Assembly: GCA_038373885.1 (NCBI GenBank)
Contig: JAWZYV010006264.1
Coordinates: forward strand, 1 to 64,000
Length of the DNA stretch: 64,000 nucleotides
Origin: Cheiracanthium punctorium
Taxonomy: Eukaryota > Arthropoda > Arachnida > Araneae > Cheiracanthiidae
Reading direction: 5' to 3'
In this document: positions 1 to 64,000 of the stretch, in pieces
How the letters are laid out: every line of letters begins with the position of its first letter
How positions within the stretch are numbered: position 1 is the stretch's first letter
Translations under genes and position numbers: made by a program
Notes under the pieces: generated by a model
Database searches by the model: none
The model's input: only the letters and a program-made list of their open reading frames with translations
Told to the model about the DNA's origin: nothing

Positions 1-600
1 ATGATCATTCAAAAACATATAAAAATAAAAGAAATCAGCACACTTTGAAGGATTATCATCATTTATTTTATAGACAGATGTTATTAAACATGAGCCAATC
101 GATTATGCACAAAATAAAAGTAAATTCTGATGTATTCAAAAGTTAAGAAAAAAATCATCAAAAATTTATAAATATTGTATAAATATTGTTATGACTGCTT
201 CGTTCCCTTAAAACAACAACAATCTAATAGAATCGCTTAGAATGAAAGCATGAGACGATGATTTTCAGCATGTGCACATCATTACTTCAGCCAAATTTAA
301 AAAATGGATTATCTTCAGTAAAAAATGCATTCTGCTCTGTAGTTTGCTGAATACAGATCAGTAAATTTAGCGACAATGTATATTCAGATAGGAACATCCA
401 ATGCACGAGCAGCTCCAGTGAGCCATGGGGGACACCCCCCCCCCCCCCCCGAACATGGATTTCACACAGTCCAGAACGATTTCATACATTCAATGTGAAT
501 TTTGAGCAATTTTTGACCTATCTAAAAAGTCCAATGGGTCCCTATGAAAATTCAGACTGAAGCCACCTTTGATTCAACATATATTCATATGACTCCACCT
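1..600. other. Non-coding sequence, presumed intron of the ABCC gene
   Basis: AT-rich sequence with no supported gene. It has a run of 16 C at 435-450, of the kind often found near hAT ends here, but no matching partner or target duplication was found for it. Confidence 0.5.
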
Positions 601-1112
601 CAGGGCCGGTTCCCAGGGGGGGGGTCTCACAGCCCCTTCCCAACTTTATGAAAAAGTCCTTTTGTCGGCAAAATCATTAACTGCCAAAGGACTGTCGGCA
701 AATTTAAGCTTCGATCACCAATCTGTTAAGTATTCAGTGTATTAATTATCAGTTCTGCCGACAGTTTATTATAAGTTATAACACATCATGAACATAGTCT
801 TTCATTTTTCATTTTAGTGATTTACGTGCCAGTAAACAAATTCCCTTTCCCCCCCTCAAGCCAACTTCATTCCAGATCATTTCAGGGTAATGTAGTGTGT
901 ATTTAAGGCAAACTTGCGCATTGGGTGTGGAGGTGCTTCAGGCGAAGGACTGTTTAATGTGTATTCGCAGATCTGGAGAAAACCACCCAAAACTCCAGAA
1001 AATTGGTATATATTTTTGAGCATATATATAGGAGCATATTATTGGTATATATTGTCAGCAAATTTTGAATGTACCCCTCACCCTCCAAGATTTTTGCTGA
1101 AAACTAGCCCTG
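601..1112. mobile_element. Short non-autonomous hAT-like element (512 bp)
   Basis: It starts CAGGGCCGGTT and ends AACTAGCCCTG, giving imperfect inverted termini. The flanks are ctccacct (593-600) and cttcacct (1113-1120), an 8-bp target duplication with one mismatch, as expected of hAT elements. It contains a G-rich run after the left end and no transposase. Confidence 0.6.
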
Positions 1113-2010
1113 CTTCACCTTTTAGTAAAATGCTAAAAGAGTGAGATGATAAGTTTCTGAGATTTGTAGAAAAAGTAGTATTGGAAGAAGTTTATCTAAA
1201 TATCAAGAATAATTTGCCTCTCCAAAATTTTATAATCTGCATCCATGAATTATTTTTTAACACAGTGGTACTCCACCTTACTGGAATTTATACATCAGGA
1301 AAGTACTAAATGTGACTTTCCCAAAGAAGTGGATTAGACATGATAGCACAATACCATCAACCCCCTTGCTGATCAAATATTATTCAAATTGACTTTTTTT
1401 TTTAAGGTAAGGACCATGGGCGTCGGGAGGGGGAGTCAAACGGGTCACTTGACCCCCCCTGGAAAATGTGACCTTTTTTAAAAAAATTAGGCATCATATG
1501 CAGAAAATGTCACCCGCCCCTTTTCCGGAGTAGTATTCACCTTTTAACATACTGTAACAACTTGCTGTAAAATTTCTGTGAAAAAAAGATTATTTTCCTA
1601 ATTGCTGGTATGTTTCAACCAAGGACGAATTAAAGGGAAGGGACGTACACCCTTTCGTTAAAAAAATCAATTTAAAAACCCTATTTTACTTCCATAAAAT
1701 GGTTGTGTTTGTGTATGTGAATCTTCCAACTAACCTTCGTCCACCCCCACTCCCCTCACACACACACACACACATAAACAAAATTGCATTAATCCGTCGC
1801 AGATTTCAACACATGCGCAGCATCTTTATAGAAAATCACAACATTTTCATATTTTATCTTGTAATCTTAATTGTTCTAACATTAATATTTAAGATACATT
1901 CTTCGCCTGAATTGTACTTTTATCATTTCAAGTTTCTTATCAGTTTATTTGCCCCACATAGTTCTATAGTTTTATTTTTACATTCCATAATTGGCTTGTC
2001 AAGCGTATTT

Positions 2011-3010
2011 CCCAGACAGCACATAAGCTTAAATCAAGCTTGACATGTCTTTGAATTTGACTTATTAATACAAGCTTGGCAGTTCAATTCATTTTAAGCT
2101 TGCAGCAAGCTTGGAGATTACTAAAAAAATGAGTCAGCAAATATTTTCCCGCCGAACTTAAGTCATTTGAACTGTCAAGCTTGAATACAACTTGATTACT
2201 GCTTGATTTGAAAAGTCACATTCACATAACAAATAATTTATCATCAGTCATAACTGTACTTGACAATAGAATTTTTTTTAAAAGATTCTATATTTGCAAA
2301 TATTGAAATTCTTCAAAATAAAATAAAAATATAGTACAAAATTGATTTCAAAATCAGTCGTTTGTCTCGATTTTGGCCAATATTGCCCAACATGAGTGTT
2401 GCGATACTGAAAGTTTTAAAACGTGTGCTGCTTTTAAGTTTATATTATGCTTATTTCCCTATTAGTAGAATCTATAAATCACACATAACATTATTTTAAT
2501 TTTGATTCATCCCATAGAAAAATAAAAGAAACAGATCGGCTACGGCCAATACTGATCAATCTTGCAAAAAAAAAAAAAACGGCGTGACAACCATAACAGT
2601 CACTTCAAACTTTAGTCTTGTCACTGCGAGTGAGATTGGCATGGTGGTTACGACGCTGGCTTCCCACACCTTAGGTCATAATTAGATCTCCCGAGTTGAC
2701 ATCCCAGCAGCGGACGTAAGATGGAAACAGATTAAAAATAACTTGAAGTTTCAGCGGAGAGGGCGCTCCAGGTATTAAGACTTTTGTTGGGGGGGAAATT
2801 TTTTAAAGTTTCAATTAAGCTTGCTATGTCAAGCTTGATTCAAGCTTGCTATGTCAAGCTTAATGCAAGTTGGGCAAGTGTAAACTTGAACACTTGATTC
2901 AAGCTTGCATTAAGCTTACACGCTTGAAATTTTCAAGCTTAATTCAAGTTCATTGACTTGATAAATCAAGCTTACTGCAAGTTTGACGCAAATTTGCTGT
3001 GCTGTCTGGG
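2011..3010. mobile_element. 1000-bp DNA transposon with 13-bp inverted ends and AAGCTT-rich subterminal arrays
   Basis: The ends are CCCAGACAGCACA and its exact inverse TGTGCTGTCTGGG, 1000 bp apart overall. Within about 200 bp of each end there is a cluster of AAGCTT, mostly as CAAGCTTG: about 6 copies on the left and 8 on the right. Subterminal repeats of this kind are usually transposase-binding sites. The right flank begins TTAA, but the left flank is ATTT, so the target duplication is unclear and I do not assign a superfamily. The centre has a weakly tRNA-like stretch (about 2630-2715). No ORF. Confidence 0.7.
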
Positions 3011-3080
3011 TTAAAGAACTAAGTTTTTATTTTCTTTCTATTGTGTGTGTGTGTGAGAAAGAGAGATTATCAACAAACTA

Positions 3081-3905
3081 GATTCTACCCACGACTTCGT
3101 CCGCGTCGGCTTTAGAATTGGGTCCAGAGTGAAATGAAGCATGTGTGAATAACAGAAAAGAAATAGTTTGATGACACTAGCACTATAGACCAAAATAACC
3201 ATAAAAAATCTTTAAACTCGTTTCTGTAGTTACAGAGATATCCCTATAGCGTAATGTATAATAATTTTTTTTTAGTGTCCTTGTAAAAGAACTATTTATG
3301 CTATATGCATAAAAGGTATCCTATAATACTCAGGAGTAGTGCAGCTTACTATTAGTGAAAAAAAGTTTTAGAATCGGTTCAGTAGTTAAAGATATGTCCA
3401 TAGAGCGTAATGTATTGGAATCATTTTGAGTGTTTCTGTAAAAGAACGATTTATGCTATATCCGTGAAAGGTAGCCTAGAATACTCAGGTATAGTGTAGC
3501 TTTTTATCAGTGAAAAAAGTTTTAGAATCGGTTCAGTAATTACAGAGATACCCGAAGCGCGTAATGTAATTCTTATGAAAATCCCTGTAAAAGAAATATT
3601 TACGAAATATGTATGAGGGGTAGCCTATAATACTCAGGAATAGTGTAGCTCTCTATGTGTGAAAAAAAGTTTTAGAATCGGTTCAGTAGTTACAAAGATG
3701 CCCATAGAGCGTAATGTATTAGAATTGTTCTGAATGTCTCTGTAAAAGAATCATTTATGCGATATGCATGAAAGGTTGCCTACATGTTAATCCAGGTTAT
3801 AAGCTATCTTCATTCTAAATTTTATCCAAATCCGTTCAGCAGTTTTTGCATGATTGAGTTACAAACATCCAAACACACAAGCATACATATTTATAGTAGG
3901 ATTTG
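3081..3905 (+). repeat. Element built of about five 150-bp tandem units with a LINE-like 3' tail
   Basis: It begins TACCCACGACTTCGTCCGCG and ends in a tail reading CCGTTCAGCAG, then GAGTTACAAACATCC and ACACACAAGCATACATAT. In between, a roughly 152-bp unit recurs. Landmarks are TTTTAGAATCGGTTCAGTA and, where best conserved, CATAGAGCGTAATGTATT (at 3399 and 3703, two periods apart). The tail resembles 3' ends of RTE-type non-LTR elements known from arthropods (established family pattern, not checked by search). Non-coding. Confidence 0.6.
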
Positions 3906-5880
3906 AAAATTTATGAACTTCAAGAAACACGTTTGACTTAATTCTTTCTTATGCTTTTTATTTTGGTATAAAACTGACGTAATTTCCATGCCATTTCATG
4001 TTTTTTAAATGCACGCTATTCTGCAAATAGCATTTATGCTTTATTTCAAATGCATTGGTCATTGTATATTAACGACATTAACAATTCTACTGCATACAAC
4101 ATTCTCCATTCTAACAGATGAGACTGCCGACATTGTTGTGAAAGAACAATTATTCCTTTGTGTATATTTTGGCAAATCAGCACTACTGATAATTAAAGAA
4201 TTTCTAGGCTTCTCACAAATAACCGTACCATTACCGGAAACTTTCCGTAAAATTTTACGGAAATTCCTCGTTTATATTTGAATACAGAATAATTTCTGTG
4301 TATCAAGGGCCAGCGTTTCACTGGTACAAAATTTCTAGTGGAATAGAATTCCGTAAATATACGGCGTGGGGTGCTCCATACATCAGTTTTTGAGAATATT
4401 CGATCGGTACGATTAGTACAAAAATGATACAAAAAATATAGCACAAAGCGCTCCACGCTTTTTTCACAATAATACTATTTTTCGTTCATTAATTTATTTC
4501 TATATTAAGAATTATTTTTCGCTTTTCAGTTAGTTCAATTTATCACCAAAGCGTGTTTTTTGGTTTTTTAAACTATATTTTAAGTAAAATGAAGAGCTAC
4601 CAATGGTCGATGGAATAAGACACTGGTCGGGAACGCTCCGATGTCGTATTCACTATCGGAAATAACTTTTTTCCGACACGTCAGACAAAGGCGAAAACTT
4701 GCATTCCGATAACGAAGAGTAGAATTTGGATGGGTGTTTTATTGTGTGTATTATGGCGTGTTAAGCACTCCCACAAAAGAAACCCTTTCCCTGGCAAGGC
4801 TGACTCATCCTCCCTGCTAAAAAATACACTCCTTCCTTGATCAATTTCTCTCTATCCTCGGAAATTCTGAAGACAATGCATTTGTTTAAGAAAAAGGAGA
4901 GAAATCCGTGCGTTTTGATTGGTCGATCTGTCCCAGTGCCGAGATTGACCTAGCAGGTACAAAAATACTCACTTCTTTTATTCGACATTCATTGTGCTAA
5001 CACTAAATGGAAGGTCGCGGCTATTTTTCAGAAGAATTGGACTATCCGGGAGAGAGAACTATCCGTCACTGTTATTCTCCGATAACATCGTGGTAGAGTC
5101 CCTGAGTTCTGGCCTACCGCATGGCTGTCGATCTAACGGTGAGGAATTTTGAGCAGTTTCTCCACGTGAATACACATTAGAACCGATTAGTATGTCCTCT
5201 GCTCTAGGCATTCCTGCCTGTGGCAGAGAGTCCTAATGTGCTTTGCCTATAAAAAAGAGAAAAAAAAAGTACATTATATATTTGACTTGAATTTAGTTTG
5301 ATTTAACTTGACAATAGCCCCCAAATCTTAAGTCAAGTCCTTCATCTGGGTAATCAGCATGGCTTATTAGGCAGTCTACCGTTGTTGTTACTAATGCCCT
5401 CTGGCAACTTCAGAAAGGAGCCAGATCCTCCATATAGAACAGCGATGATCGAAAGAGAGTGGCTTCCAATTTAATGAGCCCCAGTGGGTGGAAGACCGAT
5501 TTAGCTCGGGGTCTCCCATCTACGGTCTCTGGGACCGATTTAGGTCGAGTTGAACAAAAATCAGATAAGAGACCTAGCACCTGGATCGGCTCAGAGGTAT
5601 TGTTTGAACATGGAGGACGTTGGAGTCACGAACAGATTTTACGTGTACGACCTCCCACTTGCGTACACAATAGGACTTTAGAAACTAGGCCGCATTTTGT
5701 CGGGGAGGATAAAAGCAGTTTTGCCAATTTTTCTTTTATTGGCCATCAAAATTTTCACGACGAATTTCCCACCACACGAATTTCCCACCCAATACTCCCA
5801 CCACGCAATGTATATATCTCAATAATTTTGTTTCAGATCGATTTTATCACTTCTTTCCCCCTCCCCCCGCCCAGTGACTG
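3906..5880. other. Unassigned interior of the 1415-5933 hAT element
   Basis: About 2 kb without a supported gene. The stretch 4600-5700 is less AT-rich than its surroundings and could be the remnant of another element, but I recognise no protein or RNA in it on either strand. Confidence 0.4.
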
Positions 5881-6162
5881 CAAGTATTTCCACATTTTGA
5901 CCCACCCTGGAAAATTTTCTGGCGACGCCCATGGTAAGGACACTAATAGTTGACCATTTAAGGGTGGTTCATTTCCTTTATTTAGTGCTTACACATAACT
6001 TTTGCCTGAATTTGTTGGTTGATTGTTTTAGAAACTGTACTACCTTATGTTAACCAATAAACAAAAACAATATTTGCTTTATACTCTTAGTGTTATTACA
6101 AATTGTTATGCATTTTATTTAAAAGCTTACTGATTTCCCATTTTTCCTTTTAGACTTTCACT

Positions 6163-6798
6163 TAGGGATGCAACGGATAGTGATTTTGCCAGATACGGAT
6201 ATCTCGCACTAAACATGTATTTAGTTATTGTGTTTTTTTCATTTTTTTTATATAATTTAGTTCATTTTTTTTTCAAATGATACTGCACAGTGCTTATAAT
6301 TAAACTTCCTCTATAAACCGCAGTCGATGGCTGAAAAAAAGGATGAGTAGATCGCCTCCAAATTTGCACATGGACCCTACATGGCATGGGCTTAAGTTTC
6401 TTTTTTTTTTTAGTTAAGAAAATGTCTGCTAGCGACACTTTGCAGCATGAAATCAACTCTAAATATTAGCCTAACTAGTTATAAATGAAAATGTGCTCAA
6501 AAACTACTGAACAAATGTTGAAATTGTGTGTTTAATTTGAATGATCCATTTCCAGTGTTAAATTTGCTGTTTTTTCAGTTAAGAAACATATTCCTCTGCT
6601 TTATGAATCACTTTATCAAGAATGTTCAAATATAATTTTCCATCCTGTCCCACGCATATTATAGATAGAATTTTAGTAGTATATAGCCGGATATCCCGCA
6701 GAGAAGTCGGATATCCGGTAGTTATGATTCCAATATCTGATGGTATTTTGGAATTGAAAAATCAGCCGGATACTTGTCGGATATCCATTACATCCCTA
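6163..6798. mobile_element. Short hAT element with TAGGGATG ends (636 bp)
   Basis: Ends TAGGGATGCAACGGATA and the inverse of TAGGGATGTAATGGATATCC, with several GGATATCCG-like motifs near the right end. Perfect 8-bp target duplication ctttcact at 6155-6162 and 6799-6806. No transposase, so non-autonomous. TAGGGATG termini are known in one branch of hAT elements. Confidence 0.82.
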
Positions 6799-7275
6799 CT
6801 TTCACTGTTGGGCATATTTATACCAGAGAGTAAAGGGCAATCCAGAGGCAACTCAGGGAAACTGGTTGATTTTGAGTGGGAAATTAGCCTAGAGGCTCTT
6901 AATAAGTGTTTGTGAAAAGCAAACTCGCAATCCTTATCAACCATCCCAAGCAATGGATGAGAAAATTTAACGCACAAGAGAATTGTCTAATGATCTTGTT
7001 TTGAATGAATATGTAATTAATCTCCACAGCAAATTCCTGAAAGAAAAGGGAAATATGAATGCCTAAATGAAGCAAAGTGAAAGCATCTAAGCAAAAGGAT
7101 TTTGATTGTAAACAGAAGACTCTGATAAAAACAAAATGCCTCACTGTGAAAATGCATTCGACACAGCACCATCTTTCCAAGGAAACCAGTAAAAAAAAAA
7201 AAGAAAAAGAAAAAAGGGGGCATTTTTTTTTCGATTGAATTAACAAAATTTTGTTACAACATAATATTCATTATA

Positions 7276-7525
7276 ACAAAAAAATTGATGACCCTGAGAG
7301 GTTCTTTGTAAGTTGAACTCACTGCATTGTAAAAAATATTGAACAGCGACATTTCAGATTAATTTTATATTACACATGGATAATATTTTTTTACAAACCA
7401 AATTGATTTTTAAATTGATGACCCCAAAGAGTTCTTTGTAAGTGAAACTCACTGTATTGTGAACAGCGACATTTCAGATTAATTTTATATTACACATACA
7501 TATTTTTTTTACAAGCCAAATTGTA
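7276..7525. repeat. Two-copy tandem duplication, about 120 bp per unit
   Basis: The unit from AATTGATGACCC through TTCTTTGTAAGT, AACTCACTG, GAACAGCGACATTTCAGATT to TTTTTACAA is present at about 7281-7400 and again at about 7412-7516, with small indels. Nothing links it to a coding sequence. Confidence 0.75.
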
Positions 7526-7544
7526 AATTTCTCCATCTCTGGAT

Positions 7545-7905
7545 GCACTGCTTGTGTCGACTGGGTAGACAAATTAGTCCTAAACTTTTCTAAGCATGTC
7601 AATGCTGACTGCTTCCATGGCTGCTATTATGAGTGTCTTCAATTTAGCTAATGTTCCTGGAAGAGGAGGCACACAAACATGGTCTTTTTTACAAAGAAGA
7701 AATTGCAAATTGTGAAGTCCAGCTATCAGAGAAGTAATATTTAACTGAATCATCACTTCCTAAATGACTGATAAATCAGTGAGGGGTGTAATTGTTTAAA
7801 CTACCAATTACTTCCTACCAATAAACTATTCAACCAAAACAGATTGAAATTTAAATATTTATGATATTTAGAATTTGGGTCATTCTTTTTGAAACACCCT
7901 GTGTA
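7545..7905 (-). mobile_element. Decayed mariner/Tc1-type transposon fragment
   Basis: On the minus strand, 7680-7545 translates to VCVPPLPGTLAKLKTLIIAA, then AMEAVSIDMLRKV and a stop. This resembles the C-terminal end of IS630/Tc1/mariner-superfamily transposases. About 200 bp upstream on the same strand is ACAGGGTGTTTCAAAAAG (7904-7887), a typical terminal sequence of such elements. Most of the transposase is missing, so this is an internally deleted relic. Family assignment is from memory of the pattern. Confidence 0.5.
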
Positions 7906-8722
<817 letters not shown>

Positions 8723-9359
8723 CTAGGAAGAGTATTTACATTTCACATAAAAAGAAATCTCTAATCTGACTAACCTTTAATTTTTATTCATGAAAGATGC
8801 ACATTTTCAACATAAATGTATAAGCATCAACCCATTGTTAAAAAAAGAACACTAATACCTTTGTGCAAAATACCCAAAAGTAACAAAGAAGTTGTACATA
8901 TGTTTCAAAAGATACAAAGGGTCTTTCTTTCAGTAAATTTTAACATAAAAGAAGTAATCAGTTACTTTTCTTTTGTGTAAATCCCTTTGTGTGATTTTTG
9001 TAATGTTAAGAGTATATTCAACCCAAAAGGACATTCATACAAGAATAATGAAGAGATACTGAAAATAAAGTTAAATTTTATGCAGAACTAAAATTGCTTA
9101 ACCAATCATAAACAGCTAGGAAAACAGAATTTCCTCAATAAAAGAATTCAACTGAATTAAGGTCTTTAAATGAAATTAATGATATGCATGAAATTTTATA
9201 AGAATTTATGCTGATCTGTGAGCCTCAATAGTGAAATATAGTTCTTATATACTGAGTTTTAAAATCCTACATACCATATTGGCAAATGCATACATGATAA
9301 ATTTTTACATTAATAATCAGTACAGCATAAAAATCCTGTAACAGCATTCATGTAGTTAC

Positions 9360-9553
9360 CCTGACATTCACTCGACCAGACCATTTCACCATCTCCCCAA
9401 GAAGAGCTGACAAGAGTGAGGACTTCCCAGCACCAACTTGACCAACCACAGCAACAAGAGAGCCTTCTTTCACACGGAAATTCAAATCTGTGAGAGCAGG
9501 TTCTTCATCTTTTGTCCATGAAAAAGTGCCATCTTCAATTATAACTGGGTCTT
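9360..9553 (-). CDS. ABCC/MRP transporter, exon with Walker A of NBD1
   Basis: Minus-strand exon of 194 nt. The acceptor is TTTAG (AG at 9555-9554) and the donor is GT at 9359-9358 (GTAACT). It encodes the start of nucleotide-binding domain 1: an aromatic A-loop region ([13 protein letters not shown]), the strand [16 protein letters not shown], and Walker [10 protein letters not shown], followed by LLSALLGEM. These residues bind and position ATP. The exon ends in phase 0 after the arginine of VNVR, so it runs directly into GSVAYVPQQ of exon 8546-8722. Spacing and order match MRP1-type transporters. No damage is visible, so the gene is probably functional. Confidence 0.93.
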
Positions 9554-11167
9554 CTAAACAAAACAAATACAGTAATTGTTAATTTAGGAGTTTTGTGAAG
9601 ATAAGGGTGATTCTCTAATGGAAAATAAAAGCATTTGAAACCTTTTCATAAACACATGGCAATCCCACAAAAACAACAAGAATTAACAATTTTCAAATAA
9701 CACAGCAATTAAAGAAACTAAAATATGACAGCAGAAATCAAATTTCAGGAAACTGTGCACTAGTCCATTTTTAGGACATGTAGTGTCTAAACATTTTACT
9801 CATTATTTTCTGAATGCATCAAACAATCACTAATGTATAAAAACTGATTAACTCAAGAATGAAGTAGTACAGATTTGAGGAGTTATTTTCTATATGCAAT
9901 GTTCGCATTACATAATGACCACATTATGCCTGTTAAAGACATTTCTATAGAAAATAAGACAAGAAAAAAATATGGGGGTACTTTTTTTCAAGTAATTTTA
10001 AAAAATCATACATCACAGTTATTCTTGATATGTTTATATATAGCAATGTAAATTTATTATTTTCACTATCAAATGATATGGATATATGTTAACAAAATAA
10101 CACTCAAAGAACTTGTGTTAAAAGATGACATAAATAAAAACTTAGTATAATAACACACATAAAAAGATACTTATTGAATAGTGTGTAATAGTAATATATT
10201 TATACTACTAGCAAGAACAGCTTCTTAGATTCATCAAATGTAACAAGCCTATCTGGAAGTAATTTAAACTATACTTGATTTCCCAAACTTGCATGTGCCC
10301 ATGATTTCTAAAACTTGCAAGTAAAGATTACAAATGATACTTACAATAACTGGAAAACCAAAATTTGAATTTTTCTTTTAAAGATCATTCAAAAATTGTT
10401 ATGATACATACAATTTAAGTGCATTTATAAACACATAACTTTTTTTTGGCTAAAATAAGAATAACAAAAATATTAGTACATCGTTTATAGATGTTACATA
10501 TTTAATTTTGCTTGGCATATTTTAAAAAATTAAATTTTAGAATGTAGACAAGTATAGAAATAGATCAGTTTCTCAGGGCTTAAAATTTTCCATACACTTT
10601 AATAGGACTGCACGAGATCTTTACCATGCTGATCACGTAATTCTAAGTTAGTTACATTTTACTACAAAGTTTGATATCAACCTGATAAGATTTCCCAACA
10701 ACTAATTTTTTTTTTCATCCTTTAAATTTTCCATCAATTATAACTTTGATATGAAGAAAATTCATAAATATAATAATTATTACCCTCCATTACTTAGTGT
10801 ATTTAAACTTAATTACAGTTGAACATGATCTGTTCACTAACTTCTAATCAAAAGAATTCAGCAGATAGGCAATTCATATTCACGTAAAATATCAATGCAC
10901 TATAAAAAAGCATCAAACAGTCAAGCCCTTTAAATCTAATCCTTCTAATGAAAAAAATTGATTTTTTTAAGAGTAAAAGACCAAATCAAAATGGTTGGAA
11001 AACTTATATAAATATATCAATTAAAACAAATATGGATACAAAATTTTTAAAACACTATCCAAAACAGCTAAAAATTAAGAAAAAAATGAAAATCTTCCTC
11101 TTACACCCAAAAATGAATCTCTCTTTCAAGAAATCCTTAGTTAACAATACCTAAAGATAAATAAAAC
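9554..11167. other. Original ABCC intron sequence left of the giant hAT
   Basis: About 1.6 kb, strongly AT-rich, with no coding frame of interest and no repeat ends. Together with the 13 nt 43759-43771 it seems to be what remains of the intron as it was before the hAT insertion at 11168-43750. Confidence 0.6.
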
Positions 11168-11995
11168 CAGTGGTGGGAAAAACTACTTTTTTTTTTGTAG
11201 CGAACTACAACTACCGCTACTTTTCGAAAAATGTAGCTAACTACAACTACTTTTTGAAAAATGTAGTTAGCTACACTACTTTTGAAATGTAGTCGCTACT
11301 TCGCTACTTTTTCGCTACTTTTAGGAGACAAATTTTGCTAACAGATTCTGTTTGCATTACATTCATATTTAAGAATATTTATATCCCAATTAGAGAAAAC
11401 TATTGATATCTTAATTAGAAAAAAACTATTGCACTAATAAACAACTACCAGGGGAGTGCTTGAGGAGGGCGGCAGGCCCCCTCAAGAAATGTAATGCAAT
11501 TATTAAAAAGGAGCTATTTTGAAACATTTCTTTTAACTTTAGAACAATAAAGTTTAAAATACCGAATCGTTCCCCTCCTCTCGAAATGAAAGCCTATATA
11601 TACGCTACTGACAACTACTGCTAATTATCAGGGTGCAAATTGACGGGGGGGATGCCGGGGATTGTCCCTGGCTGAAGAATGTAATATCCCTGGCTAGAGA
11701 AATATTAATGGATCCCTGCCAGGGATACTGTTTATCCCCTGTTGGAGAAATGTTAAAATTAGTCTCTGTCCTTGCAAATTCAACAGTACCAAACGATTTT
11801 AAGTATTGAAAATATATTCTTTTATTTACTAGACAAAAGAGCAAGTTATAAACATTCCTTTGAAATCGATATATACATGCCTGATGCCACTTCTAATTCT
11901 GAAATAAATTAAGATTGCGAAATGAACGAACAAGCGCTGTTCCACCGCGAGCAGAATTTGAGGGTAGACGTAGAATCGACATAGGCAGGAATATA

Positions 11996-12410
11996 TGTAG
12001 AATCCGAAGTTTCAATCAGAGCGCAGCTGCTTCACCCCTTCCTGTGAGACCCCCCCTGACGTGGGAGGTCACGTGATGTTTTGTTTTTCGTGGCTGGGAA
12101 TTCGGAAGAAGCGAGGAGGCAGTTAGAGAGAGTGAGGTTGACGGAGACGGAGAGAGTTTTGAACTGATATAGAACCTTTGCTTGCATGCCTGGGTGGCTT
12201 AATATTTGTGTTCTTTTTCAAGCAGTGAATCCTGTGTGGATGTTTTGTCTTCTTACCTAAGTGGTACCATAGTTCTGAGATACTTTTGTAAATATAATAT
12301 TAAATGTGTGTGTCCAAGTAACTTAGCCTCGTCATTGCGTACATGTCCTGCTTTTAATTAGAAGCACATAATAGTAATTCATCAATTCATAGGGTCAGTG
12401 TGACCCTATA
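11996..12410 (+). repeat. 5' LTR of the tropomyosin-bearing element
   Basis: Starts TGTAGAATCCGAAGTTTC and ends about GGGTCAGTGTGACCCTATA; the last bases are ambiguous because the flank is AT-rich. Contains GGGAGGTCACGTGATG and later ATAATATTAAATG. Confidence 0.8.
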
Positions 12411-12415
12411 GTCTT

Positions 12416-12434
12416 TGGGGACTTTTGCCGGGAT
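12416..12434 (+). promoter_or_regulatory. Candidate primer-binding site
   Basis: TGGGGACTTTTGCCGGGAT lies 5 nt after the 5' LTR. It resembles the tRNA-Pro-type primer-binding sites of some retroelements (TGGGGnCT...CCGGGAT). A second, similar block (TTCGGAACTTTTCGCCGGGA) follows at 12466-12485. Confidence 0.4.
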
Positions 12435-12718
12435 GTCGATGTCGATATCGAAAACCCTCTAGTTTTTCGGAACTTTTCGCCGGGATAGAATTAGAATTAG
12501 ATTCGATAGAATTGGATAGAATTTGATTAAATTGAAAAGAATAGAATTGAATAATTGTGAAGAATAATATGGAATATTGAATTGATTATTGTGTAAAGTA
12601 TCTGTGCTTCAAGGAAAGTTTTGTGTGCTCACATATCAGTTGTGGATTACCAGGGCGAGTTTGATCGCCGAAGACTGCAAACTGTAAGTACTCAATTTTT
12701 TTTTTTTTATCAGCAACC

Positions 12719-14346
12719 ATGTCGTACATCGGAAAACATCGTAAAGAGGATATTATCAAATTAATGCGTGAACTGGATTTAAAGATTCCCGATAACCCAA
12801 CTATTGCTAAAATGAAACAGATTATTATTAGTGATGCAAATTACTATGAAGAATTCACAAAATCTGTTCTCAGTAAGATTGCGGCGGACCGCGAAAAAAG
12901 AAAAGATTGCGCGGGAAAAATTAGAACGTGAATTCCTATTGGAACAATTAAAATTAAAAAATTATGAGAAGGGGAACAGTACAGAACCTTTTGTAATCCA
13001 AAACAAAATAGATCTTACAAAAATAATCAAAAGTTTCGATTCGAGGGATCCAAAAGCAGACATTAGCACGTATCTCGCTTTATTTGAGAGGCAAGCCACA
13101 AGAGTCGAAATTAAAAAAGATGATTGGGTCACACACTTGTTAGGGTTATTACCTCTAGACATCGCGCAAATCATAACTCGAGAACCCGAAAATGTTTCGA
13201 ATGATTATGATCACATTAAAGCAGTATTGCTGAAAAGATTTAAATTGACTGCAGAACAGTTTAGACAAAAGTTATTTTTTCATAAAAAAGAAAGTTCTTG
13301 TTCTAGGCGAGAATTCGCTTTTGAACTTAACCATTATTTTGAAGAATGGATTCATGGCGTTAATATTAAAGATTTCACTGGTCTTTGTGAACTGATAGTT
13401 TCTGACCAGGTAAAAAGAAGAGTGCCACAAGAGGTTAAAGAACATTTTATAGATAACTGGCATAAGTGGAACACTAGGGAGGAAATAGTAGAGAAGTTAG
13501 AAGAATATGAATCAGCTCGTGTTTTATCTAATAAAACATTTCCTAAAAAAGTGAATAAAGAAAATGATACGTTTTCTAGCCCCGTACCAGGGAAAGATAA
13601 TAAAAATTTTGGAGCTACCAGGAAAAAATGTTATGCTTGTAATAGTTATTCACACAAAATTGCAGAATGTAAATATAGATTTAGGAACGATAATTTTGAT
13701 CGTACAGGTGAAAGTAAACGAAAAATTGTTAATCAAATGGTTGTAGAAGAGCCAGGCAAAACAGAAAGTAAAAATAGATTCAGATCTAAAAGGTATGATC
13801 GAGCAAAGTATAGTTATAGAAATAAAGCTAAATCGGTGGTGGAGAACAAAATTGTGGAATCATCTAGTAATAAAATTGAGAAATATGTTAATATTTTTAA
13901 TTTTGATGTGAAAGCATTTATTGATACTGGTTCCGAAGTAACTTTGATCGACCAGAATATTTATGAAAAGATGGGTTCTCCTTCTATCCAGTACAGATAT
14001 TAATTTGTGTGGTATCGATTCTGAAAGAGTTTCACCCATTGGTTTCTTTAATTCGAAAATAGTGATTGACAGTTGTACAGTATTTACTAATGTTTATGTT
14101 ATGAAGCATATGCGCTTTAGTGCAGTCATTGGAATGGATGTAATATCGAAACTAGAATTTAATTTTGTGCAAGGGAATGTTAACGTAAAAAATGCAGCCA
14201 TGATTGATGTAGTGTACCCTACCAAACGAGTTACTAATTTAGGTAAATACTTTTATTCAACTCCTAATTTCGAACCAGATGTGCTCCCGGTTACATGTAA
14301 ACAACAGTCGCTCGGGTTGCGAGAAGATAAACACTGCGAACTGTTA
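12719..14346 (+). pseudogene. Gag-protease of the tropomyosin-bearing LTR element (two frameshifts)
   Basis: The start ATG at 12719 has a good context (ACCATGTCG). The first 60 residues are in one frame; a frameshift in an A-rich run near 12897 moves the frame to the one open to 14003. The long segment (about 13000-13530) is an alpha-helical capsid-like region, with SCAN-like spacing in its second half (LCELIVSDQVKRRVP). A CCHC zinc knuckle, CYACNSYSHKIAEC (C-x2-C-x4-H-x4-C), sits at about 13630-13671. The protease motif FIDTGSEVTLI is at about 13917-13949. A second frameshift near 13978-14000 leads into the rest of the protease (AVIGMDVISKLEF), read to 14346 in the same frame as the tropomyosin part. 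SCAN-type gag suggests a Gmr1-like Gypsy origin (inference). Confidence 0.8.
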
Positions 14347-15000
14347 ATGAAAAAAATGCACAATATAAAAGAGAAATCGGAGGTCATTAAAGAAACGGCT
14401 GATAAAGCACAATCACCCCTTCAAGAGGAAGTTTGCCGCAGTGAAAAGGTTGAAAGTAAAGTAGCTGCATTGAATAGAAAAATTCAGTTGCTGGAAGACG
14501 ATCTAAAAAGATCATAAAAAAAATTAAAAATTGCTATTCAAAAGTTAGAGGAAACTTCACAAGCCATAGATGAAAATGAACGCTTTCATAAATCTCTTGA
14601 AATTCGGTTAGGACAGGTTTGATCAATTGCTGAAGAATCTGACAGAAAATATGAAGAACTAGCATGTCGAATCGCCATGATAGAAGAGGACTCAAAACAC
14701 GCTGAAAAACGAGCAGCCATAGGTGAAAGTAGAATTGTAGAATTAGAAGAATTAAGAGTGGTTGGTAATAATACGAAATCCCTTGAAGTCAGCGAAGAAA
14801 AGGCTCCACAGAAAGGAGAAACGTATGATATAACTATGCGTCAATTATCACAGAAGTTTCAAGAAGCAGATCCTCGGGCTGAATTTGCTGAAAAATCTGT
14901 AGAAAAGCTTCAACCAGAAATGTTTAAATTGGAAGATGAAATCCTTGCAAAAAAAGAAAAAAATCATAAACTAGTGCAAGAAGAAAATAAGAAGTTATAA
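14347..15000 (+). pseudogene. Tropomyosin-derived coding segment captured in an LTR retrotransposon
   Basis: Tropomyosin is a two-stranded coiled coil that binds along actin filaments. This segment follows the protease in the same frame and carries tropomyosin landmarks in family order. They are: a KKM..IK-EKS start (14347 on); VESKVAALNRKIQLLEDDLK (about 14450-14510); EESDRKYEELACRIAMIE (about 14634-14688); ESRIVELEELRVVGNN and KSLEVSEEKA (about 14725-14805); and RAEFAEKSVEKLQ then FKLEDEI (about 14877-14943). About 40 residues between the start and the first core block are missing relative to the usual 284-residue protein. No introns remain, although tropomyosin genes have many. Two in-frame stops (14515-14517 and a TGA near 14621) break it now. 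The C-terminal end diverges after 14950. Generic coiled-coil similarity would not give this order of specific strings. Confidence 0.85.
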
Positions 15001-15213
15001 GAAAAGAAAGAAGGCAAGAAAAAAGTGAAGGATTCTCGAATCCTATCCCGAAAGATGTACCTTTGAGTACATATCCAATAGACTTCGTCGGACTGTAGAA
15101 CTTTTCATATTTTTGAATGATCTGTAAATAATGTTCTTTTCTTTTCTTTTTTTTAAGTGTTTTATTTCAGATGTCTTGTGCGGTGAGGACACCGCAGGTC
15201 AGATGGCCGAGCC
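15001..15213 (+). other. 3' untranslated part of the tropomyosin-bearing element
   Basis: Starts lysine-rich after the stop (frame is interrupted repeatedly), then a T-rich tract, then GGTGAGGACACCGCAGGTCA directly before the 3' LTR. No clear polypurine tract and no poly-A of a separate retrocopy is visible, which argues against an independent tropomyosin retropseudogene. Confidence 0.5.
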
Positions 15214-15422
15214 TGTAGAATCCGAAGTTTCAATCAGAGCGCAGCTGCTTCACCCCTTCCTGTAAGACCCCCCCTGACGTGGGAGGTCACATGATGTTTT
15301 GTTTTTCGTGGCTGGGAATTCGGAAGAAGCGAGGAGGCAGTTAGAGAGAGTGAGGTTGACGGAGACGGAGAGAGTTTTGAACTGATATAGAGCCTTTGCT
15401 TGCATGCCTGGGTGGCTTAATA

Positions 15423-17764
15423 CAGTGGACTCCGCTTAATGTGATCAGTTTGGGACACCGTGATTTTGATAACAATAACCGATTGATAACAATAAACGAT
15501 ATGCAAAATTAGATAAATTTACCCCCCCCCCACACTCTAATTTACATGTCCTAAATTTCAAAATAAAATGGAAAAACTCACCTTATATTTATGTACTGTA
15601 TATTATCCTTTAAAACACAAGAATTGTATAGATAATTAAAAAAATTATCAACAGTTGTTTGTCTACAATTTTTTCTTAGAAGGTTATTAATAAATTGTTC
15701 GTATTCATAATGTTTCTTAAAGTCATCGGAGCAGTGTTGAACTCCACGTTTCAACACTTTTAATGCATGTCTCATTTCAGCACTTGTAGGAGGTGGCTCA
15801 ATATCAACAGATTCTTCATCGGACTCATCAGTTCCATCATTCGTCTGTTTTCCTATGGCAATCTGACAGACTTCAGATTCTATTAATGTGGAAGCTACTG
15901 GGATACTTTGATCTACTTCCACCCATGCCTCGAACTCTTCAGGGGTCATATCCGAAGGAATTTCAATCTTTTCTTCAGATTTCTGGTCATTTTTTTCGCA
16001 AGATCCTGCGTAGGCGAAGCAGTTTCTGATCGTTTGAGCAGAAACTCGATTCCAGGAAGCTGTTAACAGGTGCACCGCATCAAGAACGTTAGTTTTCTTG
16101 GCCAAATCATTAGCTTTAAGATTTTGTGTGCACTCTATTTCATCCAGTAATCGTGCCCGCATTTCGTGGCGATAATATGCTTTCAAAGCACGAATAATTC
16201 CTTGATCACAAGGCTGAAAAAGAGAAGTAGTGTTTGCGGGTAAAAAAACAACATTAATATGCTTCAGAGTGACATTTAAAATGTGTGCAGTGCAATTGTC
16301 CACAAGGAGAAGAATATCTTGTTTTAGCTTATCGTCCCACTTACGTATCCAGTCATTAAAAATGACTGTTGTCATCCAGGAATTCTTGTTGGCATAGTAG
16401 TCGACAGGAAGTTTTTTAACACCTTTAAAACAACAAGGATTCTTACTTTTCCCGATGACTAAAAGTCTCTGTTTTTCCCCAGACATACTGACGCAACATA
16501 AAACAGTGATACGTTCTTTTGAGACTTTATGTCCTTTTAAGCTTTCATTCTTAAATAAGTATGTATGTTCTGGTGGTGCTCTAAAATACAAAGCTGTTTC
16601 GTCGGCATTGTACACATTTTCTGGTGAATATGAGGCAATTAGTTTTGGCCACTCGTCTCGTAGCCAATTTTCCACTGCTGGCTTATCGGCATCTTTTTGT
16701 TCGCCGTGAATTCTCTTGTAAACAATATTTTCGCGTGTCTTCCATCGCTGAAACCAACCATTTGTTGCAACAAAATCTTTTTTTCCCATTTGAGCAGCTA
16801 AAGTTTCTGATTTTTGTTGCATAAGGGGTCCGTTGACTGGAGCATCACGTTCTCGAACATTTTCAAACCAAAGTCTTTTCAACTTGCTCATCTTTAGCAG
16901 CTCTATTACGTTTGCATTCCGTATTTTCATTTTGTTTATCTCTTCTAGTAAGTTCATCACGATTTTTCAAAATTTTACACAATAAAGGCTGAGAAATGTT
17001 TAACTGAGCTGCAGCATTGCGCTGACTCATTTTTGGTAACCTGCCATAACAATTTAAAATTTCGATCTTTTGTTTTAATGTTAAATCATTTCGCTGTCTG
17101 GCTTCCATATCAACAAGCTGCATGTAAGGGAGCAAGGCATAAAATGTGAATACGCTCCTTCTGAGTTCCGATAATGTCCAGTTCACATGCGCTGAAGATT
17201 GAGGGGAACTCCAGGGGTAAACAATGTATTGAAGGAAACGTTCTCCGGAAAAAAGCTCCCGTTCCGTCTATCTATCATGTGAGGGGTGTGGTTTTATGGG
17301 TTACCGTTTGTCGGCTCATTCCGACTGGCCATAAGAAAAGCCATAAATTTTTCGATTACAATGCCCAGCAAGTGAAAACGGGCCGGAAAAGGGTTATCTG
17401 ACAACCACTGACCACCAGCAGGATGTGCGTGGAGGGGGGGGGGAATTCCAGGAAAGTGTAATTCTTCACTCCTTTGTTCATTCCCCATTTCCCTAGGTGG
17501 AAGCATAGGTGGAAGAGGGAGAATTCTGGGAAATTCAAACAACAGCAAAGGGAAAAAAAAGAATGGGTTCCTTCTAAATACATTGTGAATATTCCTTTGC
17601 CAGTTAAAATGAGGTTCGAAAACTGATAACATTAACCGATGTAATGATCACATAAAGCGATAATTTTAACATACAAATGAATAGAGAAAATCGGGACCAA
17701 GTGATTTCGATAACAATAAGCGATTGATAACATTAACCGCGATCACATTAAGCGGAGTCCACTG
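15423..17764 (-). mobile_element. Tigger/pogo-type DNA transposon (2342 bp)
   Basis: The terminal inverted repeats are perfect for 24 bp (15423-15446 and 17741-17764; starts CAGTGGACTCCGCTTAATG). A TA target duplication is at 15421-15422 and 17765-17766, as in all Tc1/mariner-superfamily elements. It contains one transposase gene on the minus strand. It lies in the 3' LTR of the tropomyosin-bearing element and is therefore younger than it. Extra copies of GATAACAATAA-like motifs lie just inside both ends. Confidence 0.93.
15578..17108 (-). pseudogene. Tigger transposase, near-intact with one frameshift
   Basis: DDE-type transposase that cuts and pastes the element. The likely start is the ATG at 17108 (MEARQRNDLTLKQKIEIL), giving an N-terminal psq/CENP-B helix-turn-helix (RNAAAQLNISQPLLCKIL). 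A +/-1 frameshift near 16870, in GAAAAGACTTTGG, separates it from the rest. The remainder has a second DNA-binding segment (ATNGWFQRWKTREN) and the catalytic core: VYNADET, LLLVDNCTAH and QPCDQGIIRALKAYYRHE carry the three acidic residues. It ends in RQTTVDNFF, typical of the family. Except for the frameshift it is full length (about 510 residues). Confidence 0.9.
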
Positions 17765-18201
17765 TATTTGTGTTCTTTTTCAAGCAGTGAATCCTGTGTG
17801 GATGTTTTGTCTTCTTACCTAAGTGGTACCATAGTTCTGAGATACTTTTGTAAATAGAATAATTATTAAATGTGTGTGTCCAAGTAACTTAGCCTCGTCA
17901 TTGCGTACATGTCCTGCTTTTAATTAGAAGCACATAATAGTAGTTCGTCAATTCATAGGGTCAGTGCAACCCTATATATATGTGCACAGAAAATCGGGGG
18001 TCGACTTTTGTTTGAATTTCAGTCCCTTCCCAGACATGTCGGCGACTGCATTTGTCATGTAATACTTAATATATTATGTGATTGGAGCATTTTACGCCTT
18101 CCCTCCTTTTTTTTTTTCAAATGTCCCCTCCAGAAGAATGTTTTCTTTGAAATGTCCCCCTCCCCCTGGAGAAAACGTTCAATTCGCACCCTGCTAATTA
18201 T

Positions 18202-20101
18202 TGAAGTATTGTTGAAACTAATTCAGTTTCAATGCCTCTATGATAAAAATAAATTGGGAAAGAGCTCTGAAAGCATGAGAAGAATCGTGAGAACCAAAAA
18301 AGTTAAATAAAAAAATAAATTTTAAAAAATAATGGATGCCTGAACGGGGAAACTCGTTATACTCGGTCAAAACTCGTTTAACTGAGAGGTTTTTTTTAAT
18401 ACGTTTCTACCTTAATTTTAAAAAAAAGTATTTTATCCACTTAATTGCATCTACAAACTACATACCTTATTTCTAATATAAATAGCATTAAAAATATATA
18501 TAAATACAGCAGGGTGATTACAGAAGTGATTACATACTTTTTTGTGCCTTTTTTTTCTACATCAAAGCGAACGAGTTAAATATGGGTTCTTTGAAAGCTA
18601 TCGCAAGCACAAAGCAAAGCTGTACACAGACGGTGCATTCAAACACCCCTGTCCTCTTAAGCAACACTGGCCATTCCAGGGGAGTCTCCTCCGTTGGATG
18701 ATGGGGGACAGATAAAACACGGGTTTAATATTGGGTAATACCTCACATTTAAGTTTTCTCAGGAAGAGACTTTGGCTCTTTCAGCCTTGGACTAAACAAT
18801 GCTATGCTCACCCTGATTAACATTCAAGTGATGTTGAGAGGGCTTTCCTTTTCGGTGGCGTTATTGCTCCGTTTCCAGTCCCTCAACCCCCCCCCCCATG
18901 TCAATTTTTTTAAAACAAAATACTCATAAATTTTCATTTTTTAGCTTAAATGTTATGCATTTTAACACAAAGTTATGTCTATAACCCCCCCCCCTTGAAG
19001 GAAGTTTTCATACGCCACTGGTGGGACTAGTTGTATAAAAAAACGATTCAATAATTGAGGGTGTCATTGTGTCAAGAAGGAAGATCACGTAACGGCTTGC
19101 CAAATTAATTTAGTTCCTATGTTTTGGTAAGAGCACACCGTTGTACTTGTATATTTAAATTAACGACATTTTATTTTAAAAGCTAATGATTTATTTATTT
19201 GCGAAGGGAGGACAGCTTATGTCACTAAATGTGTCGTTTAGAGCTACGTATGTAATAATTTTGCCATACAAAATGTATATTCTAGGGGGGTGGGGAGGTG
19301 AGACAGCCTTACTATTTTTTGACGTATATTGATAGTTGAATGTTTGAAGAAAGTGACATAGCAAAACTTTTTTTAACATTAACACATATTTTAACTAATC
19401 TAAATATTTCATTAACAAATAAAGAATATCTGCTTTTTTTTTTCTTTGAGATATGAAAGATATTTGAAAAACATGTTTTGGCTCCTTCCTCTCCCCCATA
19501 AGGGCGACAAAAAAATCAATATTTTTTGGACGTTCTTGTTTATTACATTTTAAAGCAAAATAAAAATAAAAATATTATACTTCATTTGTTTTTCTTTGTT
19601 TTGCCAACTTGCTATCCCCTCCTTTTCCTAAAATTTCTTTTTAGATATTCTTTTTTGTTGTATTTTAAAATAAAAATCCTATGAATGTTCTTTTTTTAAT
19701 ACAAAGGATATGTTAAATATTGTTATGTCGTAAAGAATAAATAACATTTAGACTAAGTGGAAAATTAACGGGTTTTTATTGTATTAAAAGTTCTATTTTG
19801 AAAAATGAAAATAATTAAAGAAAGTTTTATTTAAGATAATTTTGCCCAGAGAAATTAAGTTTTTGGGTATGTGAGGACATTATGAGGGTTTTGTGTCGGT
19901 TGGATTTGTAATTTAGAGATCCATGTGCTTGTCATTAATTGCGCGCTAAATGACAGATACATATTTTTCTAAGTGAAATACCTGATATAGTTTCTTTCAT
20001 AATGGGTTGCACATATGTTGAAAACTACCTTAATGATTTTGATAATGAATTTACATTTAATAATTTTTTGTGTTTTTGGTGGCTGACAAATTTTTTTTTT
20101 T
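18202..20101. other. Interior of the giant hAT: AT-rich with repeat debris
   Basis: No gene. A typical hAT right end (CATACGCCACTG, to 19019) preceded by a C run lacks a partner with a matching duplication. Around 18345-18390 there is a short stretch (CTCGTTATACTCGG, AACTCGTTTAACTGAG) like the end of a pogo-type element. Confidence 0.4.
19440..19720. repeat. Diverged approx. 160-bp repeat units, first block
   Basis: The pattern 'TTTGAGATATGAAAGATAT..TTTTGGC..CCCC..AAATTTCTTTTTAGAT..TATTTTAAAAT' recurs and matches the block at 21590-22080. Confidence 0.5.
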
Positions 20102-20795
20102 AGTGGCTGACAAATATTTTTTTATATAATGATCTTCTAGTTCCCTTAATTAATATATTAACATTAATAAATTTTAACATTTTTAGTCTTTTACTAATTT
20201 TCTTTTGATTTACAACAATCGCTACTGGGTAGCCATGTTCTTTTGGAGTCAGTACGATCCCGGCAGATACATGCGTTCCCGCGTCTTTGACGTTGCCAGA
20301 TTCAAGGAACAAGAATTTTTACGGCCGTTCACGATGTGTTTTACATCTTGCAAATAATTATAAGGAGTTATTAAATTCAAGTGGAAGTGCAAAGAGTATT
20401 CGTTTAATAAAATATACACATCGTTCTTTACAAAGTAATTTTTTGAGACCGTAATTACGAAGTCAATAAAGGGTGCTGACTTAAACATCAACTCCATGGC
20501 CAACATTTCGCTGCAGCAATCGAAGTCTGAGTACGAGTGTATGATGATGGCTATAAATATCAGCACGAGAAGCGGCGTCTCTCTCTCCTGTTTCGGCTGT
20601 TGTCTCGACGACTCCTGCTGCTGTAATTCCCTGATAGATGACTGGAGCGATGGTACTAATGGACGGCGTCTTTGGAGGGATTTTGGACAATGAGACTTGA
20701 GTGAAAAATTTCTAGGAGGGCCCTCCAATCATTAACCCATGGATAAGTCTTTTTATGCATGCTTCCTTTAACTAACAAATCCTTTGTCAGCCACT
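20102..20795. mobile_element. Element with inverted ends AGTGGCTGACAAA, about 0.7 kb
   Basis: AGTGGCTGACAAA at 20102-20114 is inverted as TTTGTCAGCCACT at 20783-20795. An additional direct copy of GTGGCTGACAAA lies just outside on the left (20079-20090). T-rich flanks hide any target duplication. The interior (20230-20700) is less AT-rich than its surroundings. It has a minus-strand open frame of 159 codons (20728-20249) with a Gln/Arg-rich stretch and two hydrophobic segments, which I cannot assign. It could be a captured gene piece or chance. Confidence 0.5.
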
Positions 20796-21589
20796 TATTT
20801 AATTTTTTTTTGTGTGACATGTGGGGTTAAGCCTGAAATGTAAGCTAATTTTTAAAGTGTAATAAGAGGCATTAATATGTGATATTTTCTGATAATATTG
20901 TTTAATTTGATTAATATGGGGGTGCGTAAGATCAATTAAAATAAATTTTTGTAGTCTTTGGACTAAATGAAATAGATGTTTAAAGATTAGAAATTAGGTT
21001 CTAGAGTGCCTCATGTAAATTGTTTAAGTATGTTCAGTAATAAGTTTATGTTGGAAGATAATTGTAATTTAGTAAAATTTGTTAAGCTAAATGTTATGTT
21101 AGTACATTATAATCGAGAATTATCTAAAAGGTGGAAAAATTGGGCAGATGGTAAAAGATTGTAAATTTTTAAGATCGCTTGTAAATACATTGTTAAGTTG
21201 TAGCTGATGCTTCAGGTGTTTAAATCTAATATAGTTGTTTAATGTTAATAAATGAATTGTTTCCACTATTTAAGTGTGTTTCTTGATGTGCATTTTCTTT
21301 TTCACTCGAACTTCATAGGGTTTTTGCAGAAATTTAGATATAACATCAACGGTTATGTACAGCTTTTTTTAAATCTATACAATCACTAAGCCTGAAGATG
21401 TTTACTTTAGTTGCTCTAACGAAATTACTTGTATTTTAGAAATTTAAAGAAATGGTTTATTTTACGGCACCTCTTTTAGAAACAGTTTAAGTAATTTTAA
21501 ATACTAACTTACAAAAAAAATGAAGTTAAATAGTAAGTTACTACAAAATAAATAATAAACCTAATTCTGTCCCAACAATATATATGTAA

Positions 21590-22080
21590 AAAACATTTTG
21601 CCCCCCCCCCTTCCCCCAGTGCAGCATCCCATGGGGTGGCAATCTTTAAAAAATCCTTAAATTTTTCTTTAGGTTTTCCGTTTTGTTACATTTTAAAACA
21701 AAAAATCTTAATATCTGTTGTTTTTTTTTTTTCCCCTGTAAGATATGAAGGATATGTGAAAAACTCATTTTGACCCCACCCCCCTCAAGGTAAATTTCGA
21801 AGAATCACCCAATTTTTTTCTGATTTTCCTGTTTTTTTAATATTTTCAAACAAAAATCCTGTGAATGTCTCTTTTTTTAATTTGAGATATGAAATCAATA
21901 TTAAAAATTTGTGAAACCGTTTTGCCCCCTGTCCCCCTTTGGGAAAAGACGATTTTCAAAAAATCATTAAATTTGTATTTAGATAATCCGGATACTTATG
22001 TTTTAAAACAAAACTCGTATTCTTATTTGTTGCTGTTTTCTTTGAGATCGTAAAATACTATTACAAAACTATTATAAAAA
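21590..22080. repeat. Diverged approx. 160-bp tandem units, second block
   Basis: Three successive degenerate units share 'AAAAAATC..TAAATTT..TTTAG', 'TTTTAAAACAAAA', 'GAGATATGAA' or 'AAGATATGAAGGATAT', and 'TTTTGCCCCC' or 'TTTTGACCCC'. The same unit type occurs at 19440-19720, so a larger array was probably split. Confidence 0.5.
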
Positions 22081-23028
22081 TAAACTTTCACTTTCATCGA
22101 GATTCGTGGGGGAGGGGGCGGGGAGGGGAATCACGCATAAAACTAATTTTTGTAATATCTTACATACTGTTCAATTATTTTTGGTTTTATATTACATTTA
22201 AGAAAGAGAAAAAAATATATACACATAAGTTAAACATACCTTCGGTTCTTTGATTTAGGCCCATTTTGGTAATTGTATTCATTAAATAAAATTTAAACAT
22301 AAAAATAAACATACTAGAATATAGAAACCTAAACACTATTCACAAAATTATAAATTTACAAGTCACATTAACCTAGTTAAAATGAAAATTTGAACGCAAC
22401 GTAACTCCCCCCCCCCCCCCCTCAAAAAAAAAAAAAAAAAGACAACAATAAATGGGTGAGCAGTTCACGTTTCAGAACGAAATTAGAAAATGCTTAAACC
22501 AACAAAGTAGACAATTCATTATAGGTTCAGGTTCAAGGGGTATAATTGGAGTTTTTCTTCCTTTTCATTGCTTTCTCAGTAATTTTCTGGGCTGGTGCAA
22601 ACCAGGAAGTTGTAAAACGAAGCTGTATTGCGCCCTGCAAGTCCTTCCCACAGAATTCAAGAATCCCCTCTCACACAATTCCTTTGAATTCTGTGAGAGG
22701 ATATGGGGGGGGGGGCGTTCGCTAATTGCGAGGACTGACTATATATCATTCCAGCTTTGGAAGGATATCGAGTTCACGGAATGCTGGACACTCAACAGTG
22801 GGCAAGTGGACACTACACTGTATTTAGGGGTGCAAAAAAAGAAGAAAAAAGAAAATAATGATGTCACAAAAGCATGCTATTTAAAGATATGTAAAATTCC
22901 TTTTCAAAAGCAAAAAATGCTCACTTTTATGCACAGAAATAGATATTTCAAAAACTCAAACCTTACATACATTATTTTTCAAAATAAATCAATTTTTATG
23001 GTCTAAACTTGATTCATTTGGGGAGTGC
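22081..23028. other. Repeat debris upstream of the non-LTR element
   Basis: C run and A run at 22407-22440, a hairpin (CCTCTCACA ... TGTGAGAGG, about 22667-22701) and a G run at 22707-22717. GTTCGCTAATTGCGAGGACT at 22719-22738 looks like the right end of a pogo-type element. No partner end and no gene seen. Confidence 0.4.
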
Positions 23029-23029
23029 A

Positions 23030-25790
23030 CATGCCCCCTCCTCTAAGCTCTGGAAAGTCATCAAGCGAATAAACAGAGAACAGCCGCAATCTGAAACTTG
23101 CAATACAATAACGAACTCTGCTGGCCAGTTCTCTCCTGATGATAAAACAACAGCCAATTTACTGGGTTCATTTTATCAAGAAACTAGCAGATTGAACTTC
23201 TCCTTTGAGGACAGGCCTATAAAGAAAAAGGCAATGAACATTGTGAATGGTTGTCGAAGCACCGATCTCGGTGTCCCCACACTCACACGAAAGTACTCTT
23301 ATCAAGAATTGATCTCTGCTATGGCTTTCTTAGATCTGACCAAGTCTCCTGGCCCTGATGGAATACACGGCCAAATGTTGGAAAACCTTGGCCAAATAGG
23401 AAAAAATAGACTTTTGGATATCATCAACCTTTCTTGGTCCTGTGGACAACTACCAGCTGACTGGAAAAGAGCCACTGTAATTCCCATCAGAAAACCAGGC
23501 AAAGAAGCAAGCTCTCCCGAGAGCTATAGACCTATTGAAAAAACACTCAAAATACTGGTGTTAAACGATAAAGTAATTAAAAAACTTTGTAAAAAACACA
23601 CATAAGAAGTACTTTTACTTCTTATGTGTGTTTTTTACAAAGTTTTTTAATTACTCTATAGACCTATTGCTCTCACCAGTATGACTTGTAAACTAATGGA
23701 AAAAATGCTCCTTGCTAGGCTTCATTACATTCTGCATTTCGATCATCTTATTCCACCCGAACAATATGGTTTTAGAAAGGGGCATAGTACCACAGATCAG
23801 GTTCTGTATTTTTGTCAAAAGGTCAGAGACGCCCAAAACTTCAAACCTACTCGACATACCGTGGCAGCCTTACTAGACTTATCTAAGGCCTTTGATACGG
23901 TGTGGAAAGACAAGCTTATCATAAAATTACACGATTCCTTCAATATTAGGGGTTCTGCCCTAGTTTGGATTGCTGACTTTCTGCACCACAGATCCATAAG
24001 AGTTAAATTCAACAAGACTTTTTCGGATCCTTTTAGACTGGGACAGAGCGTTCCTCAAGGATCAGTCATAAGCCCTACTTTATTCTCCATATTCTTGGCC
24101 GGAATCGAGAGGAGGAGATCAGAACTTGTCGATATTGCAATCTTCGCTGACGATATTGTAATTTGGAATTCAGGCACTGACGTATCTAACATTGAAACAC
24201 TTCTCAATTCCACTTTGACTGCACTTTCTGATTTTGCAACAGAACACAAATTAACTTTCAACCCAGCTAAATCAATTGTGACTTTTTTTACCACTAATAA
24301 ACATCTATACAACTACAAACCAAAGCTGTATTTTGATACCCAGCCTCTCACCTATGAAAAACATCCGAAGTATCTAGGATTCATCCTGGATCCTGAATCA
24401 TCAACCTTTCAACAGCAACAAGCATATTAACCACCTGGTTTCAAAGGCTCGTAAGTGCCTTAACTTCCCTAAATATCTAGCTGGCAGGGATTGGGGAGCT
24501 GATGCTATCACTCTTAGAACCACATATATTTCGCTTATAAGACCTATTCTGGAATATGGCTACCCTATTTATTCCTGCGCGTCTGAAACCAATCTCCAGA
24601 AATTAGAACGTGTACAACTGAGTGCCGCTCGAATCATTCTCGGACTTAAAAATAGCTGTCCTTCTGGTATAGCCCTTTTTGAAGCCAACTTACAACCATT
24701 GCATCTTCGAAGAAGAGCTAACTTGGTAAAATACTTTAATAAAATTTACAGCTATGGCTCCCAACATCGTACTTCCTTGTTTCTGCACACCTGGCATAAT
24801 AATCAAAGACTTAAGAAATCCAGCCCTTTTAGTTTGGCGGAAACTCAAAACCTGATCTCTCGTGAGGTTGAACCTCAATCTTTCAGATCTTGTTTCGATC
24901 CCTCAGAGGGAATGCCAAAAGTTTTCTTCCACTTTGATCTGAATTCCACTGCAAACAAGCAAACTCATCATGACGACCATCTTCGGCAACTGGCCCTGGA
25001 AATCATTAGTCACATTCCAAAAGATGCAGTGCAGGTCTATACTGATGGTAGCCGTACAGAAAATCGTACTGGCAGCGGTATTTACATTAGAACTCCTCAT
25101 CTTGAGACTTCATTAAAACAACGAAACCCTGATACTTGTTCTGTCTTCAGGAGCGAATTAATTGCGATAAATGTTGGACTTGATGCTATCTTACCTATTG
25201 ACTATGAATTTGGTGAACTTTGGATCTTATCGGACAGCCGCAGTGCACTTCAGCATCTTAGTAACTGGCCCTCTGCAGGCGATGAAACCAGTATATCTAT
25301 CCTGCTCAAACTAAAGAAACTTTCTCAGAACCACGACATCCATCTCCAATGGATCCCATCACATGTTAACATTTGTGGTAATGAGGTTGCAGATAGATTA
25401 GCAAAAGAAGGCAGTGACGACGAAACGACCACTGGTGTTTCGCTTACTCACCAAGAACTGTACTCAATTGAAAAATCTAAATTAAATTCAATTTGGCGCA
25501 TTCCACCTGCGCACCAATGGTACACCGGAACATCCCCTGGCGTTCTACTGGAAATTAAATGTGATCGTGGCTCCCAGACTGCACTTGCTAGACTTAAAAG
25601 TGGCCACCTAAAGTGTCTTTCGTACGAACATGGCAAAAAATTCCACCCCACTTGCAAGAAATGCTGTGATCATCCAGCCTCTCCAGAGCACATACTGAGT
25701 TGCGTCGGACTTTCTAAGGAGGACTTAACATCTGCTCCCCTTTTAGTTATAGACTTTCTGTCGGTCAACAATCTATTGGAGTTGATCTGA
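23030..25790 (+). pseudogene. LINE ORF2 remnant: reverse transcriptase plus RNase H
   Basis: Reverse transcriptase blocks read in order. KSPGPDGIHGQML (about 23341-23380) and PADWKRATVIPIRKPGK (about 23455-23505) come first; an insertion at 23538-23655 interrupts SYRPIALTS. Next come PEQYGFRKGHSTTDQV, LLDLSKAFDTVW, VPQGSVISPTLF and the catalytic box IFADDIVIW (about 24142-24168). The frame breaks near 24430 and resumes in another frame to the stop at 25788-25790. RNase H shows VYTDGSRTENRTGSGI (about 25036-25083), ILSDSRSALQHL and a terminal EVADRLAKEG. A Cys/His cluster CKKCCDHPASPEHILSC closes the protein. Reverse transcribes its own RNA at a nicked target in the intact element; this copy is dead. 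Confidence 0.9.
23538..23655. repeat. 118-bp fold-back insertion with 14-bp flanking duplication
   Basis: It has two perfect 40-nt arms (23572-23611 and 23616-23655) around a 4-nt loop, preceded by 34 nt of AT-rich sequence. CTATAGACCTATTG occurs on both sides (23524-23537 and 23656-23669). The duplicated block plus the insertion is 132 nt, so the RT frame is kept in register, but a stop inside the arm ends translation. Confidence 0.85.
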
Positions 25791-26356
25791 CTTATGTCAG
25801 ATCTTTAAAGAGGATAAGCAACAACAACATGCCCCCTCTGGATCCGCCAACTGGCCTTGGCTTAATATGAAGTTAAATGCAGCTACTTTTTCTTTTACAC
25901 TCTCAGTCAGACTAGAGACATCAATGCAAATGCAAGCTGCTGTTCTGATTCTGATTTCTCTCTGGCCTTCCCAGATTATCACACTGACACAAAGACATTA
26001 GGGACATTATACTGACAAGGGGGGGGGGGGATAGCCCGCGTCTCCAAATATCCCAATAATATAGATTAAAAATTCGTATATACTGAAATAATAATAATAA
26101 TCAAAATAAAACAATTTCCTCTGTAACAGTTATTGTTGTATTGTTGTCCATCACTAGATCAACTGCGAGACATTTTTTGGATGGTGAACACGATTTGATC
26201 AAAGTACAGTAAATTGAAATGCCATTTTTTACCCCGAGTACCAGTGCCTTGTGTTTTATGTTTTAAAGAAGAAAGAAAATTATAAATTGTTTGTCGGTCC
26301 AGGAAAATTTTCTAGTACGCTAAACTTGAGCGCCTTGTAGAAATAAACATCCCAGA

Positions 26357-26652
26357 CAGTGCCGGATTTAGAGGTGTGGACGTGCTGGGACAACAAAGGA
26401 GTGGTGGCCCCTAATTATTTCTCAAACAAGTTAAGAATTTTTTCGAAGACAAGTGTGGCGAAGTGGGTTCGCCGTTAACTCATAGCCTATAAGTCCAGGC
26501 TCATAGCCTAGAAGTCCAGGCACTCGGAAATCCAAAAGGATTTCCGAGTTCGATATTCGTTAGGAAATTTTATGTACAGATGTCTGTTGTGGGGTCCTCC
26601 TCTCTTGTGGAGGACCTGGAGCTGCGGTTGCCCTCCCCTAAATCCGGCCCTC
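26357..26652. mobile_element. 296-bp hAT MITE
   Basis: Starts CAGTGCCGGATTTAGAGG and ends CCCCTAAATCCGGCCCTC. 8-bp duplication atcccaga at 26349-26356 and 26653-26660. Internally there is a tandem 22-bp pair (CTCATAGCCTATAAGTCCAG type, about 26477-26520) and a hairpin ACTCGGAAATCC / GGATTTCCGAGT. Confidence 0.88.
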
Positions 26653-27128
26653 ATCCCAGACTTAATGTCCATAATGTTAATAATACAAATGGATAAAATA
26701 TTAAAATAAAAATTACTCTTGGTTATATAATCTTGCTCAAGTATATGTACGTAATTTTTTTAAATTCAATGTTGGAAGTTTTGAAAATGTTTTATGTTGC
26801 AAAAATGCAATAGCAGTCAAAAATATGCAGACCCTGATCATACATAGATGGGGCCCCGGGGAAAGTGGTTATTTTGGGCCTCTGTACTATTACAGGCATT
26901 TAACTTATTTTTGATTGTTTTCTATTTTTCCAGCATAAAAATAAAACATTTTTAAATAATTCTAAAATTGAATTAAAAATTACCCATGTATTTATACTCA
27001 TTTAGAACAAGACTATGCATTTAACATACTTTTAATATTTTTTAAATTCATTTATATTATTAGCGTATGTGCGCGCTAAGTTCCGCCTGCCAGAAAATTT
27101 TCTTTATTTCATCATAATACATATATAT

Positions 27129-28046
27129 TGTTACGGAATTACTCTGCTACTCCTGGGGTTCGTCGTTCTAAAGTCCAGTTGGTGTAAAAAGTTCAAGTAA
27201 AAAGTCACTTGTCAGGATGGAACACAAACTTTATTTCTTCTAGAACTTCGTAGAACAATCAGCTGCACACAATTCACAAGCACAATCTAGCAGTAACGTG
27301 CTTTTAACAATCCGCTTGGATCAGAAGCTCTCACAAATGCTGTATTTCTCACACAAAATAAGTCACTTTTACAGGCAAAAATTCCGAGGAAATATTCAAG
27401 GGATATAGTACACTATCCCTTAAGACACAGCAATGAAGAATTTACACACAGCACTTTAAAAACAGCTTCACAAAGCAAGCTAACACAGCTTCTATAGCAC
27501 TATCAGTTCACACAAAACAAGCGTACTCAGAGCTCTTCACACATTGAATGTTCAACTCGCAACTGGCTCTTCGGGGCGATGCACGCTTCTATAAATAGCC
27601 GACGCAGGAGGTACAAGAGGTTTCCAGAAAAGTCAATTTCTCGAGGGTTCTACATAAAGCGTGAATTTTGATTACGTCATAGAAGAGAAATGTTAGGTTA
27701 TTATGCATTTTTAATGCAGGAAAAACAACTTCCAGGCCCCATTGGGAAAATCGCGCCAAATGACCAAAAAGTCGCCAAGCTTGGCGACTTTTGGCGAAAT
27801 ATCGCCAAATTTGGCGCCAAAAATAAGTCCTCAAAAGTGAAGAGATCTAAGCTCTAGGACTAATGTTTCTCGAGTTTTCTAGAAATCCCATATATTTGAA
27901 TGGGAAACCGAAACCTCCGTATCTCCGGTTCTAATTGGCCGATTTTGATGCAACAAAAAGCAAAATTTATCTATTTGAAGCGTAGAATACGAATTTTAAA
28001 CCATTTTAAGCCCCAGAGCAGCGGGTTGCCCCGAAAATTCGTAACA
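27129..28046 (-). repeat. Gypsy-1 3' LTR
   Basis: 918 bp. Includes the palindromes AAGTCGCCAAGCTTGGCGAC (part of a longer one, about 27768-27792) and CGCCAAATTTGGCG (about 27803-27816). Has CGAGTTTTCT near 27870, which the other LTR lacks. Confidence 0.93.
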
Positions 28047-28059
28047 TTGCCTCCTTCCC
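28047..28059 (-). promoter_or_regulatory. Gypsy-1 polypurine tract
   Basis: GGGAAGGAGGCAA on the minus strand abuts the 3' LTR; it primes plus-strand synthesis. Confidence 0.75.
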
Positions 28060-28414
28060 AAGGACTGCGCGTCCCGGGCAGTACAATCCCCAGTTAGGAG
28101 GTCACACAAATATACAGTGTCCAACCTTTAACCAAATCTTAACAACATAATTTAAGCAAATAATCAATAAACACAGTAAGCAAATGCACTCTAATAAATA
28201 AATAATATACATAATAAACAATTACACTAATAAGTAATCAATATAATAAACAAATACACATTAATAGAAACCAATATATTACAAATATGTACACTAAACA
28301 TGGCGTAAGTAGTGAGTGAAAGAGAGTTGAGGAAAGAGGAAGAGAAGGGAAAGACAGGAAAGAAATGAGAGTTGAAAGAAAAGAGGAATTACGCCATAGT
28401 GATCATGGTCTGAG
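28047..28414 (-). other. Gypsy-1 3' untranslated region
   Basis: Between the pol stop and the 3' LTR. Low-complexity AATAAACAA-type repeats and an AG-rich stretch (28311-28385). No envelope frame. Confidence 0.7.
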
Positions 28415-28803
28415 CTAATTACAACCGCGGTAGATGGCAAGCCGATCGTAATGTACAACTCTTGGCTTCGAGTTTGGTGACTTACGAATCCGTACGATGA
28501 CGTCATTCAGCCGGTTTAGGACTGTGTAAGGACCATCCCACGGCGATTGTAGCTTGGGAGACAGGCCTTTCCGTCGAGTAGGATTCCATAGCCAAACTTT
28601 GTCACCTGCGTTGAACTCATGTCCCGTAGCCTTCGTGTCGTAGCGAGTCTTCATCTTTTCCGTGTTCAGGTTGATCCGCTCCCGAGCAAAATGATGCACA
28701 TCTTCAAACCGTGCCCGAAGGTTTTCCACGTATTCCTCTGGCGATGAAGGCGCATCTGGAGGGCGGCCGAACACTAGATCGGCGGGAAGACGAAGATCTC
28801 TGC
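28415..28803 (-). pseudogene. Gypsy-1 integrase C-terminus, separated by the hAT
   Basis: Continues the integrase in frame after the 8-bp target duplication, beginning LRLPADLVFGRPPDAP. Contains the C-terminal GPY/F module (WDGPYTVLNRL) and a normal stop at 28415. It reads identically to the plus-strand copy at 63147-63527 apart from single differences (a K/E difference near the middle). Confidence 0.9.
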
Positions 28804-29102
28804 CAGTAGCGCAGCCAGAAATTTTTTTTAGGGGGGGTCCAAATTACTCGGACTCGGGAGATCAGACCCCCCCCCTTCCCTTAAATGATCATGTTGCTGT
28901 TCACAGGGCCCCCGTAAATGACACCCATATAAGTTTTTCTAGGGGAGGGGGGGGAACTGATCGTCTCAGACAGGCACTCAGCAGTCATCCCTTCCCCGGA
29001 AGAAATGTTTCACGAATTTTACCTTTACAGAAAACATTTGAAATTTTACCCTCAGGCCCCCAGAAAGCGCAGAATCAGTGGGAATACCTATATTCTCCCC
29101 CC

Positions 29103-31970
29103 CAGTGGCGGACTTTGCTCTTGAGGAGGCCCGAGGCGCAACTCAATTTTGAGGCCTCCCTCCTCCAAAAAAAAAAAAAAAAAAAAAATCACTAACTCTA
29201 ACTCCTTTACATTATTACTAATTATTTTAAAATGCTTTAATTCCTTTTATATGTGGTTTATGTCTACAAACCAGGGCCTGACTTTCACTATAACACTTTT
29301 GTGCCCAGGGCACTTTTCAGATTTTGTGTCCTTTAGCTGGCTCAATTTTTGTGCCCCTGTATATCGTGTTAAACTCAATTTTTTGGCTTATTTCTCCATG
29401 TGTGCCCAGGGCACGAGCACCAAGTGTCCGTCCGATAGTCAGGGCTTGCTACAAAAGGAGTATTAAAATTTTAAAATAATTTTTATGTTTATAGATTTGT
29501 TCATCTTAAAAAACATTTTTTATCTCAATAATTTTTGTACTACGTTTCACTTTTCATGATTAACACTAAATAAACACCAGCATACGTCTAAGTATAACCC
29601 AGCAACTGCAGTTTTATATTGATTATTTTTCACTGTTAATTAATTACGTCAAATTACTTTTTATGGACCACTGGCAAATGTCTTGTTTCAGTCATGAAAA
29701 TTTTAACTGCAGAACAGGTACTTTTGAAGGTCAGAACAAGGGAAACTTGATCAGAAACATGACTTTGACATCACAAAGTTCAGAAGAATTCTTTACTTGG
29801 ATAAAATGAACCAAAAATTTAACATTCCTTCAAGAACATATATTTATAAATATTTAAATATATTCATAAATTTCCCATTTGGAACTGCAAAATTAAGCAG
29901 TTTAAAAGTAAACTTTCTGTTTAGTCTAATTTTTGTCTTTATTCAAAAACTGTCAATAAGTTTAGGACTATTAATAATGAGTAATTAGGTATGAATAATA
30001 TACACACATTATTCTATTTTTTAAATAGAATTTAAAAAAACTACAAGAGAAATTTAAAAAAATTAATACTTTAAGTAGTTAAAGTACAAAAAATATTATT
30101 GACTTAAAAATAAATTCCACTTTATAATGGGTAAATGGGTATGCTCTAAGCTTCGGTCCTAGGTTTATTATTAATCTAGCATTTTCATCTGCGACTATAA
30201 AATACATGCCGTATTTATAATATAGTTATCATAAATATTTTCTCGTTGAAAACAAAAAATTAAATTAATCATCATTTGTTTTTTAAGTTTTTAATTAACT
30301 GTGTATGACATTCCAGTTCAAAATTTGTCTATCGATTTTAACCCACTATCATCCGATCGAGCTGAAACTTTGCACGCATGTGAAATTTCGGTGACTCTAA
30401 GTATTGCTTTCTTTAATTTTTCAATAATTTTTTTTTAACTATCAAATATCTTCCCCCAATCCCCCCCCAAAAAAGTGTTATCGCACATGTATGAGCTCAT
30501 ATCTTTTTAATTATTGGTCGGCAATTTTTTAGCATTGCATACTCGGAAAGTTTCGATTCCAAAAAAAGATAAAATCGGTTATTCCTAGCTTAAATTTTTA
30601 ATTTTTAGTGATTTTTCGAAAGAAGATAAATTATTGTTTCCAATTTCTTTTACATCGTGACAACCAACAACAATTATATATTCTAGGTATATTTGAAAAT
30701 TTCACTGAATACAGAGTGTCCCTTCCTAAATCATTTAAATGAAGAAAGGCTGAAAAATATACAATATTTAATTTTTGACAAATTTTTCAATCTCAAGCTG
30801 TAGAATAAAGCGGTTCAATCTTTTCTCTTTTAAAATGAGAAATATTCTTATCAGACTGTACACTTTTTGATTTGGGGGTGGGGGGCGGCAATCTATAAAG
30901 CAGGTGTATTTGAATGTCCTACTGCAATACCAGCTACTGAGCCGCAATCTGATTCAGTGCGGCCCAACCAGTGGCTGAGCGCATAGCACTCTAAACTGGG
31001 AGACAGAAGGTGCCTGGTTCAAAACCAGGTCGCGTCCGCCAACCTAACCGTTAGGAATTTTCCGTGGTTTCTTCCAAAACTTAGCGTAAATAGGGGTTAG
31101 AATCCCTTAGAAAGACTCCCCAAGGGGAGCATCCACACCCATCGGCATAGATCCCACTTGTAGATAATTGGCCATAATCCCCCAACCCAACCCAGCTAAT
31201 TGATTCCGGATAGGAAAAAGGCATAGGGACCCTCTGCACCTGTATTTTTTTGGATAAAATATAGTGAGCAAATTAAAACAATGCAAAAAAATCTAGGAAT
31301 TTTTCTTGGGAATAATGGACAGTTGAGGGCCCTAAAATTCCAAGGAATGTTGCATGAAAATACCAGGAACTTTATTGAACAGCCCAGGAAAGATCCACTG
31401 AATTGCATATTGTTCAGTAAAGTTCTTGGTATTTTCGTGCAACTTTCCTTGGAATTTAGGGCACCTCAGCTGCCTATTATTTTCAAGAAACACTACTGGA
31501 ATTTTTTTTTAATTATTTTTTTTTTACAATTCTAGTCATTTTTAAGTGAACTGCCTGTTTTTTAAGGTAGTGAGACCACTATTCGGTTAAGTGACGGGTT
31601 GAACGAAACACTAAAGTTTTCAAAGGGAAATGTATACTTTCTGTATAGTATTTGTAAGTCTAACTTATCCTTATTTCCAAGGAACGTTTCTGGATATTTT
31701 TACAGTGAAATACGGAATTAAAGCATCAATTACTTATAAACTAAAAGTATTCGTATTATAGTTTAGATTATGGTCCAATGCGAGGAAAGGGAGTCACCAA
31801 AGGAAAGATTGTTCAAAAACGCTTTCTACTCTAGAAGCAATCCTGAAACTATGAACAATGTCTCTTGAACAGATATTTACATATAGTTTTTTTCTTTCTG
31901 AAAACCGAATTTGGAGGCCCCTTAGAAATATGAGGCCCGAGGCGCGCGCCTATTGGGAAATCCGCCACTG
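29103..31970. mobile_element. Nested hAT element (2.9 kb)
   Basis: Starts CAGTGGCGGACTTTG..GGAGGCCCGAGGCGC and ends GAGGCCCGAGGCGCGCGCC..AAATCCGCCACTG. Duplication tctccccc at 29094-29101 and 31971-31978, with one extra C before the left end. AT-rich interior without transposase; hosts a SINE. Confidence 0.82.
30956..31196 (+). mobile_element. tRNA-derived SINE
   Basis: Polymerase III promoter boxes are visible: box A as TGGCTGAGCGCATAGC (from 30973) and box B as GGTTCAAAACC (from 31017), at tRNA spacing. A non-tRNA body follows (GTTAGGAATTTTCCGTGGTT, then GACTCCCCAAGGGGAGCA) and a CCCAACCCAACCCAGC tail. Inside the 29103-31970 hAT. Confidence 0.8.
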
Positions 31971-31978
31971 TCTCCCCC

Positions 31979-34042
31979 TTTTGGCAAGCCAGCGTATAGC
32001 CAGGGGGATATAGGGATTGATATCCCCCCCCCCCCCCCCCGACACTTTGGCATAAATTTAACGTTAGCTGTTAGACTTTTGTCTTGCAGAAATTTCAATT
32101 GTTCGGTGTAATGCAAATCAATCAAATAACGTTTGCCATTATAAAAATGTATTATTGTAATAAAATTGCTAGTTATAAGCTTTTATATATTCTTATAAGA
32201 AAAACGAAAGAACTAACGGAAAACTGTAAGCCTCTAATCGTTAACGACCGCTTTTCGAGATGGTGGAGTTCTTTGTAAATAAAATACATTCAGGTGTTCT
32301 AATTCTAGTCCTATGTTCATATTTATTCTATTCATTAAAAAGTATCTCTCCTCTTTTAAAAACCTTTTTAATAAAACATAGCTCTAATAAATACACACAA
32401 ACTCCGCATATCGTGTACTCTTATACAAAATATATCCAAAGAAAAATACTGAAAAGAAAAATTAATAAATCCCGTTCAAATTTTAACTAAATAGAAATTG
32501 TAAAATATTATTTATATACAAGTATCATACAAACATGAAACATGTCAATTGAAGAAATTCATTATTGAAGAAATTAATTCACAAAATTATACATCAGCTC
32601 ACATACATAGATTGTAGGTCTATTCAGGGACGTAGAAAGTATGGGAGCTGGGGGAGCTGTAGCTGAAATATTTCCCTGAAATATTTTAAATGGGCCCAGT
32701 ACACCCATGAGAAATTCTCCCATGTTTATGGTACATTGTTTACCTCAAACCTGATTTCAAAAATATAGTCTACTTTTTCTAGGAAATTCACACAATATAC
32801 CACAAAGAGTCAAAAGCCAAGAGCCAAAAGAGCAGCTCTCCATATGTATTCGATACTTGGCTAAATATTTGTTTTTCGCATAGTTTGTAAAAAATAAGAA
32901 AAATTACTCAGCCTGGACACTCCGACTTGCCTAACTATACAGTCATATTTTGAAAGATTTATTACACCGAACGTTTAAATTCATGTACTAAATAAAGCTC
33001 TTTTTTGCGGGGGGGGGGGGGGGAGAGATAAAGGAGATAAAGGTGATTTAAAACGGGGACTGTTTTGAAGAGAACTCTTCCCCAGTGGTCTTTAAAAAGG
33101 AAGATAATAAACAAGTAGTCTTATGTTTTTCAAGTAGTTTATTCTAGCTATCGCACTTTAAAATAGAATTAATAAAAGAATAACTGTAAATTTAAAAATT
33201 ACTCTCCATGACAACATTTAAAGACATTATTTAAATAATGGTATCTCTTGTAAAAGTAATATTTTATCACATTATTCACGCAATTTTAATTTTCCTATTA
33301 AAATTCTTTAAAACTTTAATGTTTAAAAGTTTTTTACCCAGAAAAAACTGAAATTAATTAAAAAAAAACTTTTACTTTTTAATATATCTGCTGCAAGTAC
33401 AAAACATGCGTTCACTATTTCAAGTTTTGAAAAAAAATAAATGCAATAGTTGATTCTTCAATTGACAGGAAAAAAAATTTCAATAGGCTAATTATGAACT
33501 TATTGATTCATCATGTATGATTTATTTAAAAAACAATGAAAGAAAAGAAAATTAAAAGAATGTGTGAATCTCGTCTTGTGAGTCGATTGTGTAAAGTCTC
33601 AAAATCCTTATTTGTTATATTACCTCGATCCTTCATTACCTAAGAAATTAATAAAATAAACAGCTCTTCATATATTTTAGCATAATATGTGTTTAAAAAG
33701 TAATAATATTTGACACAAACTGGAATTAAAAAAAAAAGGTAATCTAATGTATTTATTATCATTGACTACATTGTAGTTGCCAGTAATAATAAGCTTACGA
33801 TATAGTTTTAAATAATCTTTATAAGTTGGATCATTACATCTTGTATACATGCAAGTACGATTGTCTATGTTTAGAAAATTCTTGGCTAATTATAAATAAA
33901 AACCACTTCAACCATCTGCTAGATTATACTTGAAAGATCTTTTTATATTAAGATTTTTACTGATAATAAATTATGAACCACGTCTGTGTGATTCCACCTC
34001 CTCTGTTGTGTAAAGTTATTTTGAAATTTAATCAAGTAAAGT
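31979..34042. other. Interior of the 28804-35018 hAT, no gene
   Basis: C run 32024-32040 and G run about 33008-33023. A CAGGGACGTAG start at 32635 and a CGCCCTG end at 34930 have unlike flanks, so I do not pair them. Confidence 0.4.
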
Positions 34043-35018
34043 TTACCTCTTTGTTAATTTAGAGCCCCATATCAAGAGGATGAGCTTGAGATTCAGCCCC
34101 TCAAAGGTTTCTTTCGGTGCAACAGATTTTTCACCGGGTCCGGGCCCGTCCATACTATCATCAGTCTTTGATGCTGCACGATCACCATCATCGGCTTTAA
34201 TTTTTCTTCTCGAAGAAAGATAAAAACGTTTCACTTTGGGTTTTCTTTCTTTTTAAACTGGACGAATTCATGATCGTAAGAAACAAAGAACAAGAACCCA
34301 AAACTTAAACTTCTGCTTACAAATTAAAGGCATCCAACTTAAGTGAATTCACTGAACCATTCGAAATTCAGTTATACCACATCTAAGCTCCCAGCAGACC
34401 CTCTTTTTTATTGTTTGTTGTGTGTGTGTGCGGTGTATATTCACTATTTGAATACTGTGGCTTGTTTATCTCAAGAAAAGAAGAGTGGTGTGCTTGAAGA
34501 CTATAATATAGGCAATATATTTTCCTCTTTCCTTCATGACAATTTTGTTATCAGCTAATTGTAGCATGAATAGATTCTTTCTGAGGATATTCCGTTCCTT
34601 TGAGCTACAAGGGTGCGAATTACTCCCCTTTACATTGTCCGATTCGTCCATCCTAGCCCCACAACTTCCCTATCAGAGACACGACTGGAGATTTATTGCC
34701 TAAGGAGTCTCTATGACGGTGCTTGCTGGAAGCCTTTGATGATTTTATCTTGCGTCCTCCTTTTCAAGCCAACTATGGATACAAAGTTTAAAAAGATTTT
34801 TTTTTTTTAAGAAAGACACTTTTTAGAGAATAAATTTGGAAAAGAAAGAAGCAAAAGAGAAAAAATGGGCCCTTTTTACAGAAAAAAATGGGCCCCTTAA
34901 ATTGGTGGCCCATGGGCCCCACTCGCCCTGTAGATAAACGGACCCTGCTCATAGCGGCCCCTTAGCTCATAGGGGGGGTCCAGACCCCCTAGACCTCCCC
35001 CCCGTCGCTGCGCCACTG

Positions 35019-35318
35019 ATCTCTGCCGAACAGCATCTGGGAAGGTGTGAAGCCGGTAGTCTCATGGACGGCACTCCTATAGGCCAGCAGGAACATGGGG
35101 AGTTTCTTGTCCCAGTCCTCTTGATTCCTAGATACCAGGAGCGAGAGGTTGTTCAAAATTGTACGATTGAACCTCTCCACCATGCCGTCGGATTGTGGGT
35201 GTAAAGGCGTAGTCTAGGTTTTGTCCATTCCGAGAAGTTGGCATAGTCCTTTAAAGACTGCAGAGGTAAAGTTCGTTCCTTGGTCGGAATGAAGTTGCAG
35301 AGGGGTTCCATATCTGGA
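35019..35318 (-). pseudogene. Gypsy-1 integrase core, continuation after the stop
   Basis: Same frame as 35322-39494. It holds the second catalytic aspartate (LHSDQGTNF) and the glutamate (GMVERFNRT), with a second in-frame TAG near 35211. It ends at the hAT insertion: the host frame stops at LFGRD, and the target duplication ATCTCTGC (plus strand) is at 35019-35026. Confidence 0.88.
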
Positions 35319-35321
35319 AAT

Positions 35322-38300
35322 CTATTCTTGCACCAGTACCTCTGCTACGGTTGTAGCTTCTTGATCGGGAATAGGAAACGCTTCGGGCCATTTAGAAAAG
35401 TAGTCAATGACAACTAGGATGTATTTGTTGCCATCCGAAGTTCGCGGAAGAGGTCCCAGGATGTCGAGGGCAATCCTCTCAAAAGGCGCTCCTACATTAT
35501 AATGATGTAGTCTTCCACGGCTTCGTTTCTTCGGGCCTTTACGGGCGGCACAGGCGTCACAAGCTTGACACCACTTTTCAACGTCGCCTCGAGCCCTAAC
35601 CCAGTAGAAGCGCTCGCGAACTTTCTGCAGGGTCTTCATTACGCCAAAATGGCCTCCAGTATAGCCATTATGAAGTTCTTCTAGAACCTTCGAACGAGGG
35701 AGTACTAACTGCCATCGGAGCATCTTGCCGTCGTCCGACTCCCATTTACGATACAGGACTCCATTCCTCAGGCGAAGCGAATCCCATAAAGCCCAGAACT
35801 GTTTTGTTGCCGGACTGTAAGATGATATTTCTTGCCAACTGGGCTTAGCGCTGGATTTTTCCATAAATTCCACAATAGGTTTGATGTCACTGTCTGCTAA
35901 TTGGTCCGCCCGAACATTTTCGTCACTCCAGGGATCTTGGGATGGTGTCGATGATGTAACTTGGCGGACAACGGGATGTTTCAGATGGTAATTTTTCTCT
36001 GCCCTGGAGCAATAGCGACAGCTGTCTATACAGGGCCTTCTTGACAAAGCATCTGCATTTGCATGAGATGCCCCTTTCCGATGACGTATCTCGATGTCAT
36101 ATTCTTGTAATCGCTGTATCCACCTGGCTATTTGGCCCTCTGGATTCTTGAAATTTAGAAGCCAGGTTAAAGAGGCATGGTCCGTTCGGAGCAGGAACTT
36201 TCGGCCGTACAGGTAATGATGGAAGTGCTCCACGGCTTTAATGATAGCAAGAAGTTTCTTTCTCGTAACACAATAGTTACGTTCTGCCTTTGAAAGGCAC
36301 TTGCTCCAGTAAGCAATGACGTGTTCTTGGCCATCTATCTCCTGGGACAAAACTGCTCCAACACTCTCCTTACTTGCGTCTGTGTCCAGGATAAATGGCT
36401 TGTCAGGGTGAGGATACGACAGGATCGGTGAAGATGTTAAAGCCGTCTTCAGTTCGTTGAATGCGTCCTCACATTCCTCAGTCCACAGAAATTTCTGTCC
36501 AGTCTCAGTCAATTTGTGAAGAGGTCTTGCAATTTGAGAAAAGCCCTTCACGAATTTTCGATAGTAAGTACACAGACCGAGGAAACTTCTTAAGTCATGG
36601 ATATTCTCGGGACGACTCCAGTTCTGGACTGCGGACGTCTTTGCGGGATCGGTCCGGACTCCGCGGGCGGATATTATGTGCCCGAGGTAACGTACTTCCT
36701 GACGGAACATGTTGCACTTAGATGGACTCAGTTTCAAGTTCGCCTCCTTTAATTTCTGCAGCACCTTTCGGATGTTCTCTAGATGCTCTTCGAAAGTCCT
36801 TCCGACGATGATGATATCGTCCAAATAAACGAGACATGCTTCGTAGGAAAGTCCTCTCAACACTGTCTCCATTAGACGCTCGAACGTAGCCGGTGCGTTG
36901 CAGAGTCCAAAAGGCATAACTTTGAAATGCCACAATCCTTGTCCCGCAGTGAACGCAGTCTTTTCACGGTCATCGGGATGGATTTCTACTTGCCAGTAGC
37001 CACTCTTGAGATCCAGAGTGGAGAACCATTCGTTTCCCGGTAAAGTGTCCAATGTGTCGTCTATCCTGGGAAGAGGGTAGCTGTCTTTCTTGGTAATGTC
37101 ATTCAGACGTCTATAGTCAATGCAGAACCAGGTGGAACCATCTTTCTTTCGGACCAAAACAATCAGCGAGGCCCACGGACTAGTCGATGGCTCGATGACG
37201 TCATCACGCTGCATCTCCTCTAAAAGTCTGCTCACCTCTTCTTGCTTAGCAAACGACAGCCGCCTAGGATGTTGCTTGATGGGAGAATGGCTGCTTGTGT
37301 CTATTCTATGTTGCGTTAACCTTGTACGGCCAAAGTCACCGGAAGTACGAGAGAAGAGGGCTTCAAATTCAGCTATTACTTTCTCTGCAGCGCTTCTCTG
37401 TTCTGCCGTTAACTCCACGTCTTGTAATAATTCCTTCGTCAGGCACTCGGAAGATTTAGCTGTCGTTTGGTTGATGTTCTTATTAATGCAGGTAACAGGA
37501 GTGCATGTCGCCAACACTTCATTTTTCTTTATCACCTTCGACTTGTCCGTCACATTTACTACTCTAACTGGAATTTCTGTTCTCGACAAGTCCACAAGTG
37601 TTGCTCCCACAAGTACTCCTCTGATGGAATCACTATTGTTTGGGTGTTCGATTAATCCAAAACGGAATTTATTGCTTTCTTTTACTGTTCCAGAAATTAT
37701 TGAATCAGTTCTGGGAGGTAGAGTGATATCAGTCTGGGCTATTATTTGCTGAACAGGCAAAACAGTTTCATTTCTAATATCGAACGCAGCTATTTCTTCT
37801 GAGTCTGAACGAAGCTCATTATTCTTAAAGTCCAAGTTAAATTTGTGCGATTTTAAAAAGTCGAGTCCGAGAATAAAAGAGTCTGTAATATTGGCGACAT
37901 ATACCACATGGTCGTATCTGGCATTTCCAAACGTGATTTTTACTTGTGCTTTTCCGCCCACTTCGATCTTGTCACCTGTCACAGTCTGGAGGGTCAGCGA
38001 GGGCGGAGTCCAGATAATCTTCAAGTTCAATTTCTTGGCCAGATCCATCCTTATGATGGTTACGTTCGCTCCAGTATCAATCACCATGTGGCATGGGGAA
38101 CCATTAACGTATCCCAGTACGAATAGTCCATCACTGCCGCCATTCACTAATGAAATCTGTAAGACTTTCAAACGGGGATTTTGAATATCCCTCAGCCTCT
38201 GTTCCTGAAAGTCGTCTCTTTTCTGTCTTCCTTCATGGGCTTCTCTGGTGCATTGATAACTGCGATCTTTACGACGAGAGTTCTTTTGTGCGTCGCAGTA

Positions 38301-39494
38301 CTTTCGTAAATGCCCCTCGCTGTTGCACCTCCAACATTTCACTTTTCTTGGCTCTGACTGTTCTTGTCGTTCCACCAGATTTTCCAGGGTCTTTAATTTA
38401 TTCTCTAATCTCTCCATTTCTCCATCCGTAGGCTCCTGGAATGATACAGCTCTAACATTATGCCGCTCTTTTCTTACGGCCAGCTGAGCTGCCTCTAGCT
38501 TCATGGCGAATACGAGGGCAGACCTGAGATCTTTATAATCCGCCAAGATCAATGCTTTCTGAATTTCAGAGTCCACGAGGCCTTCAATAAAATGTTGTAC
38601 TGCAACTTCTTCTCGAACATTATCAGGATAACTGCCATAGGCTAGATGACACAGCCTATCTATGTCGGAAGCCAGCTCTTGGAGGGTCTCGCCAGGTCTC
38701 TGCATCCTTGTCTTAAGTTGGATTCTACTATATTCTTTCTGGCACTTCTCTCCGAATTTCATCTCCAAGGCACTTGCGAGGGCGTCAAAATCTCCTATCT
38801 TCGTCGCTCCGATAGTTTGCAATACATTAATTGCATCTCCGCTAAGGGAAGCGGCCAGTTGATTAGCTTTCTCGGACTCGCTCCAACCATTGGCTCTGGC
38901 GACGATCAAAAATTGGGTCTTGTAAGCTTCCCAGGGAGTCTTTCCGTCATAAGGCGTTAGTTTCACTGCTGGGTGGCGTGACGACAGCCTGATGTTTTCT
39001 GGTACCTTTCCCAGCTTTACTAAACTGTCCAGTTTTTCTTCTAGCTTGTGATCGATCTTTTCCTCAATCCTTTCCTCGCATCTCGCTTGACTTTCTTCCA
39101 GGAGTGATACTCTTTTCTCTACTTCCTCTAAACCAGTTTTCATCTCTTCGTGAGCGGTTTTTAACTCATCTAATCCGGTTTCTATTTTTCTTTGTCCATC
39201 TTCCACTTTCCTCTCTAGTCCGACCAATCCGGCTTCAATTTTCTTTTCTAAATCCGCCTTCATCTGTTCTTGTGCGGCTTTCATCTCGTCTTGTCCGGCT
39301 TTCATCTGTTCTTGTGCGGCTTTCATCTCGTCTTGTCCGGCTTTCATCTGTTCTTGTGCAGCTTTCATCTCGTCTTGTCCGGCTTTCATCTCGTCTTGTC
39401 CGGCTTTCATCTCGTCTTGTCCGGCTTTCATTTCTTGCATCATAATCATGAGCTTTTGAAGTTGTTCTTCCATTTTTTGTCTAGTTAAAACCAT
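35322..39494 (-). CDS. Gypsy-1 Gag-Pol, open for 1390 codons up to a premature stop in integrase
   Basis: I chose the ATG at 39494 (MVLTRQKMEEQ). Residues about 22-80 are tandem heptads MKAGQDE/MKAAQEQ, leading into a coiled coil to about 155 and a capsid-like region (about 175-340). CCHC knuckle CWRCNSEGHLRKYC is at about 387-400. Protease VIDTGANVTII is at about 471-481. Reverse transcriptase has WFCIDYRRLN, STLDLKSGYWQV and catalytic VYLDDIIIV (about 889-897). RNase H carries ILDTDASKESVG and TDHASLTWLL. Integrase shows the HHCC finger (H..GGH ... CQACDAC) and the first catalytic aspartate in ALDILGP. Stop TAG at 35319-35321 cuts the integrase core; the remainder is at 35019-35318 and 28415-28803. 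Single frame for gag and pol. Confidence 0.93.
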   Translation of the reverse strand: MVLTRQKMEEQLQKLMIMMQEMKAGQDEMKAGQDEMKAGQDEMKAAQEQMKAGQDEMKAAQEQMKAGQDEMKAAQEQMKADLEKKIEAGLVGLERKVEDGQRKIETGLDELKTAHEEMKTGLEEVEKRVSLLEESQARCEERIEEKIDHKLEEKLDSLVKLGKVPENIRLSSRHPAVKLTPYDGKTPWEAYKTQFLIVARANGWSESEKANQLAASLSGDAINVLQTIGATKIGDFDALASALEMKFGEKCQKEYSRIQLKTRMQRPGETLQELASDIDRLCHLAYGSYPDNVREEVAVQHFIEGLVDSEIQKALILADYKDLRSALVFAMKLEAAQLAVRKERHNVRAVSFQEPTDGEMERLENKLKTLENLVERQEQSEPRKVKCWRCNSEGHLRKYCDAQKNSRRKDRSYQCTREAHEGRQKRDDFQEQRLRDIQNPRLKVLQISLVNGGSDGLFVLGYVNGSPCHMVIDTGANVTIIRMDLAKKLNLKIIWTPPSLTLQTVTGDKIEVGGKAQVKITFGNARYDHVVYVANITDSFILGLDFLKSHKFNLDFKNNELRSDSEEIAAFDIRNETVLPVQQIIAQTDITLPPRTDSIISGTVKESNKFRFGLIEHPNNSDSIRGVLVGATLVDLSRTEIPVRVVNVTDKSKVIKKNEVLATCTPVTCINKNINQTTAKSSECLTKELLQDVELTAEQRSAAEKVIAEFEALFSRTSGDFGRTRLTQHRIDTSSHSPIKQHPRRLSFAKQEEVSRLLEEMQRDDVIEPSTSPWASLIVLVRKKDGSTWFCIDYRRLNDITKKDSYPLPRIDDTLDTLPGNEWFSTLDLKSGYWQVEIHPDDREKTAFTAGQGLWHFKVMPFGLCNAPATFERLMETVLRGLSYEACLVYLDDIIIVGRTFEEHLENIRKVLQKLKEANLKLSPSKCNMFRQEVRYLGHIISARGVRTDPAKTSAVQNWSRPENIHDLRSFLGLCTYYRKFVKGFSQIARPLHKLTETGQKFLWTEECEDAFNELKTALTSSPILSYPHPDKPFILDTDASKESVGAVLSQEIDGQEHVIAYWSKCLSKAERNYCVTRKKLLAIIKAVEHFHHYLYGRKFLLRTDHASLTWLLNFKNPEGQIARWIQRLQEYDIEIRHRKGASHANADALSRRPCIDSCRYCSRAEKNYHLKHPVVRQVTSSTPSQDPWSDENVRADQLADSDIKPIVEFMEKSSAKPSWQEISSYSPATKQFWALWDSLRLRNGVLYRKWESDDGKMLRWQLVLPRSKVLEELHNGYTGGHFGVMKTLQKVRERFYWVRARGDVEKWCQACDACAARKGPKKRSRGRLHHYNVGAPFERIALDILGPLPRTSDGNKYILVVIDYFSKWPEAFPIPDQEATTVAEVLVQE
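39255..39431 (-). repeat. 21-bp coding minisatellite in Gypsy-1 gag
   Basis: About eight copies of a 21-nt unit alternate two versions encoding MKAGQDE and MKAAQEQ. Each unit is one coiled-coil heptad, so copy-number change keeps the frame and the heptad register. Confidence 0.9.
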
Positions 39495-39523
39495 AAACTG
39501 GAAAATTAAAGTCTTTCTTTTGA

Positions 39524-39541
39524 ATCCCGATTCTGACACCA
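39524..39541 (-). promoter_or_regulatory. Gypsy-1 primer-binding site (tRNA-Leu type)
   Basis: TGGTGTCAGAATCGGGAT on the minus strand, 2 nt after the 5' LTR. It resembles the reverse complement of tRNA-Leu 3' ends (…TCTGACACCA). Confidence 0.65.
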
Positions 39542-39543
39542 AA

Positions 39544-40451
39544 TGTTACGGAATTACTCTGCTACTCCTGGGGTTCGTCGTTCTAAAGTCCAGTTGGTGT
39601 AAAAAGTTCAAGTAAAAAGTCACTTGTCAGGATGGAACACAAACTTTATTTCTTCTAGAACTTCGTAGAACAATCAGCTGCACACAATTCACAAGCACAA
39701 TCTAGCAGTAACGTGCTTTTAACAATCCGCTTGGATCAGAAGCTCTCACAAATGCTGTATTTCTCACACAAAATAAGTCACTTTTACAGGCAAAAATTCC
39801 GAGGAAATATTCAAGGGATATAGTACACTATCCCTTAAGACACAGCAATGAAGAATTTACACACAGCACTTTAAAAACAGCTTCACAAAGCAAGCTAACA
39901 CAGCTTCTGTAGCACTATCAGTTCACACAAAACAAGCGTACTGAGAGCTCTTCACACATTGAATGTTCAACTCGCAACTGGCTCTTCGGGGCGATGCACG
40001 CTTCTATAAATAGCCGACGCAGGAGGTACAAGAGGTTTCCAGAAAAGTCAATTTCTCGAGGGTTCTACATAAAGTGTGAATTTTGATTACGTCATAGAAG
40101 AGAAATGTTAGGTTATTATGCATTTTTAATGCAGGAAAAACAACTTCCAGGCCCCATTGGGAAAATCGCGCCAAATGACCAAAAAGTCGCCAAGCTTGGC
40201 GATTTTTGGCGAAATATCGCCAAATTTGGTGCCAAAAATAAGTCCTCAAAAGTGAAGAGATCTAAGCTCTAGGACTAATATTTCTAGAAATCCCATATAT
40301 TTGAATGGGAAACCGAAACCTCCGTATCTCCGATTCTAATTGGCCGATTTTGATGCAACAAAAAGCAAAATTTATCTATTTGAAGCATAGAATACGAATT
40401 TTAAACCATTTTAAGCCCCAGAGCAGCGGGTTGCCCCGAAAATTCGTAACA
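39544..40451 (-). repeat. Gypsy-1 5' LTR
   Basis: 908 bp, nearly identical to 27129-28046. Several differences are CpG-to-TpG or CpA changes (for example GGCGCC to GGTGCC near 40230). Lacks the 10-bp CGAGTTTTCT. Confidence 0.93.
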
Positions 40452-40476
40452 ATATATATATATATATATATATATA
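40452..40476. repeat. AT microsatellite
   Basis: AT dinucleotide run directly right of Gypsy-1; the element inserted into it (ATATAT on the left flank too). Confidence 0.9.
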
Positions 40477-40841
40477 AATGCTAACTAATGGATATTTTAT
40501 GATAAGTACATATGGCCATAAGTTTTCAAAAACGCCTTTAATTTCTATTTTATTAATCGAGTCTTAGAAACCATTATCATTGAATTAGAAGAACGGAAAA
40601 TATAAGTCTCGAAGCCTTTTTATTGTTACACAATTATGATATAGATATAATAAAGGAAATTTAGCTTAACAAAAATTATTATTGCAGCATATATAAATTT
40701 AATATACAATAAACCGGGAGATTTGCGAGGCCTCTATTTTTCAGGGGCTCCGGGCTATTGCCCGCGCGTCCGTGTAATAATGAGACTCTGAAAATACTAT
40801 GTTAAAATACTTGGTATGGTATAGTAAAGGGGGCCCCGAAG

Positions 40842-41261
40842 CAGTGGCACACCCAAGATTTTAGTTTAGGAGGGGCTAAGACTACAAATATTGATGAACT
40901 TGGTTATAGTGACCTCGATTATAGTAATAATTCCCTTATAACGTCAAAATATTCTGTATCACATGCCCATAGAACACAAGGCCACTATCAGTGTAACTCG
41001 TTATAGAGTCATAAATAAATACCTGACTTTTTCACTGACGTTGTAATAGACTACATTTCATACACTAAGTATTTACATAAAAACCAACGTCTCTTCTTTT
41101 TTCTTTGGTAAAAAAATATTTTAGAAATAGTTAAGATAATTTTTAGTAGTAAAATGTTTAATTCATTAATGACATTTTTCAATTTTTAAAGATTTTCAGA
41201 TCTAACTCTCCAGTTTTAGGGAAGCTTTAGCCCCCATAGCCCCTCCGTGGGTGCGCCTTTG
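40842..41261. mobile_element. Probable short hAT element (420 bp)
   Basis: Left end CAGTGGCACACCC then GGAGGGGCTAAG; right end inverts to CAAAGGCGCACCC then GGAGGGGCTATG. The 8-bp flanks ccccgaag and cctacaag agree at only five positions, so the call rests on the ends. Confidence 0.5.
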
Positions 41262-41559
41262 CCTACAAGTAACCCAGTACCCCGAGGCCCCATCTAAATA
41301 TGCTCAGCTTTGGATTCTCTTTCCTTCTTTTATTGTCCTCTTTATAGCAGATTGGTGAGTCTACAAATAATACTCAGAACGATAAAAAGAAAAAATCTGA
41401 TGTGTCCAACACATGACTTCCTTGCACGTCCATTAGATCAAAAATATTTTCAACGCACTTCCTCTAAACTTATTTGTTTGAAAGAGATAAAATATCAATA
41501 ATAGTAAGGTTTAGCGATTTCTAGACAAATATTTCGATATCGCAGAGCTGAGTTCAATT

Positions 41560-42125
41560 TGAAATATTTTTTTCTGACACTTTATTTGGCGATATTTCAC
41601 CAAAAGCCGACAAACTTGCGATAGTCTGCGAGATTTTGGGGATAGCCAAAGTAGTCATTGACCACAGACTTTCAATGAATTGAATGCATCCATACACCTC
41701 AATGTATTTAAAGTCATTTGGCTCACCCTGTAAATAAATTCTCATTCGATTGCTGTCAAAAAAGATATGGAAAACAGTTAGATATTACATTAGTTCTAAA
41801 TACAAAAGTTCAAAAATCTACGGGTTAAAGTTTTAGTGTTATACAAAATACGAAATAATTTTCGGCGCCAAATTTGGCGATATTTCGGCGAAACTCGTCA
41901 ATGTCGACGAAATTTGGCGAGATTTTAAGTATGAACCAAACAATAACAGATTATCGCCAAATTTGGCGATATTTCGCCAAAACTCGCCAAGAACGATGAC
42001 AAATGGCGATACTTTGGGCATGGACCAAATGACTGACTATCGCCAAATTTGGCGATATTTCGCCAAAACTCGCCAAGGTCGAGGACAGACGGCGAGGTTT
42101 TGGGCATGTACCAAACAATGACTGT
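41560..42125. repeat. 86-89 bp tandem array centred on palindrome CGCCAAATTTGGCG
   Basis: The palindrome occurs at 41866, 41955 and 42041, followed by ATATTTCG and CGAAACTCG or CCAAAACTCGCCAA. A degenerate copy is near 41586. Units end in GGGCATG-ACCAAA. The same palindrome is in the Gypsy-1 LTRs. Confidence 0.85.
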
Positions 42126-42139
42126 TTACAGTTGTATTA

Positions 42140-43200
42140 TATTGAAGATGTCCATAGACATTAAAGTACTAAAATTCTTTTCGGTGGTTCTGTAAATAAA
42201 CTCTCCAGTAGATTGGAACCAAAAATCGAGATACACAACTAGATGTTACAACATTCTTATATATGAAATTTCATAATAGTTTTTGAGATTTGAGAGTTAA
42301 ATATGCACACACGTATACCAAAAGTCGCCAAGCTTGGCGACTTTTGGCATAGTTCTTGAGGGAGGCACGTGACCGTGGTCGGACCATTACCTAACTTATG
42401 TGGTAGGACGGTATTGTGCTTGAAATGGATGAATGCCCCTAAAATTGCCATTGACCGTAATGTATTGGAAATCTTTTGAGTGTTCCTGTAGCAGAACTAC
42501 AAATGATAAAGACACTTTTTTTAATGGAGAAATTCATTTTCTAACTCTTTACAGCATACATCACTTCTGAGTCGTTTGAAATAGCCCAATACCTCTAAAA
42601 AACGCTTTGATGAATTTCGGCCCATAGAGCGTAATGTATTTCGAATCTTTTGGGCGGTTCTGTAGATAAACTATCCAGTCGAATGGAATCGAAAGGGGAG
42701 GTGCACAACTAGATGCTACAGCAATCCTAAATATAAAGTTTCATCATTCTACGCCTAATAGTTTTTGAGATATGCGAGTTTAATGAGTTTCGGCCCATTG
42801 AGCGTAATGTATTTCGAATGTTTTGGGCAGTCCTGTAGATAAACTATCCAGTCGAATGGAACCAAAAGGAGAGGTGCACAACTAGATGTTACAACTATCC
42901 AAACTATGAAGTTTCGACATTCTACGCCTAATAGCTTTTGAGTTAGGCGAGTTTAATGAATTTCGGCCCATAGAGCGTAATGTATTTCGAATCTTTTGGG
43001 CGGTCCTGTACATAAACTATACATTCGATTGCGACCAAAAGGGGAGGTGCACAACTAGATCATAGAAGAATCCTAAATATCAAATCTCAACATTCTACGA
43101 CCAATAGTTTTTGAGATATGCGAGTTACATACATACGTACGTACGTACAGACGGCATGGAAAAACTGACCACAATAGACCCGCCGCTGGTCAAAATGAGT
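42140..43200. repeat. 171-bp tandem array with core CATAGAGCGTAATGTATT
   Basis: Units recur at about 42450, 42621, 42792 and 42964 with landmarks TTTCGGCCCATAGAGCGTAA, TTTTGGGCGGT, GGGGAGGTGCACAACTAGAT and TTTTTGAGATATGCGAG. A diverged unit is near 42148. The 3' tail GAGTTACATACATACGTACG resembles the end of the 3081-3905 element. Confidence 0.85.
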
Positions 43201-43771
43201 TACAGACGCGTTTATATGATCGTGCATGCTAGCCTACGATGAGATGCATCGAAAAAATTCTTAAAATTAAATTTAGAGGTAGTCAAAATCGGTTTTTTTG
43301 TCGAAATTTGGCCCCCAAAATTTTTCGGGATCACATTACTTCCTTATACTACGTACAAGGAAGTAAAAAGATGTACAAGGTCAGGCTTCAGCAGGAAATC
43401 CCCCCTCACTCGTGTGCGTGTAGTGTGTGCCCCCATAGAATCCCGGGGGGTACGGGGCACACATAGATACCCTGGGAGGGGCTGGGGTGGGATTGGATAT
43501 TCTTTCAAGCATCAGTTTCAGTTCTATGCTTGGTGTCATAAGAAAGAGAATTTGCACCACGAGATCAATCACCGGAAATGATGACGCGGCAAAAGTAGCT
43601 TCCAAAACACGCTACAAACTACTAATTTTTTGTAGCGCGCTACACTACAAACTACTTTTCTAAAAAAGTAGCGCGCTATGCTACAAACTACTAAAAAAAG
43701 TAGCGACTACTGTAGTTTCGCTACTTGTAGCGCGCTACTCCCCAGCCCTGAATAAAACTACAATTACTTAC

Positions 43772-43856
43772 TTTCAGATTTGTCATGTCCAACAACAGAG
43801 GGGTCAATTTCATCACTTTGCAAATATTGATTGATTCGTTTCATAGAAACCATAAA
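43772..43856 (-). CDS. ABCC/MRP transporter, linker exon between TMD1 and NBD1
   Basis: Minus-strand exon of 85 nt (28 codons plus one base), too short to stand out as an ORF. The acceptor is TTTTTTCAG (AG at 43858-43857) and the donor is GTAAGT at 43771-43766. It encodes VSMKRINQYLQSDEIDPSVV, the linker that follows the last TMD1 helix in MRP proteins (pattern S-x-K/N-R-I/L-x-x-F/Y-L-x-x-x-E-L/I-x-P). It starts in phase 0 and ends in phase 1. The two-base start of exon 9360-9553 completes the last codon as lysine. The donor sits only 13 nt from the target duplication of the 32.6-kb hAT insertion that fills the next intron. Confidence 0.85.
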
Positions 43857-43858
43857 CT

Positions 43859-45714
43859 GAAAAAATAAAATTAATCATTTCAGGATTGAATTTTTTTAAT
43901 ATGTACTGTACATGTACATTCCCCTATAAGATGATATCATTCCTCTTTTTAAATAAAAGTAAAGCACTTAACTTTTTAAAGGTTTTGTAGTTTTTATTAG
44001 TGCATTAATTATCTTTATTACAGTTGTCGTAGTAAATGATATTACTTTGTTAATTTATATGATTCAATTATACTCTCTCTGATTATTATTTTTAATATAC
44101 ATACTTAGCATACTATGGTTTAATTTTAGAAATATATCTAAATATTACAACATATGCACTGTTAATTTACAGTATTTTAGATAATTATTCATTATCAATT
44201 CTCAGAATTATTTTATAATTTTTTTCTTTCTTTTTTTGAAACAATATAAGTTTATAGCAGCTAAAGTTATTTTTTTTTAATTTAAATTAAAAGTATTTCA
44301 TAAGTTACATAGTTGTTATCAAGTAACACATGATCCATAATTGAACTTGTTAGATATGTATCACCATTAAATGTGATTTTCTATAATGTAGATTACATTC
44401 TGCAAACCATTGTCAATTGTATGTTACTTTTAAGATAATAAAAGTATTATAAAAATCAATCTGTTATATAAATAACAGAGTGTTGAATGTGTGTTTCTTC
44501 CCAAAGCTAAAAAACCACTGATCTAATTTACAAGTGTCTAATTTACAAGTGATTTTTTTCCAAAATGATCTCTATCATCTTCAGAAGGTTTAAAGCCATT
44601 AAAATCCAAAACTTGACATATTGGAAAAAGTTAGAGCAGAAATTTCTTTTCATGCCAAGCATTTACTTCATGATGAGAGCCAATTCTGTTTTGCCTAGTA
44701 AGCATGCAATGATATAAATAGAATAAGATAGATGTATTATCTATCCTAATATCTATAATTAGGTTGATCACTGAGTCACTGGCTCAGTCTCAATTCCGGT
44801 TATACAACTCAAATTTGAGCATGATTACTGACATAATGAAATCCACAATGGTGGTCCAATCAACTTGAAGTTCTTCATAATTATTTAAAAAATATATAGA
44901 AAAAAATCTGTGCTACTTTAAAAATCTGAAAATTCACCCTTTCTTTGAGTTTTATTGATTTTTAGCACTAGGGTGCTATTTTGCTCAGTTTTTGCATTTT
45001 TGCAAAATAATCTTCACTTTAATTATTTTTAATTTACAGGATACTGGGTTCAAGCATTCTGGAACTTGAAGCTTAGATTCACCCTGCTTAGAAAGATACT
45101 ATTTTGCCAGATCATTTCTAAAGCCAAGATGGCACTTTTAAAATCAGTTACAATTAGTTTTTCTGTTTTGGAAAAATGAATAGTCGCTAATTCTATACTC
45201 CTGTTGTCTAAGCGAACTTACTGTTTGAAATTGTCAACTTTGTGTAACACACTTTGAGTTATTTATTTCATATACTTTTTAATTTGGCGTAAAATGAGCA
45301 TAATTCTAACTCATGTTTGTGAATTTCACGCGATTCTACATACTTGGAAACGCTTTGTTAAAAAGAAATGAATGATTTTATGCCAAATCTGGCAACCATT
45401 ATGTTTATTTTTTCAGTTTTTTATTAATATCTTCTAAAATGATTCGATTTTTGAAATTTAAATCAGCTTAGCAGGTTCCTCGGAATTTTTCAAATTCCGA
45501 GGATATGAATCTGAATAGTCGAAACTCAAATCCTCACGGTTTCACAGGAGATAGGTCAACAAGCTTTGACAGCAGCCTTTACTTTTTTTTAGAACAGAGA
45601 GATTTATCTTTTCTAAAATAAAAAAATTTACATTATCCATGTAACTGTTTACCCCTCCCCTCCTAAAAAAGGTGGTATAAGTAATAATTTTTATTCAAAT
45701 ATATCTATATAAGG
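43859..45714. other. ABCC intron, AT-rich, no element recognised
   Basis: Starts at the acceptor side of exon 43772-43856. No frame or repeat boundary supported. Confidence 0.5.
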
Positions 45715-46355
45715 CAGTGCCATATTCCAGCAGGGCAAATGTGGCAACTGCCCAGGGCCCACAGATTTTAGGGCCCAAAAATCTTACATCTTACACTTTT
45801 ATAATTTTACAATAAAATTACAAAGGATAAAAAAATTTCAAAAGTTAAATGATTTTTTAATTATAAAGAATAAACAATGAAAGTAATTCAAATTTACGTT
45901 TGTGTATAAATTAATTTAAACTTATTTTTAATTCTTCAAAATGCTCTATAGTTGATATAGCATACCAATATGTAGGAAAATAACCAGCCACATTTTGTAA
46001 AAAGTATTTTTAATGTTAAAAAATAGCAAAAATTTTTAATTATCTGTTATTTTAAGAAATATTTACAAAAATTGACCATTTACAAAAAGTGGTTGTATTC
46101 CGTACATGTTAGCAACTGTGATATAGCATTTCGCTGTAATGTTTAACTATCTGTTTCTTTCACATAATGTAGCTATATTCATTTATTTCAGATTACTTAA
46201 AACAAAATATGTGTTTGGACGGGGTAACATATTTAAAACGTTCAGCATAAGCCAAGCATAATGTTTTTTTTTTTTTTTTTTAAGGGGGAGGTTATTGCAA
46301 GGGGCCTAACTTTTTTCTTCAGCCCAGGGCCCACAGTTGTCTTTATTGGGCTCTG
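45715..46355. mobile_element. 641-bp non-autonomous hAT element
   Basis: Starts CAGTGCCATATTCCAGCAGG with CCCAGGGCCCACAG inside; the right end carries CCCAGGGCCCACAG then GGGCTCTG. Flanks atataagg (45707-45714) and gtataagg (46356-46363) match at 7 of 8. Confidence 0.75.
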
Positions 46356-46363
46356 GTATAAGG

Positions 46364-46829
46364 AAAACATAGTTAATGTACAAAATTGTACAAACAGAAA
46401 TGCACATCCTCCCAAAAAAGTATTTGAGTAAAAGTCAAATTTCCTATATTGGTTTCATTTGTAAAGCACTTTTCTGCATAAAAACAGCATGATGCAACAA
46501 ATAACAATAAGTTCTTATATTTCAAGCTATGCATATTTCAAAAACTAATTAGTTACTCACTAAACTGAAGTGACTAATTTTGCTTTTACTTGAATACTTT
46601 TTTCAGTGGGTATAGTAAAACAAAGCATAAGCATAATTTTTATTGCTTTAGACAAAGGTTTATCTTCTTATTTTGTAATTTAAGAAATGATATTATTAAT
46701 GTTATTTATAAATTTATTGTAAAAAATAATAAAGAAATTCCAGTGATTTAAATGTGAAAGAAAATGTTAGCAATATAACACAATAACTTTACATAGAATT
46801 TCTCAATTTTTTTTTTTTTTTTTGAAGCG

Positions 46830-46860
<31 letters not shown>

Positions 46861-47662
46861 TGAATGTCAAAAACCTACCTGCACATTTCTTTTTAATATT
46901 TAAAGAGTTAATGAATAACACAGAGTTAAGTTGTAATTTGTTATAATTTCTTTCATTTCATAATGTGTATACTTCTTTATTTTGTGGTATTGATTTATTA
47001 ATCCAACGATATCTAATTTCAAAAGTTAGTGCAATACAGTGCAACCAGACCTGCTTTTATTATACAGCCAAGAAATTACTATCATATATTTGAATGGTTG
47101 TGTTATTTCTAAATATTCTAAAGAGAAAATATTAGATATTATGTTTGCATAAACATCTTTTTCTTTCAATAAAAATTAACTAATGCATTTGTATAGCTCT
47201 ACATTCTTTACAATTACATATTCTTTAAACAACTACCATTAGAATACTGTTTGTTTGGTCACAGAAAATTATATGACAAATTTCAACTATCAAAAATTAC
47301 TAAAAGTAACTTTTAAACAGTATTATGACTGGTAGAAAAAAGATTTTTATTTTTCATAAAAGCAACAGAGCAGAATTAGGATTTTTAGTTTCATTAGTGA
47401 TAAAAATAATCTTGAATTGAAATAGAATTTAAAATTTTTTAAAGAAATTAAATGCTTCTTCAATAAATTAAATTATTATTCTTATCAATTCTTTTAAAAT
47501 GATGCAAATCAAAGTTTTATCTTTAAAAAACCCATGGATTTTTTAAGGTAAAAAACATGCCCCGGTGGGGAAAATGTGGAGCTACCCAGGCAGCAAATCT
47601 GAAAACCCTGGTGTAAATATTGTATCTAGGAAATATGAATTAACATATGTAGTCTCATACTG

Positions 47663-47695
<33 letters not shown>

Positions 47696-48168
47696 TTAAC
47701 CATATGCATTATTAATTAAAAATAAATAAATATTTCTGTCACATTCGTCATGTAAAAGATGCTTATAACTGTATACACAAAAAACCCTTTATTGGAGAAA
47801 CTTGAAATTTTCTGTGGATGAACTTATAATTAACGAAAGTAAGTATAAAATGTTAAATAGAAAAAAATCTTCTGTTAATAGTCAAATTTTATAGAGACTA
47901 GTGTGACTCAATTCTTGTGACTGGTGTGACAAATTGAATAAGTTGTCATTTAATGTTTTCAAAAACTGCAATGTATTTCTAAATTAAATATAAAAGTTTA
48001 AAAAATCATGTCCATTTTATTTCTTTTTATTGATTTTGGGATTTTAGTAGTAGTCAATAATTTTGTAGGGAAATCCTTTGAAGCCCTGAGAAGGCATGAA
48101 AATCGAGAGAAAGGGGGGGGCTTGTTAAATCAAAAAAAAATTTTCCATATTTAGATTTACTTATTTGC

Positions 48169-48205
<37 letters not shown>

Positions 48206-48435
48206 TACAATACTTTTGTTTGGGTACCCAAATAATCACCTTATTGTTATTGCTGCTAAATGATTAATTTTTCTGCCTAAGGCAATTTGTTGGATGCCAT
48301 TTCCTAAGATTTACCATGCAATATATCACAGTGCTGCATCTCTTTTTGTAATTATGTCACTGAAATGACGATTAGCTAGCCAAATGATTTTTGATGTTGT
48401 TAAATTTAATTTTTTTTATGGTGATCTAAATATAC
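46364..48435. other. ABCC intron with long homopolymers
   Basis: T16 near 46806, A runs near 46834-46860 and 47666-47692, and T about 34 near 48171-48204. No gene. Confidence 0.5.
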
Positions 48436-49110
48436 TGAAGGGATTTAATAAACCCTTTTCTTTGACTCCAGATTCGAAGGTTATTCAGTCTTAAAAGAAT
48501 ACACAGGTTTCGTCGAAATCCAGCTTTATTAAGCAGCAAACTTGATGAATTTGAAACTAACTTAACAAATAACAGAACGAAACAAAACAATAAGTTCTAA
48601 CGGATAACACGAGAAGTACAGGTGATGTTGTGTGGTATTTTAAGCGGCGAGCAATACCGGATCGACAGCGTGAGGCTGGACGCAGGAAGAAGCGGTCGAT
48701 CCGAATCCCCAAAGACGATGGCTCCACGGCATCAAGCTGGAAGGCGAGGAAAGCAGACTCGTTATCACAGCGACGTCGAGGGATCCATGACATCTGATAG
48801 GACTCCGAAACAGCCACACCCGATCCTGGCAGAGAAGGTTGCTTGTTAACACCACCACAAGGGAGATCGAACTGCCACGAGCTCAGACTTGCTGCGACTT
48901 TTATAGCAGCTTGCGCAGGGCGGAAGTTTTGCATAATTGCGTATCTGCAATATCTGCGAGCGCCACCGCTTCACATTCAGTCGCAAGTTAGTGATCGCTA
49001 GCCCGTTTCCGAAGGCCTAGGCGAATCCGAAGGACCAGGTGGATGAGGAGCATCACACACTCCGAAGGACTAGGCGAATCCACAGGACCAGGTGAATGAG
49101 GAGCACCACA
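48436..49110 (-). repeat. Gypsy-2 3' LTR
   Basis: 675 bp. Contains a repeated motif CCGAAGG(A/C)..AGGCGAATCC near its outer end. Directly followed (in plus coordinates) by the polypurine tract complement CACTCCCCCCGGAGTT. Confidence 0.92.
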
Positions 49111-49126
49111 CACTCCCCCCGGAGTT
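49111..49126 (-). promoter_or_regulatory. Gypsy-2 polypurine tract
   Basis: AACTCCGGGGGGAGTG on the minus strand, immediately before the 3' LTR. Confidence 0.7.
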
Positions 49127-49135
49127 TTCGGTGTG

Positions 49136-49378
49136 TTAACACTGGAAACGAACAACATGTCTGGAAGTACGGCCAGAGCGCGTAATTACTGGATGCATTG
49201 TCTCCGCACCTTGAGTTGAAGCATCCTCGGCCCGACACATAAATGCTGGTTTCAGTCGGTCAATCGTAACGTTCCAAAGTTTGCCATTCATTCGAATAGT
49301 AAAAAACTTATCATGTCTGGACTCTACCTCATAGGGTCCGTCATATGGCTGTTGCAGGGGACGTCGGATATGATCCAC
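49136..49378 (-). pseudogene. Gypsy-2 integrase C-terminal tail
   Basis: Holds the GPY/F module (QPYDGPYEVESR) and WNVTIDRLKPAF, in another frame than 49442-50338. Ends just before the polypurine tract. Confidence 0.85.
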
Positions 49379-49441
49379 ACGTACGAAGACATGAGAAGTC
49401 TCATGCAGCTCAGGATGGATGAAAACTTCTCTATTTGTGTG

Positions 49442-50338
49442 TCAACTGGTCGGTACAGGACGCAGACTTTGCATATGCTCACGAAGGTGGAGCAAGAAAT
49501 CTTGTTGAGGGAGTTTCTTCTCGGAAACACTTCGAAAAAATTCTCCAGGTAACCTCAGCGATGTCCCATAGACCAGCTCGGAAGAGGAAGTACCCAAGTC
49601 GGCTTTTAGACTGGTACGCAACCCCAAAAGAACTAAGGGCAAAATTCCGACCCAGTCAACTGAACGATGGGCCATCAGCGCTGCCTTAAGTGGGCGGTGA
49701 ACGCGTTCTATCATGCCGTTACATTTTGGGTTATACGCAGCGGTACGATTTTTGTACGCACCTAGCAATCTAGAAAGTTCCTGGATCAAGTGTCCATCAA
49801 AATTCTTACCCTGGTCGGTGGTAATAATAACTGGGATGCCGAACCGAGCAACCCAAACCTGGAAAAATGCGTCAGCAACAGTACTGGCTAACTGGTCTTT
49901 GATGGGTATCGCTTCTATCCATCGAGTGTAACGATCGACACACGTGAGAAGGTATCGGAAGTCACAACAAGGTGGTAAAGGTCCGACGACATCCAGATGT
50001 GCATGCGAAAATCTACTATCAGGTGTAGAAAAGGTGCCTAATGGAGATTTCATATGTCTACCGACTTTAGATTGTTGACAGGGGATACATGTCCTGCACC
50101 AATCAGCAATGTCTTTGGCCATGTGAGGCCAGACAAAACGCTCTTTGACCAATTTAACAGTAGCTTTATACCCAGGGTGGGATAAGGAATGAATGCAGTC
50201 GAATACTTGTTTCCGGAATTGTTTGGGAATGTATGGCCGGATTTTACCTTGTGAAGTTTCACAAAAAAGCTCACAGCCTTCCTCGAGTGGAAAAAGTTTC
50301 AACTCCAATCCCGTAGAGGTGTTTGACAAGTGTTTCAA
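49442..50338 (-). pseudogene. Gypsy-2 integrase zinc finger and core
   Basis: HHCC finger (H..HPGYK ... WCRTCIPCQ), core with LDVVGPLPP, TTDQGKNFDG and NGMIERVHR giving the D,D,E triad. A frameshift near 49440 separates it from the tail. Inserts the DNA copy in intact relatives. Confidence 0.92.
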
Positions 50339-50664
50339 TTCTGCGTATCTTTCTGACCTAGGGCAATGGCCTTAAAATCAATACCATTGGTGCTGATAGA
50401 GGCAATCCGCGACAACGTATCTGCAACCACATTGCCTTCTCCTTTGACATGTTTGATATCAGTAGTAAACTGGCTGATATATTCAAGATGTCGTTGCTGC
50501 CTGGGTGAATCTCGATCCCGAGATTGCACGAATGCAAATGTGAGTGGTTTGTGGTCTGTAAGAACTGTGAATGGCCTACCCTCTACCATGTGTCGGAAGT
50601 GGCGAATGGCAGAGTAGATTGCCAAAAGCTCTGTCATATGTACTATACTTTTTTTCGGCATCAT
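50335..50664 (-). pseudogene. Gypsy-2 RNase H
   Basis: Contains [20 protein letters not shown] and VLTDHKPLTFAF, then HVKGEGNVVADTLSR, the end of the retroelement RNase H. Another frame change near 50340 leads into integrase. Confidence 0.9.
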
Positions 50665-51751
50665 TCAACTTCCTCGAAAAAAAGGTGAGAGGTTGAATAC
50701 CGTCACTAGTACTTTGTTGCAAAACTGTACCAATCCCGATGTCGGATGCATCGCAACTCAAGGATAACTCCGCGTCAGGGTTGCAAAAAGCTAACAACGT
50801 CGCCTGTGCAAGCAACTCTTTACAGGCAATGAACGCTTTTATCGTGGTCTCGTTCCAAACGATAAGACTTTTATCCTTTGTTTTTTTATTGCGAACTAAG
50901 TCTGACAAAGGTGCTTGAATGGTAGATGCATGCTTCATGAACCTGTGATAGAAATTAAGCATGGCCAAGAAACGGCGTAATTGCGCCACTGTTTCTGGTC
51001 TCTGAAAATCGACAATAGCTGTTACCTTTTCTGGCAGCGGTTTCAAGCCATTGGCTGAGATTCTGAATCCTAGGTAGTCTAATTCGCGCTGACCGAAAAT
51101 ACACTTATCGACGTTGATTCTGATCTGGTGGTCACTGAGCCATTCAAACAACCAGGATAAATCCTGCCCATGTGCGTTTTCATCAGTTGATGCGACCAAA
51201 ATGTCGTCAAGATAAGCATAACAGCCATCCAACCCATGAATAATGTTGTCTATGTGGCATTGGAAAGTTTGTGCTGCATTTCGCAGACCAAAACACATAT
51301 ATTTGTATTCAAAGAGGCCTAACGGAGTTATGACTGCCGTCTTAGGAATATCATCGGGATTTACTGGGATCTGATGATAGGCCTTGATCAAATCTATCTT
51401 GGAAAATATTGTTTTCCCATGTAAATGGTGAGAAAAGTCATGTATATGTGAGACAGGGTATCTGTCTGGTAATGTAATAGCGTTCAGGTGGCGGTAATCG
51501 CCACAAATACGCCATGCGTTATTTTTCTTAGGCACAAAGTGCACGGGACTACTCCATTGACTTTTGGAGGGGGCGATGATGCCAGCTTTAAGGAGGGCAT
51601 CAAATTCCTCTTTCGAAACTTTCAATTTTTCCGGGCTTAATCGCCGTACTTTTGAATGTATGGGTTGTCCATGTGTGTCAATGTAGTGAAATACACCCTC
51701 CTTTCGCAACACTGGAGGGCTCGAGGTTTTAAAGAACTCTGGGTATCTCAA
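50576..51751 (-). pseudogene. Gypsy-2 reverse transcriptase
   Basis: 391 codons in one frame: [55 protein letters not shown], catalytic [11 protein letters not shown], then [12 protein letters not shown] and the RNase H start [15 protein letters not shown]. The frame shifts near 50660 into 50335-50664. Copies element RNA into DNA in intact relatives. Confidence 0.92.
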
Positions 51752-52165
51752 CAGTAATGCATGAAAAGGGGAACTTATGGCTACAGGTGTCGCAAACGCT
51801 TTTCGACAATTCGGAACGTTTCCTCATACCTGCATAGCAGTGACACTATCTTTTAGGGCACGATATTTTAAGTCTATGACTAAACCATATTTGGTTAGGA
51901 AATCAATTCCCAAGATGGCATGAGATACACTGGCCACGACAAACGCAAACGGAAAAAGTCGGCGCAAGCCTAAATCGGACACCGCAGGTAGGAATTGTGC
52001 TACCGTTAGCGGCAGTCAGACTGAAATTGCCTTTTTTTGCTGGCTTGCAAATATGCGCCGGAAGACAGCTGACCGAGGCGCCCGTGTCTACAAGGAACTG
52101 AATACCGTTCTGTCAATCCGACACAAAGAGATGGTCTGCGTGTATGTGATCATTCGTAGCCGCCA
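51752..52165 (-). pseudogene. Gypsy-2 protease, broken
   Basis: FLVDTGASVSCLPAHI, the aspartic protease active site, is near 52105-52060. Stops and frame changes follow before RT starts. Confidence 0.75.
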
Positions 52166-52942
52166 TTACGAATGATTCCCATCGTTTCCCAAAAACTTAC
52201 ATGGCTGAACGCACTTTAGAGCTTTGTTGCTAAAACGCCGGTGATACCAGCACAACCCGCTTTGCTTTTTCTCGCGAAACTTTGAGCATCGATCGCGTCT
52301 ACTGGGTGTGCCGTCACTGTCCCTACGGGAAAGCCTCCGAACTTCGTTTTTGAGCTCACGAAGTTCTTTACGCAGTGATTCGATCCCACACTCGTCTGAA
52401 CTGCGAGATGTTGTGGTAGTGCACGCTATCTCTGATCTACCAGAAACCTCATGGATTTTATACGCTATCTCTGCCAAGTCACCGAGTTGGTCCTTACATG
52501 TGGACAAAATTTGTTGGCTGGGTACCGGTAAACGTTGCAGCCAGAGTGGTTTTAATAGGTCATCGGAGACCTTTCCGTCAGCCAAATTCCTCATTTGCAT
52601 GAGGAGTTGAGATGGTCTCAAATCACCTATGTGACAGTCCTGCAGAAGTTGTTTTAGCCGTGCGGTTTCCGATTGCGAGTATTGCGACAAAATTCTATCT
52701 TTTAGAGACTTATAAGCATCTTTGTCGGGGGGGTTTGAAACGATATCCCTAACGTACCACAAAACACTTGCGTCCAAGGCAGAGACTATTGCATGAAACT
52801 TTGTTAAGTCCACAGTTATTCCTGAAATAGCAAACTGGGATTCGACTTGTAAGAACCATAATGCTGGTTCTTTTTCCCAAAAAGGTGGGGCACGAAAGGC
52901 TACCTCAGCCACCTCAACTGGTGATTCGTCACCGGAATACAT
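52166..52942 (-). CDS. Gypsy-2 Gag
   Basis: 258 codons from ATG at 52942 (MYSGDESPVE). A capsid-like region with WFLQVESQFAISGI, VRDIVSNPP and LKQLLQDCHIGDLRPSQLL is followed by a basic stretch with RKELRELKNEVRRLSRR. The C-terminal Cys/His group GLCWYHRRFSNKALKCVQPC differs from a classical CCHC knuckle. Forms the particle shell of the retroelement. Frame intact, in contrast with pol. Confidence 0.85.
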   Translation of the reverse strand: MYSGDESPVEVAEVAFRAPPFWEKEPALWFLQVESQFAISGITVDLTKFHAIVSALDASVLWYVRDIVSNPPDKDAYKSLKDRILSQYSQSETARLKQLLQDCHIGDLRPSQLLMQMRNLADGKVSDDLLKPLWLQRLPVPSQQILSTCKDQLGDLAEIAYKIHEVSGRSEIACTTTTSRSSDECGIESLRKELRELKNEVRRLSRRDSDGTPSRRDRCSKFREKKQSGLCWYHRRFSNKALKCVQPCKFLGNDGNHS

Positions 52943-53139
52943 TTTACTCTAAACAACAGCCTAGCAAAACATCAAAAGGGGAAAGGTTAGTTTTCTTACC
53001 GAGCAGGTCCCAGGGACATCCGCCGAGAGAGCAGGTGAACTTGGTTAGCAAATTTTCGAACAGCCACCTTGTGAAAAACACACACTTGCACTGAAGCGCC
53101 TTGAAAGACAGTCAACTGGAAGCACTGAAGATGTTCAAA

Positions 53140-53157
53140 GTTCTCCAAGGTCACCAA
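53140..53157 (-). promoter_or_regulatory. Gypsy-2 candidate primer-binding site
   Basis: TTGGTGACCTTGGAGAAC on the minus strand abuts the 5' LTR. The tRNA was not assigned. Confidence 0.5.
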
Positions 53158-53605
53158 TGAAGGGATTTAATAAACCCTTTTCTTTGACTCCAGATTCGAA
53201 GGTTATTCAGTCTTAAAAGAATACACAGGTTTCGTCGAAATCCAACTTTATTACGCAGCAAACTTGATGAACTTGAAACTAACTTAACAAATAACAGAAC
53301 GAAACAAAACAATAAGTTCTAACAGATAACACGAGAAGTACAGGTGATGTTGTGTGGTATTTTAAGCGGCGAGCAATACCGGATCAACGGCGTGAGGCTG
53401 GACGCAGGAAGAAGCAGTCGATTCGAATCCCCAGCGAAGACGATGGCTCCACGGCATCAAGCTGGAAGGCGAGGAAAGCAGACTCGTTATCACAGCGACG
53501 TCGAGGGATCCATGACATCTGATAGGACTCCGAAACAACCACACCCGATCCTGGCAGAGAAGGCTGCTTGTTCACACCACCACAAGGGAGATCAAACTGC
53601 CACGA

Positions 53606-54119
53606 TGTTAGCCTAGTTGCTTATTTCTCCGCCACTTAACCAATAACGAAACCACTAGAGCGATGTTTCGTCTTCCCGCTCGCTCGCCCGCAGCTGTGTT
53701 ACGTAATCCTTCGGCAGCTCGCATTTGCATCTTTCTCTCCGTGCCGCGCCGGGTTGTGACGTCATGGCAGAAGTTATTTGGCTGGGTATCTGTCCGCGAT
53801 GTTGTATAAGAGGTGGCGTTTTTCACAGGTGAATGAGGTATGCGTTTACCGGTCGTGCAGCGCTTGGCAGGTATTTTTTTTCGACGGCTCGACATGAGCC
53901 CGTATTGTTGCAATGATTTTTCGTGTACATTTAGTACTGGATCCGATAGTTTTAGTACTGGAGCTAATTAATTCTTTTTTAAGTTCAACTTAATTAATAT
54001 GTATTATAAGTTAAATAAATTTAATTTGATTTTAAAACTTTGTCTTTTTTCAAACCTGCCAGCACACTCTGCTTAAGTATTAGTCAGTTTTAGAAGGGTA
54101 GTATGCCTACTACCCAACA
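53606..54119 (+). repeat. Copia 5' LTR
   Basis: 514 bp; about a dozen differences from the 3' LTR. Contains GTTGTATAAGAGGTGG, a possible TATA region. Confidence 0.92.
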
Positions 54120-54231
54120 TGTGTTACAGGCGAATCAGCCCTATAACGCTTAGCAAGCACGACTGTGAAATTGTTTGTTGGCCATAGAGACTGTTGATTA
54201 CTTTAGACGGGGGGGCCGGAAGAAATTGGCT

Positions 54232-54747
54232 ATGGCGGTACTCCAACCGAATATTGAAAAGTTGAATGCCCTGAATTATGAAAATTGGGCTTCAGATATA
54301 AAATATTTGCTTCTTGAGAAGAATGCGTGGAGTATAGTGACTGGCACTGAACAGAAGCCTGTTGTCGACGCTACGAAAGGTATGACGGATAAGGAATTAA
54401 AGGACTGGGACACCAGATCCAGAGCTGCACTGTCAACCATTTATTTGAATGTGGAACCCGAGTATCGCCAAATTATAGAGGATTGTGATGATGCAGTCAC
54501 ATTGTGGAAAAGGCTGAAACTACATTTTCAACCCGATAATCGGTCGAGGCATATGTACTTATTTACCGAACTGTGTTCATGTAAAATTGATACAGATGAA
54601 AGCATCGATTTATTTGCTGCCCGTTTGAAACGAATCTCTGAAGATTTGAATGCCATAAACCAGCCTATCGAGGAAAAATACCTATCATTTCAACTATTGC
54701 GGTTCCTGCCTGAACAGTTTGATAGCATCGTGCAAATAATATTATGA
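54232..54747 (+). pseudogene. Copia Gag, N-terminal part
   Basis: From ATG 54232 (MAVLQPNIEKLNALNYENWA), a typical Copia gag start. DVEPEYR-like LNVEPEYRQIIEDCDDA and LFTELCSCKIDTDESIDLF follow. A TGA at 54745-54747 stops it; the frame goes on to a half zinc knuckle (ICHRCKK then stop) near 54893-54916. Confidence 0.85.
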
Positions 54748-55164
54748 TGGCCCAAGAAAAAATTTATTTTTAAAGATATTTTGTTGGAATTAGTGGCAGA
54801 AGAGTCACGTATTAGCTTAAGAGACTCTGATCATCAAAGTAGCTGGGCAGTTGAAGCCCATCAAATTCAACCGAAGTTCAAGCCTCAGATAATTTGTCAT
54901 CGCTGCAAAAAACTATAAAAGCCAATGCAAGAAACCGACGAACGCCCGGAACAAAAGGATGACCCCCTCCCCGACGTTAAATTCGTCGCCGAGTGCAAGC
55001 CCGCAAAGGAGGAGAGACGACCGGGAAGCCAGCCGCAGGCAGTCCAGAGCCAGAGGCCGAGAAAGGTTCGGAAACGGAGCCGGTAGATCTAAACCTGCAC
55101 CTGGGACTCATACAGATAAGTCAGTCTCCCTTTTTTTTCATTACACAGGCTAACTGTAGTGAAA

Positions 55165-55587
55165 CTGATATGCAAAGCAGCTGGGTATTTGACACGGCTG
55201 CCTCCCACCACTTTTGCAAAGATAGAAGTCTATTTATTGAATATGAACCCTCACATGGTGAGGAAATGGCTGTTGCTATTCAGGGAGTAACTTTTCCCAT
55301 TGAGGGGAAAGGGGTTGTTAAAACTGAAATTTGGGCAACGTATATTTTATTTTGGTGATGTTTTATATTCTTCAAAACTACGCCACAATCTTATTTCAGG
55401 CTCCAGATTAGACTCAAAGGGTGCCACATTTGAAGGTGGTAGGGGGAAAATAAAGATATTAAAAGAAGGACAAACATTATTTACAGCCCAACTACTTAAC
55501 GGGATTTATCATTTGTATCCAAATATTCCTAGTAAAGTTCCCAAGAATGTAAAATTTGAATCCTCAAATGTATCGTTTAATGAAATG
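55165..55587 (+). pseudogene. Copia protease
   Basis: VFDTAASHHFCKDRSLF (from about 55185) is the Copia aspartic protease site. A frameshift near 55310 moves to a frame with YFGDVLYSSKLRHNLISGSR, the usual end of this domain. Confidence 0.85.
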
Positions 55588-56687
55588 GAAAAATGGCATA
55601 GGCGATTTGCCCATGCAAGTCCGAGCGTAATAGAAAATACTATAAAAAATAATTGCGTAAGGGGACTCCCCCAGTTAAAAAGTGATAATTTTCAGTGTGA
55701 AACATGTAGAATTAATAAGCATAGACGAGTGTCATTCAAACCATTAAATCGTACCAGGTCAAAGCGTCCCTTAGAACTCCTACACATAGATTTGTGGGGT
55801 CCCACAAGAGTAGTAGGGAGGTGGGGAGAGCGATATTATTTAGCAATTGTAGATGACTATTCTGGTAAAGCGTCGCTTTATCCAATGAAAAGTAAAACTG
55901 ATGCCTTTAAAATTTTTAAAAGACATGTAACCCGAGCTGAAAGATTTTTAGAATGTAAGTTAAAAGCTGTTCGTTCCGATAATGGAACAGAGTTTGTTAA
56001 TAGAGATTTTAAAAACTATTTTGAAGAAAACGGTATAAAACACGAATTGACTAATATATACACTCCCAAACAGAACGGGAGAGCCGAGCGTTATAATCAA
56101 ATGGCAGCAAATGGTGCACCATCAATTTTAGATGAAAGCGGACTACACTTAAAATTTTGGCCTGAAGCAGTTTTGCATTTTACTTATACATGGAACAGAC
56201 TTTGTCATAAAAATCAGACAAAAACTCCGTTTGAACTATACAGTGGGTCAGAACCATCGGTAAAGCACTTGAAACCTTTTGGGACTGTAACATATGTTAG
56301 GGTGCCGAAACAACTACAATCGAAATTTGACGCCAGAGCTAAGTAGGGTATTCTAGTCGGATACGCGTTAAGTACTAGAGGTTACAGGGTATGGCTCCCA
56401 GATTGCGATAAAATAATCGAAACTATAAATGTATCTTTTAATGAGTTTCCTGATAGTAACAATAACAGTGGAGCAGTGCTGGGCACCAAATCTGAAACAT
56501 ATCGGTATCTGGACATTAACGATAAAAACGATGACGAAAGCTCTGAAGGGGAGAGGGTAAAGTTTCAGATGAATCCTCGTCAGGAGAGGAGGGAGAGAGC
56601 GATGTTGCACTGAAAGATGTTACATGGATCCGTAAGGCCATTCCCACGCCTGATGATAGCCGGGTGGATATTTACTATTATGAAAAG
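55588..56687 (+). pseudogene. Copia integrase, first copy of the 1100-bp duplication
   Basis: Has the HHCC finger (WHRRFAHASPS ... CETCRINK), the core with LLHIDLWGP, VRSDNGTEFVNR and NGRAERYNQ (D,D,E), and LKPFGTVTYVRVP. TAG at 56344-56346 stops the frame, which continues with GILVGYALSTRGYRVW. Confidence 0.92.
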
Positions 56688-57787
56688 GAAAAATGGCATA
56701 GGCGATTTGCCCATGCAAGTCCGAGCGTAATAGAAAATACTATAAAAAATAATTGCGTAAGGGGACTCCCCCAGTTAAAAAGTGATAATTTTCAGTGTGA
56801 AACATGTAGAATTAATAAGCATAGACGAGTGTCATTCAAACCATTAAATCGTACCAGGTCAAAGCGTCCCTTAGAACTCCTACACATAGATTTGTGGGGT
56901 CCCACAAGAGTAGTAGGGAGGTGGGGAGAGCGATATTATTTAGCAATTGTAGATGACTATTCTGGTAAAGCGTCGCTTTATCCAATGAAAAGTAAAACTG
57001 ATGCCTTTAAAATTTTTAAAAGACATGTAACCCGAGCTGAAAGATTTTTAGAATGTAAGTTAAAAGCTGTTCGTTCCGATAATGGAACAGAGTTTGTTAA
57101 TAGAGATTTTAAAAACTATTTTGAAGAAAACGGTATAAAACACGAATTGACTAATATATACACTCCCAAACAGAACGGGAGAGCCGAGCGTTATAATCAA
57201 ATGGCAGCAAATGGTGCACCATCAATTTTAGATGAAAGCGGACTACACTTAAAATTTTGGCCTGAAGCAGTTTTGCATTTTACTTATACATGGAACAGAC
57301 TTTGTCATAAAAATCAGACAAAAACTCCGTTTGAACTATACAGTGGGTCAGAACCATCGGTAAAGCACTTGAAACCTTTTGGGACTGTAACATATGTTAG
57401 GGTGCCGAAACAACTACAATCGAAATTTGACGCCAGAGCTAAGTAGGGTATTCTAGTCGGATACGCGTTAAGTACTAGAGGTTACAGGGTATGGCTCCCA
57501 GATTGCGATAAAATAATCGAAACTATAAATGTATCTTTTAATGAGTTTCCTGATAGTAACAATAACAGTGGAGCAGTGCTGGGCACCAAATCTGAAACAT
57601 ATCGGTATCTGGACATTAACGATAAAAACGATGACGAAAGCTCTGAAGGGGAGAGGGTAAAGTTTCAGATGAATCCTCGTCAGGAGAGGAGGGAGAGAGC
57701 GATGTTGCACTGAAAGATGTTACATGGATCCGTAAGGCCATTCCCACGCCTGATGATAGCCGGGTGGATATTTACTATTATGAAAAG
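56688..57787 (+). repeat. Second copy of the 1100-bp integrase segment
   Basis: Repeats 55588-56687 in direct orientation without any difference that I could see, stop included. The junction GAAAAGGA|AAAATGG joins the end of the unit to its start. After it the sequence continues GACAAAACTAAG into the RT spacer. Confidence 0.92.
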
Positions 57788-58009
57788 GACAAAACTAAGA
57801 GACTGAGGTCATTAAATGACATAGAAAAGTACTGTAAAGAAAATTGTATTAACTTTGAACCACACATATTCAGTTTTAAAGGCGCGGATACGTATGAAGG
57901 AACAGTAACGGGGCAACAGGGAAGTGCTAGTTCGAGTTCAACCCATTTAGCAGCATGACTAGCCGGTGTTACTATCCCCAAAACCTACAAACAAGCTATA
58001 AAATCCCCC

Positions 58010-58990
58010 CAAAAAGAACTGTAGGAAGAGGCAATGAATGATGAAATTAATATGATGCACGTGAGAAAAGTGTGGCATTTAGTTGAACTACCTGAAGGAG
58101 CCCAAGCAATAGCTTGCAGGTGACTATTTACTATCAAACATGATGAAGTTGGAAAAATCGCCCGCTATAAAGCACGTTTAGTTGCACAGGGGTTTAAACA
58201 GATTAAGGGGGAGTCTTACAATGAGACATTCAGTCCTGTTGTAAATTTTGGTGTTATTCGCTTCTTTTATTCAGCCTTACTATGCTATCAAAAATGCATT
58301 CACGTACAATGCAACATCAAATGTGCGTACTTATACGCCCCTTTGGACAGTACTGTGTTTATGACTCAACCTCCCGGATTTGTTGTAAAAGATAAAGAAA
58401 ATCTGGTTTGTAAACTAGATAAAGCCTTATACGGACTTCACCAAAGTGGCCATATGTGGTTTTTTGAAATAAATAAAGCATTAATAAATTTAGGTTTCAC
58501 CAAACTGGACTGGTGTAACTGTGTATACACCTTTGATATAGTATTACTCCTATATGTGGACGATTTAGTTTTATTTGGGGAAAATTTAAAAATCGTTAAC
58601 AATACAATCACCCTCCTAAGCAAGTATTTCGATTTAAAAGTATTAAGGAAAACGAAAAAACTATTAGGAGTAGAGTTTGAAGAACGGGAAAACTCATTAG
58701 CCATTCATCAAATACCATACATTGAAGAAGTCTGTAATAAATTTAAAAAATATAATTTCCCAATAGCTTCGCTTCCCATAAGTAAAGGTACTGTCTATTC
58801 TAAATCTCAATGTCACCAATCTAATGCCGAAATACAAGAAATGTTAAAATACCCATACAGGAATTTGCTAGGATGCTTATCTTTTATATCTAACCGCACC
58901 AGGCCTGACATTAGTTACGCGGTGAACATACTAAGCCAATTTCAAAATAACCCAGCTTTGTACCATTGGAACGGGTTGCTAAAATTACAT
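58010..58990 (+). pseudogene. Copia reverse transcriptase
   Basis: KARLVAQGFKQIKGESYNET and FSPVV come first (with a stop before LFTIKHDE). Then LDKALYGLHQSGHMWF, catalytic LLYVDDLVLFG (about 58549-58581), LLGVEFEE and SNRTRPDISYAVNILSQF. The frame changes near 58970. Confidence 0.92.
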
Positions 58991-59526
58991 TACTAGATTA
59001 CATTAGTTCCACAAAAGATCTGAAACTTAAGTTGTCATGTCAGAAAAATGAAATTCTTGCCTACACAGACGCCAACTTCGCCGCCAACAGAGACGACAGA
59101 ACGTCAATTGGTGGCCAAATAATATTTTTTGATAAATTGCCAATTATGTGGCGTACATTCAAGGAGAAATGTGTGAGCCTCTCCACAATAGAGGCAGAAT
59201 TCATAGCAATGACCGATGCTGCTAAAGAGGTTTTATGGTTTGATAGGATCGTAAATGAATGTATTGAGAAAAAAGTAATGAGAAACCCGAAAAACAGATC
59301 CTCATTATATGTAGATAATATGGCCACTATTAATTTTGTGAAGAGTCCTATCGAAAATCATTGCACCAAGCATATTGACGTAAAATTATTTTTTATTAGA
59401 GACTTAGTACTGAAAGATACGTTTGACATAATATATGTCAAAAGCAAAGAAAATTTATCAGATATTTTTACGAAACCCCCAACCAAGTTTGGTTTGAAAA
59501 AATTTAACGAAATTGTGTTTGTATAA
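58972..59526 (+). pseudogene. Copia RNase H
   Basis: ILAYTDANFAANRDDRTSIG, VSLSTIEAEFIAMTDAAKEV, SLYVDNMATINFV, TKHIDVKLFFIRD and the closing LSDIFTKPPTKFG are the standard Copia RNase H blocks, in one open frame ending at 59524-59526. Confidence 0.92.
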
Positions 59527-60091
59527 TTTACTGTAAAAGTGTGTTTATAAGTGTGCATATTTAAGTATTATCGTATGTCTATGAAGAAATATTTGAGTGT
59601 TTTAAAATGTTTTGTATATATTGAATATTGTGGTTATACATATATATTGAATGGAAATTGCAGCTAAATAAGCATTTAATCATTTGAGTGTGTATGTGTG
59701 TGTGTTCGTGGCACCACGTATCTGTTGTGTTGTATTTGTAATTGTGTATTTGCATATTTATGTGATTAATGTATAGCCTATCGGCGTTGTTTAAATTGAT
59801 GAAAAGGGGTAGATATCTTGTTGATATTTTGTTGATTAGGTATGTTGGACTGAACCATAAGTTAGAGTTCGCATTGAGAACTCCGTCTGTCAATATGGGT
59901 CGAGCCAGACCCCGTCTGTATTTTTTCAACTATATTTATTTCATGCATATTGCTTTTTGTGTTAAGTTAACACTATATTTTTTTTACGTTTAAATTGAGA
60001 ACTTTTGTAAATCGGTAAAAAAAAAAATTTTTTTTTGATCACGAGAATTTAAAATCATAGTGAATATTTGACTGTTCTATTTTAAGTGACA
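59527..60091 (+). other. Copia 3' untranslated region
   Basis: TG-rich and AT-rich, with no frame that resembles a protein. Confidence 0.7.
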
Positions 60092-60105
60092 TAGAGGGGG
60101 GGCAT
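60092..60105 (+). promoter_or_regulatory. Copia polypurine tract
   Basis: TAGAGGGGGGGCAT abuts the 3' LTR. Confidence 0.8.
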
Positions 60106-60616
60106 TGTTAGCCTAGTTGCTTATTTCTCCGCCACTTAAGCAATAACGAAACCACTAGAGCGATGTTTCGTCTTCCTGCTCGCTCGCCCGCAGCTGTGTT
60201 ATGTAATCCTTCGGCAGCTCGCATTTGCATCTTTCTCTCCGTGCCGTGCCGGGTTGTGACATCATGGCAGAAGTTATTCGGCTGGGTATCCCTCCGCGAT
60301 GTATAAGAGGTGGCGTTTTTCACAGGTGAACGAGGTATGCGTTTACCGGTCGTGCAGCGCTTGGCAGGTATTTTTTTTCGGCGGCTCGACATGAGCCTGT
60401 ATTGTTACAATGATTTTTCGTGTACATTTAGTACTGGATCCGATAGTTTTAGTACTGGAGCTAATTAATTCTTTTTTAAGTTCAACTTAATTAATATGTG
60501 TTATAAGTTAAATAAATTTAATTTGATTTTAAAACTTTGTCTTTTTTCAAACCTGCCAGCACACTCTGCTTAAGTATTAGTCAGTTTTAGAAGGGTAGTA
60601 TGCCTACTACCCAACA
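60106..60616 (+). repeat. Copia 3' LTR
   Basis: 511 bp, directly preceded by the polypurine tract. Confidence 0.92.
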
Positions 60617-60855
60617 CACAAGCTCAGAATTGCCGCGACTTTTATAGCAGCTTGCGCAGGGTGGAAGTTTTGCATAATTGCGTATCTGCAATATCTGCGA
60701 GCGCCACCGCTTCGCATTCAGTCGCAAGTTAGTGATCGCTAGCCCGTTTCCGAAGGCCTAGGCGAATCCGAAGGACCAGGTGGATGAGGAGCAACACACA
60801 CTCCGAAGGACTAGGCGAATCCGCAGGACCAGGTGGATGAGGAGCACCACAATAC

Positions 60856-61749
<894 letters not shown>

Positions 61750-61751
61750 CT

Positions 61752-62725
61752 AAAAAAGGAGAAAATATTATTAAAAAATTTAAATATATTAAACTAAACA
61801 AGCAATCATTGTCTTCTAAGAATATATATTCAGTAACTACAAGAATTAATATTATCTGTAATTCTCACACAACAATAATTATAAAACTTTTTCAAAATTT
61901 TTGATGAATAATTTTTATGTAGTTGATTACTGGCAAAAATTAATTTTTATTTGACTCGTAACATAACTATTCTGGCATACCTACTTCATGCTTTGGATGC
62001 TCTTGCAGTCCTTTGGTATGCCTATTTCATGTTCATTTAACTTCTAAATGTTTGCTACAATACACAACTACTGTGTTTTTTTGTCACGGGAATGTTATAT
62101 TTTTACAAAGGAAACAATTTTCTACACAATATATAATTGACAATAGTGATTTAGAATTAAATATATCATTCTATAAGAAATATCTCGTAAGCTATTTGTT
62201 AGAAAAACATAAGCAATGTACTGTTCAATTCAGAATTTAACAAGGATGAGAGTGACAAAATTGAAAAAAAGCAGAAATTACACGTGAAGGTAATTTTCAA
62301 CGAAACTGAAAATAACGAGAAAAGTGAAATTAGGGTCACAACTGAAAATGTTTGAAAAAACAAAGAAATTTCAACAATGGAAAGGCTATAGGAAAAATAT
62401 TCACTCTCAAAATGGATGGGAAAAGATTGCAATTGGGTTGGAGGAGGAAAAAAACAGCGATTTTTGCCGATCTATAAAATAAACAAAACTGCGGTTTTCC
62501 GCGAATCCGCAGAAAACTCTCATGCCTGATTTAAAAACTTCATCATCATAATATAGAAGGAGAAGGCATTGCATTTCCCGCCTCCCCCCTTCAAAAGCAT
62601 ACCTTTTTTTTTAGATTGTTTCTGTCTCAGTCAAATGAAAAAGTTGTTATGATCTGAAAAATGTTTTGAAAATAATGTTTGTTCTAGCGATCTATGAGTA
62701 GTAAAAACAAATTATAGAGTAATAT
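61752..62725. other. ABCC intron upstream of exon 61603-61749
   Basis: AT-rich; no coding exon found on the minus strand. Confidence 0.5.
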
Positions 62726-62871
62726 TGTTGCAAAATAACTCTGCTACTCCTGGGGTTCGTCGTTCTAAAGTCCAGTGGTGTAAAAAGTTCAAGTAAAAAG
62801 TCACTTGTCAGGATGGAACACAAACTTTATTTCTTCTAGAACTTCGTAGAACAATCAGCTGCACACAATTC
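62726..62871 (-). repeat. Gypsy-1 LTR fragment
   Basis: Matches the first 146 bp of 27129-28046 in the same orientation (start TGTTGCAAAATAACTCTGC against TGTTACGGAATTACTCTGC). It stops abruptly at CACACAATTC, where inverted hAT sequence begins. Confidence 0.9.
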
Positions 62872-63138
62872 TGCGCTTTCTGGGGGCCTGAGGGTAAAAT
62901 TTCAAATGTTTTCTGTAAAGGTAAAATTCGTGAAACATTTCTTCCGGGGAAGGGATGACTGCTGAGTGCCTGTCTGAGACGACCAGTCCCCCCCTCCCTC
63001 CCCTAGAAAAACTTATATGGGTGTCATTTACGGGGGCCCTGTGAACAGCAACATGATCATTTAAGGGAAGGGGGGGTCTGATCTCCCGAGTCCGAGTAAT
63101 TTGGACCCCCCCTAAAAAAAATTCTGGCTGCGCTACTG
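62868..63138 (-). mobile_element. Left end of the Gypsy-1-borne hAT, in inverse orientation
   Basis: Reverse complement of about 28804-29075, ending with the hAT terminus GCTGCGCTACTG at 63138 and followed by the same target sequence GCAGAGAT. Confidence 0.9.
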
Positions 63139-63146
63139 GCAGAGAT

Positions 63147-63527
63147 CTTCGTCTTCCCGCCGATCTAGTGTTCGGCCGCCCTCCAGATGCGCCTTCATCG
63201 CCAGAGGAATACGTGGAAAACCTTCGGGCACGGTTTGAAGATGTGCATCATTTTGCTCGGGAGCGGATCAACCTGAACACGGAAAAGATGGAGACTCGCT
63301 ACGACACGAAGGCTACGGGACATGAGTTCAACGCAGGTGACAAAGTTTGGCTATGGAATCCTACTCGACGGAAAGGCCTGTCTCCCAAGCTACAATCGCC
63401 ATGGGATGGTCCTTACACAGTCCTAAACCGGCTGAATGACGTCATCGTACGGATTCGTAAGTCACCAAACTCGAAGCCAAGAGTTGTACATTACGATCGG
63501 CTAGCCATCTACCGCGGTTGTAATTAG
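63147..63527 (+). pseudogene. Gypsy-1 integrase C-terminus, second copy
   Basis: Nearly identical to 28415-28803 but on the plus strand: FGRPPDAPSSPEEY, WLWNPTRRKGLSPK, GPY/F module WDGPYTVLNRLND, stop at 63525-63527. It starts at the same hAT junction as the first copy. Confidence 0.92.
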
Positions 63528-63897
63528 CTCAGACTATGGTCACTATGGCGTAATTCCTCTTTTCTTTCACCTCTCATTCCTTTCCTGTCTTTCTCTTCTC
63601 TTCCTCTTTCTTCAACTCTCTTTCTCTCACCACTTACGCCATGTTTAGTGTGTATATTTGTAATATATTGGATTTTATTAATGTGTATTTGTTATTACAT
63701 TGATTACTTATTACAGTGTAATTATTTATTATGATGATTATTTATTTATTAATGTGTATTTGCTTATTGTGCTATTGATTACTTGCTTGAATTATGTTGT
63801 TAAGATCTTGTTAAGTGTTATACAGTGTAGGTACCTGTGTGACCTCCTAACTGGGGATTGTACTGCCCGGGACGTGCAGTCCTTGGGAAGGGGGCAA
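63528..63897 (+). other. 3' untranslated region and polypurine tract of the second Gypsy-1 copy
   Basis: CT-rich and TTATTA-type low complexity, then GGGAAGGGGGCAA (63885-63897) directly before the LTR. It corresponds to 28047-28414 with several differences. Confidence 0.85.
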
Positions 63898-64000
63898 TGT
63901 TACGAATTTTCGGGGCAACCCGCTGCTCTGGGGCTTAGAATGGTTTAAAATTCGTATTCTACGCTTCAAATAGATAAATTTTGCTTTTTGTTGCATCAAA
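63898..64000 (+). repeat. Start of the 3' LTR of the second Gypsy-1 copy, cut by the window edge
   Basis: TGTTACGAATTTTCGGGGCA onward matches the Gypsy-1 LTR in the plus orientation. Confidence 0.92.

Follow-up and report, generated by a model that had tools for sequence, protein, structure and literature searches.

Positions 11996-17976 of the window (the whole 64,000-nucleotide stretch of DNA that was analysed) are occupied by an LTR element with the order LTR-gag-protease-tropomyosin-LTR. Its features, with strand and basis, are as follows.

11992..11995, no strand: 5' copy of a possible 4-bp target duplication (TATA), in an AT repeat and of ambiguous register
11996..12410, plus strand: 5' LTR, 415 bp, TGTAG...CTATA (LTR alignment)
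12719..12928, plus strand: N-terminal gag piece, frame 2, with frame shifts near 12905-12925 by eye (no Pfam support)
12816..14003, plus strand: gag body, CCHC knuckle and first half of the protease (DTGSEVTLID), frame 0 (motifs, weak Pfam)
13990..14340, plus strand: second half of the protease (AVIGMDVISKLEF), followed by a linker that reads into tropomyosin without a stop, frame 1 (by eye)
14341..14517, plus strand: tropomyosin, exon-1b-like segment running intron-free into exon 3; stop codon TAA (14515-14517) (Pfam, alignment)
14518..14622, plus strand: middle piece of tropomyosin, closed by a TGA (14620-14622) and shorter than the references by a net 14 codons (Pfam, alignment)
14623..15000, plus strand: tropomyosin C-terminal half, profile positions 112-231, one codon lost (Pfam, PDB, alignment)
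15001..15213, plus strand: remaining tropomyosin end and 3' stretch of the element (common to other long copies)
15214..15422, plus strand: 3' LTR, first part (LTR alignment)
15423..17764, minus strand: pogo/Tigger-like DNA transposon inside the 3' LTR, 2342 bp, TA duplication (DDE_1, E = 3.9e-44)
17767..17976, plus strand: 3' LTR, second part (LTR alignment)
17977..17980, no strand: possible target duplication TATA, 3' copy, beside the split 3' LTR

The initial annotation had placed an element between two LTRs at 11996..15213; the paired LTRs were borne out, while the end coordinate was not. Positions 11996-12204 match 15214-15422 at 206 of 209 sites, and 12203-12410 matches 17765-17976 (95.8% over 212 columns, with two gaps), so the 3' LTR runs on to 17976. 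It is complete, yet cut in two by the pogo/Tigger-like transposon, whose transposase is spread over two overlapping frames and whose insertion is a later, separate event. Clean 4-bp target duplications were seen in only two of six elements inspected, namely the window element (TATA) and a second one (TACA), with ends taken from BLAST. The sequence TGGGGACTTTTGCCGGGAT near 12416 resembles a tRNA-Pro complement and is at most a tentative candidate for the primer-binding site. No clear polypurine tract was found by eye in the window element, Rfam gave no matches at gathering thresholds across 11900-18100, and a tRNA scan returned no tRNAs. A second contig (L013) matches window positions 6708-15577 at 99.2%, including the flanks and the identically cut LTR. 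It evidently represents either the alternative haplotype or a redundant contig and was handled as the same insertion as the window copy; because it carries the same arrangement, flanks included, the arrangement was assembled twice.

The reported presence of gag, a CCHC knuckle and an aspartic protease is upheld by the motifs and by their canonical order, despite weak Pfam scores in the window element (SCAN 0.05, CCHC 0.07, gag-asp_proteas 0.087). The stretch from the CCHC knuckle to the DTG motif also aligns with a Gypsy-type ORF elsewhere in the window (28/118, E = 0.001). Nothing relevant was found by Pfam over 14080-14343, and a structure model of the gag piece was discarded (mean pLDDT 39). 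Tropomyosin had been described as lying in the protease frame, which holds for the second half of the protease (frame 1) and fails for the DTG half (frame 0), so that a frameshift is placed by eye near 13980, between the two halves. Reverse transcriptase (RT), RNase H and integrase are absent from the window element by ORF reading and Pfam, in line with the earlier report that RT and integrase are missing: the protease GMD motif, which ends at 14139, lies 1074 nt from the 3' LTR, and 657 of these nucleotides are tropomyosin. Since the element has none of these enzymes, and protease, tropomyosin and LTR are contiguous in the fetched copies, it is non-autonomous.

The three stop-bounded pieces of the tropomyosin part match PF00261 collinearly, at profile positions 4-59, 63-91 and 112-231 (E = 9.8e-8, 0.019 and 3.3e-28, respectively). 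Both outer pieces are far beyond chance; the 33-residue middle piece, weak alone, is backed by its position. The best non-tropomyosin Pfam family reached E = 0.075 for the first piece and 0.28 for the last, and all 20 PDB sequences matched by the last piece at E ≤ 0.001 are tropomyosin or GCN4-tropomyosin fusions. A generic coiled coil is ruled out by this specificity for PF00261 and by the all-tropomyosin PDB matches, and the proposed collinear tropomyosin stands, as does the count of only two stops in its frame (the TAA and TGA listed above). A mite tropomyosin and a fly short isoform served as reference proteins. Identity over the three pieces was 23/57, 18/29 and 70/121 to the mite protein, and 31/59, 16/29 and 64/113 to the fly short isoform; the larger in-frame loss in the window copy amounts to a net 14 codons, or two heptads, in our own reading of the alignment. 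At 171 compared codons, leaving out the exon-1b part, both stops, the residues flanking the deletion and the last residues, 47 changes were unique to the window, 5 to the mite and 10 to the fly. The window tropomyosin is separated from the references by an estimated 0.14-0.19 substitutions per site, against 0.0085 per lineage since the window insertion. Because this distance far exceeds both the change since insertion and the spread within the family, part of the divergence must predate the present copies, having built up either in elements that preceded them or in the gene that was captured.

The source of the tropomyosin is indicated by its first piece. The 36 residues preceding exon 3 share 14 of 36 with fly exon 1b (score 59, a score reached in 0 of 20,000 shuffles), compared with scores of 34 and 33 against mite exons 1a and 2, so that a long isoform, or exon 1a spliced past exon 2, fits more poorly. 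In the PDB, short isoforms of 248 residues (8iah) were matched by this piece at E = 0.001-0.004 and full-length long ones only at E ≥ 0.16; the best matches were short fly fragments covering the exon-3 part only (E = 7e-5). The direct fusion of an exon-1b-like segment to exon 3 identifies the source as a spliced short-isoform mRNA and agrees with the absence of introns noted earlier. The poly-A and target duplication reported missing around the insert are not seen here either: in the window copy there is no A-run longer than 8 nt in 14201-15213 and no AATAAA or ATTAAA between 14524 and 15213, and the longest exact repeat across the two insert flanks is 6 nt, a length reached in 988 of 1000 shuffles. 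These observations bear on a route in which a LINE made a tropomyosin retropseudogene that landed in an element already without pol and was then multiplied with it. LINE-like ORFs do occur in the window (an RNase H match, and RT by eye), and positions 14998-15100 are 41% A; however, the window copy shows no poly-A run, nearby poly-A signal or flanking duplication, and the loss of pol would have to be a separate event, which together make this route improbable.

The window element is one of a family. With the LTR as query, a genome search in which 40 of 566 candidates were scored found 41 matches, and a search with the tropomyosin part, in which 40 of 118 candidates were scored, matched at all 40 scored places with 93-100% identity, from base 1-4 to base 654-660 of 660. 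Five additional fetched copies, 88.5-92.8% identical, lie on contigs outside those 40 and bring the total to at least 45 places, the haplotype partner included; all copy counts are lower bounds. Twenty stretches were fetched around LTR matches, representing 18 genomic places, of which eight carry tropomyosin and ten, over the length fetched, only an LTR, as solo LTRs would look. Gag or protease without tropomyosin was found at none of the 18. In all eight tropomyosin-bearing stretches, one of them L013, linker, tropomyosin and 3' stretch are contiguous in the window order, and the expectation that other copies would share the protease-tropomyosin junction was thus confirmed. Among these eight, three are interrupted in gag by other sequence, one is without most of gag in the stretch fetched, and one has an interrupted 5' LTR. 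In two uninterrupted copies the distance between the LTRs is about 3.2 kb, like that in the window element (3218), a spacing that leaves no room for pol.

Six LTR pairs differ by 1.2% (5/402), 1.7% (the window, 7 of about 415), 1.7% (7/412), 3.1% (13/419), 4.3% (18/423) and 9.6% (39/408, an interrupted copy and possibly mispaired), and this range of 1.2-9.6% indicates that the chimera moved repeatedly. Pairwise distances in the tropomyosin part over 26 copies run from 1.4 to 10.0% (mean 5.9%); taken with the LTR divergences, they make the chimera older than these insertions and show it to have been copied many times. The combination of young LTRs and a divergent tropomyosin in the window could also have suggested that the window copy was made in the very cycle in which an already divergent tropomyosin of the host was picked up, and that it never moved again. 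That scenario is refuted by the order and junctions shared with other copies and by LTR pairs of differing ages, and has next to no probability.

It is very probable that a spliced tropomyosin was captured once, in place of pol, and that the resulting non-autonomous family spread while its frame stayed open in the source elements. The transduction-like reading of the initial annotation, an LTR element carrying a captured host gene, is supported by the intronless tropomyosin between LTRs, the shared junction and the absence of poly-A or duplication. In the sequence of events that we propose, a Ty3/Gypsy-like LTR retrotransposon picked up, once and from spliced mRNA, a tropomyosin coding sequence of the short (non-muscle) type, most likely through template switching by reverse transcriptase in a particle holding packaged tropomyosin mRNA. 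The loss of pol exactly at the tropomyosin site, the lack of poly-A or of a duplication around the insert and the spliced source all fit template switching in particles; cellular mRNA packaging and template switching in LTR particles have been described in reviews (PMC5408686; PMC13317346). Tropomyosin took the place of RT, RNase H and integrase, and the chimera LTR-gag-protease-tropomyosin-LTR multiplied non-autonomously to at least 45 places. Because pol is absent from the multiplying family, copying would have occurred in trans, presumably with enzymes supplied by a relative that has pol. In the source elements the tropomyosin frame, which continues that of the protease side, remained open, while landed copies decay individually. 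The data show the anatomy, the spliced short-isoform character, the substitution of tropomyosin for pol, the common order, repeated transposition and open sources; template switching, the helper and any role of the protein are inferred.

The frame is not intact in the window, which has the two stops and has lost 2 nt near the tropomyosin end that 13 of 14 other compared copies have. The first of these stops occurs in only two of 27 copies (that of the window and L013, identical at this point) and the second in one of 27; both are decay of this copy. The entire 660-nt part is open in ten of the 27 copies, and a stretch of at least 215 codons in 15. In four of six one-kb copies the frame is open across all of the upstream sequence fetched (184-205 nt) and ends about 25 nt past the part, at about residue 287 of the mite numbering by our own arithmetic, compared with a natural end at 284. 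The captured sequence is therefore almost complete in length and continues the reading frame of the protease side.

Selection on the frame was examined in 26 copies by comparing shared variants, which arose in sources, with private variants, which mostly arose after landing. Disabling variants made up 1 of 91 shared variants against 19 of 165 private ones (Fisher P = 0.0013): the shared one is a stop, the sole shared indel being 3 nt long, while the private ones comprise 8 stops and 11 of 16 indels not in threes. This rarity of disabling changes among shared variants indicates that the sources kept the frame open. Synonymous to nonsynonymous ratios were 32:57 for shared and 34:107 for private variants (P = 0.038), but this synonymous excess is not robust, with ratios of 16:42 and 24:86 (P = 0.26) once CpG-linked sites were removed and P = 0.09-0.16 at higher sharing thresholds. 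A dN/dS-like ratio for shared variants was 0.32 in gag (6:6, four copies), 0.32 in the protease (10:10, eight copies) and 0.57 in tropomyosin; constraint on tropomyosin, weaker than that on gag, is thus plausible, short of proof. When the window copy is taken by itself, neutrality is not rejected by the number of stops (P = 0.26-0.45 for two or fewer), and two stops since insertion gave P = 0.03. Its replacements appeared conservative in the full set (0.43 vs. -0.34, 0 of 1500 as extreme), a signal that was gone after the 10 or 15 most conservative were dropped (P = 0.16 and 0.56).

These data leave about even the chances that tropomyosin is a passenger, an account that concerns role and accepts the same capture: the protein would do nothing for the element, and the frame would be open merely because a few sources seeded recent bursts. 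Private tropomyosin variants do look neutral (dN/dS-like ratio 1.04), the shared synonymous excess is fragile, and the window copy is much changed relative to mite and fly. Yet a passenger would not readily explain a single disabling change per 91 shared variants, nor a window tropomyosin that, for all its estimated substitutions per site, has no frameshift before its last residues. Somewhat less probable is that tropomyosin is a working, protease-linked coiled-coil part of the element, under selection as the family replicates. Such a part might, for example, anchor particles or RNA on actin filaments, or interfere with or exploit host non-muscle tropomyosin.

Transforming retroviruses are characterised by their carriage of cellular genes, which has also been documented among the LTR elements of plants. 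In acute transforming retroviruses, a transduced cellular coding sequence replaces pol behind gag, and a helper is used. The present element is similar in that a cellular coding sequence behind gag replaces pol and a helper is presumed, whereas it shows no sign of env or infection, forms a genomic family and carries a cytoskeletal gene. Maize Bs1 presumably lacks reverse transcriptase. Gene capture by LTR elements is already known from Bs1 and from LTR-mediated retroposition in animals (PMC5408686; PMC13317346; PMC8232201). Bs1 holds segments of a plasma membrane ATPase and two other cellular genes (PMC5408686; PMC13317346). Like it, the present element is an LTR element with cellular gene sequence; unlike it, it is probably from an arthropod, as the invertebrate-type sequence suggests, has one near-complete coding sequence behind the protease and exists in many copies. 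Metazoan LTR-mediated retrocopies are described as mRNA-derived, intronless, lying between LTRs and attributed to template switching (Tan et al., 2016, via PMC5408686 and PMC8232201). The tropomyosin shares these properties, template switching being the proposed mechanism here too, but in this case the chimera kept gag and protease and multiplied repeatedly as a family. A literature search for retrotransposon and tropomyosin showed no such element by title among the matches listed, and the passages that place tropomyosin 1 genes within repeats of lizard chromosomes describe no retroelement capture (PMC4977797). Pattern searches of viral contigs and of bacterial and archaeal genome contigs gave 2, 5 and 52 matches, none confirmed.

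Here an animal retrotransposon has traded its polymerase for a cytoskeletal gene that is nearly complete, and it went on to multiply while the frame stayed open in its sources. The dozens of copies of differing relative age, with the host gene for comparison, constitute a natural experiment, in which it can be tested whether a retroelement benefits from a captured coiled coil. Antisense silencing aimed at tropomyosin-bearing copies could affect the host gene too.

Other repeats are present in the window. A long open Gypsy-type gag-pol ORF (35322-39545) contains, in its N-terminal gag region, 8.2 copies of a 21-bp unit (39259-39431) forming a heptad-like coil array. A 0.9-kb direct repeat (27129-28046 and 39544-40451, 98.0% identical), one copy of which adjoins the Gypsy-type ORF, is perhaps a Gypsy-type LTR and a solo LTR. 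A 1.1-kb inverted pair lies at 27944-29075 and 62868-64000 (95.4% identical). Direct repeats of about 510 bp (53606-54119 and 60106-60616, 96.9% identical) flank Copia-type ORFs and are likely the LTRs of a Copia-type element. In a Copia-type integrase region, a 1114-nt tandem duplication (55580-56693 and 56680-57793, 99.8% identical) is either very recent or an assembly artefact.
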